Source of the DNA: Omphiscola glabra
Lineage: Eukaryota; Mollusca; Gastropoda; Lymnaeidae
NCBI GenBank assembly: GCA_964017045.1
Contig: OZ024808.1
Span: 21,411,418-21,475,417 of the forward strand
Reading direction: 5' to 3'
Length of the DNA stretch: 64,000 bases
Below, in pieces: positions 1-64,000 of the stretch; position 1 is the first letter of the stretch, and each line of letters opens with the position of its first letter. The translations under genes and the position numbers were made by a program. The notes under the pieces are model-generated. The model ran no database searches. It saw nothing but the letters and a program-made list of their open reading frames with translations, and was not told the origin of the DNA.

Positions 1-89
1 TTTCTGTTGAAACTGTTCTCATGTAACACGATTTTCAAAGGTTTGAAGCGCTTTCTTGTAAATATAAATATTTTATTTTAAAATTCTTC

Positions 90-375
90 CACCTGTACTG
101 TTAGAGACGCCGTGTAAAGTACACACTTGTTCTGTTACAACCAAACCAAGCACACACGTGTACTGTTTATAGACGCCGTGTAAAGTACACACTTGTTCTG
201 TTACAACCAAACCAAGCACACACGTGTACTATGTATAGACGCCGTGTAAGGTACACACGTGTTCTGTACAACCCACGCCAAGCACACGCGTGTACTGTTA
301 GAACCATGTTAAGTACACAGTGTACTGCTAGGATCGTGTCAAGTAAGCACATGTACCTTTAGAATCGTGTCAAGT
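90..375. repeat. 66-bp minisatellite, about 3.5 units
   Basis: Tandem units of about 66 bp share the blocks GCACACACGTGTACT and GACGCCGTGTAA. The first two units are nearly identical, and the later ones decay and shorten. Short ORFs on the minus strand here are only the repeat translated. No gene is supported. Confidence 0.85.
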
Positions 376-378
376 GCA

Positions 379-569
379 CAGAGGCGTAGCGTAGGGGGGG
401 GGCAGGGGGTACAGATGTACCCGGGCGCCAGCTAGTTAGTGGCGCCAAAATGTGCTTTGGTATTATTTTATTGATGAAAATAATTGGGTTGAGAGTTGAA
501 AAAAGGAAAAAGAGGGCGCTTTAAAATGAATCTTGTTCCCGGGCGCCAAACACTCTAGCTACGCCGCTG
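379..569. mobile_element. hAT-type MITE with 8-bp target duplication
   Basis: A 191-bp non-autonomous element begins CAGAGGCGTAGC and ends in the near-perfect inverse of that sequence (one mismatch over 12 bp). It is flanked on both sides by CAAGTGCA (371-378 and 570-577). An 8-bp duplication with a CAG terminus fits the hAT superfamily. The inside has a G tract and no coding capacity. A related copy lies at 54674-54842, with the same internal block and its own 8-bp duplication. Confidence 0.8.
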
Positions 570-577
570 CAAGTGCA

Positions 578-1118
578 CACGCAGTATTCTCCAAGAAGAG
601 TCAAATTCGGAGAGAAAGTCTTGGTACAATTGTTGTCTACATGTTCCACCACTGAAATGCGGAGATTGCCACTTGAAGACTGCATGTGGATGAGTCTTTT
701 CTTAAGCGTGACAAATTATGAGAATTTAAACAATAATTCGATATTCAAATAAGATTTCACAGATAAGCATTCGTATCACTTTTGGATTTTTTGCTGGCAG
801 CAAAAACTAAATTTAATCTCAAAGACTAATTTTAGATATGTCGTTAATCAATTTTCTTCAAAGTTTAGATAAGCCATTTAACAATTTTCTTTCAAATTTT
901 AGATATGTCTTTCATCAATTTTCTTCAAAGTTTATGTCGTAGCATTACGTTCCATACTGAAAGTAAATTCTCATTGAAATTTGATGCATTATATATATAT
1001 ATAATAATATTACATTAATATATATGTATGTATTTAATGAAACTTGACTGTATTATTTTGTCATTAGGGTCGAATGTGAAACGAGATTTTTGCATTGATT
1101 AAGTTTTACACCACAAGC
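578..1118. other. AT-rich spacer upstream of the first receptor gene
   Basis: No ORF or RNA gene is seen. A degenerate direct repeat around the phrase TAGATATGTC...TCAATTTTCTTCAAAG occurs between about 835 and 930. A run of alternating TA lies near 990-1025, about 100 bp upstream of the start codon. It could be part of a promoter, but I cannot identify a core element. Confidence 0.5.
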
Positions 1119-2165
1119 ATGGCTGACGCCCTTGACGACATCACCGAGCAGCAACTCTTTATCATTATGATTGTTTACATCAAGGTTCTCGACCCTTTCC
1201 TCCAAGCATTCGGACTCTTTTCCAACGTTCTGAACCTCGCCGTGTTCACAAAACTCGGCATTGGAGACAGCATGAATTTATCTTTCTGGGCGTTGTCCCT
1301 CTCGGACTTCAGCCTCGCCCTGTGCTGCGCCGTCAACAACGTCTGCATGATCATCGCCCTTTCGCCGTGGCAGCAGGACATCCCCGTCAGCATGCTCTCG
1401 CTGGTAGGGTGGCTGGCGTGGTACCAGTACATCTTCCTGGACACCTCGACGTGCATCGAGACCTACATCGCCGTGGCCCGGTGCTGCTGCGTGGCGCTGC
1501 CTCTCACGTTCAAGAACGTGTTCACCGTCGCGAGGACGGCTTTGGTCATTGCGTGTTCCCTGCTGGCCAGTTCGGTGTTCCGCATCCCCGTGTTGTACAA
1601 ACACGGACTCTCGTGGCAGACAAGCCCGCTCACCAACACAACGAGATTCACCATCTGGTTTGCTGATGACTTTACGTTTTATAAAAACTTGGAAAAAATA
1701 GCTGGCAGGACCGTATTCCCTGTAATTTTTCTTGTAATTGCTACAATTTGCTTGATTATTTTAGCATCGTCTCTGGTTAAGGCTTCAAGGAATAGAACAC
1801 TGATGACAGGTCAAAAAATGGAAACTGTTGATGTTCAAATAAATCATTTTCACAAATCAATCGGCAACCATAAGTCAGACGATTACTTTAAAATCAAATT
1901 GAGCGCGAAGGAGCTGCAAGTTGTTAAGGCAGTTACCATGGTGACGTTTATTCTCGGGTTCTGCTTGCTTATCTTCTCCATGTCGTCTCTGGCAGAAATA
2001 GCGATGCCCGAGTTTTTTCCGGGCCGGAAGTACAACCGACTTCACGGCTGCGTCAGTGCGACGACAAACTTCATCCTCACTGCGCATGCCAGTGGGAAAG
2101 TTTTTATCTATTACAACTTTAACTCGAGGTTCCGTGAACTGGTTCATCAAGCTTTTGCCCTGTAA
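1119..2165 (+). CDS. Gastropod chemosensory-type GPCR (rhodopsin-like), receptor 1
   Basis: This is a single-exon gene of 348 codons. I take the ATG at 1119 as the start; an upstream in-frame TTG at 1095 is not a plausible start. Seven hydrophobic segments can be seen: about residues 13-43, 52-80, 93-125, 140-160, 200-225, 270-295 and 305-330. Class A marks include the TM2 aspartate in LSLSD (Asp63) and, after TM3, Ala120-Arg121 followed by CCCVALPL where most receptors have DRY. TM7 ends with GKVFIYYNFNSRFRE in place of a classic NPxxY. Intronless receptors with these motifs are annotated in gastropods as chemosensory receptors, so a plasma-membrane role in detecting an odour or taste is likely; the ligand is unknown. 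It is the most divergent member of the set here, and intact. Confidence 0.88.
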   Translation: MADALDDITEQQLFIIMIVYIKVLDPFLQAFGLFSNVLNLAVFTKLGIGDSMNLSFWALSLSDFSLALCCAVNNVCMIIALSPWQQDIPVSMLSLVGWLAWYQYIFLDTSTCIETYIAVARCCCVALPLTFKNVFTVARTALVIACSLLASSVFRIPVLYKHGLSWQTSPLTNTTRFTIWFADDFTFYKNLEKIAGRTVFPVIFLVIATICLIILASSLVKASRNRTLMTGQKMETVDVQINHFHKSIGNHKSDDYFKIKLSAKELQVVKAVTMVTFILGFCLLIFSMSSLAEIAMPEFFPGRKYNRLHGCVSATTNFILTAHASGKVFIYYNFNSRFRELVHQAFAL

Positions 2166-4531
2166 CTTTGAAGGATGGATGGGGCTGTGGCTTAAAAACT
2201 TTTACTCTGTATCTTTAAGGGGGTAGGCTACCAAAAAAGTTTTTCTTTTAATTAACCAACTTGGAACTACTATTTTATTAATGGTCATGTTTAGCTATGA
2301 ATGGTGATATATTTTAAAGCTTTAAAATTATTTTTTTTTTTTATAGTGGCCATGGCAACGGCGGCCATCTTGAAAATAATACCCCTTCGTAGAGTTCTAA
2401 AATTTTTTAAACCAACATACATATTGCTTAAAAAATGATTGATTCATGAACTTCAAGTATATTTAGAGGTACTGAGCTAGTTTAATTTCCTTTAAACTTT
2501 TCAAAACATTTTTTTTTAATTTTTAAAATCTGCCTCGGCAGAAAACGCTTAAATTTACAATCCTAGGAAAATAAAAACTTTATTGCAAAAAACGTAATAG
2601 GCCAAATAGACTTTTGTATAGCTCATTATCCACAAAATAGTTGAAGGAAGATACACACCAAATTTACTCTAGCTTGTATATTAGCTTAGATTTTAGAATT
2701 CTACGTTACAAAATAACAGAATTTTTTTTTTTTAGAAAAATCAATTTTAAACTTTAAAAGATGGCTGGGACAGCGGCTTAAAAACTGATGCCATGAGGAA
2801 GAAATATCTACCAACATTTTAAAAAATCTTAAATAACATCGACAGTTGCTACTATAAAATAAAAGTGTAGTATTTTAAAAGGAATTTATTCTTTTTAATG
2901 ACGGAAGAAAATAGCGTAGAACATCATAACACAACTTCTGGTTAACAGCTTTACCAACGTGTAGAATTTAGAGAATTCCTTATTAGTTTTCATCTTACTT
3001 AAATATGACATTTGACCATTCTCATAACTGGCATAGCGCATCGGAAATGTGACGTCATCAAATAAAAGTTATGAAAACTATGTTTTAATTAAATACCCTT
3101 GAGAGTATTACAACATTTATTTCCCCTTTTAAATTTAAAAAGCATTGAATCGGATGAACTCCCTTGGCTTTCTATTCGGAAAATCGATGGTGCGTTAGGA
3201 ACGTAATTATACAGATAACATATGTCTACGTTTTTTTTATCAAGCCTTATTGAACGATTCGATGGTCAAGTTAAACTTTTATTTAACGATTTCGAACGTA
3301 ATCCAAGGAGATATTCATAATTGCAACAACTGGAGCATTAATTTGCGAAACAAAACTATTCCGCTGAATGTACGGTCCACGGCTCAGTGAAAATTAAATA
3401 TCGCAAATAACGCTCCGTCGCTGAACAAATATTTATTTTCTTGTTGCCGGATCTTGAGCACGGCTCCCATCTAGCTCTCTTCCTCATTGGTAGAAAACAT
3501 AATTATTGTTGCAATCTAAACAGTTCGTAGCGCTTCAAGTACACTCCCATGCCCAATTATTTTCGATTCTCGGAATATTTTCAGATACGTGTAACTTTTT
3601 TTTTTTTTTAACATGCGTGGTAATTAAAATGTTTCAGTTTATGGACATACCAAACGTTTTTTTTAAAAATGAATTCGATGTTCTGTAGGTGTGAGGAGAA
3701 CAAATAGAATTCTACAAAGAAAATTAAATGAATACTTTGAAGTATTTCCAGATCGCATCGTAAGGGCAAATGTAAACTGTCAGATGTGACATTTTTTTGG
3801 AACGTAAAAATATTTCTAAAAATCCATACGGATGCTTTATCACACATTTTAAATAATCCAAGCAAATTGACTAAATTTATACCTCAAAAGCTTCTGGGTG
3901 CATTCACTTATAAAAACAAGCGCATCTGAGACCAAAACATCGTGCATAGCAGATCAGCGATGATTGAATGATGAGTCCTTTCTTTTCGTGTCATCTTATT
4001 CCAATTTTAGAATAGAGTGAAGAAACCATGGTGACACGATCTACCGTTGGTTCATCCATGTTCAACTAATATCTTAATGAAAATCAACACATTTTAAATT
4101 ATCTTTTTTTTTTTTTAAATTGACCTTAACTTTGCCAGTCTCTGATGTTTCTTGGACCATGCTAGTGGAAGTTCTCCATGGCATACAGCATTTACACTGT
4201 AAGAGTTCTTCTTATTGTTGAGCGTTGTAACTCTTCAATTTTTGACAGAGCTTCGAGAGTAACTGTCTCTAAAGGTAAAATTACTTTAAATTAAGAAGTT
4301 GAATGAATGGTTCACTTGCCACGGTGTAAATAAATGGATCCCTTGTCGGTGTTGTGACAAGAAAAAAAGTTTATTAGGTCGCCCTTCTAATTTATGTGGA
4401 AATCTTTCAGCAAGTCTATACAAATATTATAAAACGTGATGTTCACCATTTATGTGGTTTCGATTATTTATTATTTTTAAACTTTGTTGTTGTTCTTTTA
4501 CAAATTGCATGCAAAGTAAGAACGGGAAAAC
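2166..4531. other. AT-rich intergenic spacer between receptors 1 and 2
   Basis: No supported gene. The segment after the stop of receptor 1 (from about 2171) and a segment at about 2757 share GGCTTAAAAACT and neighbouring bases, so part of the 3' flank may be an old local duplication. Short ORFs at 3506-3688 (+) and 3608-3865 (-) overlap each other, are AT-rich and resemble nothing I know. Homopolymer T runs are frequent. Confidence 0.5.
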
Positions 4532-5635
4532 ATGTCATCGACTATAGAATTCATAAGTGAACATGTCCTAAATGCGATTACGATAACATGTGTCCGAGTA
4601 GTCGATCCCCTGCTCCAAGTATTCGGGCTGGCGGTGAATTTAATCAACCTCTTCACCTACAAGGCCATCGGCCTCAAGGACAGCATGAATATCTCCTTCT
4701 GGGTTTTATCTCTATCGGACTTCATGTATCTTTTTTGCTGCGCCGTGTACATCGTCTGCTTCATCATAGCCATGTCCCCACTTCAACTGCAAATCTCAAT
4801 AAATATGTTCACGCTTGTCAGCTGGCTCGGCTGGTACCAGTACATCTTCCTGGACACGTCTACCTGCATCGAAACTTACATCGCGGTGGCCAGGTGCTGC
4901 TGCGTCGCCATGCCCCTGAAGTTTAAAAATGTCTTCACCGCCAGAAGAACGCTCCTATTTTGCGCATGCGCATTCATCGTCAACGCCGCACTCCACATCC
5001 CGGCGCTGTCCACGCACGGGCTCAACTTTCAGTTGAACCCGGTGGCAAATTCTTCCCAGTTCACAATGAGTAACGGACCGCTGTATTCTTTCTTTTTTGA
5101 CCTGGAGAAGGTTTTAGCGCGGACTATTCTACCGACGACATTCTTAGTCATCGCTATCGTCTGCTCCTTTATTTTATCCATCTCTTTATTTAGAGCATCC
5201 CGGAGAAGAAGTGAAATGACAAGTCAGAGGAAAAACATAAAAAAGAATAAGCGTGGGAAAATGACAAGTCTTGCGAACCCCACGGGACATTTCTCTGATC
5301 GTCATCGGCTATCGTATTGTGGGCCTGATCATAATATGTCTGTGAAAAAGCCAAGCTCAAAAGAGTTGCAGGTGGTGAAAGCTGTAACCGTCGTAACGAT
5401 ATTTCTTGGATTTTCCCTCCTGGTCTCCTCGGTCTGTTCCTTGGCGGAAGTCGCCGAGCCCGAGTTTTACCCCGGCCGGAAATACACTTACTTGCACGCG
5501 TTCATCATGACGTTGTCCAACATCGTCGTGACGTGTCACGTGAGTGGTAAAGTATTCATTTACTGCAGCTTCAACAAGCGTTTCAGGGAAACTGTGATTA
5601 CCAGCCTCTGTTGTGTTTTAAAGAGGTTTAGATAA
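4532..5635 (+). CDS. Gastropod chemosensory-type GPCR (rhodopsin-like), receptor 2
   Basis: A single-exon gene of 367 codons starts at an ATG in AAACATGTC. It has the same seven-segment plan as receptor 1: TM1 with VDPLLQVFGLAVN, TM2 with LSLSDF, TM3 with DTSTCIETYIAVARCCC, an amphipathic loop rich in Lys and Arg at about residues 225-275, TM6 with KAVTVVTIFLGFSLL, and a C-terminal SGKVFIYCSFNKRFRE. The PEFYPGRKYTYLHAF stretch before TM7 is shared with the pseudogene at 28493-29590, to which this gene is much closer than to receptor 1. The frame is intact. A possible polyadenylation signal AATAAA lies about 80 bp past the stop, near 5718. Ligand and tissue cannot be read from sequence. Confidence 0.88.
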   Translation: MSSTIEFISEHVLNAITITCVRVVDPLLQVFGLAVNLINLFTYKAIGLKDSMNISFWVLSLSDFMYLFCCAVYIVCFIIAMSPLQLQISINMFTLVSWLGWYQYIFLDTSTCIETYIAVARCCCVAMPLKFKNVFTARRTLLFCACAFIVNAALHIPALSTHGLNFQLNPVANSSQFTMSNGPLYSFFFDLEKVLARTILPTTFLVIAIVCSFILSISLFRASRRRSEMTSQRKNIKKNKRGKMTSLANPTGHFSDRHRLSYCGPDHNMSVKKPSSKELQVVKAVTVVTIFLGFSLLVSSVCSLAEVAEPEFYPGRKYTYLHAFIMTLSNIVVTCHVSGKVFIYCSFNKRFRETVITSLCCVLKRFR

Positions 5636-6184
5636 AATCATCGTAATTTTTATTAATAAGGACATAAACCATTAAAAATTGTAACTTACTAGTTTGAGCT
5701 TTCTGAAACGGTTGTTTAATAAATATTTATATAATAACGTATTAAAATAACGCATAGTATTTTCATTTCTCAATTTATTTTAAGAATAAAATACTAAACT
5801 CTTAGTAATTAATAAAGTTGTAAAATAAAACAAAAAAGATGGTTCAAATTGTTGTGACTCGAGAATCGATTAAATTATAAATGTTTGCTTAAATTGTCTT
5901 AAGAAATCAAAATGTGTATTTTTATGAATAAATATAGATAATGCCACCACACATTTTTGTACAGTGGTTCTTATATTTATTTTCTCTTAAATATAGAGAT
6001 GTAAAAAGTTCGAATATATTGTTTAATGAACTGTCATCTCTTCAAACATGGTGGTTTCATGCACTTGTTAATGATACGCTTTGATAAACCTAACTTGACG
6101 CAAACAGCCAATTAAAACGTAAGATCAATGCACGTGACTGCATCTCAATGTGACATCGATGCCTCTGCCTGCTTTCCTTAAAGG
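5636..6184. other. 3' flank of receptor 2
   Basis: AT-rich sequence with several AATAAA words, the first near 5718 and others near 5785 and 5926. Any of these could be the polyadenylation signal of receptor 2. No other gene is visible. Confidence 0.45.
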
Positions 6185-6870
6185 TGATTTAGCATTCAGT
6201 TTTCAAGACCCTTTAGCAGTGGCTGTCCATACCTGGTTCTTTGCATTCAGTTTTCAAGACCCTTTAGTAGTGGCAGTCCATGCCTGATTATTGGCATTCA
6301 GTTTTCAAGACCCTTTAGTAGTGGCTGTCCATGCCTGGTTCTTTGCATTCAGTTTTCAAGACCCTTTAGTAGTGGCTGTCCATGCCTGGTTCTTTGCATT
6401 CAGAAACATTCTTCAATAAAGTTAGTGTTTATAAGCTACCATCGCTTGCCATATATCTTAGGGGCTGCCCATACCTGGTTCTTAGCATTCAGTTTTTAAG
6501 ACCCGTTAGTAGTGACTGCCCATACCTGGTTCTTAGCATTCAGTTTTTAAGACCCGTTAGTAGTGACTGTCCATGCCTGGTTCTTTGCATTCAGTCTTCA
6601 AGACCCTTTAGCAGTGGCTGTCCATACCTGATTCTTGGCATTCAGTTTTCAAGACCCTTTAGCAGTGGCTGTCCTTGCCTGGTTCTTTGCATTCAGTTTT
6701 CGAAAGCCTTTACTAGTGGCTGTCCATGCCTGATTATTGGCATTCAGTTTTCAAGACCCTTTAGCAGTGGCTGTCCATACCTGGTTCTTTGCATTCAGTT
6801 TTCGAAAGCCTTTAGCAGTGGATGTCCACGCCTGATGATTGGCATTCAGTTTTCAAGACCCTCTGGATTC
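6185..6870. repeat. 51-bp minisatellite, about 13 units
   Basis: Units of 51 bp contain GCATTCAGTTTTCAAGACCC followed by a variable TTAGYAGTGGCTGTCC block. One interruption at about 6405-6460 is not repeat-like. Because 51 is a multiple of three, a plus-strand frame stays open (6382-6894) as a 17-residue repeat. I read this as a property of the array, not a gene. Confidence 0.9.
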
Positions 6871-7374
6871 AGTACTCACTGTTATGAGAATTAAACAACA
6901 CAGTCGCCACTCACGGTACGAAACAAATGCAACGCTCACTTTTCGTTTTATTTATCAGATACTACTTCTAATTATGTCTACAACTGCTACATTTATAGCT
7001 ATTTCATTTGACTACAGATAAGGCAATGTTACCAATTTATTATTATTATTATTATTTTGTTGTTAGTTTGTCTGTTTTAATTTTTTTTTTTTTACAAAAG
7101 TTTTCTACGTTTTTCATCGATATTTATTAGGATAGCGAGAGAGATATGCAAAAATTTAAAAAAAGAAAAACAACACGCTTACACATATGATACCTAGGTG
7201 ATGAAATCATGTTACTTTTAATCATTACGCTTTCACTTGCCCCCCCACCCCCTCCCCCCCCCCCAAAAAAAAAGGTGAATATTTTTGGGTTTTATGTGTT
7301 AAAAAATAAAACGGAACATATATTGACAAAATCTAACATGTGAAATATAATTTCTATCCCATTAAATCCATGTC
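6871..7374. other. Spacer with low-complexity runs
   Basis: AT-rich sequence with a TTA/TAT microsatellite near 7038-7055, a T tract near 7082 and a C-then-A tract near 7240-7275. No gene is seen. Confidence 0.5.
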
Positions 7375-8190
7375 ACCACCATTGTTCTTGACTGCTGTGT
7401 TCTTGACGGCTGTGTTCTTGACGGCTGTGTTCTTGACGGCTGTGTTCTTGACGGCTGTGTTCTTGACGGCTGTGTTCTTGACGGCTGCGTTCTTGACGGC
7501 TGTGTTCTTAAGTGCTGTCTTCTTGACGGCTGCGTTCTTGACGGCTGTGTTCTTAAGTGCTGTCTTCTTGACGGCTGTGTTCTTGACGGCTGTGTTCTTG
7601 ACGGCTGCGTTCTTGACGGCTGTGTTCTTGACTGCTGTGTTCTTGACGGCTGTGTTCTTGACGGCTGTGTTCTTGACGGCTGCGTTCTTGACGGCTGTGT
7701 TCTTAAGTGCTGTCTTCTTGACGGCTGTGTTCTTGACTGCTGTGTTCTTGACGGCTGTGTTCTTGACGGCTGTGTTCTTGACGGCTGTGTTCTTGACGGC
7801 TGTGTTCTTGACTGCTGTGTTCTTGACGGCTGTGTTCTTGACTGCTGTGTTCTTGACGGCTGTGGTCTTGACGGATGTGTTCTTGACGGCTGTGTTCTTG
7901 ACGGCTGTGTTCTTGACGGCTGCGTTCTTGACGGCTGTGTTCTTAAGTGCTGTCTTCTTGACGGCTGTGTTCTTGACGGCTGTGTTCTTGACGGCTGTGT
8001 TCTTGACTGCTGTGTTCTTGACGGCTGTGTTCTTGACGGCTGTGTTCTTGACGGCTGCGTTCTTGACGGCAGTGTTCTTGACTGCTGCGTTCTTGACTGC
8101 TGCGTTCTTGACTGCTGCGTTCTTGAATGCTGTGTTCTTGACCGCTGTGTTCTTTATTGTTGTGTTCTTGATTGCTGTGTTCTTGATTGT
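7375..8190. repeat. 15-bp minisatellite, about 54 units, open on both strands
   Basis: Units of 15 bp with consensus GTGTTCTTGACGGCT. Common variants are GCG for GTG, ACTGCT for ACGGCT, and a recurring pair TTAAGTGCTGTCTTC. The array is open on the plus strand (five-residue repeat VFLTA, 7340-8311) and on the minus strand (VKNTA, 7354-8268). Neither ORF has unique flanking coding sequence, a signal peptide or splice logic, so I do not call a protein. Confidence 0.9.
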
Positions 8191-8514
8191 CATGCTCTTG
8201 AGTGTTGCGTTGGCAGACGAAGGCGTCCAGTCGAGAAGTTCATTATATTGTGCTGTGTTGCTATTCAAACGTTCGCGTATCCTGTTATCAACACTTGATC
8301 AGAGATTATGAAAGTTAACCCTCCAACCAAATCTCTTTTGCCATGAGACGTTCCCATGGTGATGTACGTTTGAAATGCTGAGCGCTCTATGCACATTCTA
8401 CTTTGTGATATTTTCTAGCTTACACATGTGTTAACTAGGTAATGAAATATTGAAAAACACAGCCGCCACTGTGAATTTTGCACTCAAGGCGATCTACGTG
8501 CATCATCCAGCGTT

Positions 8515-8690
8515 AAAGTTTGGATTATAAACATAAGCTCATTATAAACAAAAGCCCTCCCATTATAAACATAAGCTCATTATAAACAAAAACCATCCCA
8601 TTATAAACATAAGCTCATTATAAACAAAAACCCTCCCATTATAAACATAAGCCACCCCCCAACCAATTATAAACATAAGCCCCTCATATC
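8515..8690. repeat. 38-bp tandem repeat, about 4 units
   Basis: Repeats of CATTATAAACATAAGC and TCATTATAAACAAAA alternate with CCCTCCC-like joints. It lies just beyond the 3' end of the tandem gene copy 1. Confidence 0.8.
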
Positions 8691-8969
8691 TAACATAATC
8701 TTAACACGATCTTGCGGATCGGATGATATCCATTTGGATGTGGGAGTTTAAATAATGGAACTGGAGTTTGGGGAATTTTGATGGTGCTGTCTGTGGATGC
8801 TCGAAACTCTTCAGACGTAACAAAATATTTTCATTTTTAAAAATAGTTTTTAGAACTGTTGATTTCACTCGTTAACCACACCAACAAATAACTACATACA
8901 CCAAACATTTTCAATATCCACTTTTTTTTTATTTGTTTAAGTGCATTTAATTATGAAGGAAAATGAGAA

Positions 8970-9515
8970 TTATTTTGATATGAAATTAATAGAAAATTTG
9001 GCTTTAAAATTCGCATCCTCCTGGTTAAACGGATACCACATAGGGTAGTTCGTGTTCCAGATGTTGTTGTAGATGTTGAAGGAGATGTTTCGTATGCTCG
9101 AACACTCAAAGGGCTGGAGTGGCACCGGGAAAGGGGAATCGATGTGATCGGTGGTGCCGATAAGCACTAATGGCACGTCTTGGGTCCACAGCTGTAATCC
9201 TGTATTCTCACTGTCCAGTAGGTAAACATCCGTGTTGATTCCTGAATATATAAACACTTTATAAACACTATATAAACACAGAACAGGGATGGGATTCGCA
9301 ACGCGATTAAGGTCAAGATGGCGACTTGGGTTGTCTGCGCGCATGTCAAAGTTAAAAAAAAACATTTGGACATTAATTAGTGTTAAACTTAGAATAATCA
9401 GAATAATTAGGAAGGTGAAAGCATATTTAAAATGTAACCTTGCCAGCGTGTTAAGTATTTAGATATATTTTAAAACTAATGGAACTAACAATATTCACCA
9501 CAGCTGCCCGTTGTT

Positions 9516-9549
<34 letters not shown>

Positions 9550-12500
9550 GTATGTATATATATAAACAGGGCCTAGAAGACATAGTTAGACTTGAAATGA
9601 ACACATAGGTCATTTCTTTGTATACAGTGGTAACATTGACGCAACGCCAGCACATATCTTAATCTATGAACACTGAAAGAAAATGAACAAGGGGAACACC
9701 CTTAAGTGACAAATAAATAGTAAAGTTGTTGTACATGCAATGTAGGTACAGCCTACAGTTCTTGTATTATCACTAGGGGTGTAATTTCGGGGGGTTTTCT
9801 GGGGATTTGGGGGGGACCAAAACTTGGTCGGCTTGTCAAGCTGTTTATTACTTGGGGCGCCACAGTACATAGCTATTAAAATAAAACCTGCAAATTCAAG
9901 GGGGCGGTGGGACAAACGCCCCACCCTGCCCTACCCAAGTGACGCCCATGATTATCACATACATCAAGTGAGTAGTTTATTGGTTTAAAGGGCAATTGCC
10001 TTGAAGGCTTTTTAAAAAAAAAATACAAATGAATGATGGCGATATGTTTCCTCAAAATGATAACTTTACCTGTACACACTTATAATGTGAGTCTCTATTT
10101 CTCTAAGAACCTTGACATGTTTTAGTCTCCGATACGCACATTTATCTGTTGACGTCACAGATATCGTCTAGTCTCCGATACGTTACATTTATCTGTTGAC
10201 CTCAAAGATATCATCTAGTTTCCGATACGCACATTTATCTGTTGAACTCAAAGATATCATCCAGGCTACGATACGCACATTTTTCTGTTGAACTCAAAGA
10301 TATCATCTAGTCTCCTATACGCACATTTATCTGTTGACCTCAAAGATATCATCTAGTCTCCGATACGCACATTTATTTGTTGACCTCAAAGATATCATCT
10401 AGTCTCCGATACGCACATTTATCTGTTGACCTCAAAGATATCATCTAGTCTTCGATACGTTACTTTTATCTGTTGACCTCAAAGATATCATCTAGTCTCC
10501 GATACGCACATTTATCTGTTGAACTCAAAGATATCATCTAGTCTCCGATACGCACATTTATCTGTTGAACTCAAAGATATCATCTAGTCTCCGATACGCA
10601 CATTTATCTGTTGACCTCAAAGATATCCTCTAACACAATAAATTACTTTTTAATTTAAATGAAAACTCGATAAACTCTATACCACTCAAAGCACCAAAAA
10701 ACAGCCACTGACAATTTAGCACAGATTTGATGAAATCCGTAAAAAAGCTCACGCCATGGCGAGCAAAGACAACAGGCTTGAAGCACTGGAAGAAGGGAGG
10801 TGGTGACCAGTCAGCCCCGGGCGAGACAACTTATATATACATGCCTTCATATGGGAAAAACACGAATCCACATTTTACAAATCTGCAATTTACCATTTTG
10901 TTTTGTTTACAGAAATCGTTTGTGTCTCTAATCGATCTTATATTAAACTTGCATCCTACGCTACTTGCTTCGCACCCCTCGGTACTGTGATACACCGAAC
11001 TTACAAACACACTCATATACAGAAGTGTTCAGACGGTGCACAGCAGCCAGTACCGTTTGACTTCCTACTCAACCCCGTTTCTACTCACCATGGACGTACT
11101 GGCTACCATTCAACACCACGTCGCAGGGGTCAACTTTCATGAACAGCTTGTTCAATGTCCACGTGTGGTTCTCAGACAGAGGCGAAAAGCCAAACGAGAT
11201 GGACTCGGGCAGCCGTGTGGTCACTTTACCAAGCATGAACAGTGTTACGTCAATCCCTGGACGAGGAGAATGAAATAAAATGTTTTAAACAGTATGTTAT
11301 TATTATTTTTTTTTCAGATAATGGCAGGTAAGTGACAGGAGAACACGAGAGACATTTTTGAAGGGGAGCTAATTTTCAAATTTCAGCTTCTGCTGGAATG
11401 ATTGCAAGTCATAATTGTAAAAAATGCTTTTTTCTTCTCCCTTTAAAAACAATTTACGACGTTCCATATACTATTATAATTTATTATAATTCATTCTACA
11501 GATATATGAAGACTCAAACTTTTACTTGTATTTAAAAACATATCGAGAACAGAACAAGTGAAAATTACATCTCGCCAGGGCCTCCATTTCGTAGTGAACA
11601 TAAAATACTCTCGGAGCGCCATATTTGTTTCTTGTTTGGTCGTCCTTTGTTGCGGCCTTGACCCAGAAACCACAATTGGAATTGTTCAAGATAACTGAAA
11701 ATGGACATATTCAAAGCTAATACAACATAATGCTGCATTTTTAAAAAAAAATTTGTTATAACATGTTTGCACGAAAAAAACATTTTTTTTAAAAAGGAAC
11801 CGTCCTTAATTACGCTATTTTAGTCCATATTGGACCGACGATTGGGAAACAATGGGTTACAACCACCCACTACTTTACAACTGTAGTTGGAGTTGCTGGC
11901 ATTCCGAGCGAGGAGAGAATTGCAACAACAAAAAAAACCAAGAATCTAAACAAACTCAAGTTTGTATAATAAAAACCAATTACAGCAACTGAAAACATTT
12001 TAACAAATCAAAAATTATGTTTGCTACATCGTTGTTGGACGACAAATTGCTGTACCGGTAGCTTAACATTTAGTCAGTTACTTAGGGGATTTAAACATTA
12101 TGTTCGACCAACTCACCGTTCTTGTACAAGCCTAGCACCGTGACCTCCCATCTCCTCTTCTCCGGGTGTGCGTTGGCCGTCATGTTTGGTTTGTCGTAGC
12201 CCACTCCGGACTCGTAGTTGTACAGCTTGGCCATGTCGACGAAATCCTGTTCGACGTACGTGTCGTAGATCAGCTGGCCCAGCTTGGAACCTTCTGACGC
12301 CCATTCTCTCTGCAACACGATTCAAACATTTGTTGTTGTTTTTTCAGTGACGCTCTCTCTCTCTCCCTCTCTCTCTCTTTCTCTCTCTCACCCTCTCTCT
12401 CTCACACACACACAAAATGTTAGCGTGCCTGTCATACAGCAGTCCATTTATATGTCCTTGGAGTGGTTATGGGCTTAAGGCTCAGGGGACACTTTCATTA

Positions 12501-15500
12501 AACTGTCACAAATGACTGGAGTACAGGACAGAGCTCCATTGTTGTTAAGGTAACTTATAGGATGGACGGGAACTGCTGTTAGTTTTTGGAAGGCATTGTT
12601 AAAGGGGTCGAGGGTAAGGTTAATAGAGTCTTTTAGATTGGGGGATGTTTCTTTCCAAAATATTTTGTCTCGGGCCTTCCGGTATTCGCGTGATAATTTT
12701 GGTGTTAACGACGGACGTTCCTATTTGACGGGAAATTAGGGGGCAGGGGTGGGTACTATCTAGCATTCCTGGGCCACATATGGAGGTAGAGAATGGTATG
12801 TAAGACAGAACTCTTCCTGACATGGGAGGTTCGTAGAAGTTAGTTGAGTTGGGAGTAGAGAGAAAAGAGCTAAGATAGCACTTTATAGGGAATAGTTGCA
12901 CGTGAGATCAGGAGACGATAGTTGACTAGTGGAACATAGGAATAGTTGAGACGAAACAGTGAACAGAGATTCATATAGATAGTTTGACAATCAGTGAAGA
13001 CTACAGAAGAGCTTTTGATATTTTAGTAATAAATACATTCTCTGTTATCATCTGGACACCTGGAGTTTGAGTTGTTTAGTTGTCATTCAAGTCTACGTTG
13101 TGCTCTTTCTGTCCCAACGCCTAGATACCCACAGTATAAATCACAGAGAATAGCGGTCCTGTACTGACCGCTACTAAATCAATACAGTTTGTGATAAGTC
13201 AGGACCGGAGCCCTCCTCCGTTACAACCGTCTGTGACTCTCGCTCTTTCCATATCGTGCCCCATCGTGTCAACGGCCTGTCTTTAGAAGGCTTACACGAG
13301 ATCGATGTTGCTGACAAGTCAAAAGGACCCGGTAAACAGATCAGCCACTGGACAACGGAAACGATATTGTTCTGACATTTCCGATGACCTTATAAAAGAT
13401 GAAGGTCTTCTGAGTGGACATCAGGTGCGGGTTTTCAGTGCCGTGACGGATGTCATTTGCATGTTGTCAGTGCTATGACGGATGTCATCAGCAAGTTGGC
13501 AATGGTGTGATAGATGCCATCTTAAGGTGGTCATATCCGTGAGAGATGCTATTTACAGGTTGTCAGTGTCGTGAAAACTGCTATCTGAAAGTGGTCAGTA
13601 CCATGACATATGTCATTTGCAGATGGTCAGTGCTGTGACAGACGTCCTGATTTATTCTTTAATTGTCCATTAACTTTCTCGTTGTGCTCCGTGGCTAAAG
13701 TGGTGATGCCCTAAAAGTTGTGGTCCCTTGGGGAATCACAAATGCCTCAATGACAACGTGATGTTTGTATGTGTTACGGATGTTAAGTATCTTGTTTCCG
13801 TCTATGCCTTCATGTTGCTTTTTCGAGGATCGCATGATGAGATGACCAAGACTATATTTGACAGTGAGTATGCAGGTGGCTTTTGAGTCCTGTTTGAGCT
13901 TGGGGGGCTGGTGTCTCCCATGAGTTCACGTCGATGCCCATGACTTTGAGGGACACATTTAGACAAAATTCGAAACGTTTTTTTTTTCTCACCAGCTGAG
14001 ATTTTCCCCCTGGATAGTTTTTACTTTCTACTTTTTTTTATATAACAAGCTATACCCCGCGAAACAATGGTGGCGTCAATTCGTAAAATTCCCATCTACT
14101 AACGTTACTTGACAAAATATGCTTTAAAAGTAACACACTTCATAAGATTTCCAATGAGTTCTCTCTCTCTCTCTCTCTGTCTCTCTCCACCTCACCCCCG
14201 AAGTTCGCACCTGCAAACTTTTTTCAACCCCATGAACTATATTAATATTCTAATAGCACACCCGCTTTTATTCCCCAGATATATAGATCATCAAATTTAA
14301 ATTGAGACAATTTCCGTAAAGCAAAATAAAATATGCGCACCAAACGCAGGTGCGGTATTTTTAAGAATCTCATTTACTGCAGTTATAGGGAATATTATTT
14401 AGTAAATGAGTTCGATGTCATTACTTGATTGATAAATTGTTACATTGAGATTTGTGTATTTTGATATCAAGTTGTAGACTTGAAGATTGAGTCCTGTTTA
14501 AATCTAGCCATAATTAATATTTAAAGTATAGAAATTTATTGGCCGATTTGCCGTTCAGTGCATTTCGACCCGGTTATCGTAACAGAGAACTGTCGGAAAT
14601 CTTTTCGCGTAAGAAGTGAAAGCGGTTATTATCTATGAATAGCATGAAAATAAAAAGTTTAATCGGTGCATACCTGGTTAAAAGGATCAAAAAGTCTGGA
14701 GACGGCGCCATCTTTGGAGAACTGAATGATAAGACCGTTGTTACAGTAGTAGGGGGTGTCCACGTCAGCTTCCGAGTATCCTTCAGGATATCAAACATAG
14801 AGTATATCAAACATAGAGTGTATCAAACATAGAGTATATCAAACATGGAGTATATCATACATAGAGTATATCAAACATAGAGTATATCAAACAGAGTATA
14901 TCAAACATGGAGTATACCATACATGGAGTATATCATACATAGAGTATATCAAACATAGAGTATATCAAACATAATAATAATAATAATGAAGTTTATTTGA
15001 GAAATTTGAGAAATCACGCTTCATTCCCAAAGGCTCGAAGCGCGTTACAAGGTTCGATGTTCGAGAGGCATCACTGCTGCCAGTTAATTTGATAAACATA
15101 GAGTATATCAAACATGGAGTATATCAAACATAGAGTATATCAAACATAGAGTATATCAAACATAGAGTATATCAAAAATAGAGTATATCAAACATAGAGT
15201 ATATCATACAAAGAGTAATCAAATATATCGAATATCAAACATAAATTATAGTAAACATAGAGTGCACGACGGCTGGATTAAAAATAATAGATTTAATATA
15301 TCTATTCCAGTATTATATGAAAGAGTACACACGCTATAGTAGTCGTGAAATAGATCACACAGTGAAGGGTTCGGGAAGTTAAGAGGTAGAAAATGCTTAA
15401 TACTATATAAATAACCCCTAAAAATATTTTTTTTCGTATAAATCCTTTAAAAAATGTAAGGGTGATAATACACTAGGTCCGGGTATCACCGGATTCCAGG

Positions 15501-18500
15501 ACTGACGAACGAGACTGGATCGGTATAAAAAACAAATGCAATAACAAAGTGAACACGGCTACATTTGCTCAGGCGTCATCGGTGAAAGTCGGTAATGCGC
15601 CCCGGTTGAATTTGTTTTTTTCGTCAGAACTGTCCGAAGCTAATTTTAAAAACAATTAAAATGGCGGCATGTAATTTTTACAGATTGTTTGTACAAAAAT
15701 GTCACCTTAAAATCTAGAATAGCCTTTCATTTGTGTATTATTCCTTTGGATCCATCATAAGTAATTTAAATATATACAAATTGTAGCATTCTATCAATTA
15801 AAATGGTAGAAATTGATTAACTAATATCTCAAGTGGATGATCGCTCTCCACTATGGGACATAGCAACCATATAACTAGAGCGATGTTCGACGGAATTGTC
15901 CGAAGCTAAATTAAAAAAAAAAACCAAGCAAATGACGTCATTGGAGCTCTTCTTTGCATCAAAAAAAACTAGATCATAGAAAAACTATCTTTATTTTTAT
16001 ATTCGTTAGCGCTAGCGGAAAGACAGTAGGGTGGAGGCCGTTGTTATGATTAAACTATAAAGTTCCGGATGCGATCGGATGCAATGTATTCTCAAGTTTT
16101 ACTATGTCCGACTTACAGTTCTACCGAGCGATCGGTCTTGTCGTCAGTCTTAGAATCCGGTGAAATCCGGACATAGTGTATTATCACCCTAACACATGTA
16201 TCGAGGAATGGTGTGTGTGGGGCTAAAAATGTTAACATACAAACAAGTAACTCAGTTTATAAGAATCACATTAGTGCTCTCACCCCCCCCCCAACCCCCC
16301 CCCCCTAGTCTCGCAACCTTCATTTGTTTCACGCCCCTAAACTATATTCATATTCTAATTCCCACCGGCTTTTACACTGCGGATTTATTTCTCCAAACAT
16401 TTTCGAAAAACAAAAAGAAAATTTTGCGCACCAAATGCACTTGTGATATTTTTTTAAAAATAGAATGTCATTCAGCACAGATGTCTGTAATTTCATTGTA
16501 TCTTCCCCTTAGAAAAACAGGAAAAACTAGTTTTTGGCGGTTGGGAGTTGGGGGCTGAAAATTTAAAAGACTGTGTTGTCATCGAGATTGAGTCCAAGTG
16601 CCCAGTTTCAGCTCGATAGGTGGTTGGCGAGAAGTGGGTCTATTAGCACCAAACAAAAGTAAAGTTAATTTAAAAGATTTGAACATGTGTTTCACCATGT
16701 AAACATTTTTTACGCTCTTATCATATTTTTATTTTCAAATGTGATCCTGATGTGCATTACAGCCATTGCGTTAGTGTAAGCTTCTTACTAGTGTTTGGAG
16801 TGGAGCTGGGATCTCTGGAGCCCGGTCTTTTTTTGCACAATGTTTGTAAAATTTCTTACTTCTCCGAGCTACAAAATTGTAATTAGTTTTTAAAATTTCA
16901 AAACTATACCATAATTTGTACCTTATATATATATTTTTTAAATTTAATTTATTAAACTTGATGCCCACTCTTCTATAGAGCTATAGTGCCCATGAATTCT
17001 ACATGCTATTTTTACAGTCACCAATGTTTTTCTCACTCATCTTCCAACTATGTTTCCTGCATTCGCTTACCAGCTTTATTGCCCCCACTCTTCTACAGCT
17101 ATGTCAACCAAATCCCCTACCAGGTATATTGCTGGTACATGCACTTCAAATGCCTAACTTAATGAGATAGGTAAGTGGCAATAAACTGAACACAATTCTT
17201 AAAACAGTACCCCTTAACTGAAGCTCGGATGGGAGCTGAAGCTGAGCAGAGAAGACAAACACATTAATCCAGAGTAGAGCTTGGCCCTAAAAGATCTGTT
17301 CCCAAAATCCCTACTACTTACCACTGAGATCTGGTTCTGTATCCTCAAGGTCTGCGTATTGTTGTTTAACTTGAGCTGCCAACGGATGATCACCAAGCGA
17401 AGAGAGGGCCAAGTCCAGGAACTCTCGCTGCTCTCTCCAAGTGTCTTCGTTTGTCTGGTATGGTATCGCTGATTAAAGTGTACGAATTCACATTGAAATG
17501 ATTTGATTATGCACCACTTATAGCTAAATGAAAACAACGTGTCTATATGTCCAAATGTTTAAGTATACATATAAAAAAGATACCAACGATATTGGTGAAT
17601 ATAAATTTACGATAGATTATTTAAAATTTAGTAATTTAAATGTTTTCATTCTCTTTATCAAGGAAAATAAAACGATAGATGATCTTTGAAGCCTTAGTAT
17701 AAAATTGTCCAACGAGTTTGATTCTAGGAAATTCTTTTTGAAAAAACTTAGAATTCCGTGGAGTGCCTACTTTTTCGTGCTACCTCCAGAGCCTCGTTGC
17801 TCCAAGCAATGTAATCAATGAGTCCATGTGACCCCCAGGTGTGCTCAGGTATCTTTATCAGGTATCGCAGCATGTTTTGTATCCGATGGTCATTTTTAGA
17901 GCAGTCCCCTGAAATTTAGATTATGATATTTGGTTATAAAGGTTGGGGATGAAATCAATAAAAACAAAATATATTAAAATTAAGTGTAATTTCCCCCATC
18001 CCCAATAACATACAGGGCTTCAGTGCCGTAACATGTGTGCTGACATGCAGTAATCCAGTGTCCTTAGTGTGTGACGACATGCAGTAATCCAGTATCCTTA
18101 GTGTGTGACGACATGCAGTAATCCAGTGTCCTTAATGTGTGACGACATGCAGTAATCCAGTGTCCTTTAGTGTGTGACGACATGCAGTAAGCCATTGCCC
18201 TTACTATATGATGACATGCAATAATCCAGTGCTTTTACTATGTGATGCCATGCAATAATCCAGTGCCCTTACCTTTTGATGACATGCAATAATCAAGTGC
18301 CCTTACTATGTGATGACATGCAATATTCCAGTGTCCTTACTATGTGATGACATGCAGTAAGACATTGCCCTTACTATGTGATGACATGTAATAATCCAGT
18401 GCCCTTACATGTGTGATGACATGCAGTAATCCAGTGCCCTTACTATGTGATTAAATGCAGTAATTCATTACCCTTACTAGATGATGACATGCAACAATGC

Positions 18501-21500
18501 AGTGCCCTTACTGTGTGAAACATGCAGTAATCCAGTGCCCTTAAATATGTGATGACATGCAGTAATCCAGTGTCCTAACATACCTGATGATATGCAAGGA
18601 TCTAGTGCCCTGAGGAATGCCCTATAGTGGGAATATTTCCATATGTCACTTGTTATGCCCTGGATCCAAGTGTCTCCAATCTCAAAGGTGCGAACAGGTA
18701 ACGTGGTTTTAACGGTGTCCAGCACTGCCACATAGTTATCGAAAGTCGACGCCACCAGCTCAGCCCCAGGAAACTCTGCTCGTAGAATCTCATAGTAGCC
18801 GAGCACTGTCTAAATTGATGAAATAAAAGACCAAAAACTGACTACACTGTCCAAGTCAAAGGGAATATAGCCGGTGAAGTTAATAAAAGTCTCTTTTGCA
18901 ATGTTAAAACAATAAATCGTACGTAATTTGAGGTTACTAACTGGCAAAAAGTTTTTTTTTAAAGGATAGCTTGTAAATCAATTATTAATTTGCAGTGAAA
19001 AAAAACTTTTTAACAAACAAAAGCAAACAAAAACGTAGTTCATAAATTTAAAACACAAATATTTGAAGATGACTTTTAAACAGGAGCCAGAATGATCAAT
19101 AAAATGATCGTGGCCCCTTAATATATAAAAGAAGAAAAAGAAGAAAGGCTGATCTCCCTTAATTTCATATCTCCAATTTCGTTTCATTGGCTGTCACACA
19201 AACGTTTTCATTCTAGGACATTTGGTTTATCTTGTATATACATTTCAGGTAATCGTCATTTGATTGAACATATTTTACACAAATAAAACAAACGAACATC
19301 TTTTTACAAAAAAATCAAAATACGTTTTCACCTCAACATCTCCCGGTGGCCCCGTGTTGTCCGTTCTGAAGGCGAAGCACAGAACCTCTTGCAGGCCATC
19401 GGCAATGATGCATTTATTTCTGGCAAGACCCCCAGGCTCACTCGGGCTGGTCCCGGGATTCAGAGGGTACCCACCTGCAGACGTAGGTCAAATAACTAAT
19501 CTTTTATAATTTAATTGATCATGTATATAAGAGCCAACATTATTTAAATACTGTTTTATTTCAACACATTATCCCACCGAAATTTCAACGTAGCGATAAA
19601 ATATATACCGCCGAATGAAGCGATCTGCAGTACAACTTTGTGCGTGAAACTGGCTTTAAGTAAATACAAGGCTTTAATGTTCATCATGAACACTTTGAGA
19701 ATTAGAACACACAAAATGAACGTGTTAAGATCATTTATCTTAGAAAAATGTTTTTCGATCAGATAAACAACAATTTGTTTTGGGGATACGTTTGCCTAAC
19801 GAATGGGCTTAGGGTGGTCTACGAGCATTAATACTAAGACTCCACTCGATACGTTGCGGGGGAATTGTGTCACTGCATAGACCAATCCCGAAAAACTCGC
19901 AGCACGTGACAACAGGTCCAACAGTAGCAACATGACAAGATTTTAAATCTAAATATGTGTTAGTGAAATATTAAAGTGTCATCGCATCTTACAGTTTATT
20001 TTTCAACTAAGCATAGCAGTTTCCGAATAATAAGGGGCCTTCATAGCAGATCGTGGCGCGCCCTGGGCAACGTAATGAACTTGTGGGGTCCTCTATTACG
20101 TTTTAAAGTAATGTTAGTAAGTAAATTTTAGATTAACCTTAGCCCATGCGTTTTTTGCAGTGTTTACTTCAGACAATGTCATTGGGGGAGGGGGGAGGAC
20201 GTCTTAACAGGTATTCAGGGATAAGGACAGAGTATCTATATTCGGTTAAATAAGGCATGATGTCACCAAGGGCCAACTCTGAATCCACCACCCCCGCCAT
20301 AAATAAACATAATTTCATTCCAGTTATAGCACCACTTGAGGGCATGCCATTGGCTCAAGCTTAGTTTAACCAGTGAAATATATCAATTAAACCATATGTT
20401 TTTAACAAATTCCAAGAAAGTAATATTTTTTGCAATTCAAAGAAAATCATTTTAATTATTAACATCCAGTACTTTATTGTAGTTAAAATGTGCCGTTGCT
20501 GTCATTTTGATCGGGTAGGGAGAAGAAATCGAGGGCGCCGAAGGCCCCCGAAATAAGCTGGGTTTGGGGACGGGTCTATGTGAATATCTTCTACAGAAAA
20601 TGTTTGATATATTCAAAATGCAGGAATTGACTTTTGCGTTTTAGGGGCATACCTAAATTTAGTTTAGCATAATTATACACTTAAGTGGTGAGAAACAGAA
20701 GAAGATCTACGGGAAAATTATTTCCCTTCAACCGGTTGTGCTTAAACAAATCTTTTTTTTTAATACTATTCTCTAAATAGTAATGTGTTATAATTTCTTA
20801 TTCAAATTGATTTTTTACAATACTTGAAAAACAGGACTCCTACCATCACTAACGTGTATTGAGCGAAAAGGAAATACAACTAAAAAAAAAAAAAACAAGT
20901 ATGAGACCTTTTTGCATTTATTTCAATTGTCAATCAAAGAATTTACTTTTAAATATATTTTAACACAATTTTAGAGATACAAAAATTCCAACAGATGTTT
21001 TATGGCTATTATTTAAAACTTGTCGTTTTTAATAAATTTCTATTAAGTCGGCAAAGTTATTTAAAGAACATAAGGTTAGATTAATGTATACAAGGAGTCA
21101 TACATTTAGTAGTACATTATTTATCTGAGGTAATTTATAGAAGCATAAATTTCCCCCTTTATTTCAGTAAATTTAAATGATGATACTATAAATTTCTTCA
21201 GATAAAATCTTATTATTGAACATATGAACATATGGCGCGAATTGAAAAACTATTTGATTTAATTTTGTCCCTCCACCCACACCCCTGATGTATATGTAAG
21301 ACTATCACAACTTTCTTCGTAGATTTGCCAACGAAATACAGTAGTTAATTTCATAGTCCTAGTAACACTATCCATTCATCAATCGCTTCTTTCCAGTCTC
21401 CTTTTACGAAACGTCTATTACCATAGAGGTCACGTGACATTGTTACCTTTGACCCAGAAAGCCATGACCCCATCTGGATCTGACTCGGAATACTTCCACA

Positions 21501-23281
21501 CAAAGACTGGCGGGACATCGGGCGGGGCGGTGCCTGGGTTGACCCCAACAGAAATGGCCTTGATGCCGTACATGAGAAGAGTCGGGATGACGGCCTTGGT
21601 GATGCCTACATAAAGTTGAATATAAGTAAGGCCATTGCTAGGCTTAAAGAAATTATTTCTAATACTTTTTTCTTAATTCACGGAAGGGGCAAACAGAAAT
21701 GAAACAAACATCTCTGCAAGGTATATTAAGTATCCGATTATAAAAAGATGTAGTTATGCCCTGTAAACAAAAGCACTTAGATTTTTTAAATTATTAAGAA
21801 ACTAAATTTTGAGTATTACAAAACGACAAACATGGTAGACATTTTTCCTTTTTGCCGTATAATATAATTTTTTAAAGTCTGTTAGCTAATGCGTTATTCA
21901 CTTAGCACTAAAACGTGATGTAAATTATTTTTAACGTAATTTTAAAAATACAATTAATTATTTAACTGATGGCCTAAATTTCTAGAAAACTAAAATTGTT
22001 AAGACTATGAATGTCCACATAAATCAACTATCATATTTTTCTGTAAGCCAGCAATACTTCGAATACTGCGGTTAAAATTGATAAGGCCACTGCTAGGATC
22101 ACCTGGAACATCCCTCTGACTCATGGTGGGGTATCCCCTCTTGATATAAAACATGGCGTCCAGACGTTGAGCGATCTCCAGGCCAGCCTCCAGCAGGTAA
22201 GTGCCCACGAAGTCCGTCTGCATGTTGAAAGGTGAGGCGTGCCAGTTGATGTGGCCTTCATACACAGCACGTCTGAAATCATCTTGTTCCTCTGGCGTCG
22301 GGCACTGAAGTGGACCAAACGGGTAATGCAATAGAAAGGACAGACGACTGTGTCACAGGAGCTTTACGAAGAAATATTGAGTATCCCCCTTTATCATGAG
22401 ATGCATTGTGTGTCATTATTTAATAATAGACAGTGCTTTGTTGTGTGTAGTTTTTCTTCCATTGTACCAATTGTGTTCATTGTATTTTCACATACAGTAC
22501 CGGTACCAGTCATACTGTAAGGTAATGATTTTAATCATATTCTTTCACTTTTGTCATTCATAGAAATTCACAAATTAAAAACTTATTCATTGTAATTAGC
22601 CCCGACTTTGTGTATCGTTCTATTTGTTATTGTTTTTTTTTTAAATTTTGGTATCGTCCTTTATTATGGACTGTTGTGAAACGAGCCGATAGATTAAAAA
22701 AAGAGATTAAATTCTCCATTGAACAGCAGTCCGTAATAGCCTTTTAACATGTTCAATTTCTCTATTAATGTTCTATGCAGCATGATGAGTGGTGTGTTCT
22801 ATTACAACTTCTACGGTACAAAACACAGTCTCGCTTTGTATGTAAAGTAGTAACTAAGAGTTATCTTTATCATGTAGACTAACTTGTGTAGAATAATTAC
22901 GCAAATTTATTTTTTATTCAAACTCCAATCATATCAAAGATACGACTTCGAATTGTCCCGTAGCGGTCCCTGAACCGAATGCACACACAAACCTTCAATG
23001 GCACTCCAAGTAGCGTGATGTTGGGACAATCAAGATACAGGGAGACAAGCCATGGATGGGTGGTGTAGAGAAATCGCTCGGTATAGCCTTTCTGTACGAG
23101 TGTCCTGGAGATGTTGATGGCCCTCACGAAATATTCCTTCAAGTAAAGATTAAGGACTTGTACGATGAACCCGGCGTCCGCATCTATTCCGTCAGCGTAA
23201 CCTACGTCTGTGTCAAGTGATGGGAAAATGTCTTACAGTGTAGAAACATACACACATACACATACACACAAACAAACACAG

Positions 23282-23359
<78 letters not shown>

Positions 23360-24655
23360 AGGAAAGGACGTGTAAGTTTAAACAGAAAAATACTGAGCAT
23401 CAGGCCAACTAATTGCGGAGTGTCTTGAAATAAATTAAAGTTCTATTCATTCTATTATTGTACAAATAAAGGCATTAGGCATTAGGCAATACAAGGATCA
23501 AGGCATACTCCTTGTTGTTGTTTGTTTTTGTTTGTTTTGTTGTTGTTTTTTTGGGGTGTTTTTTTTTTTTTTTTTTTTGTACTCTTTTCGTAGACAAATA
23601 TCTTCCTTAGCCTATTGTGCTTGGATTCTCTAAAAATAGATTTACTGTACCGATCCCAATCATTTTGCCCGGTGTGTCCTATGTGATATGATAACAGGCC
23701 AATAAACGTACCTAAATGGTTCATAAAGACTATGTGCACTTTATTGATGGTTGAATTTTCGCTCTGTGACAAAGAAATAATAATTTCAACAATTATTTAA
23801 TTAAGGTTGCTATCGCATTAAAACAATAAATATATATATATGGAAAAAAAAAGATATTTCTATTTTGTCTAGTTTGTAAATGGTCAGCTTAAACTATTTT
23901 GTCTTGTTTGTAAATGGCCAATAAACTGTATTTTGTCTGGTTTGTCAATGGTCAATCAACTGTATTTTGTCTTGTTTGTAAATTATCAATCTACAGTGTT
24001 TTTTCTGGTTTGTAAATGGTCAATCTACAGTATTTTGTCTGATATTTCAATGGTCAATAACAACATTAAAATATAAATGCTTTTTTTGCCAAAGTAAAAT
24101 ATCGTAAAAATAGCTTTTGCTCAAAATCAATCAGAAATTACTTAGCAGGTTTGGCAAGCGGCCTAATACTATATTATGTGACCGAGCGATACTTTTGACC
24201 AAAATAACATCATATGTATATATGCAGATGATGACGTCAGCTTTTTTTTTATATATCGATTGTATTAATAACCGATTCAAATTTTCTGTGTAGTCTTTAC
24301 AAAATAATAACTCCAATTATTTAAACAAAACCTTTTTACCAATTAAATGTATAGTCAAACAATCTAGTAACATTATTTTTTTACACTTTCTATAGATGGA
24401 GTTATATATTAAAGTTTCATCCTGATTTACTGAATTGATCCCACTGGGAATTTTAAAATCGTTGTATTTAGCTACCAATATCAATCTCTATCTAAACATT
24501 TATTATAACTACAATAAAAGTAGATGCCTTTTAAATAGTTATCGCCTCGCATACGATGCTGAACGTACCTTATGATCACTGTGCTCTCGAATCTTGGCCG
24601 AATTGACCAAAACCAGAAAACTACCACAGATGACTAACGCATGATACCAACCCAT
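8970..24655 (-). CDS. Secreted DUF5054/GH38-like protein, tandem copy 1 (14 exons)
   Basis: Fourteen exons rebuilt on the minus strand from GT-AG junctions with matching phases: 24655-24569, 23763-23712, 23207-22993, 22304-22103, 21605-21447, 19474-19332, 18809-18584, 17908-17771, 17468-17322, 14780-14674, 12309-12117, 11694-11569, 11256-11089, 9241-8970. They total 2235 nt, 744 residues, with no stop. Residues 1-20 look like a signal peptide. VHIVFMNHLDVGY (38-50) resembles the HxD metal-binding start of GH38 alpha-mannosidase-type domains, and the Asp47 codon is split by intron 2. Other blocks: YTERFLYTTHPWLVSLY in exon 3, EGHINWHA in exon 4, GINPGTAPPDVP-like in exon 5, FEIGDTW (328-334), REQREFLDLAL in exon 9, TRLPESISFGFSP in exon 13. 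I assign it to DUF5054 from memory of such motifs; a secreted or lysosomal glycan enzyme is inferred. A possible ATTAAA signal lies near 8946. Confidence 0.85.
9774..9950. mobile_element. hAT-type MITE in intron 13 of copy 1
   Basis: A 177-bp element with ends TAGGGGTGTAATTT and AAGTGACGCCCATG (imperfect inverted repeats) is flanked by an exact 8-bp duplication ATTATCAC (9766-9773, 9951-9958). It has no coding capacity and a G-rich interior. Confidence 0.75.
10105..10640. repeat. 46-bp minisatellite, about 11-12 units, intron 13 of copy 1
   Basis: Units of about 46 bp contain TCCGATACGCACATTTATCT and CTCAAAGATATCATCTAG. The units differ by a few substitutions. It lies about 450 bp downstream of exon 13 and does not touch a splice junction. 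Confidence 0.9.
12350..12415. repeat. CT-rich and CA microsatellite
   Basis: CTCTCTCT runs pass into a CACACACA run just upstream of the exon 11 acceptor of copy 1 (exon starts at 12309). Read on the coding strand this is GA-rich, not a polypyrimidine tract. Confidence 0.85.
12480..14109. other. Intron 10 of copy 1, with a decayed tandem repeat
   Basis: Intronic sequence with no supported ORF. Between about 13425 and 13650 there are six or seven degenerate units of about 36 bp around TCAGTGCTGTGACRGATGTC. The stretch 12500-13250 is less AT-rich than its surroundings and may be an old transposon or solo LTR, but I find no paired ends. Confidence 0.5.
14781..15250. repeat. 16-bp minisatellite abutting the exon 10 acceptor of copy 1
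   Basis: Units AGAGTATATCAAACAT run for about 470 bp and are interrupted by a SINE-like insertion (14971-15092). The array begins immediately next to exon 10, whose first bases on the plus strand read GAGTATCC. The unit may therefore derive from the junction by loss of about 10 bp. The resulting acceptor (TATCCTGAAG on the coding strand) has a weak polypyrimidine tract. Confidence 0.85.
14971..15092 (-). mobile_element. SINE/LINE 3'-end-like insertion
   Basis: On the minus strand the element has CGCTTCGAGCCTTTGGGAAT and CGTGATTTCTC and ends in AAATAAACTTCATTATTATT, the ATT-rich tail of a non-LTR retroelement. A second copy is at 50175-50290. It sits inside the 16-bp array and so is younger than it. 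Confidence 0.6.
15460..16189. mobile_element. PIF/Harbinger-type MITE, 730 bp
   Basis: The ends are inverted repeats of about 45 bp. Both start GGGTGATAATACACTA and continue through TCACCGGATTC, and they are flanked by a 3-bp duplication TAA (15457-15459, 16190-16192). TAA duplications are typical of PIF/Harbinger elements. No transposase ORF is present. An internal phrase, AATTGTCCGAAGCTAA or close to it, occurs twice. The element lies in intron 9 of copy 1. Confidence 0.7.
18005..18584. repeat. 32-bp minisatellite derived from the exon 7 donor of copy 1
   Basis: About 17 units of about 32 bp (GACATGCAGTAATCCAGTG core) fill the start of intron 7. The last 27 bp of exon 7 (about 18584-18610) match the unit at about 22 of 27 positions, including TGATGA.ATGCA and AGTGCCCT. 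The array therefore appears to have grown out of the exon-intron boundary. The intronic units have lost the GT of the donor. Confidence 0.8.
19475..21446. other. Intron 5 of copy 1
   Basis: Two kilobases of AT-rich intron. I see no tandem array, ORF or transposon ends. A G-rich patch lies near 20185-20200 and another short GC-rich patch near 20530-20570. Confidence 0.45.
23286..23360. repeat. TA then TG microsatellite
   Basis: About 25 TA repeats run into about 11 TG repeats in intron 2 of copy 1, roughly 80 bp upstream of exon 3. Confidence 0.95.
23855..24060. repeat. 34-36-bp tandem repeat, about 6 units, intron 1 of copy 1
   Basis: Units share ATTTTGTCTGGTTTGTAAAT and GGTCAATCWACTGT with moderate divergence. 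Confidence 0.8.
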
Positions 24656-26224
24656 TGTAACGAGCTGTCCTTTTTGTCAGAAGTGAGTTTGGCCGGCAAC
24701 ACTAATAAATGTCAGCAGCTCACCCAGCTTCTGTCAATGCACTCCCCAAAAACTCTTATTTCTTGTCATTAAACTTGTAGCCGCGACATTTTTTCTGTCA
24801 TGTCAACCTATTTTGTTTTTTTATCAGATAAAGAGATATCTTTATATTGTTACAGTGCAGCTTTCAACCAAGGTTATGAGATTGGCTATAATGTCAAGCT
24901 TAGAGATAACAATAGCTTCTCAGAGAGATAACGTCGATAAGTAAGATTCAGTGGTTGATCATAAGACGAGGCGTACCACATTGGCGTGAAACGTGAACAA
25001 TTAATCTCACACAATGAACGAACGTGCAAAGATTGAGAATTTTGTAAATTCAGAGATCCGTTAGAGTAGTATGTATAGCTTCTTCTTCTTCTATATATTA
25101 ATTTCCCACGATCAATGTATTGAACATTCTAGCGCAAATGTATGGAGAGGGGATTCGAAAGGTTTTTGTGCCTGGAATCGAAGAGGATATTCCACCGGTT
25201 GCAAGGGCTACTCAGCGAGGGTATCAGGAAGTGGGGGCTTGTAAGTCGGGAGGCAATAGACGTACATGCTTCTAGTGTTGTCGCCTCAATCGCTCTTTTT
25301 GAGACGTTTCTTCCAGTTCCTGATTATCTTGGGCAGGAATGGGCAGATCCTGCACTTGCACTGCGTTCTTGCTGTTATGAGCCGGAACTGCCTGTCATGA
25401 ACATAGCATGACAATTAGAAATCTTCTGCAGAGTATTTAAACATATCAGCAATAAGATTGTGCAATAAGATCAGTGGTACCCAAAATTTATTCGGCCGCA
25501 GCTATTTTGTTAGTTTAAATTCATTCATATAGTCTGCTTGACTTCTTGTCTTCTTGTCTACAACTGTATAAAATCTATCAGAATAATAATCTGCTCAAGG
25601 AAGATAACACAACGAAATGAAAAAAAGAATAAGATTATATTGGACTTTTAATTAAAGTTCAATCGAAGCTTTTTATTTTCATTAACTAAGTAATTAACAT
25701 GTTAAGTTCATGAAGCTAAAAAAAAAACTTATAGTCAACCATGAAGCAAGTTTTGTAGACGCCATACATAGTGTGACTTTATTTCATTATTTTAATTAAC
25801 TAAGTAATTAATATGTTAAGTTCATCCAGCTACACCCCAGCTTATAGTCAACCATGAAGCAAGTTTTGTAGACGCCATACTAAGTGTAACTTTATTTTAC
25901 TAGTGTTGGCGACGTTATACTAAGTGTGACACTAGTTTTGGAGAAGCCATACCAAAAGTGTAACATTATTCCACTGGTCTCGGCGACGCCAAACCTAGTG
26001 TAACATTATTTTTCTTTATTTTCTGTCAAAGCCTTACAATGCCCATGTTAATTCATCTAACTAATACAACTTTGTTCCTAACAAGGCCGTCACAAATGTA
26101 ATATATGTCCCGTCACAGATTTTAAATATTTCTCTGTCGCGATTCGATAAGTTTTGGGGAAAAATGTGATAGTCAATACCCCGAGCATTTCTTCATCGTT
26201 CTGAACATCCGCAAGCATCAAAAC
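24656..26224. other. Upstream region of copy 1
   Basis: The putative promoter side of the gene starting at 24655; no core promoter element is recognisable. A 115-bp segment is tandemly doubled at about 25676-25905 (both halves contain TATAGTCAACCATGAAGCAA). It is followed by shorter, decayed GACGCCATAC...GTGTAAC units to about 26010. An 89-residue ORF at 25142-25411 (+) has no recognised family and I do not call it. Confidence 0.5.
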
Positions 26225-26825
26225 TGACCATTGGAGACAGCATGAGTTCATCTTTCTGAACTTTGAACCTTGTGCTTCAGCCATCTCTTATTCTGTGCCG
26301 CCTGCGACGCCTACCTGGCCATCTTCCAATCACCATCCCAACATCTTGTTAGCATTAGTCCTTAAAAACATGTCCACTGTCACTAGAAAAAAACAAAAAA
26401 ACAAAACATTGTAAGCTTTATGCTGGCCAAGTTCAGGGTATCGCACACGCCGTGTATCACCTGGCCGACTCACCTACTGACCAAAAAAGCAAAGGGGACA
26501 CATAATCTGCTTGCTCTAGAAATTATGTTTTTCGTGAATTTGTGGTTAAGAAAACATCGGCTGTAATTTTAATGCCTATAATTTTTATTGTGATTACAAT
26601 TGCTGGTTCTATCATTTTGTAAAGCACAAAGAAAACGAATATTAAGGGGGGGGGGGGGGGGGAAGGCTAATAAAAATACTGATGATTATTAAATAAATTT
26701 TTCAGATTTTTTAACATGAAAAAGAAGGGGAGATAGTACGGTTCATTAAATATCAAAATAATTGCTCCACTTTCTTATGGGTGTTACATTGGTTACGGTA
26801 GTCCTTGGATTCTGCTAGCTTTTTT
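26225..26825 (+). pseudogene. Decayed chemosensory-type GPCR relic
   Basis: Collinear fragments match receptor 1. ATTGGAGACAGCATGA with the following TM2 region lies near 26228. CTGGCC...GTATCGCACACGCCGTGTA, matching the TM4 end, lies near 26420. GCCTATAATTTTTATTGTGA, matching TM5, lies near 26572, and CTTGGATTCTGCTAGCT, matching TM6, lies near 26803. There are in-frame stops, deletions and an inserted G tract (26645-26662). No full frame survives. It lies 2.3 kb upstream of the better-kept pseudogene at 28493. Confidence 0.7.
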
Positions 26826-26829
26826 TCAA

Positions 26830-28492
26830 CGTGACTCGTATTTTTTTTAAAACCGGTTTTGATGCACAACTTACTTTCAAAAAAGGACAACTTAGTCGTG
26901 TTTGAAACCGATGTTTAAAAAAAACGTTGTCGTTTCATTGTAACCAAGAGAAAGGAAGAGGCTGGCTTATTGTGGCATAATGTCCGGTTTACAACAGCTC
27001 AACCCTGTAATAGAATATTGAAAATATCTCATCAATACTTAAGTTACTCAATGTAGGCGTTATTTTCTTTTTTTAAAAATGTACTGTTCGGAATGATATT
27101 TCTTTTTAAATTCTCTTTAAAACCTTTTTTTTTTTTTAATAAAACGATTTTGAAATTCTGTTCTCGCAGCAGCCATCATGAATCTATTAGTTTTATAAAT
27201 ACAATTTTAAAATTCTCCACACCTTTGAAAGAATCGATTTTTTACACAAGTTTTAATAATATGAGCGTTGAACCTGGGGGGACCGGGGCCGACACAAACG
27301 ATTGCTGGCGCCCCGGGCACTCTGTAGAACAATTGTTCAAACCTGACCTCAGCGTTCTTAATTGAGAACTGTTGATGCAGTAAGACTAAATTATCCAGCT
27401 ACTATATTTCGACATTTTCATCAAGCCTGAGCATTGATTTGTTGATCGAGTAAATTGTTTAATCAGTCAGGTGTGACGCAATGCAAGAAGAGATATCATA
27501 CTTAATACAAGGCTGTTGCAACACAAAGCAAAAAAAAAACAAAAAAGAAATATAGGTAACAGTAATTATTATTATTATTTTTCGGTGAGATGCAGAGTTC
27601 AGCATTAATTGAATTAAACTATTGACAGACTTGTCATAACTATACAAATAGTTACATTTGTATGTATTTAAATATTTATTTTTTGTTGTTGTTGGTGGAA
27701 ACTCGTTCACAGGTTCCACTTATGATTGCTTTAGTGGGAAAAACAGAACATGTCATTATAAGAAAAACTTTACAATTGAAATGTATTATGATTTAAGGTA
27801 CTACATTATTCACTCCGTTGTGTATCAAATTACAAATCAACAACGTATGTATGCATTATTGCTGTTGTTTTAAAATAAAAATGTTTAAAGCTTCCGAAAG
27901 TGTTCTTGAGATTAGATGGCTTAAAACCAATCGTTTATTTTGTGTAACTTTGTTATTACAAGTTTTCAGACCAAGAACACAAAATAACGGGTTTCCGTTG
28001 TGTCGATTTTTTGTGGATACGGAAAGGACAACCAGACAGAGACGATTCTGAAGCCACTGAAATTGAGAATTTAAAGTAAGCATGGCTCGAAATTAAAGTA
28101 ACATCTTGTCCATTTTCGGTACATAAATTTATTCTAAGAGCACGAACTGCTGATGCATTTAAATTAACAACAACAAAAAACAAAAAAAACAAAAAAACAA
28201 AAAAAAACAAAAACAAAAACAAAAAAAAAAAAAAAAAAAAAAAAAAAACTGAAAGATTCGGAATCGTTTTTATTTTCCCCGCGAAGGATTTGAAAGATCC
28301 TTGAATGATAATTTTCTCACAACAGGCACACAAAAATTTAACCGAGAAGGAAAAATTTCGCAAATATAAATAAAAACCACGCTCTATAATTTATTTTGTG
28401 CCCTGTTTAGATAATTTTAAAACACTTTGTATTCTTTTTTATTTCAAACTCGCGTGTGAATTGATAGCATCGTCTTTCGCCACCTAAGTAAC
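26830..28492. other. Spacer between two receptor pseudogenes
   Basis: AT-rich, no gene recognised. A CAAAA-rich run ending in about 30 A residues lies at 28165-28250. It could be a retroelement tail or simple repeat. A short G-rich phrase near 27278-27325 (GGCGCCCCGGGCAC) resembles the interiors of the MITEs in this window. Confidence 0.4.
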
Positions 28493-29590
28493 ATGTCTTC
28501 AACGTTACAGTACATAAGTGAACATATCCTGTACCCGATTACTTTATACATTGTCCGAGTAGTCGATCCCTAGCTCCAAGTATTCGGACTGACGGTGAAT
28601 CTGATCAACCTTGTTGCCTACAAATCCATCGGCCTCAAAGAAAGTTTGAATATGTCTTTCTGGATCCTGGCTCTCTCGGACTTTTTGTATCTCTTTTGCT
28701 GCGCCGTGTACACCGTCTGCTTCGTCTTGGCGATCTCCCCCCTTCAACTGCAAAGCTCAATTAACTTGTTCACGCTAATCAGCTGGCTCGGCTGGTACCA
28801 GTACATCTTCTTGGATACGTCTACCTGTATCGAAACTTACATCGCGGTGGCCAAGTGCTGCTGCGTCGCCATGCCCCTGAAGTTTAAAAATGTCTTCACC
28901 TTCAAAAGAACCGTTGCGGTTTGCGCATGCGCCTTCGTTGCCAACGCCGCGCTCCACATCCCGGCCCTGTCCACGCACGGACTCTACTTTCAAACAAACC
29001 CGGTTTCCAATTCATCACGTTTTTCTACCAGTAACGGCCCGCTGTACTCGTTCTTTACGAATCTGGAAAAGGTTTTAGCGCGGACGATTCTGCCTTCAGC
29101 ATACTTAATCGTCGCGATCGTCTGCTTCTTTATCTTATCCATTTCTCTATTTAGGGCCTCTCGGAATAGAAGAGCAATGACAAGTCAAAGAAAAATTATT
29201 ACAGTGAAAAAGTGCGGAAAAGTGGCAAGTCTTTGGAACGATTTGTCTGATCATAACGTTGCATCATATGTTTCGGCTGAAAATTTTTCTGTGAAAAAGC
29301 AAAATTACATAGAGCTACTTGTGATGAAAGCTGTGACTGTTGTAACGATGTGTCTTGGATTCTCCCTCCTGGTTTCCTCGATCTGCTCTTTGGCGGAGGT
29401 CGCCGAGCCCGAGTTTTACCCGGGCCGGAAGTACACATACTTGCACGCGTTCATCATGACGCTGTCCAACATCATCACGACGTGTCACGTGAGTTGTAAA
29501 ATATTTATTTACTGCAGCTTCAACAAGCGGTTCAGAGAGGCTGTCTTTCACAATTTCTCTTGTGTTTTCAACCGGTTTTGGTGTAAGTGA
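28493..29590 (+). pseudogene. Chemosensory-type GPCR with an in-frame stop, receptor 3
   Basis: From the ATG at 28493 the frame matches receptor 2 closely but meets TAG at 28571-28573 (codon 27), inside TM1. From codon 28 the frame is open to 29590, with TM2 (LALSDF), TM3, TM5, TM6 and the C-terminal CKIFIYCSFNKRFRE. The next in-frame ATG would lose TM1. At 28853-28855 the codon of the conserved Arg after TM3 is Lys (VAKCCC), and the TM7 GKVF of the paralogues is CKIF. The rest being open suggests a recent loss, a segregating null allele, or a base error in the assembly. Confidence 0.8.
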
Positions 29591-30424
29591 AATGTAAGGG
29601 GTGTTCATTGAATTTTTTTTACTTTTTATAAGTTGAAAACTTAGGTGACGAGCCAAAAATGTATTGACAATTACAATTTGTTTTTAGAAAGTATGCCACA
29701 AAGACATGATTAATTTTTTTCAATTTAATTTAGTGATAATTTGTGTAAAGCACAACAGAGAGGAAAAATTTTCAAATTACAATAAAGATGAAGAGACAAA
29801 ATGAAGACTTAAGTGCTAAAAGTACTTAAGTCACATTTTTGTCAAAATCAATCTAAACTGTGATCTTTTCTTACCCAGTTTAGCCAAGTGTACTGCAGAA
29901 ATTTGAACACATTAAAATGTGCATTAGGCCCTTAATTAAACAAGTCAAAAAATGAAAATAGTCATATTTTATAGACGAAAAGTATATTTGAACTTGATTA
30001 TCTCAAAATGTGCATTTTGTGACTTAAGTACTTTTAACACTAAGGTCTTCATTAATGCTCATAAACCGTAAATGAAACACGCGTCAAGCGCCAGCGTGAG
30101 GTGCGTCAGAGATCAAAATGTTTAGTTAAGTGTAACACTAAGAGTCTAGCTAATGCTACAGTAGCCAATATGAGAGGAGGCTACATCAAATTAAAATACG
30201 TTGAAGAATACGGGACAAAAAAAAAGTAAATTATTTTGTAACTATTTTTTTTTTTTTACATATGTGCGATATATTTTTTTATCCAGGTGTTAGAATCCCT
30301 GTTAGTCTCTGAGGGGACATTTCCATTCATTAGAGAGAGTAGAGAGTTGGTGGGTTTGATTGCTGGTCTGGCGCTAAGCGTAGGGATACTTTAAACAAAC
30401 AGGTATACTGAAGACGCTAGTAAT
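29591..30424. other. Spacer after receptor 3
   Basis: AT-rich sequence. A phrase built of ACTTAAGT...AAAGTACTTAAGTCAC near 29805-29835 recurs in near-inverse form near 30020-30045 (GTGACTTAAGTACTTTTA), giving an imperfect inverted repeat about 210 bp apart. No gene. Confidence 0.4.
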
Positions 30425-30715
30425 GTGCAGCGGGGACAGTAGTGCATTGTGGCAGTAGTGCGTTGGGACAGTAGTGCATTGGGACAGTAGTGCATTGGGA
30501 CAGTAGTGCATTGGGACAGTAGTGCATTGGGGCAGTAGTGCATTGGGACAGGAGTGCATTGCGGCAGTAGTGCATTGGGACAGTAGTGCATTGTGGCAGT
30601 AGTGCATTGGGACAGTAGTGCGTTGGGACAGTAGTGCGTTGGGACAGTAGTGCGTTGGGACAGTAGTGCGTTGGGACAGTAGTGCTTTGGGACAGTAGTG
30701 CGTTGGGACCCTAGT
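30425..30715. repeat. 16-bp minisatellite, about 18 units
   Basis: Units CAGTAGTGCATTGGGA with variants GCGTTG and GGGGCAG. Minus-strand ORFs here are the repeat only. Confidence 0.9.
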
Positions 30716-30984
30716 TCATTGGTACTAATGCATTAGGAGACTGTGCAGAGGGATGTCGAGTGAGTCATAGGACTTTTATGTGCTACGGTAGTTTAATTGC
30801 CAGGCCCAGTACCGGGCTGAACTTGTCAGAGGACTATTACGAAATTAATAACTTCAACATGGTGTAAAATTTGGTGTAAAAGAAATACTGACACGTCATA
30901 CATTGTTAGAGGTAATGGCGGTTAAATAAAATATTTAAAAAAGGACTTTGTGTTCGTTTGATATTGTGTATGGGAAAAATAGTT

Positions 30985-31205
30985 TAAACATCGTGCCCTA
31001 GCGCCTCAACAACTCACTACGCAGACACCAAATATCGTGCCCTAGCGCCTCAACAACTCACTACATAGACCCCAACATCATGCCCTAGGGCCTCAACAAC
31101 TCACTACATAGACCCCAACATCGTGCCCTAGCGCCCCAACAACTCACTACATATACCCCCACATCGTGCCCTAGCGCCTAAAAATCTCACTACATAGACC
31201 CCAAA
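30985..31205. repeat. 43-bp tandem repeat, about 5 units
   Basis: Units contain TCGTGCCCTAGCGCCTCAAC and TCACTACATAGACCCC. Confidence 0.9.
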
Positions 31206-31934
31206 CAAAATTCCAGACATTTCTCTATTTTAATTTTAGAATTGAAAAAAATTTAATTATTGTAATTCAAATGTTCTCAATTTAAAAATTAATTAAAATC
31301 AAACAAACGATAATTCTAAATCTTTAATAATTAATTTCTATTCAGGTCATTTCTACTCTTTCAATTACGTTTCCCCAATACCATTACAGATCTGCGCCAT
31401 GCACATTGACATGTCTTTGCAATAGCCAGCTGTTCCTGGCAAAATTGTATTATTAGCTATCACATGCGATGAATTCTTGAGATATCTGACTGACGCTCTC
31501 TGTAGATCATCCATTATTTTCTTGTTTGTGTAGGCCTAATAAAAATACAGATGGCACTGCTAGAGAGAGTGCTTATTCTTTACCATGGTCTGGGTCCGAA
31601 GGGCAAATGCCCAGTCGGCTCCGACTCTGAAAGATGATGATGAAGCCAGTAGCAGATTGAATTTGGACAACGACTATGTGTGAACAAAGAAGATGAGCGC
31701 GAGGTGATGACAAAGACGATAGAGATGTAGAGTGTTGTTTAACATTAATGTATGGAGTCGTTGGTGTGAAACACGATGATGTGCAATTTTCGTGTTGATT
31801 TCTTTTTAACACTCTGTAAGTAACTCTGTGCCTAAACCAGCTTCAATTGCTTTAGATATGTGCATAGTGGTCACTTTCTTCATAAACTATGCGAGAAAAG
31901 GCACAAGGTCGTGAGCCATGTTTTGCATGTCTAC
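31206..31934. other. Spacer between arrays
   Basis: AT-rich sequence with a minus-strand ORF of 79 residues (31573-31812) that I cannot assign. No other structure is noted. Confidence 0.4.
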
Positions 31935-33555
31935 AACTAATACACTCTGAAGTCAAAGCTATTACACGCTGAAGTCAAAACTACAACACGCTGAAGGCAA
32001 AGCTACTACACGTTGAAGTCAAAACTACTACACGCTGAATTCAAAGCTACTACACGCTCAAGTCAAAACTACTACACGCTCAAGTCAAAACTACTACACG
32101 CTCAAGTCAAAACTACTACACGCTGAAGTCAAAGCTACTACACGCTGAAGTCAAAGCTACTACACGCTCAAGTCAAAACTACTACACGCTCAAGTCAATA
32201 CTGCTACACGCTCAAGTCAAAACTGCTACACGCTCAAGTCAAAACTACTACACGCTCAAGTCAAAACTACTACACGCTCAAGTCAAAACTACTACACGCT
32301 AAAGTCAAAGCTACTACACGCTGAAGTCAAAGCTACTACACGCTCAAGTCAAAACTACTACACGCTGAAGTCAATACTGCTACACGCTCAAGTCAAAACT
32401 GCTACACGCTCAAGTCAAAACTGCTACACGCTCAAGTCCAAACTACTACACGCTCAAATCCAAACAACTACACGCTCAAGTCAAAACTACTACACGCTCA
32501 AGTCAAAACTACTACACGCTCAAGTCAAAACTACTACACGCTCAAGTCAAAACTACTACACGCTCAAGTCAAAACTACTACACGCTCAAGTCAAAACTAC
32601 TACACGCTCAAGTCAAAACTACTACACGCTCAAGTCAAAACTACTACACGCTCAAGTCAAAACTACTACACGCTCAAGTCAAAGCTGCTACACGCTCAAC
32701 AAAGCTGTTACATGCTCAAGTCAAAACTACTACACGCTCAAGTCAAAACTACTACACTCTCAAGTCAAAACTTCTACACGCTCAAGTCAAAACTACTACA
32801 CGCTCTAGTCAAAACTGCTACACGCTCAAGTCAAAACTGCTACACGCTCAAGTCAAAACTACTACACGCTCAGGTCAAAACTACTACATGCTCAAGTCAA
32901 AACTGCTACACGCTCAAGTCAAAGCTGCTACACGCTCAAGTCAAAAATACTACACGCTCAAGTCAAAACTACTACACGCTAAAGTCAAAGCTACTACACG
33001 CTGAAGTCAAAGCTACTACACGCTCAAGTCAAAACTACTACACGCTGAAGTCAATACTGCTACACGCTCAAGTCAAAACTGCTACACGCTCAAGTCAAAA
33101 CTGCTACACGCTCAAGTCCAAACTACTACACGCTCAAATCCAAACAACTACACGCTCAAGTCGAAACTACTACACGCTCAAGTCAAAACTACTACACGCT
33201 CAAGTCAAAACTACTACACGCTCAAGTCAAAACTACTACACGCTCAAGTCAAAACTACTACACGCTCAAGTCAAAACTACTACACGCTCAAGTCAAAACT
33301 ACTACACGCTCAAGTCAAAACTACTACATGCTCAAGTCAAAACTACTACACGCTCAAGTCAAAGCTGCTACACGCTCAACAAAGCTGCTACATGCTCAAG
33401 TCAAAACTACTACACGCTCAAGTCAAAACTACTACACGCTCAAGTCAAAACTACTACACGCTCAAGTCAAAACTACTACACACTCAAGTCAAAACTACTA
33501 CACGCTCAAGTCAAAACTACTACACGCTCAAGTCAAAACTGCTACACGACTGAGT
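31935..33555. repeat. 22-bp satellite-like array, about 74 units, with 680-bp higher-order period
   Basis: Units of 22 bp built on ACTACTACACGCTCAAGTC. Variant units recur at a fixed distance. The GCTAAAGTC variant is at 32298 and 32978, and the shortened CTCAACAAAGCTG unit at 32696 and 33376, both 680 bp apart. So about 31 units form a duplicated higher-order block. Three 22-bp units give 22 codons, and the plus frame stays open for 283 codons (32712-33563); this follows from the array and is not a gene call. Confidence 0.9.
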
Positions 33556-33607
33556 CAACGTAAACAATGAATGTAGCAATTTTTTTTTTTTGCAAGTTAA
33601 TCAATTA

Positions 33608-33660
33608 GCCAGCGGTTCTCAACCTGTGGGTCGCGACCCCAATTTTTGTGTAGCAAAAAG
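33608..33660. mobile_element. Truncated end of a hAT-type MITE
   Basis: CAGCGGTTCTCAACCTGTGG then TCGCGACCCC matches the start of the complete 180-bp element at 45666. No partner end is seen downstream, so only one terminus is present. Confidence 0.6.
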
Positions 33661-34477
33661 GCTCCGATTATGTGACTACCATCAGTTCCCAGATGAAATG
33701 TCAGATCATGCATTTGATTCAATTTTTGTATGAAGCCTTGTCACAACTTTAAAATTACTATTTGATCAGATTACCCTATTTCTCTAAAATAAAATAAAAA
33801 TAGAAAAGAAACCATGCGAAAATTGATGCGTTCATACAAAAATTTGACTCAAAATTTAAAGCTAATTTGATCTGTGAACTAACGCTTATGAAAATATGTT
33901 GAGATAGGTGGTTGGAATCAGATAAAAAAGGGGGGGGGGGTGTGGAGGGCAACAGAACTGGATTGAGGAAAGATGGGTAATCAAGGTTTGAAAGGTTCAG
34001 TGTCTGAGGTTATGGTGCGCGGTGCAGATAAGGGATGGATATTTGTAGTTAGTAATTGGAGGGAGAATGACTGCTTCTCATAACCTTTCAAACCAAAACA
34101 ATCATTTTGTAATCAAATGAGTTAAAAGGTTGCCATACTTACACAGGATCACCAACGCGCATATGCACTTACATACACCTACATACCTTATAAGATCTTA
34201 CTAAAACTACATACTCTTAATAGCTCTTGATTACCTGCATAGACTAACTAAAATCTGCATTCGTTATGAGCATTTAAATAAACTTACACACAACTACATA
34301 GATTATAAGCCTAACAAATATTTACATAAACTAAAATGCATCTACATAGGTTCAAGCACCTACAAAAACTTACATAACTTTTAACGAGCTGCATAAACTT
34401 TCTTACAATTATCATTTTCAACCTTTCTTTTCCACCCTTTTAACTAATACTGTTACATAATGAAAGAAAATGAAAAA
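33661..34477. other. 3' flank of copy 2
   Basis: AT-rich sequence. From about 34140 to 34400 there is a loose series of ACTTACATA / CTACATA phrases that looks like an old decayed tandem repeat. No gene. Confidence 0.4.
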
Positions 34478-35689
34478 TTATTTTGTTATGAAATTAATAG
34501 AAAATTTTGCTTTAAAATTCGCATCCTCCTGGTTAAACGGATACCACATGGGGTAGTTCGTGTTCCAGATGTTGTTGTAGATGTTGAAGGAGATGTTCCG
34601 TATGCTCGAGCACTCGAAGGGCTGGAGTGGCACCGGGAAAGGGGAATCGATGTGATCGGTGGTGCCGATAAGCACTAATGGCACGTCTTGGGTCCACAGC
34701 TGTAATCCTGTATTCTCACTGTCCAGTAGGTAAACATCCGTGTTGATGCCTGAATATAAAAACATGGAGCATGATGTGCATTTTTTTTCAACAAAATTAA
34801 AGGTCAAACTTTCAACTTACGTTGGCCTCGCTCGTGTCATTTTGTTTCTTTTTTTTCAAATCTAAGTAAAAATAATTTATATTGCAGTAATTGTCTGGTG
34901 ACATCTATTTGTGGCATTCAGCCAAATGACACAAAGACGCACCCACATTTCTACTCACCGTGGACGTACTGGCTACCATTCAACACCACGTCGCAGGGGT
35001 CAACCTTCATGGAGAGTTTGTTGAATGTCCACCTATGGTTCTCAGACAGAGGCGAAAAGCCAAACGAGATGGACTCGGGCAGCCGTGTGGTCACTTCACC
35101 TAGCATGAACAGTGTTACGTCAACTCCTGGAAAAGCAGAAGAAAGTGGAGAGAAAAGGTACTTACTTATTGTAAAATAAATTACAAATTCCCCATCGTCC
35201 CTCACAAAATATTTTATTTTTTTTTTCAAATTTCCCACCATTTATATGAAATAAGTTCCCACTCTCCATATCAAACTATATTCCCACATCACTATAAATA
35301 CAATCTCATCACCCGCCTGTAAAACAAAATACCATTCTCCAATCATTTTTTTTTTTTTTAAAATTCTCATTCTCACTATAAACCATATACCCACTGTTCC
35401 TATAAAATAGCTTCCCGCTCTCCCTATGAACATCACGTCTCACTATCCCTTTAAAAAGAAGGTGACCATTAAAATTTACGTCTTTCCGAATCCTCCATTT
35501 CGTAGTGCACATAAAATACTCTCGGAGCCCCATATTTGCTCCGCGTCTGCTCATCCTTTGTTGTGGCCTTGACCCAGAAATCACAATAAGAACTGTTAAA
35601 GATATCTGAAAATGGACACATACAAAAAAATCAAATATTATAAATGTAGCCATCAAAGAGATTACACCACGTAGAAAATAAACCCAAAC

Positions 35690-35870
35690 TGTAAAGGGAT
35701 GTACCCTGTAGACAGTACCGGATCGAAACAGTACTCCATTCATGTGCACTATAGATAGTACCGGATCGAAAAAGTACTCCATTCATGTACACTATAGATA
35801 GTACCGGATCGAAACAGTACTCCATTCATGTGCCCTGTATATAGTACCGGATCGAAAAAGTACTCCATTG
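35690..35870. repeat. 43-bp tandem repeat, about 4 units, intron 11 of copy 2
   Basis: Units share ATAGTACCGGATCGAAA and AGTACTCCATTCATGTGC. It starts about 85 bp upstream of exon 12 and does not include the junction. Confidence 0.9.
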
Positions 35871-36636
35871 GTTTACTGGCTATGAGCGTGGGGCATTCAA
35901 AACAAAAGAATTCATTGTTAATAAGTGAAGAATCTAACGTATGACCAAGTACTACTGCTACGGTGACGTCAGTTGGGAATCAAATATAACTATATAACAA
36001 AGGTGGCCCATCTCTTATAGCAATATTTGAGCAGTTTTAATAGTATAAGCTTGAAAATCAATCATAAGGCACGGTTTTCGGAGCCAAATAATAATGAACA
36101 AAATTTAAGGTACATCACTCATGCATCCTGTTAGTTCCTTGAAACGACCGATAATTCAACTCACTGAATTAACCAGAATATGTGTTTTAAATAAAAAAGA
36201 AACCGAGAAGATTGATGCGGCTAGATTTTTAAAACAGCTACTTAGTGTTTTAAAATATCGGCAATAACTCACTGTTCTTGTACAAGCCTGACATGGCGAC
36301 CTCCCATCTTTTCTTTTCCGGATTTGCTTCGTACTTAATGTTCGGTTTGTTGAAGCCTACTTCTAGCTCGTAGCTGTACAGTGCGGCCAGGTCGTCAAAG
36401 TCTTTTTCGGTGTACGTGTCGTAGATCAGTTGACCGAGCGTGGAACCTTCTGACGCCCAGTCTCTCTATAACAAGATTTCAGCCTTTTTTTGTGATGTGT
36501 CACAAACAAGTCAAAAGCTGTAGAGTTACACAGCAGCCAAAATGCACGTCCTTAAAAAACTGAGCTTGTTTAAGGCCAAGAGTACGTTTCCGTAAACATT
36601 TTTTTTAAATGCAACACTGTGAGTACCGGTATACCA

Positions 36637-36822
36637 ATGTCTTACAAGATGTCTTACAAGATGTCTTCCAAGATGTCTTACAAGATGTCTTACAAGATGT
36701 CTTACGATATGTCATACAAGATGTCTTACAAGATGTCTTACAACATGTCTTACAAGATGTCTTACGAGATGTCTTACAAGATGTCTTGCAAGATGTCTTA
36801 CAAGATGTCTTACAAGATGTCA
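36637..36822. repeat. 12-bp tandem repeat, about 15 units, intron 10 of copy 2
   Basis: Units ATGTCTTACAAG with single-base variants. It is open in several frames because 12 is a multiple of three. It lies about 90 bp from exon 10. Confidence 0.9.
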
Positions 36823-38439
36823 TTAATTAGCAGATTGTTTGGAATAAATATTGTCTTACGTCTTACTTATTCTTTTTAATCGTGGAAACTTTTCCAGAGG
36901 GTCAAGGTCAATACCTGGTTAAAAGGATCAAACAGTCTGGAGATGGAGCCATCTTTAGAGAACTGAATGATGAGACCGTTGTTGCAGTGGTAGGGGGTGT
37001 CCACGTGGGCTTCCATGTATCCTAGAATGTATCAAGAGTAAAGATAAAGAGAAATTAAAGGATGAACTTTGTTCTTAGAAAATTTGCAAACTATACAAAC
37101 TGTAACCGGGGAGGGGTGGGGGAAGAGATAAATAATTAAAAAATGAAACCAAGAATCATGTTCACGGAGACAAGTCGATTGGATTGAAAGACAATAAATA
37201 GTAGAACGGGATGAGTGTAAGCTTGAAAGGAATAGATGGTACATCTCAAACAAACACCTTCGTCGCCAAACTAAACAACAAGAAGTCAACTCAAATGAGA
37301 GCAAACACACAGGAATGATAGAATAAACGTGACAGGAAGTTATGAAAAATAATAAAATATACGTGTTACTAAGGAAGTTACAAGAAGAAGGTCAAAGGAT
37401 CTAGGGGGAAATTAATATGAAATGGTAAATTATCAAACGTCATTTAAGAAAACAACAAACAAACAGAAAAAGAGGGGGGGGGGGGAATGAAGGACCAGTA
37501 ATAGGAACGTCCACGTCAGCTTCGGTGTATTCTAGTCAACAGAAAACTTGGATTGGAACATATTTTCGGAACTATGTTCATTCAAGTATTCGTGAAAGAA
37601 CAAAAAAAATTCGAAATCTCGTGATGCACAATACAGAGAGTACGTTAACCACTTACCGCTGAGATCCGGTTCTGTGGCCTCAAGTTCGGCGTACTGCAGC
37701 CTCACTTCGGCCGCCAGCGGGTGGTGGCCAAGGGCAGATAGGGCCAAGTCCAGGAAATCTCGCTGTTCTCTCCAAGTGTCTTCGTGTATCTGGTACGGCT
37801 CCGCTACATGAAATGATGGAAGTCACAGTCGCACCACTTACGCAATCGTCAACGAACTGTTGAATCTTTAGAGCATACATCTGCGCTCGTCCAAATATTT
37901 CATGAGATCATAAGTTTCAAAATGTTAACAGGCCGAACGAATCGGTCGTTACAATGTAGATCGAACATTGCAAAACACGTCATGATTCGCTGACTTTTTT
38001 TTTTTTTAAACAGAAGACGCACTTTTTAAGCCCTAACACAACGCTGTTACAAAAGTAGCTTTGTAAAAAGTTTTTTTTTAAAATTAAAAGAAAAACAGGA
38101 AATTTCTCTGGTGCTCTTGGGTTAAGTCTTAGATTGACGCAAGACTAAATGAATCCTTGTATTTTGAATTTTTAAGCATAATTTCGGGAGAGCGGCTCGG
38201 TGAACCTATCCTCGTTCGCTCCGTGGTGATTTAGTGCGTATGCCAGGATCCGTGCTATTGCAAGGTTCGTAATTTCCAGGTTTTAAAGCACTATATAAAT
38301 TTATTTGTAGTGTTCTCGGGTGGGGACGGGGGGGGGGGGGGGTTAGGGAAAAATAAAGTCCGCCCCGGGTGGCACAATGTCTCGCTACGCCATTGCTGTT
38401 AAAGTGAGAATAAATTCTCGTATGTGTCGTCTGCTTGGG

Positions 38440-38562
38440 AAAGGTTATGACCCGTCCATGTCTGTGAATAGACAGCCCAACCCGTCGACCGATAATACTG
38501 GAAAGGTTATGACCCGTCCATGTCTGTGAATGGACAGCCCAACCCGTCGACCTATAATACTG
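38440..38562. repeat. About 61-bp repeat, 2 units, next to the exon 8 donor of copy 2
   Basis: Two near-identical units contain GACCCGTCCATGTCTGTGAA and ACAGCCCAACCCGTCGACC. They end about 30 bp downstream of the exon 8 donor. A G tract and a GGGGCGGAC phrase at 38328-38370 may belong to a MITE related to the one at 9774. Confidence 0.8.
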
Positions 38563-38730
38563 GCGCACTGTGCGGTAAACCTATCAACCTACTCGCTCGA
38601 ACAAATTCAAACGCCTTGTTGCGCCAATACATTTCGTCAAGGATTCCGCGTGATCCCCAGGTGTGCTCTGGTATTTTGATCAGGTAACGAAACATGTCCT
38701 GTATCCGAGGGTCATCTTTAGAGCTGGGAC

Positions 38731-39521
38731 CTGAAATGAAGAGATTTCCAAATCCTGCTTTCGCTAAGTTAAAGAGATTTAGATACGTGGACACAATAAA
38801 ATATTTTTAAAAACCTGAGTTGGAAAATTTTTAGACTAGACGAATTTAATATTGACTTTAATGATATACTGTAATAATTACGGAGCCACAGGAGATGCTT
38901 TTTTTTAAATAAACAGTTGGCCACAGTGGATGATTTGATAAACAGTGGCTAACAAGGACTTAAATAACGCAGTTATCGGGCCTATATATCACGGCTGGTC
39001 AATGAAACAACTTTTAAAATCTCAGCCAATGAGCTGCCAAAAGTAGTATATTAGGTTCCTTTCGGTTATATTTTACGGGTATTTTTGATGGGTATTTTTG
39101 ATGGGTATTTTTGATGGGTATCCCATGGGTCGATTTCTATGGGTCGATCAAAGGGGCGATAATCGATTAATTATGTTGTTAATTTCCATTGTTGTACAGT
39201 CGTCTTGTTGCATGGTGTGTATTTGATTGATTATTACCTTGTTAATAATTTCGATTGTTGTTGCATGGTGTGTATTTTATTGATTATTGTTTTAATACTT
39301 GTAATAAATAAATGATTAAAATAAATTTTATTTATTTTTAATAATTAAATTTTAATAATTAAATATATTTTTATGTTGTGATAATTAAATATATTTTAAT
39401 AATTAAATATATTTTTATGTTGTAATAATTAAATATATCTTACTAATTAAAATAGACAAAAATTTGACACTAATTGTACAGACAATAATTGACAACAAAG
39501 ATGTCTTTTTTTATATATATT
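38731..39521. other. Junction region between truncated copy 2 and the Polinton-like element
   Basis: No trace of exon 7 or earlier exons. TTTTTGATGGGTA is repeated three times near 39075-39120. From 39290 to 39480 there is very AT-rich sequence with repeats of TAATAATTAAATATATTTTT. The left end of the mobile element is somewhere here, but I see no terminal inverted repeat. Confidence 0.5.
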
Positions 39522-40100
39522 TTAATCGTCCCTAAGACAATACAAATCATGTTTACCCCGGGAAGAACCACCTTCCCGGGGTGCTACCTCCCAGGGGCCG
39601 GCCCGAATCCGGAACCGAACCCCTCCGACACTTGAGCTTGTAGGCGGGTTTCTTCGCAGTGTCAGTGGGGGCACCCTCTGTTGTGGAGGAGGCGTTGCTG
39701 GTATGTCAGCACCATGGCCGGGGCCCGCCTGTGGTGTGGGTGCCTGTGGAGGCGGAGGCGGCGTTGTCGTGCTATCAGCACGGCTGGGGCCCGCCTGGGG
39801 AGCCTGAGGAGTTGGCGTGGGACTCGGACGGTCGGCCACTTGTGAAGGCTGGCGGGCTCTCCGCCTTTCATAGCAGAGAACCCGCCGCTTTGTCTTCCGG
39901 TAAGCCAGCGATATCAGATGGCTGCGACTTAGGCTTCGCATCGCATTTCGTAGCTGGTCCCCCACCAACTCCTCAAATGTTGCCGCTGTCAGGCACGAGT
40001 GCCCCATTTGATTCGCCTGGTCCTCCAGGCACCCCGAGCAAAAATTCCTCCTCTTAGTTATACCGCTCCATAATTGTTGTATTATGTTGTCTCTTGACAT
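39522..40100 (-). CDS. Cys/His-motif protein of the Polinton-like element
   Basis: 192 residues, divergent from the ATPase gene with 63 bp between start codons, so a shared promoter region is likely. The N-terminal part has CSGCLEDQANQMGHSCL (residues about 22-38), a CxxC...HxxC pattern that could bind zinc. I have seen a comparable small protein in elements of this kind in marine invertebrates. Residues about 85-145 are rich in Pro, Thr and Ala, and the C-terminus is basic. Function is unknown. It is open and has an ATG start. Confidence 0.6.
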   Translation of the reverse strand: MSRDNIIQQLWSGITKRRNFCSGCLEDQANQMGHSCLTAATFEELVGDQLRNAMRSLSRSHLISLAYRKTKRRVLCYERRRARQPSQVADRPSPTPTPQAPQAGPSRADSTTTPPPPPQAPTPQAGPGHGADIPATPPPQQRVPPLTLRRNPPTSSSVGGVRFRIRAGPWEVAPREGGSSRGKHDLYCLRDD

Positions 40101-40163
40101 TGCTAGGGAGAAAACCAGATCAATATTATAAAATACATTCCGACTAAGTCAACATTACTAATA

Positions 40164-40784
40164 ATGGATCCTATGTGGAAACATCCTTTTACGGCTCTTA
40201 TCTCCGGTCCAACCGGTAGTGGTAAAACTGTCTTTGTAAACAAGATGTTGGCACATTTACCAGAAATGGTCATCCCTACACCCCAGGATATTATATGGTG
40301 TTACGGGGAATGGCAGCCGATATACGAGACCATGAAAGGTGTCCAATTTGTAGAAGGCCTTCCTGATATGGAACAATGGTCAGGTGGTGAAAGGAGACGG
40401 CGCTTAGTGATCATAGACGATTTGATGTCCGAAACAGATAATAGAATCACCAAATTATTTACCACGGGTAGTCACCATCGTGATATCAGTGTTATGTATA
40501 TTGTCCAAAACCTCTTCGGGAAAAATAAGGAACAAAGAACAATAAGTCTCAATTCGCATTACATAGTACTGTTCAAAAACCCTAGAGACGGGTCACAGAT
40601 TACACATTTGGCAAAACAAATGTACCCTGGTCGCGTTTCATATGTACAAGAAAGCTTTAAAGACGCTACAACTGAGCCTCATGGTTATTTGTTACTCGAC
40701 CTTCGTCAGGAAACACAGGATCATCTGAGATTACGGAGTTGTATATTTCCTTACGAACAACAAGTTGTGTACGTCCCCAAGTAA
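40164..40784 (+). CDS. A32/FtsK-like packaging ATPase of the Polinton-like element
   Basis: 206 residues, intact. Walker A GPTGSGKT at residues 15-22, Walker B LVIIDDLM at 81-88, and a conserved HHRDISVMYIVQN (about 105-117) matching the region after Walker B in poxvirus A32-like and Polinton ATPases. These enzymes use ATP to pump DNA into the virion. The length is typical of the short Polinton form. Its stop overlaps the next gene by about 20 bp if that gene starts at 40765. Confidence 0.85.
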   Translation: MDPMWKHPFTALISGPTGSGKTVFVNKMLAHLPEMVIPTPQDIIWCYGEWQPIYETMKGVQFVEGLPDMEQWSGGERRRRLVIIDDLMSETDNRITKLFTTGSHHRDISVMYIVQNLFGKNKEQRTISLNSHYIVLFKNPRDGSQITHLAKQMYPGRVSYVQESFKDATTEPHGYLLLDLRQETQDHLRLRSCIFPYEQQVVYVPK

Positions 40785-41118
40785 TAAACCAAACATATCA
40801 GAAAAGGTGAAAAGACAAGGTGAAATGTTACGATTCTTGTGTCGAGCTAATCCAACACTAGCGAGGGCCGTTGTTAAAAATGCGTCCCCACAACTTATAC
40901 AAACTATATGCGAATGTTGCCACAATGTGTTAAAAGGGAACGTTCCGCTTACTCCCGCTCAGAAGCGTCGGTTGCACCGGCACAAAACAAGCTTAAGGGA
41001 GATAACCAAAAAGAGACTATCCACCAAAAATCGTAAGCAGATTCTCCAACAAGGTGGTTTCATAGGCGCATTACTGGGACCTATTGTGGGCGTCCTGAAA
41101 GGTGTCTTGGGTTTCTAA
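40765..41118 (+). CDS. Small basic protein with hydrophobic tail, putative minor virion protein
   Basis: 117 residues from 40765, or 97 from the in-frame ATG at 40825, which would avoid overlap with the ATPase. The middle contains EMLRFLCRANPTLARAV and ICECCHNVLKGNVPLT with a CxCC cluster. The end is basic and then glycine-rich and hydrophobic (GGFIGALLGPIVGVLKG). Proteins of this pattern accompany the ATPase in Polinton and adinto-like genomes, and a core or membrane-active minor capsid role like adenovirus pX/pVI has been suggested for such tails. That role is inference here. Confidence 0.65.
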   Translation: MCTSPSNKPNISEKVKRQGEMLRFLCRANPTLARAVVKNASPQLIQTICECCHNVLKGNVPLTPAQKRRLHRHKTSLREITKKRLSTKNRKQILQQGGFIGALLGPIVGVLKGVLGF

Positions 41119-41120
41119 CA

Positions 41121-41759
41121 ATGGCAAAGAAAATGATTTTAATCGATCCACGTGTATTAGATGCAATGAACCAAAAATCATATGTACCACCAGATACCCT
41201 AAACGATAGCTTACGTGAATTGGATATGCAAATGCAACAGATACTAAACCGAGAAGATTTGTTAACACGGGACAAAGTGAGACTATATCAACAAACACTT
41301 CAACGCTATACGAATCGTCTAACCGAGTATAAACACAAACCTTTAGGATTAGTCGATATACCAACACCGCCACCACCAACCAATATACAACCGCCGAGTG
41401 ACCCACCGGTAAATCTTAACGTAAAAAAAGATGTGCTCGAAATCCTTGATTCACCTAATACGAAAAGACAAAGGAACGACCACGACTATGCCAAAGAAAA
41501 TCAAACCATTTCCATAACACCAACACCAGCGGAACGAACCAGTCAGGAGAAGAAGAAGAAGAAGAGTAAATTACCTACCCCCATCAAATGGGACACACCT
41601 AATACAAAAAGACAAAGGAACGACCACGACTATTCCAAGGACCCTCAAACCATTTCAGCAACACCAACTGAACAGACCAGCCAGAAGAAGAAGAACAACA
41701 AGCAGAGTAAATTACCTACCCCTGTCAAATGGGACGTATGGACACGAAGCAAACATTAA
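41121..41759 (+). CDS. Conserved unknown protein with internal duplication (Polinton-like element)
   Basis: 212 residues starting 2 bp after the previous stop. The N-terminal 75 residues (DPRVLDAMNQ, PPDTLNDSLRELDMQMQQIL, YQQTLQRYTNRL) look helical and are a recurrent neighbour in this class of element. The C-terminal part carries a tandem duplication of about 48 residues; each copy starts PNTKRQRNDHDY and ends KLPTP[IV]KWD with a Lys-rich linker. Function is not known. It overlaps the integrase ORF by 31 bp in another frame. Confidence 0.65.
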   Translation: MAKKMILIDPRVLDAMNQKSYVPPDTLNDSLRELDMQMQQILNREDLLTRDKVRLYQQTLQRYTNRLTEYKHKPLGLVDIPTPPPPTNIQPPSDPPVNLNVKKDVLEILDSPNTKRQRNDHDYAKENQTISITPTPAERTSQEKKKKKSKLPTPIKWDTPNTKRQRNDHDYSKDPQTISATPTEQTSQKKKNNKQSKLPTPVKWDVWTRSKH

Positions 41760-42802
41760 AAAGACATTACTATGAGCCGAGTCGACCCGGGGCGTATGGG
41801 GGTGTTGCGAGTTTACAACGAAAGTTGCCTCGTCTCAGAACTAAAGAAATCAAAGAGTGGTTAAGTCACCAGGATGCTTATACATTACATAAACCGGTTC
41901 GACGACGTTTTCAAAGACGCCCCATCATAACAGGCGGTATAAACCAACAATTTCATTCTGATCTCATAGACATGAGAACATTAAGAAAAGAAAATAACGG
42001 GATGTCGTACCTCGTGACGTGTATCAATGTGTTTAGTAAATTTGCTTGGGCAATTCCTATAAAGACAAAGACTGGTAAAGAACTAGTGGAGGCGGTACGT
42101 AAAATCTTCACGCTACGTAAACCGATACATTTTCAAACAGACAAAGGTTCTGAATTTGTCAACAAAACATTCTTAACGTTTCTTAAAGAAGAAGGCGTAC
42201 ATTTTTTCACCACAGAAAACGAGGACATAAAAGCATCGGTGGTAGAACGGTTCAATCGAACCTTAAAAGAAAAAATGTGGCGGTACTTTACAAAAACTAA
42301 TCGACTTCGGTACCTCGAGGTGCTACAGAAATTGCTTCAAAATTACAACCATTCATATCATAGGAGTATTCGAATGGCGCCTGTGGAGGTTAGCCTAGAC
42401 AACCAAGAAGTTGTATGGAATACCTTATACACAACAGTAGACAAAATCGATCTATAAGTATTTGCACAAGGAGATAGAGTTCGTATCGCACAGAGCAGAC
42501 AGACTTTTAAAAAGGGCTATACACCGGCATGGACAGAAGAATTGTTTACAATCAGTCGTGTCAAATCAACAACAAAACCAATAACATATGTGTTGAAAGA
42601 TGATGCGGGTATGGAACTGAAAGGTTCCTTTTATAAAGAAGAGCTTCAGAAAGTAGGAGAAAAACAAGTGTATCGTATCGAAAAGATTATCCGGGAGCGT
42701 GGACGACGAGATTATAAACAGTACTTAGTGAAGTGGTATGGATACAGTGACTCATTCAACAGTTGGGTTTCCGATAAAGACATTTCAAAATATAAAGATT
42801 AG
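41729..42802 (+). pseudogene. Retroviral-type (rve) integrase with C-terminal chromodomain, interrupted by a stop
   Basis: The catalytic core has Asp78 (HSDL), Asp138 (QTDKGSEF) and Glu173 (VVERFNRTLKEK), the D,D-E triad of retroviral and Polinton integrases. After residue 242 there is an in-frame TAA at 42455-42457. The same frame then continues open to 42802 with a basic linker and a chromodomain (YRIEKIIRERG, QYLVKWYGY, NSWV). The chromodomain would direct insertion to histone marks. The stop separates the catalytic and targeting parts, so the gene is probably inactive unless read through. The duplicate on the minus strand carries the same stop. Confidence 0.8.
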
Positions 42803-43263
42803 CGCTATGGAAGAAACCACGACTAACACGACACTATTCGATACCGCGTTACAGGCGGAGGAGGGAGAGGAGATGCTCAGAACAGCTAGTGAGAGGCGAA
42901 CAACCTCTGTTTTGTCGACTGCCTCCATGACGTCAGCCATCTCGTTATGGTTTGCCAAGTTGTGGACACGCCCGGAAATTGTGTTCATTTCTCAAATGTT
43001 GGTTATATACATTGTGATCTGCGTCTCCCTATTTAATCTAACGCGAGGCTCTGATGATCCAGACGAGGGAAAATTGTGGCTCGTTTTATTGTCCAGTTGT
43101 CTAGGGTACATTTTACCCAACCCCAAGATCAAACCGCGATCTAGCGACGTGACACAATGAGTTTTTACGTGACACTACCCAGAAACTCATCACAAGATTT
43201 ATATCCGAAAAACCACCCAGGACATTTCTTTGTAAAGTTACCACAATCAATCGATGTTAGTTC
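42076..43263 (+). repeat. Left arm of a 1188-bp inverted repeat
   Basis: Pairs base for base with 43991-45178 on the other strand (coordinates sum to 87254). It covers the integrase from about residue 117, the chromodomain, the membrane protein and the first 35 codons of the virion gene. I noticed three differences between the arms, so identity exceeds 99%. Confidence 0.9.
42807..43160 (+). CDS. Small membrane protein of the Polinton-like element
   Basis: 117 residues. The start at 42807 follows the chromodomain stop by 4 bp. An acidic, Thr/Ser-rich N-terminus is followed by two hydrophobic stretches (FISQMLVIYIVICVSLF, about residues 65-82, and LWLVLLSSCLGYILP, about 94-108). Its TGA overlaps the ATG of the next gene (ATGA). 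Similar small membrane proteins occur at this place in related elements. A virion or assembly membrane role is inferred only. Confidence 0.6.
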   Translation: MEETTTNTTLFDTALQAEEGEEMLRTASERRTTSVLSTASMTSAISLWFAKLWTRPEIVFISQMLVIYIVICVSLFNLTRGSDDPDEGKLWLVLLSSCLGYILPNPKIKPRSSDVTQ

Positions 43264-43279
43264 CTGGCATGTTCCTTGA
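43157..43279 (+). pseudogene. Truncated N-terminus of the putative virion protein (left arm)
   Basis: Starts MSFYVTLPRNSSQDLYPKNH, overlapping the previous stop, and runs 35 codons identical to the minus-strand copy. At 43263/43264 the sequence crosses the inverted-repeat breakpoint, and the frame ends six codons later at TGA 43277-43279. It is a product of the rearrangement. Confidence 0.7.
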
Positions 43280-44097
43280 AGGACTCTCCTACATTTCGTC
43301 CAGACAATGCATCGTTGGCAACTTGTAAATGTTTCTGAGTTCTAAAATGTAGTGTCACCACTGAAGTTCCACTTGTGAATGGGATCGTTTCTCCCAACTC
43401 ATTGGTTAAAAGTATTTCCACAGTGTCAAACGAAAACCTACTTAAGGGCACATAATGGGCTTTGTCGTATGTTCTGAACAATGTCGTAACACGTTTGTCC
43501 AAAACTGGTATGGTACGTAACAGAGGAACCATCACATCTCCCACGGGTCTCGATGCGACCAGATCGCAATAGATGAATAAATTTGTTATGTCCGCATCGA
43601 TTTCAGACTCGCTAAAGTCACCGTATTGATCTGTTGGCGTTAGCCTCAGTGTGAAGAAACCCAAATAGTTTTTGAAGTTTGTCACTAATCCTAATTTCGG
43701 CTCCTGGTTCATTTATTTTCAAAACTGCCTTTCTCCCTGTTTTGTTACACTGGATAGTCATAACACCCATTTTTCCTTCACGGGTCTCCATTTTTAAAAC
43801 TTCTCGTTTCAAAGCAATAATAATAGGGTCGATTGATGTGTACATTCCAGCTGGTACGGTTAGCATTATCGATTGTTTCTCGCCCTCAGACCCATCTCGT
43901 GGTGGTTAATATTGAATCCACACTTCATCTTCAAGAATATTACAATAACTGTTGGGAAACTGAACCTCAACTAAGCCAACCTCATAATGTGAACTAACAT
44001 CGATTGATTGTGGTAACTTTACAAAGAAATGTCCTGGGTGGTTTTTCGGATATAAATCTTGTGATGAGTTTCTGGGTAGTGTCACGTAAAAACTCAT
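43257..44097 (-). pseudogene. Putative virion (penton- or capsid-associated) protein, broken
   Basis: Begins at 44097 with MSFYVTLPRNSSQDLYPKNH and GLVEVQFP. An in-frame TAA lies at 43906-43908, the same frame continues to about 43650 (VPAGMYTSID), and then a frameshift near 43650-43700 leads to a second frame ending at 43257 (FIYCDLVASRPVGD, VPLLRTIPVLDKRV). Proteins starting this way are common beside integrase and ATPase genes in marine invertebrate elements; I take them as structural, but which virion protein is uncertain. A stop and a frameshift show decay. Confidence 0.6.
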
Positions 44098-45178
44098 TGT
44101 GTCACGTCGCTAGATCGCGGTTTGATCTTGGGGTTGGGTAAAATGTACCCTAGACAACTGGACAATAAAACGAGCCACAATTTTCCCTCGTCTGGATCAT
44201 CAGAGCCTCACGTTAGATTAAATAGGGAGACGCAGATCACAATGTATATAACCAACATTTGAGAAATGAACACAATTTCCGGGCGTGTCCACAACTTGGC
44301 AAACCATAACGAGATGGCTGACGTCATGGAGGCAGTCGACAAAACAGAGGTTGGTCGCCTCTCACTAGCTGTTCTGAGCATCTCCTCTCCCTCCTCCGCC
44401 TGTAACGCGGTATCGAATAGTGTCGTGTTAGTCGTGGTTTCTTCCATAGCGCTAATCTTTATATTTTGAAATGTCTTTATCGGAAACCCAACTGTTGAAT
44501 GAGTCACTGTATCCATACCACTTCACTAAGTACTGTTTATAATCTCGTCGTCCACGCTCCCGGATAATCTTTTCGATACGATACACTTGTTTTTCTCCTA
44601 CTTTCTGAAGCTCTTCTTTATAAAAGGAACCTTTCAGTTCCATACCCGCATCATCTTTCAACACATATGTTATTGGTTTTGTTGTTGATTTGACGCGACT
44701 GATTGTAAACAATTCTTCTGTCCATGCCGGTGTATAGCCCTTTTTAAAAGTCTGTCTGCTCTGTGCGATACGAACTCTATCTCCTTGTGCAAATACTTAT
44801 AGATCGATTTTGTCTACTGTTGTGTATAAGGTATTCCATACAACTTCTTGGTTGTCTAGGCTAACCTCCACAGGCGCCATTCGAATACTCCTATGATATG
44901 AATGGTTGTAATTTTGAAGCAATTTCTGTAGCACCTCGAGGTACCGAAGTCGATTAGTTTTTGTAAAGTACCGCCACATTTTTTCTTTTAAGGTTCGATT
45001 GAACCGTTCTACCACCGATGCTTTTATGTCCTCGTTTTCTGTGGTGAAAAAATGTACGCCTTCTTCTTTAAGAAACGTTAAGAATGTTTTGTTGACAAAT
45101 TCAGAACCTTTGTCTGTTTGAAAATTTATCGGTTTACGTAGCGTGAAGATTTTACGTACCGCCTCCACTAGTTCTTTA
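43991..45178 (-). repeat. Right arm of the inverted repeat, with duplicated integrase and membrane genes
   Basis: On the minus strand: the integrase fragment (to 44797), the same TAA as the left arm (44797-44799), the chromodomain (44452-44712), the membrane protein from ATG 44447, and the start of the virion gene. A C-to-T change makes a TGA in the membrane protein (stop at 44208-44210). A His-to-Asn change precedes the second integrase Asp, and a Thr-to-Pro change lies in the membrane protein. The outer edge at 45178 cuts the integrase frame abruptly, and the next bases are unrelated. Confidence 0.88.
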
Positions 45179-47170
45179 TTAATTAATACCTTTCCCCCAC
45201 AATTAAACTTTGATTCCACCCCTCCCTCCCGCACCCCCACCACCCGCAAAAAAAATCACAATTTGATAAAATTTCAGTCACAATTTGATTTACTTCTGTT
45301 GGATACACTTCCAGTCCCAATTTGATATCTTTCCGGTCACTATGTCAAGGCAGCACATACAACTTTCTCACAATAAACATACATTACAAAAAACACAATT
45401 TTTTTAAAGATAAGAAACATTTTATTGATTAGAAGAATGAAAAGGTAAAAGTAATTGGAATGTGGCATGTATACAATTCAGCAGTTTTCTTCGTAAGTAC
45501 ACTTCTAGAAACTTTAAAAAAAATATTATCTATACACTTCATAGTAAACCTGAATACAAATACACCTTTTTTAAAAATGCATAACACCAAATCCCAATAC
45601 AATTTTGACATTTTTTTTTAGCCTCTAGTAGAGAATCTGTGTGAAGATCAAACTCCAGTTTAGGTCAGCGTTTCTCAACCTGTGGGCCGCGACACCTTTG
45701 GGGGGGGGCGAACTGCCCTTTCACATGGGTGGCCTAAGACCATTGGAAGTAATATATACTTTACAGTTATGAAGTGGTTGGGGGTCACCACAACATGAGG
45801 AACTGTACTAAAGGGTCGCGGCATTAGGAAGGTTGAGAACCACTGGTTTAGGTGCAGATGATAAACTGAAGAAAATGTGTCTCATTTTATTTAAGACTTC
45901 CATTTGATACAGGTTTTGCTATAAACATTCATTTTTTAAAAAATCAATTTGGCCCGGTTGATTCTAAACTGGCTTAACATAAACTATTTGTGTCATAATA
46001 TTACCAAAAGAATGAGCATAACTCAACGCATGGAAGAAAAAATGACACCCCCCTTGTATAAACTTATTAAATGAACATGATTGATTCACCAAAATCAGGT
46101 CCATGACCCCCATGCATTCACCATAGTTTTAACTGCTTTGAAGATAACTGCACCCGCATGCACTAAGCATTTTTCTTGTATCACAAATATCCCTGAAGTA
46201 ACCAGTACAATGCTGTCATCAAACAAAATGTTCAACACCTTATTTCCAAAGAGCTGAGCAATCCTTCTTCTTCTTCTTCTTATGTTTAAGGGCCCACGAT
46301 CCATTTATTGATCATTCTGGCTCCTGGTTTGAATTCAAAGTTTGCCTTCTCTTAGATGAGTTACCGTCCAAGGTTAACGAGTCCCATCCACCCGGGAGTT
46401 GCCGGAATGATTCATTGTATTCAATCTGATACACTGTAAATATTTGTGATGTCAGCACAGAAAACTCACAGCTTCAGTCAAACATATAAATGCATGTGAA
46501 TAAGATATACTTTTTTTAAATTTGGCCAGGATGTGACAGTTGGCGGCAGTAGAGATGGGTCAATGAACCCTGGCTGGCATCTGACAACTCAGCAGTTGTT
46601 AGCACACAGCCTGGCTAAATGGCATTGATATATAAAAATATGTATTATGATGTTTGATTCACTTAAACCAAGGGCTCTCAGTTACTTACCACTGACCACT
46701 TGGGGTCATAACTACTTGTCAAACATAACCCAAAGATATCACAATATAAGCAAAAATGACATGGACAAGCAAAAAGTAAAATTCAGTCAACTATACGATA
46801 CAGTTTGGGAATGCACAATTGGGGAACATTTCCTATTTATTTGCCAAAGCATCTCCATTTGTATTATGTAGAATCATCATTAAAATTGACACAATATATT
46901 GTTTTATTATTTATACATACTGTATGTGTGTAATTAATTTAAATCTGAGACATTTTTTTAATAGTATGCAGGTCACTGGTAAACTTCGAGGTAGTAGGCC
47001 TCATTCAAGACATTAAAATACCACTTTAAACATTAGGAAACTCATTAAGACCCCATGAACCCTGAAGAACATTTCATTCCTTGTTTGTGTCCTGCTTAAT
47101 CTCGGTTTAGACACCCCCCCCCCCATCCCCTTTATGCTTGTAAAATGTTTGAAAGGCTTAAGTTTTTATT
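45179..47170. other. Region between the Polinton-like element and copy 3; possible long 3' UTR
   Basis: A C-rich patch at 45185-45245 is followed by AT-rich sequence. On the minus strand, CAATAAAATG near 45420 followed by a T/G-rich stretch could be a distal polyadenylation site for copy 3. A nearer AATAAA lies right after its stop codon near 47164. TTCTTCTTCTTCTTCTT at 46264-46280 is a microsatellite. ORFs of 60-74 residues here look accidental. Confidence 0.4.
45666..45845. mobile_element. hAT-type MITE, 180 bp, perfect target duplication
   Basis: Termini CAGCGTTTCTCAACCT and AGGTTGAGAACCACTG are inverted repeats, flanked by GTTTAGGT on both sides (45658-45665 and 45846-45853). There is no coding sequence. 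A truncated relative is at 33608. Confidence 0.9.
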
Positions 47171-50100
47171 TTATACAAAATTAACAGCAAATTTGAGCTT
47201 GAGGTTTTCATCCTCTTCGTTGTAGGGGTACCAGAAAATGTAGTTTGTGTTCCAGATGTTGTTGTAGATGTTGTAGGACATCGTCCTGATGCTGGAGCAC
47301 TTGATGGGCTGGAGGGGCACCGGGAAGGGCGAGTCCACATGATCCGTCGTACCAATGAGAACAACTGGAACATCCCTGCTCAAGATTTGCAAGCCATTGC
47401 CCGATTGGTTGAGCAGGCTAACACCTTTATCAATACCTAAAAGGGGGGGGGGGGGGGGGTTGCGGGTTGTGAAGAAGAACACATTTGTTAATCAGATCAT
47501 ACATAAGGTCAGAGGTAGCTTTCTTTAACTTATTACTGCAGGTGTTACATAAGATTTTTTTTTAATTAAAAAGAAAAGAATTGAAATATACCAACCATGG
47601 ACATATTGGCTGCCATTTAAGACAACATTACAAGGGTCAACACTTTGTCCCATCTTGCTCAGTGACCAAGAACCATCCACATTTTGAGGAGAGAATCCAA
47701 AAGAGATGGATTCCGGGAGTCTTGTGGTCACTTTACCCATCATCAGCAATGTTATATCTACACCTGTAATGGTGAACGTTGGAGACGTGTGTGAAAATAG
47801 GTGTAGAACATTTTTTATAAGCGTATTAATACATTTCTTGACTTCACAAGAATTTTCTTTTTATAATTCAATGTAGGAGTTTTTTTTCTTAATGAAGAAA
47901 CTATAATGTACTCTACTCTATGAACCAGAAAGCGTTGATTGGAGATGACAACACTCGTCTATCAAGAGCAGGATTGTCCTAGGCACTGAAATTACAAACA
48001 CTGAGTTTTGTCATTTTTCTAACCTCCTATGATAATTAATTAAAATATTCAGCATACCGGCACAATACTCAAAGTGGTAGCTTTGCAAAGTAAAAAAAAA
48101 GAGTTTTGGGGGGGAAAAGACATGTATTGCCTAATAGTAATAGATAAATCCTCATCTATGACAACTTTGGCTTGAGCACTGAGAACAATCTTGCGCTCAA
48201 TGCACAAATTGTGCTTTACTAAATGATCTTTAGAATCAAATTTGAAATTGCAATTAATGACAGAATGAAACACGTTACTTACAATATGGTCAACCTGAAG
48301 GATGATTGGGATAATTTACACAGGTTTGGGAAATCACTGCATTAGAGCAATGCCAACACATACCTTTGGTTGCTGGGTTGGTTGTGTACCGCACATAGAA
48401 TGCCTGTGGTGCTCCATACTTGGTGCGAGTCTGGTCATCTTTGGTGGTGGCCTTGACCCAGAAATCACAGGCTGTTGAGTTAACTGGACATGGAAATAGA
48501 ATGCAATATTTAAAAAAACAACAACTGCAAACTATCTGGCTATTAAAACAGTACAACAGTCTAAACAAATTGACATATAACTGCTTAAATAAATAGAAGC
48601 CTTATTTAAATCTGCTAGCAAAAATTAGACATTTAGAGCCTAGACAACTGTGTCAAAATGACCATCTAGACATATGATTAAGTGGAAAGTAATTGTCTAG
48701 ACATATGATTAAGTTGAAAGTAATTGCCTAGACATATGATTAAGTTGAAAGTAATTATCTAGACATATGATTAAGTTGAAAGTAATTATCTAGACATATG
48801 ATTAAGTTGAAAGTAATTGTCTTCACATATGATTATGTTGAAAGTAATTGTCTAGCCATATGATTAAGTTGAAAGTAATTGTCTAGACATATGATTAAGT
48901 TGAAAGTAATTCCTAGGAAGACAGAGAAAAAGATGGGAAGATAACATCAAAGAGTGGATGGGACTAAAACTAGGCAATGCTGTGCATAGCGCAGAAAACA
49001 GAGAGGAATGTAGAAGGAAAGTTTTCATGTCATCTGTGGCACCCCAACAGTCCAAGGACTAAGGGACATGGTGGAGATGAAATTGTAGGACTGTGCCATC
49101 ATAGAAATCATCACATATGAACTAAGCAGCTAGGGATATACTTAAAATGACTTATGTTTAAATTTGTATGATTGTAAAATGTTGTCTTGGTTAGGAAATA
49201 TGTACTTATTTATGTGCTAAAATTAAACATGTACAATGTAATTAAAAAAAATTTCCATTTCTTTGGATCAATGTCACATTAGGAAATGGCAACAGCGGGC
49301 CGTCGAGCTTATTGCTCCTTATGCCCTCCCCAAAGAACCCCCCCAAGCCCAAAAATCGGGCAACGAAGCGGCACGTTGGAGATGTCCCTTTGCCAGGACG
49401 GCCCCAACCCAAGGGCACAGGATCGACCTTCCTAGGAGTTGGGATAGTAAATTTACGTACTAATATCTTCCCTCACCCATCCCGGGGAAGCGCCGGATGC
49501 CCTACAAGAGGGATTAGGATCAATAAAGAATCTTATCTCATCTTAGCTTATCATCTTATCTTATCATCTTATATTATCTTTAACTGAAGTTTTCAAATTT
49601 CCTTGGCCATCATACAGTAAGTATGACCATTGGGCTGATGGCTGTCACAGCAATGACCACCACCAGGTATTCACACCTACCGCTTTTGTACAGATTGAGA
49701 ACCCCTATGTCCCATCTCTTCTTCTCAGGCTTGGCATACTTGTCAGCACCGTCCTTGTTAAAGCCAACACCAGCCTCATAGTTGTACAGCTTGGCCATGT
49801 CGGTGAAATCCTGCTCAACGTATGTGTCGTAGGTCAGCTGACCGAGGGGCCATGCTGGACTGGCCCATTCACGCTGGCAAAAATAAAATAATTAAAAAAA
49901 AAAAAAAAGGCTTATCTCAAATGTTTTATGAAAAGACTTTTGTTTTAACAGCTATGTTTGCTCCTTAAACATGGATTAGCTTATTTAAAATATGTGTGTT
50001 TTACAATTCTGATGTAAATCTCTTACCCTGTTTGTTATTTTTTTTTTTAAATAAGGCAAAAACAATCATTTATGATAACAGAAATTTAAACAGAAGGTGA

Positions 50101-53100
50101 TATAATATGTGCCAACTTCTATGTCATGTAAGAAATTGTAATCTTACTAAAAGTAAATTCATTTTTTTTTTATATAATAATAATAATAATAATAAAGTTT
50201 ATTTAAAAATCACGCTTCATCCCCAAAGGCTTGAAGCGCGTAAAATAAATCCGATGTTAGATGTTCGAGAGGCCTCACTGCTGCCTGTTAGTGAAAGCAT
50301 TTTAAATCAACTTATCAGTGTATTTTGGTGGTTTAATTAATTTTTATTTTTTTTTTCATTAGCACACCACATTGAAAAATCTATAAAGTATATCTATAAA
50401 TTATATATTTTTAACACATTGAGGTAAATAAAAAGAAAAAATTTGATACGCTTGAAATTTCTAATAAATAATAATGAAAAATATTTTTTTTTCCTTCTCT
50501 TTCTCCAAAATGACATGAAAGTGTAGTGACTTGATTACCTGATTGACGGGGTCATAAAGTCTGCTGAGGGATCCATCATTGGCGAACTTAAGCACCACTC
50601 CCCCTGGGCATTGATAATCTATGCCGACCTGAGCAGCAGAATAGCCTGGTAAAAGGAAGAAAAAAAAAGTTAACCTTGAAGTATAAACAAAACAAAAATA
50701 GAAATGTGGTTTCCCATTGGCTTCATTATCTTTTATAATGTCAAAAAAATATAGATAGATACATTCATCTATTTAATCTTATTTTTCAGGAAGTAACTGA
50801 TATTTTGTGATTGAATCTATATATAACTTTACACCGCTGATGCTATTTTCCCTAAGTATTTTCTCTGTGCATTTTCTCTGTATATTTTCTCTTTGTATTT
50901 TCTCTGTGTATTTTCTCTGTGTATTTTCTCTATGTATTTTCTCTATGTATTTTCTCTGTGTATTTTCTTTATGTATTTTCTCTATGTATTTTCTCTATGT
51001 ATTTTCTCTGTGTATTTTCTCTGTGTATTTTCTCTATGTATATTCTCTATGTATATTCTCTGTGTATTTTCTCTGTGTATTTTCTCTGTGTATATTCTCT
51101 ATGTATATTCTCCGTGTATTTTCTCTGTGTAGGTGTATTCACCTGAGAGATCAGGCTGCTTGGCATATAGATCCCCGTACTCCTCTTTAACCAAGCCTTT
51201 CAAAGGGTGATCCTCCAGTGCATTGAAAGCTATGTCCAAAAACTGACGCTGCTCTCTCCAGGTGTCTTCAGTTTCTGAAAAGTTGCTTGCTGAAATAAAG
51301 ACAAGGACTGGCTGAAGTACAGAGAAGAACTTGCTGAAATAAAGACAAGGATTTGCTGAAATAAAGACAAGGGCTTGCTGAAATAAAGACAAGGGCTTGC
51401 TGAAATAAAGACAAGGGCTTGCTGAAATAAAGACAAGGACTTGCTGAAATAAAGACAAGGAGACTCATGTGAGAAACGTTCTTTGAAAGGGCTCAGCAGT
51501 CCCGTCTCAGTGCCCTTAAAACCAGACAGTTATCATGAACCGGTAAAAAAAAAAAAAAGCTAAACATTTTTAATGAAAATTAGCTGCATATTTTAATAAA
51601 ATAACCCAGTTATTACAAAACCAGCACCCACACCAAAGAAATCCCTGATGGACAAAGCCAGGCAGTAGAGATCCCTTTCATGAAGTTTTTTTAAACGAAG
51701 CCCATAAAGTTATAGCCCTGAAAACTTTTAAAAGCCTACATTTCCTGGCCGCTGCCAGTTGGGCGTTGGTCCAGTTCTTATGATCCAGGAAGTCATGGGC
51801 GCCCCAAGTGTGCTCTGGGAGCTTGATCAAGAAACGCAGCATGTTCTGAATACGTGGGTCGGCATCAAGGCATTTGCCTATAATCGATACAGGGGAGCAT
51901 TAGTAAAACATTAAGAGTGTGAAAAATAATATCATTGAGCTTAATTGAAGAGTGTGACAACTTATATTTTGTCTTCTATTCCTTGCGTAAGGATAAATGA
52001 AAATTAGCATATTTTTCCTTCTTTACCATTTCTCCAATATAATTTTTTTTTAAATTTCAAAAACATGAGAAACTTTATTTCAATTTAAATGGTTGAAAGC
52101 ATTTTTTTTTAAGTGTATTTTTTTTTTTTTTAAACCCATGTAAATAAATCCTCTCTGACATCTCACTGGCCAAAACAAACATGAGGAGAAAACACACCCG
52201 CATCTCTGCACTGCTCCCAGGCTCTGACAAAAGCTCGGTACATGGTGTACTTTTTAGGATCACTGACAACACCTTGGAACCAGGTGTCACCGATTTCAAA
52301 CGACCTGATGGGCAGAGCGGACCTGACTGTCTCTAAAACTTCGACATAGTTATCAAATGTTGATGCCACAAGTTCTGCACCAGGAAATTCTGCTCTCAAT
52401 ATTTCATAATAGCCAAGAATTTCCTGAATTTAATAAGTAGACAGAAAGAAAAAATAAGTAAAACAACATGATTACTATTCAAAAAATAAATGAAAATGTA
52501 TTACTCATGTTTACGCATTTAATATCTTAATAAAAACAGCAATCCATCGAGCCGGAGCTCATTAGACCCTCCAAAGCATACCCCTCTCTCACTCCCCCCC
52601 CCCCACCAATCGGAATAAGGAAAATTTTGGCCATTGAAGTACTCTGCTGCCGAGACAGCCCCTCCCATCACCCACTCAATTGACCTGGCAAGTGGGGCAA
52701 TATCAAGCAAAGAGCATCTGGTCAGTTGGTAGTGCTGCTCCTGTAGAGCAATCCAACTTTTTAATACTAGTTGCTGTTAATGGATATGAAACTTGGGTGG
52801 TCACTAAAACCCATGTTGATGATTTTAGCTACGCGGCCGTGAGAAAGCCGCTCCTAGGCAACCGTTTCGTCCCGCCACTACCAACGTCCCGACCGAAAGA
52901 CTCCCTGGGCGGTGGGGAGTGGTAACGCAACACCAACCCCCGGAGTGGAAGCAAAGCCGTCCTGACCCACAGAGAGTTAACTGCGGACGCTTTAAACGCA
53001 GCGTCCTCGGTCGACCGGGCCTCCCCTAGGTCAAGGGGGAGGTTCCCGGCGCCCTCCCGCACGGGCTGGAGTCGGGTTAAGTCCTTCAGTGCTCTGGTTT

Positions 53101-56100
53101 GTGTGGGGGAGTGCCGGGGGGGGCATTAAGAGCTCGCGCTCGACGGCCCACCGACTCCAACTCTTATGCGACATTTTCAATACTGGAGCGGTTATATCAA
53201 CATTCTACATCGAACACCCCTTCCGACCCCCGGGTGTCATAAGATGCCCTCTAAAAGGGTTTCTACAAATTATGGTTTTCCACTAAGTATCTGGGACAAA
53301 ACAGTCCCCATAGTCTGTATGATAGAATCATCAAAATGGGCTGCCACAATCCATCCATGCCTCATATCCATTAGTGGCAACTAGCATTCATAATCCATCG
53401 CTTATCTTTATTTTATCAGAAATAAACTTTTCATCTGTCATTGTCATACACTTTTCATCTATCTTTGACATACACTTTTCATCTATTATTTCTAAAGTTG
53501 TGGAATGAATGTTCTGAAATCTTAAAAGTTGACATAATGCGCGCACACACAAACAACACATCTAGTCAGTTGATCTACAAATATGTACGGTCCCTCCCTT
53601 TGGCTTATCAAACAGGATAATGAAATAAAAAAAGCAGAGCACTAGCTCTGGAACACATTAACACAGGTACAGAAGCTCTACTGACTAAATTATCACTGCA
53701 GGTCAGCTGGCGGTACCATACAGTGCACAGATTTCCCTTACATGAGCTAGCTTACCTCAATTTCAACAGGAGGACCAGGGTTGTCAGTGCTTACCTCAAT
53801 TTCAACAGGAGGACCAGTGTTGTCAGTGCTTACCTCAATTTCAACAGGAGGACCAGTGTTGTCAGTGCTTACCTCAATTTCAACAGGAGGACCAGTGTTG
53901 TCAGTGCTTACCTCAATTTCAACAGGAGGACCAGTGTTGTCAGTGCTTACCTCAATTTCAACAGGAGGACCAGTGTTGTCAGTGCTTACCTCAATTTCAA
54001 CAGGAGGACCAGTGTTGTCAGTGCTTACCTCAATTTCAACAGGAGGACCAGTGTTGTCAGTGCTTACCTCAATTTCAACAGGAGGACCAGTGTTGTCAGT
54101 GCTTACCTCAATTTCAACAGGAGGACCAGTGTTGTCAGTGCTTACCTCAATTTCAACAGGAGGACCAGTGTTGTCAGTGCTTACCTCAATTTCAACAGGA
54201 GGACCAGTGTTGTCAGTGCTTACCTCAATTTCAACAGGAGGACCAGTGTTGTCAGTGCTTACCTCAATTTCAACAGGAGGACCAGTATTGTCAGTGCTTA
54301 CCTCAATTTCAACAGGAGGACCAGTGTTGTCAGTGCTTACCTCAATTTCAACAGGAGGACCAGTATTGTCAGTGCTTACCTCAATTTCAACAGGAGGACC
54401 AGTGTTGTCAGTTCTGAAAGCAAAGCACAGAATTTCCTCCAGACCATTAGCAATGATGCACTTGTCTCTGGCCAATCCTCTGGGGTGCGCTGGGTCCGGA
54501 CCTGGGTTCAGAGGGTAGCCACCTGGTGGAGCATTATATATCTTTACTTAATAACAACGAGGATTATATACCTATACTTAATGACAAGGAGGATTATATA
54601 CCTATACTTAATGACAAGGAGGATTATATACCTATACTTAATGACAAGGAAGATTATATACATATACTTAATACAGAGGAGTAGCGAAAAAAAAAGTGGG
54701 GGGGGGGGGGGCAGTTGTCCAAAAATGTGCTTTGATATTATATTATTGATGAAAATAATAGGTTTAAGAGTTGAAAAAAGAAAAGGGGGCACTTTGAAAT
54801 GAATCTTGTCCCCGGGCGACAAACACTCTAGCTACACCTTCGACTTAATAGCAAGGATGTTTATATACCTATACTTTGCAACAAGGAGGAAACATTCAAA
54901 AGTGGGCACCTTCTAATGATTACAAAAGTGTATGTCAACAAGCGGAAAAAGACTCTTAACCCATGTGGTCTCTTAAATATCTGTAATATTTGGGCGTCCA
55001 GCATTGGGTGTTCACTAGTAATTTTTGCGCACCAGACATTGTGTTTTATTGTGTACAGTGTATTTAAGAGTTAGTTTGGTTAATGAACCCTGTCCCCGCA
55101 TTTCAGTTGGTTTGTATATTTTATAGATTGAATTGTGATGTAGTGTCTAGACCAGTGTTTCCCAACATGGGCCCCACGCACCACAGTGGGAAAATTTGAT
55201 TGTTTAGGGGGGCGATTCAAAAATATTAAGTCAGGTTTAAAATTACTTTCAAACTTTAAAAAGACATTTTGAAGGAAAAAAAACAACATAATCTCTATTT
55301 ACTGCTCATACGGTAACTGTTAATCGTACTTTTGAGGCTAGTTATGAAATTTCCTTACTTATCACTAAATCTGGGAAAAATTATAATACATGAGAGAATG
55401 TAATCAAACCATCAATATCAGCATTTCTTAAAACGGTTCTTGAAAAAGATGACAAAGACTTGAAAGCTATGCCACTCAGTAACAATACTTTTAGCAGAAG
55501 AAAAGATTTTATGAGTGAAGATATTGAAATACAACTTGTTGAAACGATGAAAACAAGAAAATTCTCATTGCAAATGGATGAATCAACTTTGAGAGACAGT
55601 GAGGCTGTATTGATAACTTACGTAAGACATATTGATCAACGATATTTTGCTGAAGATATGTTGTTCTTTAAATCATTAGAAGGCACAGCTACCGCCCAAA
55701 TAAGCTAAAAAATTACATATATGTCAATAATATGCCAATGAAAAATATAACATCTAGTGCTGCAGATGGTGCTCCTACTATGATGGGCAAGAAAAATTGC
55801 TGCTTAAAAGAGATGAAAGATGAGAATCCAGAAATGCTACTTGTGCATTGTGTTATTCATATAGGGAAAACTTAGTACCAGGTAGCTAAAAATATTTTGC
55901 TTGTTCTAAATGAGGTACTAAATTCAGTTCTAAAGTGTATCAATACTATTAAAGCTAATGCCAAAAGTGAAAGTCTCTTCAGACTATTTTGTTAAGAACA
56001 TAATGCAAACTATTTGTGACTTTTACCTCAAAATGAAGTAAGATGGCTCTTGAAAGGGAATTGCTTGAAAAATGTATGGAACTATTTGATTCTCTTGTGA

Positions 56101-59100
56101 TTTTTTAAAGTGACAAACCTGAAATGATGTATCTGTTGATGGTGAGGCATTTGTGAGTTATTTAGCCGATATCTTTGAAAAACTAAATATATTACATAAC
56201 CAACTTCAGGCAACAACTAAAACTCTTCTCCATATAGAAATGAAGACATTTGGTTTCATTACCTTTTTGAATTATGTCACAAAAATAGTTACAACAAAAC
56301 TTTTGAAACGTTTCATTGGCTCCAAATGTGAAGTGACTGATACAGCTATACTTGTTATTGACGATCATATGCAAATTCTATCGGCTGATTTAAAAAAAAA
56401 GATTTTCTGATTTGATGCTAATTGATTTTCCAACTTGGATGATGCAGTCAATGTTAGTGGATTTGTCTGATACTTCCAATAAGCAGTATCAAGAAGAACT
56501 CGCAGAAATGCAAAATGATGAGTCAGTTAAAACTTTATTTGATATAAAAGGAACGATGACATGGCATTGTGAGGAAACAGAAATCAAATATCCAAATTCA
56601 ACCAAATGTGCAAGAAAACTATTGCTACCATTTCCATCTTCAAATTTAGCTGAATGTGGATTTAGTATCATAAATGATTTGGAGAGAAAAAACAGCAAAA
56701 AAAAAAAAACAACAAAAATAGCAATAGGTTGGATATGGATCTGTAACAGCATGGTTACATTCAACTGTGATATGTTAAGTTGTAATCTTCTTATTTTAAT
56801 TATACTTCTTTTACTGACATATACATGATCTTCACACACACGAGATAGCATGTCTTGATTTTGATCACCATTATAATTTACTCATCTATTTTTACACAAA
56901 TCCCAATAATGATAAAGTCTCCGATATGGGGAATCTGGAGACTGAAGCTGACTAAATCGGAACCTAACATAAAATATTTTTTCAGCAAAGCATCAAGCAC
57001 AAACACATCTCTAAATTTGAATAATAAATAAATAATTAAAATAATATAGAAAAATCTATCATTAAAATTATTTCGTACTTGAATTTCATTTCTCCATTTT
57101 ATGTTTTGAAAATTTACTTCCTGTGTTTCCTCACCAATTTCCTGGTGATTTCTTCCTAAGACTTAGCATTTAAGTTTCTTCAGTGAACAGCCCTATTATT
57201 TGAATATTAAAAGTTATGTATACAGGCCTGTTAACTCTTACGATTTTGGCGTACAATGTACAATTTTAAGGTGTTTACATTATATTTACTGTGTGTGTGG
57301 TTTTTTTACTATTAAGATAATGTATGGAACAATTTTGTGATGATAGTGTACGATTTTAAGAGTTTATGGGTAAACAGGTCTGTGTATATGATACATGAGG
57401 GGGGGGGCGTAAGACTTTTAGAAAGGCTTAGGTGGGCATGGCACAAAAAAGGTTGGGAAACACTGGTCTAGACTGTCTATGTGCATTTTTGGCTCAACAT
57501 TCTTGAGAGAACCTTGTACTTGCATTATTCTCCTCCTTATAGCGAGCTGTTTTATACGTGTGTTTGATTAAATATACAGTCTGATAGATGCGTTTTCTGG
57601 ATTAAAGGTTACATTGCTAATGGAAAACGATGTGTGCTCATTTCGGTGTGATAACCAATTACGAATGCGCTAAAGGATTTGATGAAAGAAACCAATCACA
57701 TATGGATACGTGAAAGACGAGAACCAAAAACAATATTCTTTATTACAATTGTGGTTTTTTTTACATTTTGTTAAAAACAGATGTTGTTAGTGGATTAAAA
57801 TTTTGTACATGAGTAACAGGTTTGTGATCTGGAAAAGCCAGGGAACCACAGTATTAAAAATATTGAAGAAATATATTCAAACTTTTTAACAAATTAAAAG
57901 TTTATACGATATAGGTAAAATTTAAATCATGTTCTTATGGCTGCTTATGCAAAATAAGATCTTTATGAAAATGTTGTGAGAAAAACACAAAACAAACTAT
58001 AAAATTTCAATTATTTCAACATACGCATCCACTCTTAGCCTTACCTTTGACCCAGAATGCCAGAAGACCTTCTTTATCAGTGTCCCTCAGCTTCCACACA
58101 AAGGGAGATGGCACGTCAGGAGGAGCAGTGCCAGGGTTGACCCCAACTGAGATGGCCTTCACACCATGAGAGGCAAGCAGCGGAAGCAATGCCTTGGTCA
58201 TACCTGATGAAAGACAAAAAAAACAATCAGCTGTGGAACTAATTTTTCTGAACTATACTAATCAAGTTCCTGTTAGACTACCTAGACACTGTGGGAGAAA
58301 TATTGACTATATTAAAAATTGTTACTTGATAATATCAAAAGAAAACAAATGCTAACAGAAATGCTACACAAGAATGTTACGAACCGAAACTGCCAAGGGT
58401 TCGATGGCGACGTTTTGTCTAGGGGTTAATTATGTAAACTTCACAAACCATTGATTATTAGAACACAGTATCTTTATTAACACACCCAATTCTTCAACCG
58501 CCATTACTTCATCACTACACGACAATAATAATATGTCATTTCCCCTTCCCACAAGTCACAAGATACTAAGCATAATAGATAAATCAACACATATAACAGA
58601 CGTGCCAAGAAAAACAAAACTTTAGGGGTGGTGCATGCGGGGGGAAAGTGGGGCCGCTGCCCCCAGGATGCGCGAACGGGGGGGGGGCCTTGGGTTTAAG
58701 ATCTGTAAACTAATGCACAAGACTTTTTTTTAGTAAATAAAGAAATATAAAGTTACCTCCATTGTCTTTGAAGAGACCAAAGAAAATTAGAAAATATACA
58801 GATTTATACAGTACAGGACAGAATATTCATTTTATTTACATATGTACACAGGCTGCTAAGAGTTCAGTTTTCTTGCCTATCCCTAGTGGCCTTTTTGCAT
58901 TTGTCCAACAGCTCTTTGGGCAACTTTCATGCTTGCCCTTGTTTCATTGTAATTTTTCTTCACACTTCTAACAATCTGTGAATGTGGAAACTTTTTTTGA
59001 CTCTGGGATCAAATTTAAAATGATCGGAGTTGGCTGGAGAAATATTTCCTTCAATAAGAGAGGCGGTCAATAAAACGTCCGATTCCTTAGCAAAGAAATC

Positions 59101-62075
59101 AGACTTTGATGTCGTAGATTCACTGCACTTTTAGCTGCAGTTGTATAACTTCATGTTGTTCGTTGTGTTTTTTTATGTGTGTTAAAATAACGGTATGTTT
59201 ATTAATATCATTGTACACACCACTTTCAATAGATTTATCCATTTAAATTTAATAAAGAAAACTTTAACAAAAAGTCACAACACAACTGAATTATTTTTAG
59301 CCTAGTAAAAGGATGAATCGCGATCCGATCAATTGACAATTGAAGAATGATTTGGAGATCGTGGCTCGCTTCAATAAAAACAAGGCAGTGTCTACACGTC
59401 CGGTGACCAGACTGATCGACTATTTAGCGGTTACGGCGCTCATTTGACTTCATTAAATATATAATAGTAATAGCCGGGCGAATATCTCGAGAACTTATTC
59501 GTCCGGTCGCCGGACATGTTGACACTACATAAAAATAAAGGAATTCACCACTTCCTGTCGTATCCGATTTTTTAAATTTTTTTTCGCTTTCGGATTTTTA
59601 TGACGGGTGAAAAATTATAAAGTTCGGAAAATCGGAATTTTTACGGGTTTGTCGGAAGGTCGGAACAAGGGGTAAAAATCCGTAGAATTCCGACAAAATC
59701 GGAAGGGTTGGCAGGTCTGATATAATCTCTAAACAACACGCAATCCCAATACACATTGAAGTCCTTAACAAAGAAGGCTGAATAACTTAATATAAATTAG
59801 TTGATCTTACCGGGGATGTCTCTTTGACTCATGGTCGCGTGTGTTCTTCGAATACCAAACATGGCATCCAGCCTTTGGCCCAGCTCAAGCCCGAAAGAAA
59901 AGAGGTTGGCACCCAGGAAGTCCGTCTGAATGTTCATGGTGAAGGCGTGCCAGGCGATGTGTCCTTCAACAACTGCCTTCCTGAAGTCATCCTGCTCGGT
60001 TTTATTTGGACACTGCATGATGACAGAATGGAACAGTTCTTGATATCCAGAATTGTTACAAAAAGGTTTTTAGCCCCACAAAAAAATTGTAGCGGGACTT
60101 TGGAGCACGAAAGATTTGAGAGTGCTCTTAGCAATTCATCTGGAAATCTGGGCTCGGGTATTTATAGAGGGCAGGCTAGGGAAAGTAGGAGGAGCCAGTT
60201 CAGGGAATAAGGTTAAGATGACAGGAGAGAGCGAGGCGACTGAGAACTGCGTTGGGGAGAGTAGGACTTTACGTGGGTGAGTGCTGGTTAGACTAGAGAT
60301 TATGTCTATAAAATTTCTCGTTTACCTTTAACTGGACACCCATTAGTTTGATGTCTGGACAATCCAGATAGAGTGAGACCAGCCAAGGGTGGGTTGTGTA
60401 GAGGAACCTTTCTGTGTAGCCAAGCTTGATTAGGCTGCGAGAGATGTTGATGGCCCTGACAAAGTATTCCGACTGGTAGCGATTCAGAACTTGAACTGCA
60501 AACCCAGCATCTTGATCCAGGCCGTCATAATAGCCAACATCTGGAATTTAAGAAATAAAAACTTAGCCAACATCTGGAATTTAAGAAATAAAAACTTAGC
60601 CAACATCTGGAATTTAAGAAATAAAAACTTAGCCAACATCTGGAATTTAAGAAATAAAAACTTAGCCAACATCTGGAATTTAAGAAATAAAAACTTAGCC
60701 AACATCTGGAATTTAAGAAATGAAAACTTAGCCAACATCTGGAATTTAAGAAATAAAAACTTAGCCAACATCTGGAATTTAAGAAATAAAAACTTAGCCA
60801 ACATCTGGAATTTAAGAAATAAAAACTTAGCCAACATCTGGAATTTAAGAAATGAAAACTTAGCCAACATCTGGAATTTAAGAAATAAAAACTTAGCCAA
60901 CATCTGGAATTTAAGAAATAAAAACTTAGCCAACATCTGGAATTTAAGAAATAAAAACTGTTATTGTAGACCAAATAAAATGAAATCAACTGTAAACTTA
61001 ATGGAATAAGTAAATCTATAGTTTTGAACAACAGTCAATAGTAAAATTTGAGCACTTGTCATGATGATATTCCAGGACGCCTGAGAAACAAACAGGGCAA
61101 ATATTCATTGCTGACAAGATTTTAGGAATCTTGAACATATCATAATTCTGGGGGCCTAACAATGACATAGTCAACTAATCATACATATCATTCAAATATA
61201 TGTGATAGTTCAAATGAACAAAGAATTTACAAAGACATGAAGAGTAAGTTTTAAGCTACAGATTTATCAAGATGATTCATACAGACATTTTAAGCTACAG
61301 ATTTACCAAGATGATTCATACAAACATTTTAAGATACAGACTTACAAAGATGATTCATACAAACATTTTAAGATACAGACTTACCAAGATGATTCATACA
61401 AACATTTTAAGATACAGACTTACCAAGATGATTCATACAAACATTTTGAGATACAGACTTACCAAGGTGATTCATAAAGACAATATGAACTTTCTTGATA
61501 GGTGTATCAGAGCTCATTTTAAATACCTGGGGAAAATTAGTAAGAATTAGAGAATATTTGATGTTGAGGATTAACAAACAACAAAAAATTTACTGCAGTG
61601 GTTCCCAACCTTTTGACTCGTGGAGCCCTTTCTAGAAACATTATATATGGGGAAGTGCCTTAGGCCTACAGAATGTCATCCAGTTAATATTGTTTATTAA
61701 GGTATTCCTGTAGCTGCTGCGGAGCCCCTGAGGACTGGTTGGGAATCTCTGCACTACTGGATTAAACAAGTACCAAGTTTTTCCACAGCTTGTTTCAGTT
61801 TCAACATATGTTGCCATGGTTACTCCATCATCAGTTTTAATAAGCCAAACTATTTAGAATATTTGGCTTCTAGTATAGTAGGTCTGACATCTTAAAATAA
61901 ACAAATAGTTACAAGCAAAGGGAAAATACAAAGCATATTTTTATAATTTATAATACACTTTTTTATTTTTAACCCAAAAAAAGAGAAAAGAAATACTTAC
62001 ATTTTGGTGTTTAAGTGCTACGGCAGCTATAAAAATCTGGCCACAAATAATCACCATATGGGATATGGTCAACAT
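47171..62075 (-). CDS. Secreted DUF5054/GH38-like protein, tandem copy 3 (14 exons)
   Basis: Exons: 62075-62001, 61526-61463, 60540-60326, 60012-59811, 58203-58045, 54522-54380, 52423-52198, 51877-51740, 51289-51143, 50645-50539, 49873-49681, 48483-48364, 47763-47596, 47436-47171. They sum to 2223 nt, 740 residues, with all junctions GT-AG and phases equal to copy 1. Residues 1-20 form a hydrophobic signal sequence. VHIVFMNHLDVGYYDG (38-53) carries the HLD motif, FEIGDTWFQG is in exon 7, and TRLPESISFGFSP is in exon 13. Differences from copy 1 are mainly substitutions, a two-codon shorter exon 12 and a two-codon shorter exon 14. Splice junctions of exons 2, 3, 6 and 9 are embedded in minisatellites made from the junction itself. 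I chose the first of two ATGs in exon 1. The family assignment is from memory of the motifs; the substrate is unknown. Confidence 0.85.
48660..48912. repeat. 31-bp minisatellite, 8 units, intron 11 of copy 3
   Basis: Units GTCTAGACATATGATTAAG then TTGAAAGTAATT, nearly identical. The array ends where a LINE fragment begins. Confidence 0.95.
48916..49062 (+). mobile_element. C-terminal fragment of a non-LTR retrotransposon ORF
   Basis: The plus-strand frame GRQRKRWEDNIKEWMGL...SSVAPQQSKD followed by a stop (49060-49062) matches the C-terminal end often seen in mollusc LINE reverse-transcriptase proteins. Only 48 codons remain. Confidence 0.65.
49270..49600 (+). mobile_element. Probable LINE or SINE 3' end with ATCTT-type tail
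   Basis: A more GC-rich block (GGCAACAGCGGGCCGTCGAG, CACCCATCCCGGGGAAGCGC) ends in GATTAGGATCAATAAAGAAT and a tail of repeated TCATCTTATCTTA. The AATAAA plus a short-repeat tail is the pattern of a non-LTR element 3' end. The family is unknown. Confidence 0.5.
50175..50290 (-). mobile_element. SINE/LINE 3'-end-like insertion, second copy
   Basis: Same family as 14971-15092: on the minus strand it has CGCTTCAAGCCTTTGGGGAT and an AAATAAACTTTATTATTATT tail. It lies in intron 10 of copy 3. Confidence 0.6.
50862..51130. repeat. 13-bp minisatellite just downstream of the exon 9 donor of copy 3
   Basis: About 20 units of TATTTTCTCTGTG (plus strand). On the coding strand it starts about 12-15 bp after the donor GTGAATACACC, and the unit AGAGAAAATACAC shares AATACAC with the donor flank. 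Confidence 0.9.
51285..51462. repeat. 22-bp minisatellite carrying the exon 9 splice acceptor of copy 3
   Basis: Eight units. On the coding strand each carries CTTTATTTCAG followed by CAAG, the same sequence as the true exon 9 acceptor (exon starts 51289). Seven are exact in this core and the second from the exon is degenerate. Each unit thus offers a full acceptor. Only shifts of three units (66 bp) keep the reading frame, which is open upstream for about 55 codons. Confidence 0.9.
52424..53755. other. Intron 6 of copy 3 with a GC-rich insert
   Basis: From about 52820 to 53270 the sequence is strikingly GC-rich compared with its surroundings (GCGGCCGTGAGAAAGCCGCT, GGTCGACCGGGCCTCCCCTA). It resembles a non-LTR element 5' region or a rearranged GC-rich repeat, but there are no paired ends and no convincing ORF. 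It ends in AT-rich sequence with three repeats of CATACACTTTTCATCTA-like phrases near 53440-53480. Confidence 0.5.
53756..54421. repeat. 39-bp array of 17 units built from the exon 6 splice donor of copy 3
   Basis: The first unit is the last 42 nt of exon 6 (54421-54380). Sixteen more follow with almost no divergence. On the coding strand each unit reads GACAACACTGGTCCTCCTGT, then GAAATTGAG, then GTAAGC. Every unit therefore ends in the same donor GAG|GTAAGC at 39-bp intervals from 54380 to 53756. Thirteen codons per unit and no stop until GTAAGCTAG after the last donor mean the frame is open through the array (NTGPPVEIEVSTD repeat). Copy 1 has one unit only, with donor GAG|GTGAAA. Confidence 0.95.
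54530..54672. repeat. About 33-bp tandem repeat upstream of the exon 6 acceptor of copy 3
   Basis: Four to five units with GAGGATTATATACCTATACT and TAATGACAAG. The unit nearest the exon (from about 54528) is a diverged version that runs up to a few bases from the acceptor. Exon 6 is thus flanked by arrays on both sides. Confidence 0.85.
54674..54842. mobile_element. hAT-type MITE, second copy of the 379-569 family
   Basis: The 169-bp element starts CAGAGGAGTAGCG and ends CTCTAGCTACACCTTCG. It is flanked by ACTTAATA on both sides (54666-54673 and 54843-54850). The interior shares TTGATGAAAATAAT and CAAACACTCTAGCTAC with the copy at 379-569. The target was a unit of the 33-bp array. Confidence 0.85.
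55153..57465 (+). mobile_element. hAT transposon (ZBED-type), 2313 bp, with intact ends
   Basis: Terminal inverted repeats CAGTGTTTCCCAAC and GTTGGGAAACACTG are flanked by GTCTAGAC on both sides (55145-55152 and 57466-57473), an 8-bp duplication typical of hAT. G-rich sub-terminal runs occur near both ends. The element lies in intron 5 of copy 3. Its transposase gene is decayed. Confidence 0.92.
55385..56790 (+). pseudogene. hAT transposase, ZBED5/SCAND3-like, with stops and frameshifts
   Basis: Fragments in order: 55460-55708 with FSLQMDESTLRDSEAVLITY, matching the start of the RNase H-like catalytic region; an intermediate broken part (55709-56150) where short matches such as GADGAPTMMGKK-like and LVHCVIH can be read across frames; 56153-56410 (LADIFEKLNILHNQLQ); and 56412-56828 ending with LLPFPSSNLAECGFS, the hAT dimerisation region. 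Several stops and frame changes interrupt it and the N-terminal zinc finger is not seen. Non-functional. Confidence 0.8.
58206..59810. other. Intron 4 of copy 3
   Basis: Mostly AT-rich. A G-rich phrase at 58622-58690 (TAGGGGTGGTGCATGCGGGG) resembles the start of the MITE at 9774, but no other end was found. It contains the small element at 59387-59526. No ORF is supported. Confidence 0.45.
59387..59526. mobile_element. Short inverted-repeat element, about 140 bp
   Basis: Ends AGTGTCTACACGTCCGGTGA and the inverse of AGTGTCAACATGTCCGGCGA, an imperfect inverted repeat of about 25 bp. No clear target duplication. Probably a MITE of unknown superfamily. Confidence 0.6.
60529..60961. repeat. 33-bp array of 13 units carrying the exon 3 splice acceptor of copy 3
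   Basis: On the coding strand each unit has TTTATTTCTTAAATTCCAG followed by ATGTTGGCT, the true junction of exon 3 (exon starts 60540). There is one real acceptor and twelve copies at 33-bp spacing from 60574 to 60937. In the copies the exon-like stretch is followed by AAG. In the gene frame this gives a TAA two codons after the shared Asp, so use of any upstream acceptor would end the protein at once. Two units have GAAAAC for AAAAAC on the plus strand; otherwise they are uniform. Confidence 0.93.
61255..61480. repeat. 39-bp array of about 6 units carrying the exon 2 splice donor of copy 3
   Basis: On the coding strand units read TTTGTATGAATCATCTTG then GTAAGTCTGTATCTTAAAAT. The first 18 bases correspond to the end of exon 2 (FMNHL plus G) and the rest to the intron start. 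The real donor follows base 61463 and the copies lie at 61424, 61385, 61346 (CTTTGTAAGT) and 61307 (CTTGGTAAAT); the outermost is degraded. Splicing at 61424 would insert 13 residues in frame and repeat the MNHL motif. The next units contain an in-frame TAA. Confidence 0.9.
61596..61751. mobile_element. hAT-type MITE in intron 1 of copy 3
   Basis: Begins CAGTGGTTCCCAACCTTTTG and ends GGTTGGGAATCTCTG, an imperfect inverted repeat of about 15 bp, with GGAGCCC repeated inside near both ends. The flanking 8-mers ATTTACTG and CACTACTG share only TACTG, so the target duplication has decayed or is doubtful. Confidence 0.65.
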
Positions 62076-63983
62076 GATCAATTGTGTGTAATTCCAACCT
62101 TAAAATAGAGTAAAAAAAATTAGTTTTATCTGAACAGTTTCAAATGTACAAAAACAATGGAAAGTAGCATAATGTAATATTAAAAAAAAAAAAAAATTGT
62201 ACAACTTCGTGCAGAGGATATTTTATATAAATTAATAATAACATAATAGATATCGCAGGGTAGGACACTAGCCTTTTCCAAACTGCACCTGCTCAATAAT
62301 CACTCAAGCTAGAAAGAAGATTTTGTAGGTATGTTCCTTAAGTATTGGAGAATTTCACTGATGTAGTAATGGGTTTTGAGCATAAAGTTTTTAATTTGTA
62401 AAGATTTAATTTATTTTTTATACTTTTTTTAAAGAAAATAAATAGTGGAACAAGATGTGTTTAGGCTTGAAAATAAAGATAAGAAAATTAAACGGGTGTT
62501 TCGGCTAGCAGCAGTCAGACTATCTACTAAGGGCCATATAATAATGAAAAGAGGATTCTGGCCATATAATAATTACAATAAGTATAAGATTTAACAATTT
62601 TCGTTTACATAACATTTTGACATACTTGCCAATAAATTTTATTGTATTTGCACCCAATCTTAATCTTTTATATCTGCTGTGATAAGGAGTATGATTAGTA
62701 TAGACATAAAAATGAATTTACGATGAAGAGCGCCCATTTGTCAATATTTGAACCCATTATAATTTGGGTAAGTTTTTTACCATGACCGCCATACCTTTCA
62801 ATGTTACCCAACACTGTTATCAACATATTTCCTTTACGTCACAAAACTGGCACAGCGTCTCACTCCATTACCAAAATTGATGTTTACTGCTAAAGTTAAG
62901 TCTTAAAACTATTTTCTTACAATGCTCCCCCTGTGGTTGACTCTGAACCTTCATTGCTCTCTATTCATACTACGGCATGATCATACCGCATCACAACCTT
63001 CAAGTGCTGGCACTTGTGGACTCTGTACATCCTATTGATCATGAAAGTCTTCGTACAGATACTGCTGATCCCAGACATGGTGTTCTCTTTCTGACAAATA
63101 AAATGGACAAAACTAACCCAACCAAATTGTGGAGTTGCAGTAGGTGACGGTGAATGAACAAAGAGTGAATTTTGCCAGGATCATGTATATACCCAATTGA
63201 TTTTTTTTTTTCAAGACTGAACACAAAATACACAATTTCCCTTTTGGGGAAATCGAAAATGTTTTAAAGGTTTTGGTTTAGGGTAGAAAGAAGAGCTGCA
63301 GCCTATCCTGAAAAAAATTATTTTAAAGAAATAAAAATTAGAATATATGAACCCTGGCATGACCCCCTTTATCACTGTCTGAGCTATCTCTTCCGCTCAT
63401 GGCTGGCTTTGAAAAATCAACCATTGGGAAATCACAAGTTTAAATTAAACTTTCTACAAATAAATGTTTGCTGAAATTCAAATAAATAATTAGAAAATGT
63501 CCAATTCCTGGAGCAGAAACAATCACATATACCCACCCCCTGCTACAAACACATCTAACAGCAGGAAAAAAACAGAATCCTATACAGAAAATAGAATCCA
63601 CATTTATTTACATAGGCAAGAACTAACTCACAATTTATGGTTATAATTTTTAATTATTATTTATCCCTTCTATTCTAGGTGTCTACTAATAACTAGGTAA
63701 AACTTGTATAGAAGTGACTGGGTAGGGCAAAATGAGCCCCAAATGTAATTCAATTTCCCAGGGCACAACTTGTTTTGGCTAATGTCTAGTTATGTAGCCA
63801 TGACGTCATTTGCGTGGATTCACTCCCTTTATTGTTGTAATTAGAGTTACATTTTCCTTAAATTACGATGGCATGTTTTTTTATTAAATTTTTATTGGTT
63901 GATTAAATATAATTATAAAATATGATTGGTTGGCTGATTTAGTATTTTATGTCGTCTGCCATTTCAAAAGATTATTTTAGAGC
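62076..63983. other. Upstream region of copy 3
   Basis: AT-rich putative promoter side with no recognisable core element. GGCCATATAATAATGAAAA and GGCCATATAATAATTACAA are near repeats at about 62533 and 62562. A 64-residue minus-strand ORF at 63039-63233 is not recognised. No array or transposon with paired ends is seen. Confidence 0.45.
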
Positions 63984-64000
63984 AGGGGTCTCCAAACTTT
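63984..64000. mobile_element. Possible hAT-type terminus at the window edge
   Basis: CAGGGGTCTCCAAACTTT-like sequence at the last bases resembles the CAG-starting terminal repeats of hAT elements. The element, if real, lies outside the window. Confidence 0.35.

Follow-up and report, generated by a model that had tools for sequence, protein, structure and literature searches.

Competition among identical splice donors has mostly been studied with engineered duplications. In the human CBS gene, a VNTR is located at the exon 13/intron 13 boundary, and each of its units presumably carries the donor. This 31-bp repeat, c.1444_1467+7(16_21), is reported in 16 to 21 copies in people and, judging by its name, has a unit of 24 exon-end and seven intron bases (PMC2630376). 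In recently duplicated human genes, located in segmental duplications, minisatellites with units of about 30 bp are reported at exon-intron boundaries together with altered splicing (PMC2812944). On a smaller scale, GYNGYN tandem donors are described as two competing donors within a six-base motif that give rise to subtle protein variation (PMC1779574). As to the choice between two donors, work on human genes reports that SRSF1 can promote use of the intron-proximal one and hnRNP A1 that of the intron-distal one (PMC5585400).

The array described here, at the end of exon 6 of a gene of Omphiscola glabra, is a member of the CBS-type kind with an in-frame period: its unit straddles the junction, with 33 bases on the exon side and six on the intron side, and is present in 17 copies. 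Whereas the 31-bp unit of CBS is not a multiple of three, the unit at exon 6 is 39 bp long and the frame is open in all units. The array also resembles the repeats in segmental duplications in being a minisatellite at an exon-intron boundary, but those are reported to have about four units on average, to be supported by RNA and to represent novel intron formation (PMC2812944), whereas the exon 6 array is known from sequence alone. With the GYNGYN motifs, which involve two donors and no minisatellite as described (PMC1779574), it shares closely spaced competing donors and the potential for subtle protein variation.

An array of splice donors in a DUF5054 gene

The 64-kb window, that is, the whole stretch of DNA analysed (64,000 nucleotides), carries one gene in three copies, A, B and C, all on the minus strand. 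Copy C, which bears the array, matches Pfam family PF16477 (DUF5054) with 124.1 bits (cut-off 37.6; E = 1.4e-35). The array-bearing gene is described here as an enzyme gene; a literature search on DUF5054 returned nothing. The features of copy C that are relevant to exon 6 are the following.

47171..61517, minus strand: copy C gene, with 13 coding exons, 12 GT-AG introns and a 712-aa open frame (DUF5054)
54380..54522, minus strand: exon 6 of copy C up to the exon-proximal donor, the predicted main donor; 143 nt, ending in phase 0
53750..54412, minus strand: 39-bp minisatellite of 17 units, from the tandem repeat call and an exact listing
54341 down to 53756 in 39-bp steps, minus strand: last exon bases of the further 16 donors, all in frame
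52198..52423, minus strand: exon 7, whose acceptor would be shared by all 17 donors

The array consists of 17.0 units with a period of 39 bp and 99% match (score 1305), each unit comprising the terminal bases of exon 6 followed by GTAAGC, the opening six bases of intron 6. The exact listing of the minus strand bears out what the sequence-only reading of this DNA had claimed, namely, that all 17 units end in GAG|GTAAGC with phase 0 at each donor and that no stop occurs before the last of them: the frame is open throughout, and a TAG follows immediately after the last GTAAGC. If read, the array translates as TDNTGPPVEIEVS per unit. When each donor in turn was placed in the spliced model and joined to exon 7, which begins at 52423 and is preceded by ...TTAAATTCAG, the conceptual protein remained intact in 17 of 17 cases and ranged from 712 to 920 aa, so that, as had been proposed, 0 to 16 extra 13-residue segments could be added without breaking the protein. 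By contrast, the insertion point proposed earlier, between residues 286 and 287, was not reproduced: counted from the ATG at 61517, with which the open frame of copy C starts, the junction falls between residues 258 and 259, because no convincing coding exon was found upstream. A candidate signal-peptide exon at 62737 was rejected, given that its frame of 25 residues is closed by a TAA and no convincing donor was seen at its end, with GT dinucleotides lying inside it. Nor was a separate exon 5 found, exon 4 joining exon 6 in phase; the exon names of the earlier reading are nevertheless kept.

As a repeat, the array obviously did not originate by chance. The units differ by three substitutions over their total of 663 bases. 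Two of these, in units 2 and 4, are the same silent C to T change in an Asn codon, suggesting that the array may have grown block-wise, and the third, an A to C change in unit 17 that replaces Thr with Pro, is the sole nonsynonymous one. This near-identity supports the youth of the array, as suggested previously, and makes variation of its length between individuals likely, as judged from the single assembly. Long near-identical arrays are difficult to assemble, and the array might accordingly be collapsed, expanded or not real. However, it contains the variant units 2, 4 and 17, its DNA was found in one place in its own genome (with a search that skips simple repeats and very common words), and like arrays are present at other loci, all of which render an assembly artefact highly improbable.

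The calculated U1 duplex energy is -9.6 kcal/mol at each of the four array donor positions for which it was computed, within the range of the other donors of the gene (-4.0 to -10.9 kcal/mol). Given such alike energies, the choice of donor would have to depend on position. Identical strength at these four positions, together with an intact protein for every donor, is what one would expect if several of the 17 donors were used and yielded a ladder of isoforms, either as noise or with some function, and human exon-intron boundary repeats are reported to be able to yield alternative splicing patterns (PMC2812944). Nevertheless, we consider use of several donors unlikely, in view of the paralogue comparison that follows and of the evidence from other exon ends and from array periods presented below.

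Copies A and C were modelled from e1 to the stop, with boundaries at exons 10 and 13 of copy A corrected by one base and its exon 12 donor guessed; their conceptual proteins are 66% identical. For copy B, matches were found to exons 8-14 only, and none to exon 6. Searched at an E threshold of 0.001, the 745-Mb genome gave 31 matches of the protein, all of them inside the window, which limits the paralogue comparison to copy A. The counterpart of exon 6 in copy A (19332-19474) is homologous and has one ordinary donor, with the array absent at this exon. Thus, conservation of the array at the same exon was not observed among the paralogues, the donor being single in copy A and the exon unmatched in copy B, and this argues against a ladder of isoforms. 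A pattern screen for relatives among genome contigs matched 128 stretches, with 0 confirmed.

The length of exon 6 bears on the opposite extreme, in which the intron-proximal donor at 53756 would be the default, the whole array exonic and the protein endowed with a 208-residue repeat. SR proteins are reported to be able to shift the choice between two donors to the intron-proximal one (PMC5585400), no stop interrupts the frame within the array, and the sole nonsynonymous change sits in the last unit. However, the last donor would lengthen exon 6 to 767 nt, from 143 nt with the first one, compared to 107-226 nt for the other ten internal exons modelled, and the same rule would break exon 1 as well as the frame-breaking donor arrays elsewhere. 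Protein modelling does not rescue this explanation either. The repeat would be inserted between the TDNTGPP stretch, common to copies A and C, and the next conserved stretch. AlphaFold2 run without an alignment on exon 6 plus the array predicted regular beta strands (pLDDT 72, pTM 0.71), but the antisense frame of the array was modelled with higher confidence (pLDDT 89, pTM 0.83). We therefore discarded the beta-strand model as evidence for a folded segment; it does not discriminate between the two frames and says nothing about function. Among 127 PDB matches to the array repeat, none reached E 0.001, and residues 1-464 of copy C had no match among solved structures. Taken together, default use of the 53756 donor appears very improbable.

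Sibling arrays at other junctions of the gene

Exon 6 is not the only exon with an array across its boundary. Three further arrays overlap junctions of copy C and one overlaps a junction of copy A.

61249..61476, minus strand: 39-bp array at the exon 1 donor CTTG|GTAAGT of copy C, 5.8 copies
60531..60959, minus strand: 33-bp array at the exon 2 acceptor TTCCAG|ATGTTGG of copy C, 13 near-identical copies
51286..51461, minus strand: 22-bp array at the exon 9 acceptor TTTCAG|CAAG of copy C, eight copies, reaching 4 nt into the exon
18021..18611, minus strand: degenerate 34-bp array over the exon 7 donor of copy A, the exon ending at 18584

The protein is far less tolerant of these arrays. At exon 1, two of the six GTAA[GA]T sites, one of which lies just past the array, keep the protein intact; at exon 9, three of the eight acceptors do so. 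At exon 2, the protein is preserved with the exon-proximal acceptor alone (1 of 13), in-frame stops in every unit making the last acceptor the one that is usable. In each of the three cases, the protein-preserving choices include the exon-proximal site, and at exon 1 the donors drift from the consensus with distance from the exon. Hence, production of the copy C protein would require that splicing mostly picks the exon-proximal acceptor at exon 2 and one of the first two donors at exon 1. The same exon-proximal choice is the parsimonious expectation for exon 6. The dependence of the arrays in copy C on the exon-proximal site, or on one of a few sites, also counts against a ladder of isoforms.

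Additional arrays end 6 to 12 bases short of junctions, namely, 54528-54681 (exon 6 acceptor) and 50844-51131 (exon 9 donor) in copy C, and 14788-15263 (exon 10 acceptor) and 9247-9279 (exon 14 acceptor) in copy A.

Minisatellites in the genome and donor arrays in other genes

To place these arrays in context, we ran TRF on 20 stretches of 10 kb, taken at 1, 5, 9 and 13 Mb of five contigs (C1-C5), and found 192 arrays with a period of 7 or more that cover 74,762 of the 200,000 bases. Two of the stretches (L014 and L018, on contigs C4 and C5) are each wholly one tandem array, and coverage of the remaining 18 ranges from about 2% to 59%. Splice motifs are not generally enriched in these arrays. 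Compared to shuffles of the array units that preserve base composition only, GGTAAG is present in 2 of the 192 consensus units (shuffle mean 3.0), GGTRAG in 2 (6.1), GTAAG in 15 (12.4) and TTNCAG in 8 (11.7). Genome-wide, three occurrences of AGGTAAG at array spacing gave 9,396 matches versus 9,859 for the reversed pattern, and three of CAGGTAAGT gave 595 versus 1,005, these figures being matches, dominated by long arrays, rather than distinct arrays. The unit shuffles and reversed-pattern counts thus show no general enrichment and indicate that array units have no general preference for donors.

The junction arrays of the window are nonetheless in mild excess, in a window that was chosen because of it. 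In a random-seed model, the chance of a junction being captured in an array is 2.6% with the array density of the window and 4.1% with that of the sample. Across the 50 junctions of copies A and C, with the exons of copy B left out of the count, four arrays were counted versus 1.29 expected (P = 0.04, post hoc); for copy C alone, the corresponding numbers are three versus 0.37 (P = 0.006, post hoc). The exon 9 array is one base under the threshold and, if added, would raise the counts to four (copy C) and five (window).

Donor arrays are found at exon ends of other genes as well. Among the listed matches to three occurrences of CAGGTAAGT, covering contig C1 and contig C2 up to 55.74 Mb, we counted 18 distinct arrays; for four of them (L026, L028, L041 and L042), protein libraries were queried, and the other 14 were assessed by visual inspection of the 200 bases upstream. 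In 3 of the 18, the first donor ends an exon resembling a known protein: an ELP1-like exon (PDB, E = 0.001; Pfam, 8.8e-6, slightly below its cut-off), a ZCCHC4-like exon (PDB, E = 7e-4) and, weakly, a gastric/lysosomal lipase-like exon (PDB, E = 0.074; no Pfam match). A fourth exon, at L041, is probable from its frame and acceptor alone and has no Pfam match. At the remaining 14 arrays, no exon was seen by eye, several of them having unsearched open frames of 34 to 40 residues. Six loci were also chosen by eye among the listed matches to three occurrences of AGGTAAG: L026, L027 and L028 match known proteins, L025 may be an exon, and L024 and L029 showed none. At L027 (contig C1, about 6.07 Mb), a 32-bp donor array lies at the end of an adenylate cyclase exon (E = 2.9e-28).

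The first donor alone keeps the frame open at L026, L027, L028 and L042; in the ELP1-, adenylate cyclase-, ZCCHC4- and lipase-like exons, the later donors shift the frame or run into stops. These exon ends, too, need the exon-proximal donor, contrary to what a ladder of isoforms would lead one to expect. Furthermore, the donors lose the consensus away from the exon in L027, where the donor has turned into ATAAGC by the fourth unit, and in L028. L042, with an array of at least eight units that runs to the end of its stretch, is an exception, and the lipase-like locus has a decayed second donor followed by later ones without decay. L041 (contig C2, about 48.41 Mb) carries a second in-frame 39-bp donor array, with three units of about SPYNLPPPSTPGK each; all three donors keep the frame open.

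Across the eight junction donor arrays (exons 1 and 6 of copy C, exon 7 of copy A, L026, L027, L028, L041 and L042), the period is divisible by three in three, compared to 70 of the 191 sampled arrays with a period of 10 or more. There is thus no sign of selection for frame preservation, although eight arrays are few. The background frequency of such periods, together with the absence of a stop from GTA AGC read in phase 0, makes the in-frame position of the exon 6 array less remarkable. This frequency likewise weighs against a ladder of isoforms.

Donor choice and the origin of the exon 6 array

The explanation that we favour, and consider probable, is that the exon 6/intron 6 junction served as the nucleus of a young minisatellite and that mainly the exon-proximal donor at 54380 is used. 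Arrays are common in the Omphiscola glabra genome and may sometimes catch a splice junction. In this case, a 39-bp segment made up of the last 33 exon bases and GTAAGC would have been tandemly duplicated in an intact DUF5054 gene and expanded to 17 units, recently as judged from their near-identity. The spliceosome would use mainly 54380, leaving the array in the intron, and the downstream donors would contribute no more than minor isoforms, longer by multiples of 13 residues, which could be tolerated because 39 is divisible by three. Donor usage, length polymorphism and the lack of function are all points that we infer. Both the sibling arrays and the exon length argue for the exon-proximal (intron-distal) donor at exon 6. 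Accordingly, the proposal made in the sequence-only reading that the array is a built-in device for varying protein length has fared poorly: most choices in the sibling arrays would break the protein, the donor arrays of other genes mostly break the frame, the periods follow the background frequency, and no array is present at the counterpart exon of copy A. Most likely, then, the exon 6 array arose by accident and is tolerated, without constituting such a device.

Several considerations run against the favoured explanation. The U1 duplex is equal at the four positions computed, and nothing local marks the first donor; the junction arrays of copy C exceed the random-seed expectation, the P values being post hoc; decay at the lipase-like locus affects the second donor and spares later ones; SRSF1 is reported to be able to promote intron-proximal donors in human genes (PMC5585400); and the donor usage that we infer in other genes presumes that those genes work.

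A broader proposition, to which we give slightly less than even odds, is that minisatellites have repeatedly captured junctions of many genes in this genome, conserved ones included, leaving tandem runs of 3 to 17 near-identical donors or acceptors in the transcripts, that the splicing machinery keeps to the exon-proximal copy, and that leakage at exon 6 yields a length-variable protein that differs between individuals. Among the open-licence papers listed by our searches, none was found to report arrays of this kind at many junctions within a single genome. This recurrence across genes is the new part, and it amounts to a natural test of the choice among identical donors: one genome offers a natural series in which the arrays comprise 3 to 17 donors or acceptors, have periods ranging from 22 to 44 bp and lie either in or out of frame, and some of them belong to genes that presumably need to function. 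The arrays furthermore illustrate a way in which a protein could gain a repeat segment from a minisatellite while its reading frame is kept.

Apart from the DUF5054 gene copies, the window contains a 1188-bp inverted duplication (42076-43263 and 43991-45178; 99.7% identical) that adjoins integrase-like and ATPase-like frames, which resemble a Polinton/Maverick element. Three related single-exon frames (1080-2165, 4520-5635 and 28574-29590), the last two of which are 80% identical in DNA, resemble rhodopsin-type receptors.
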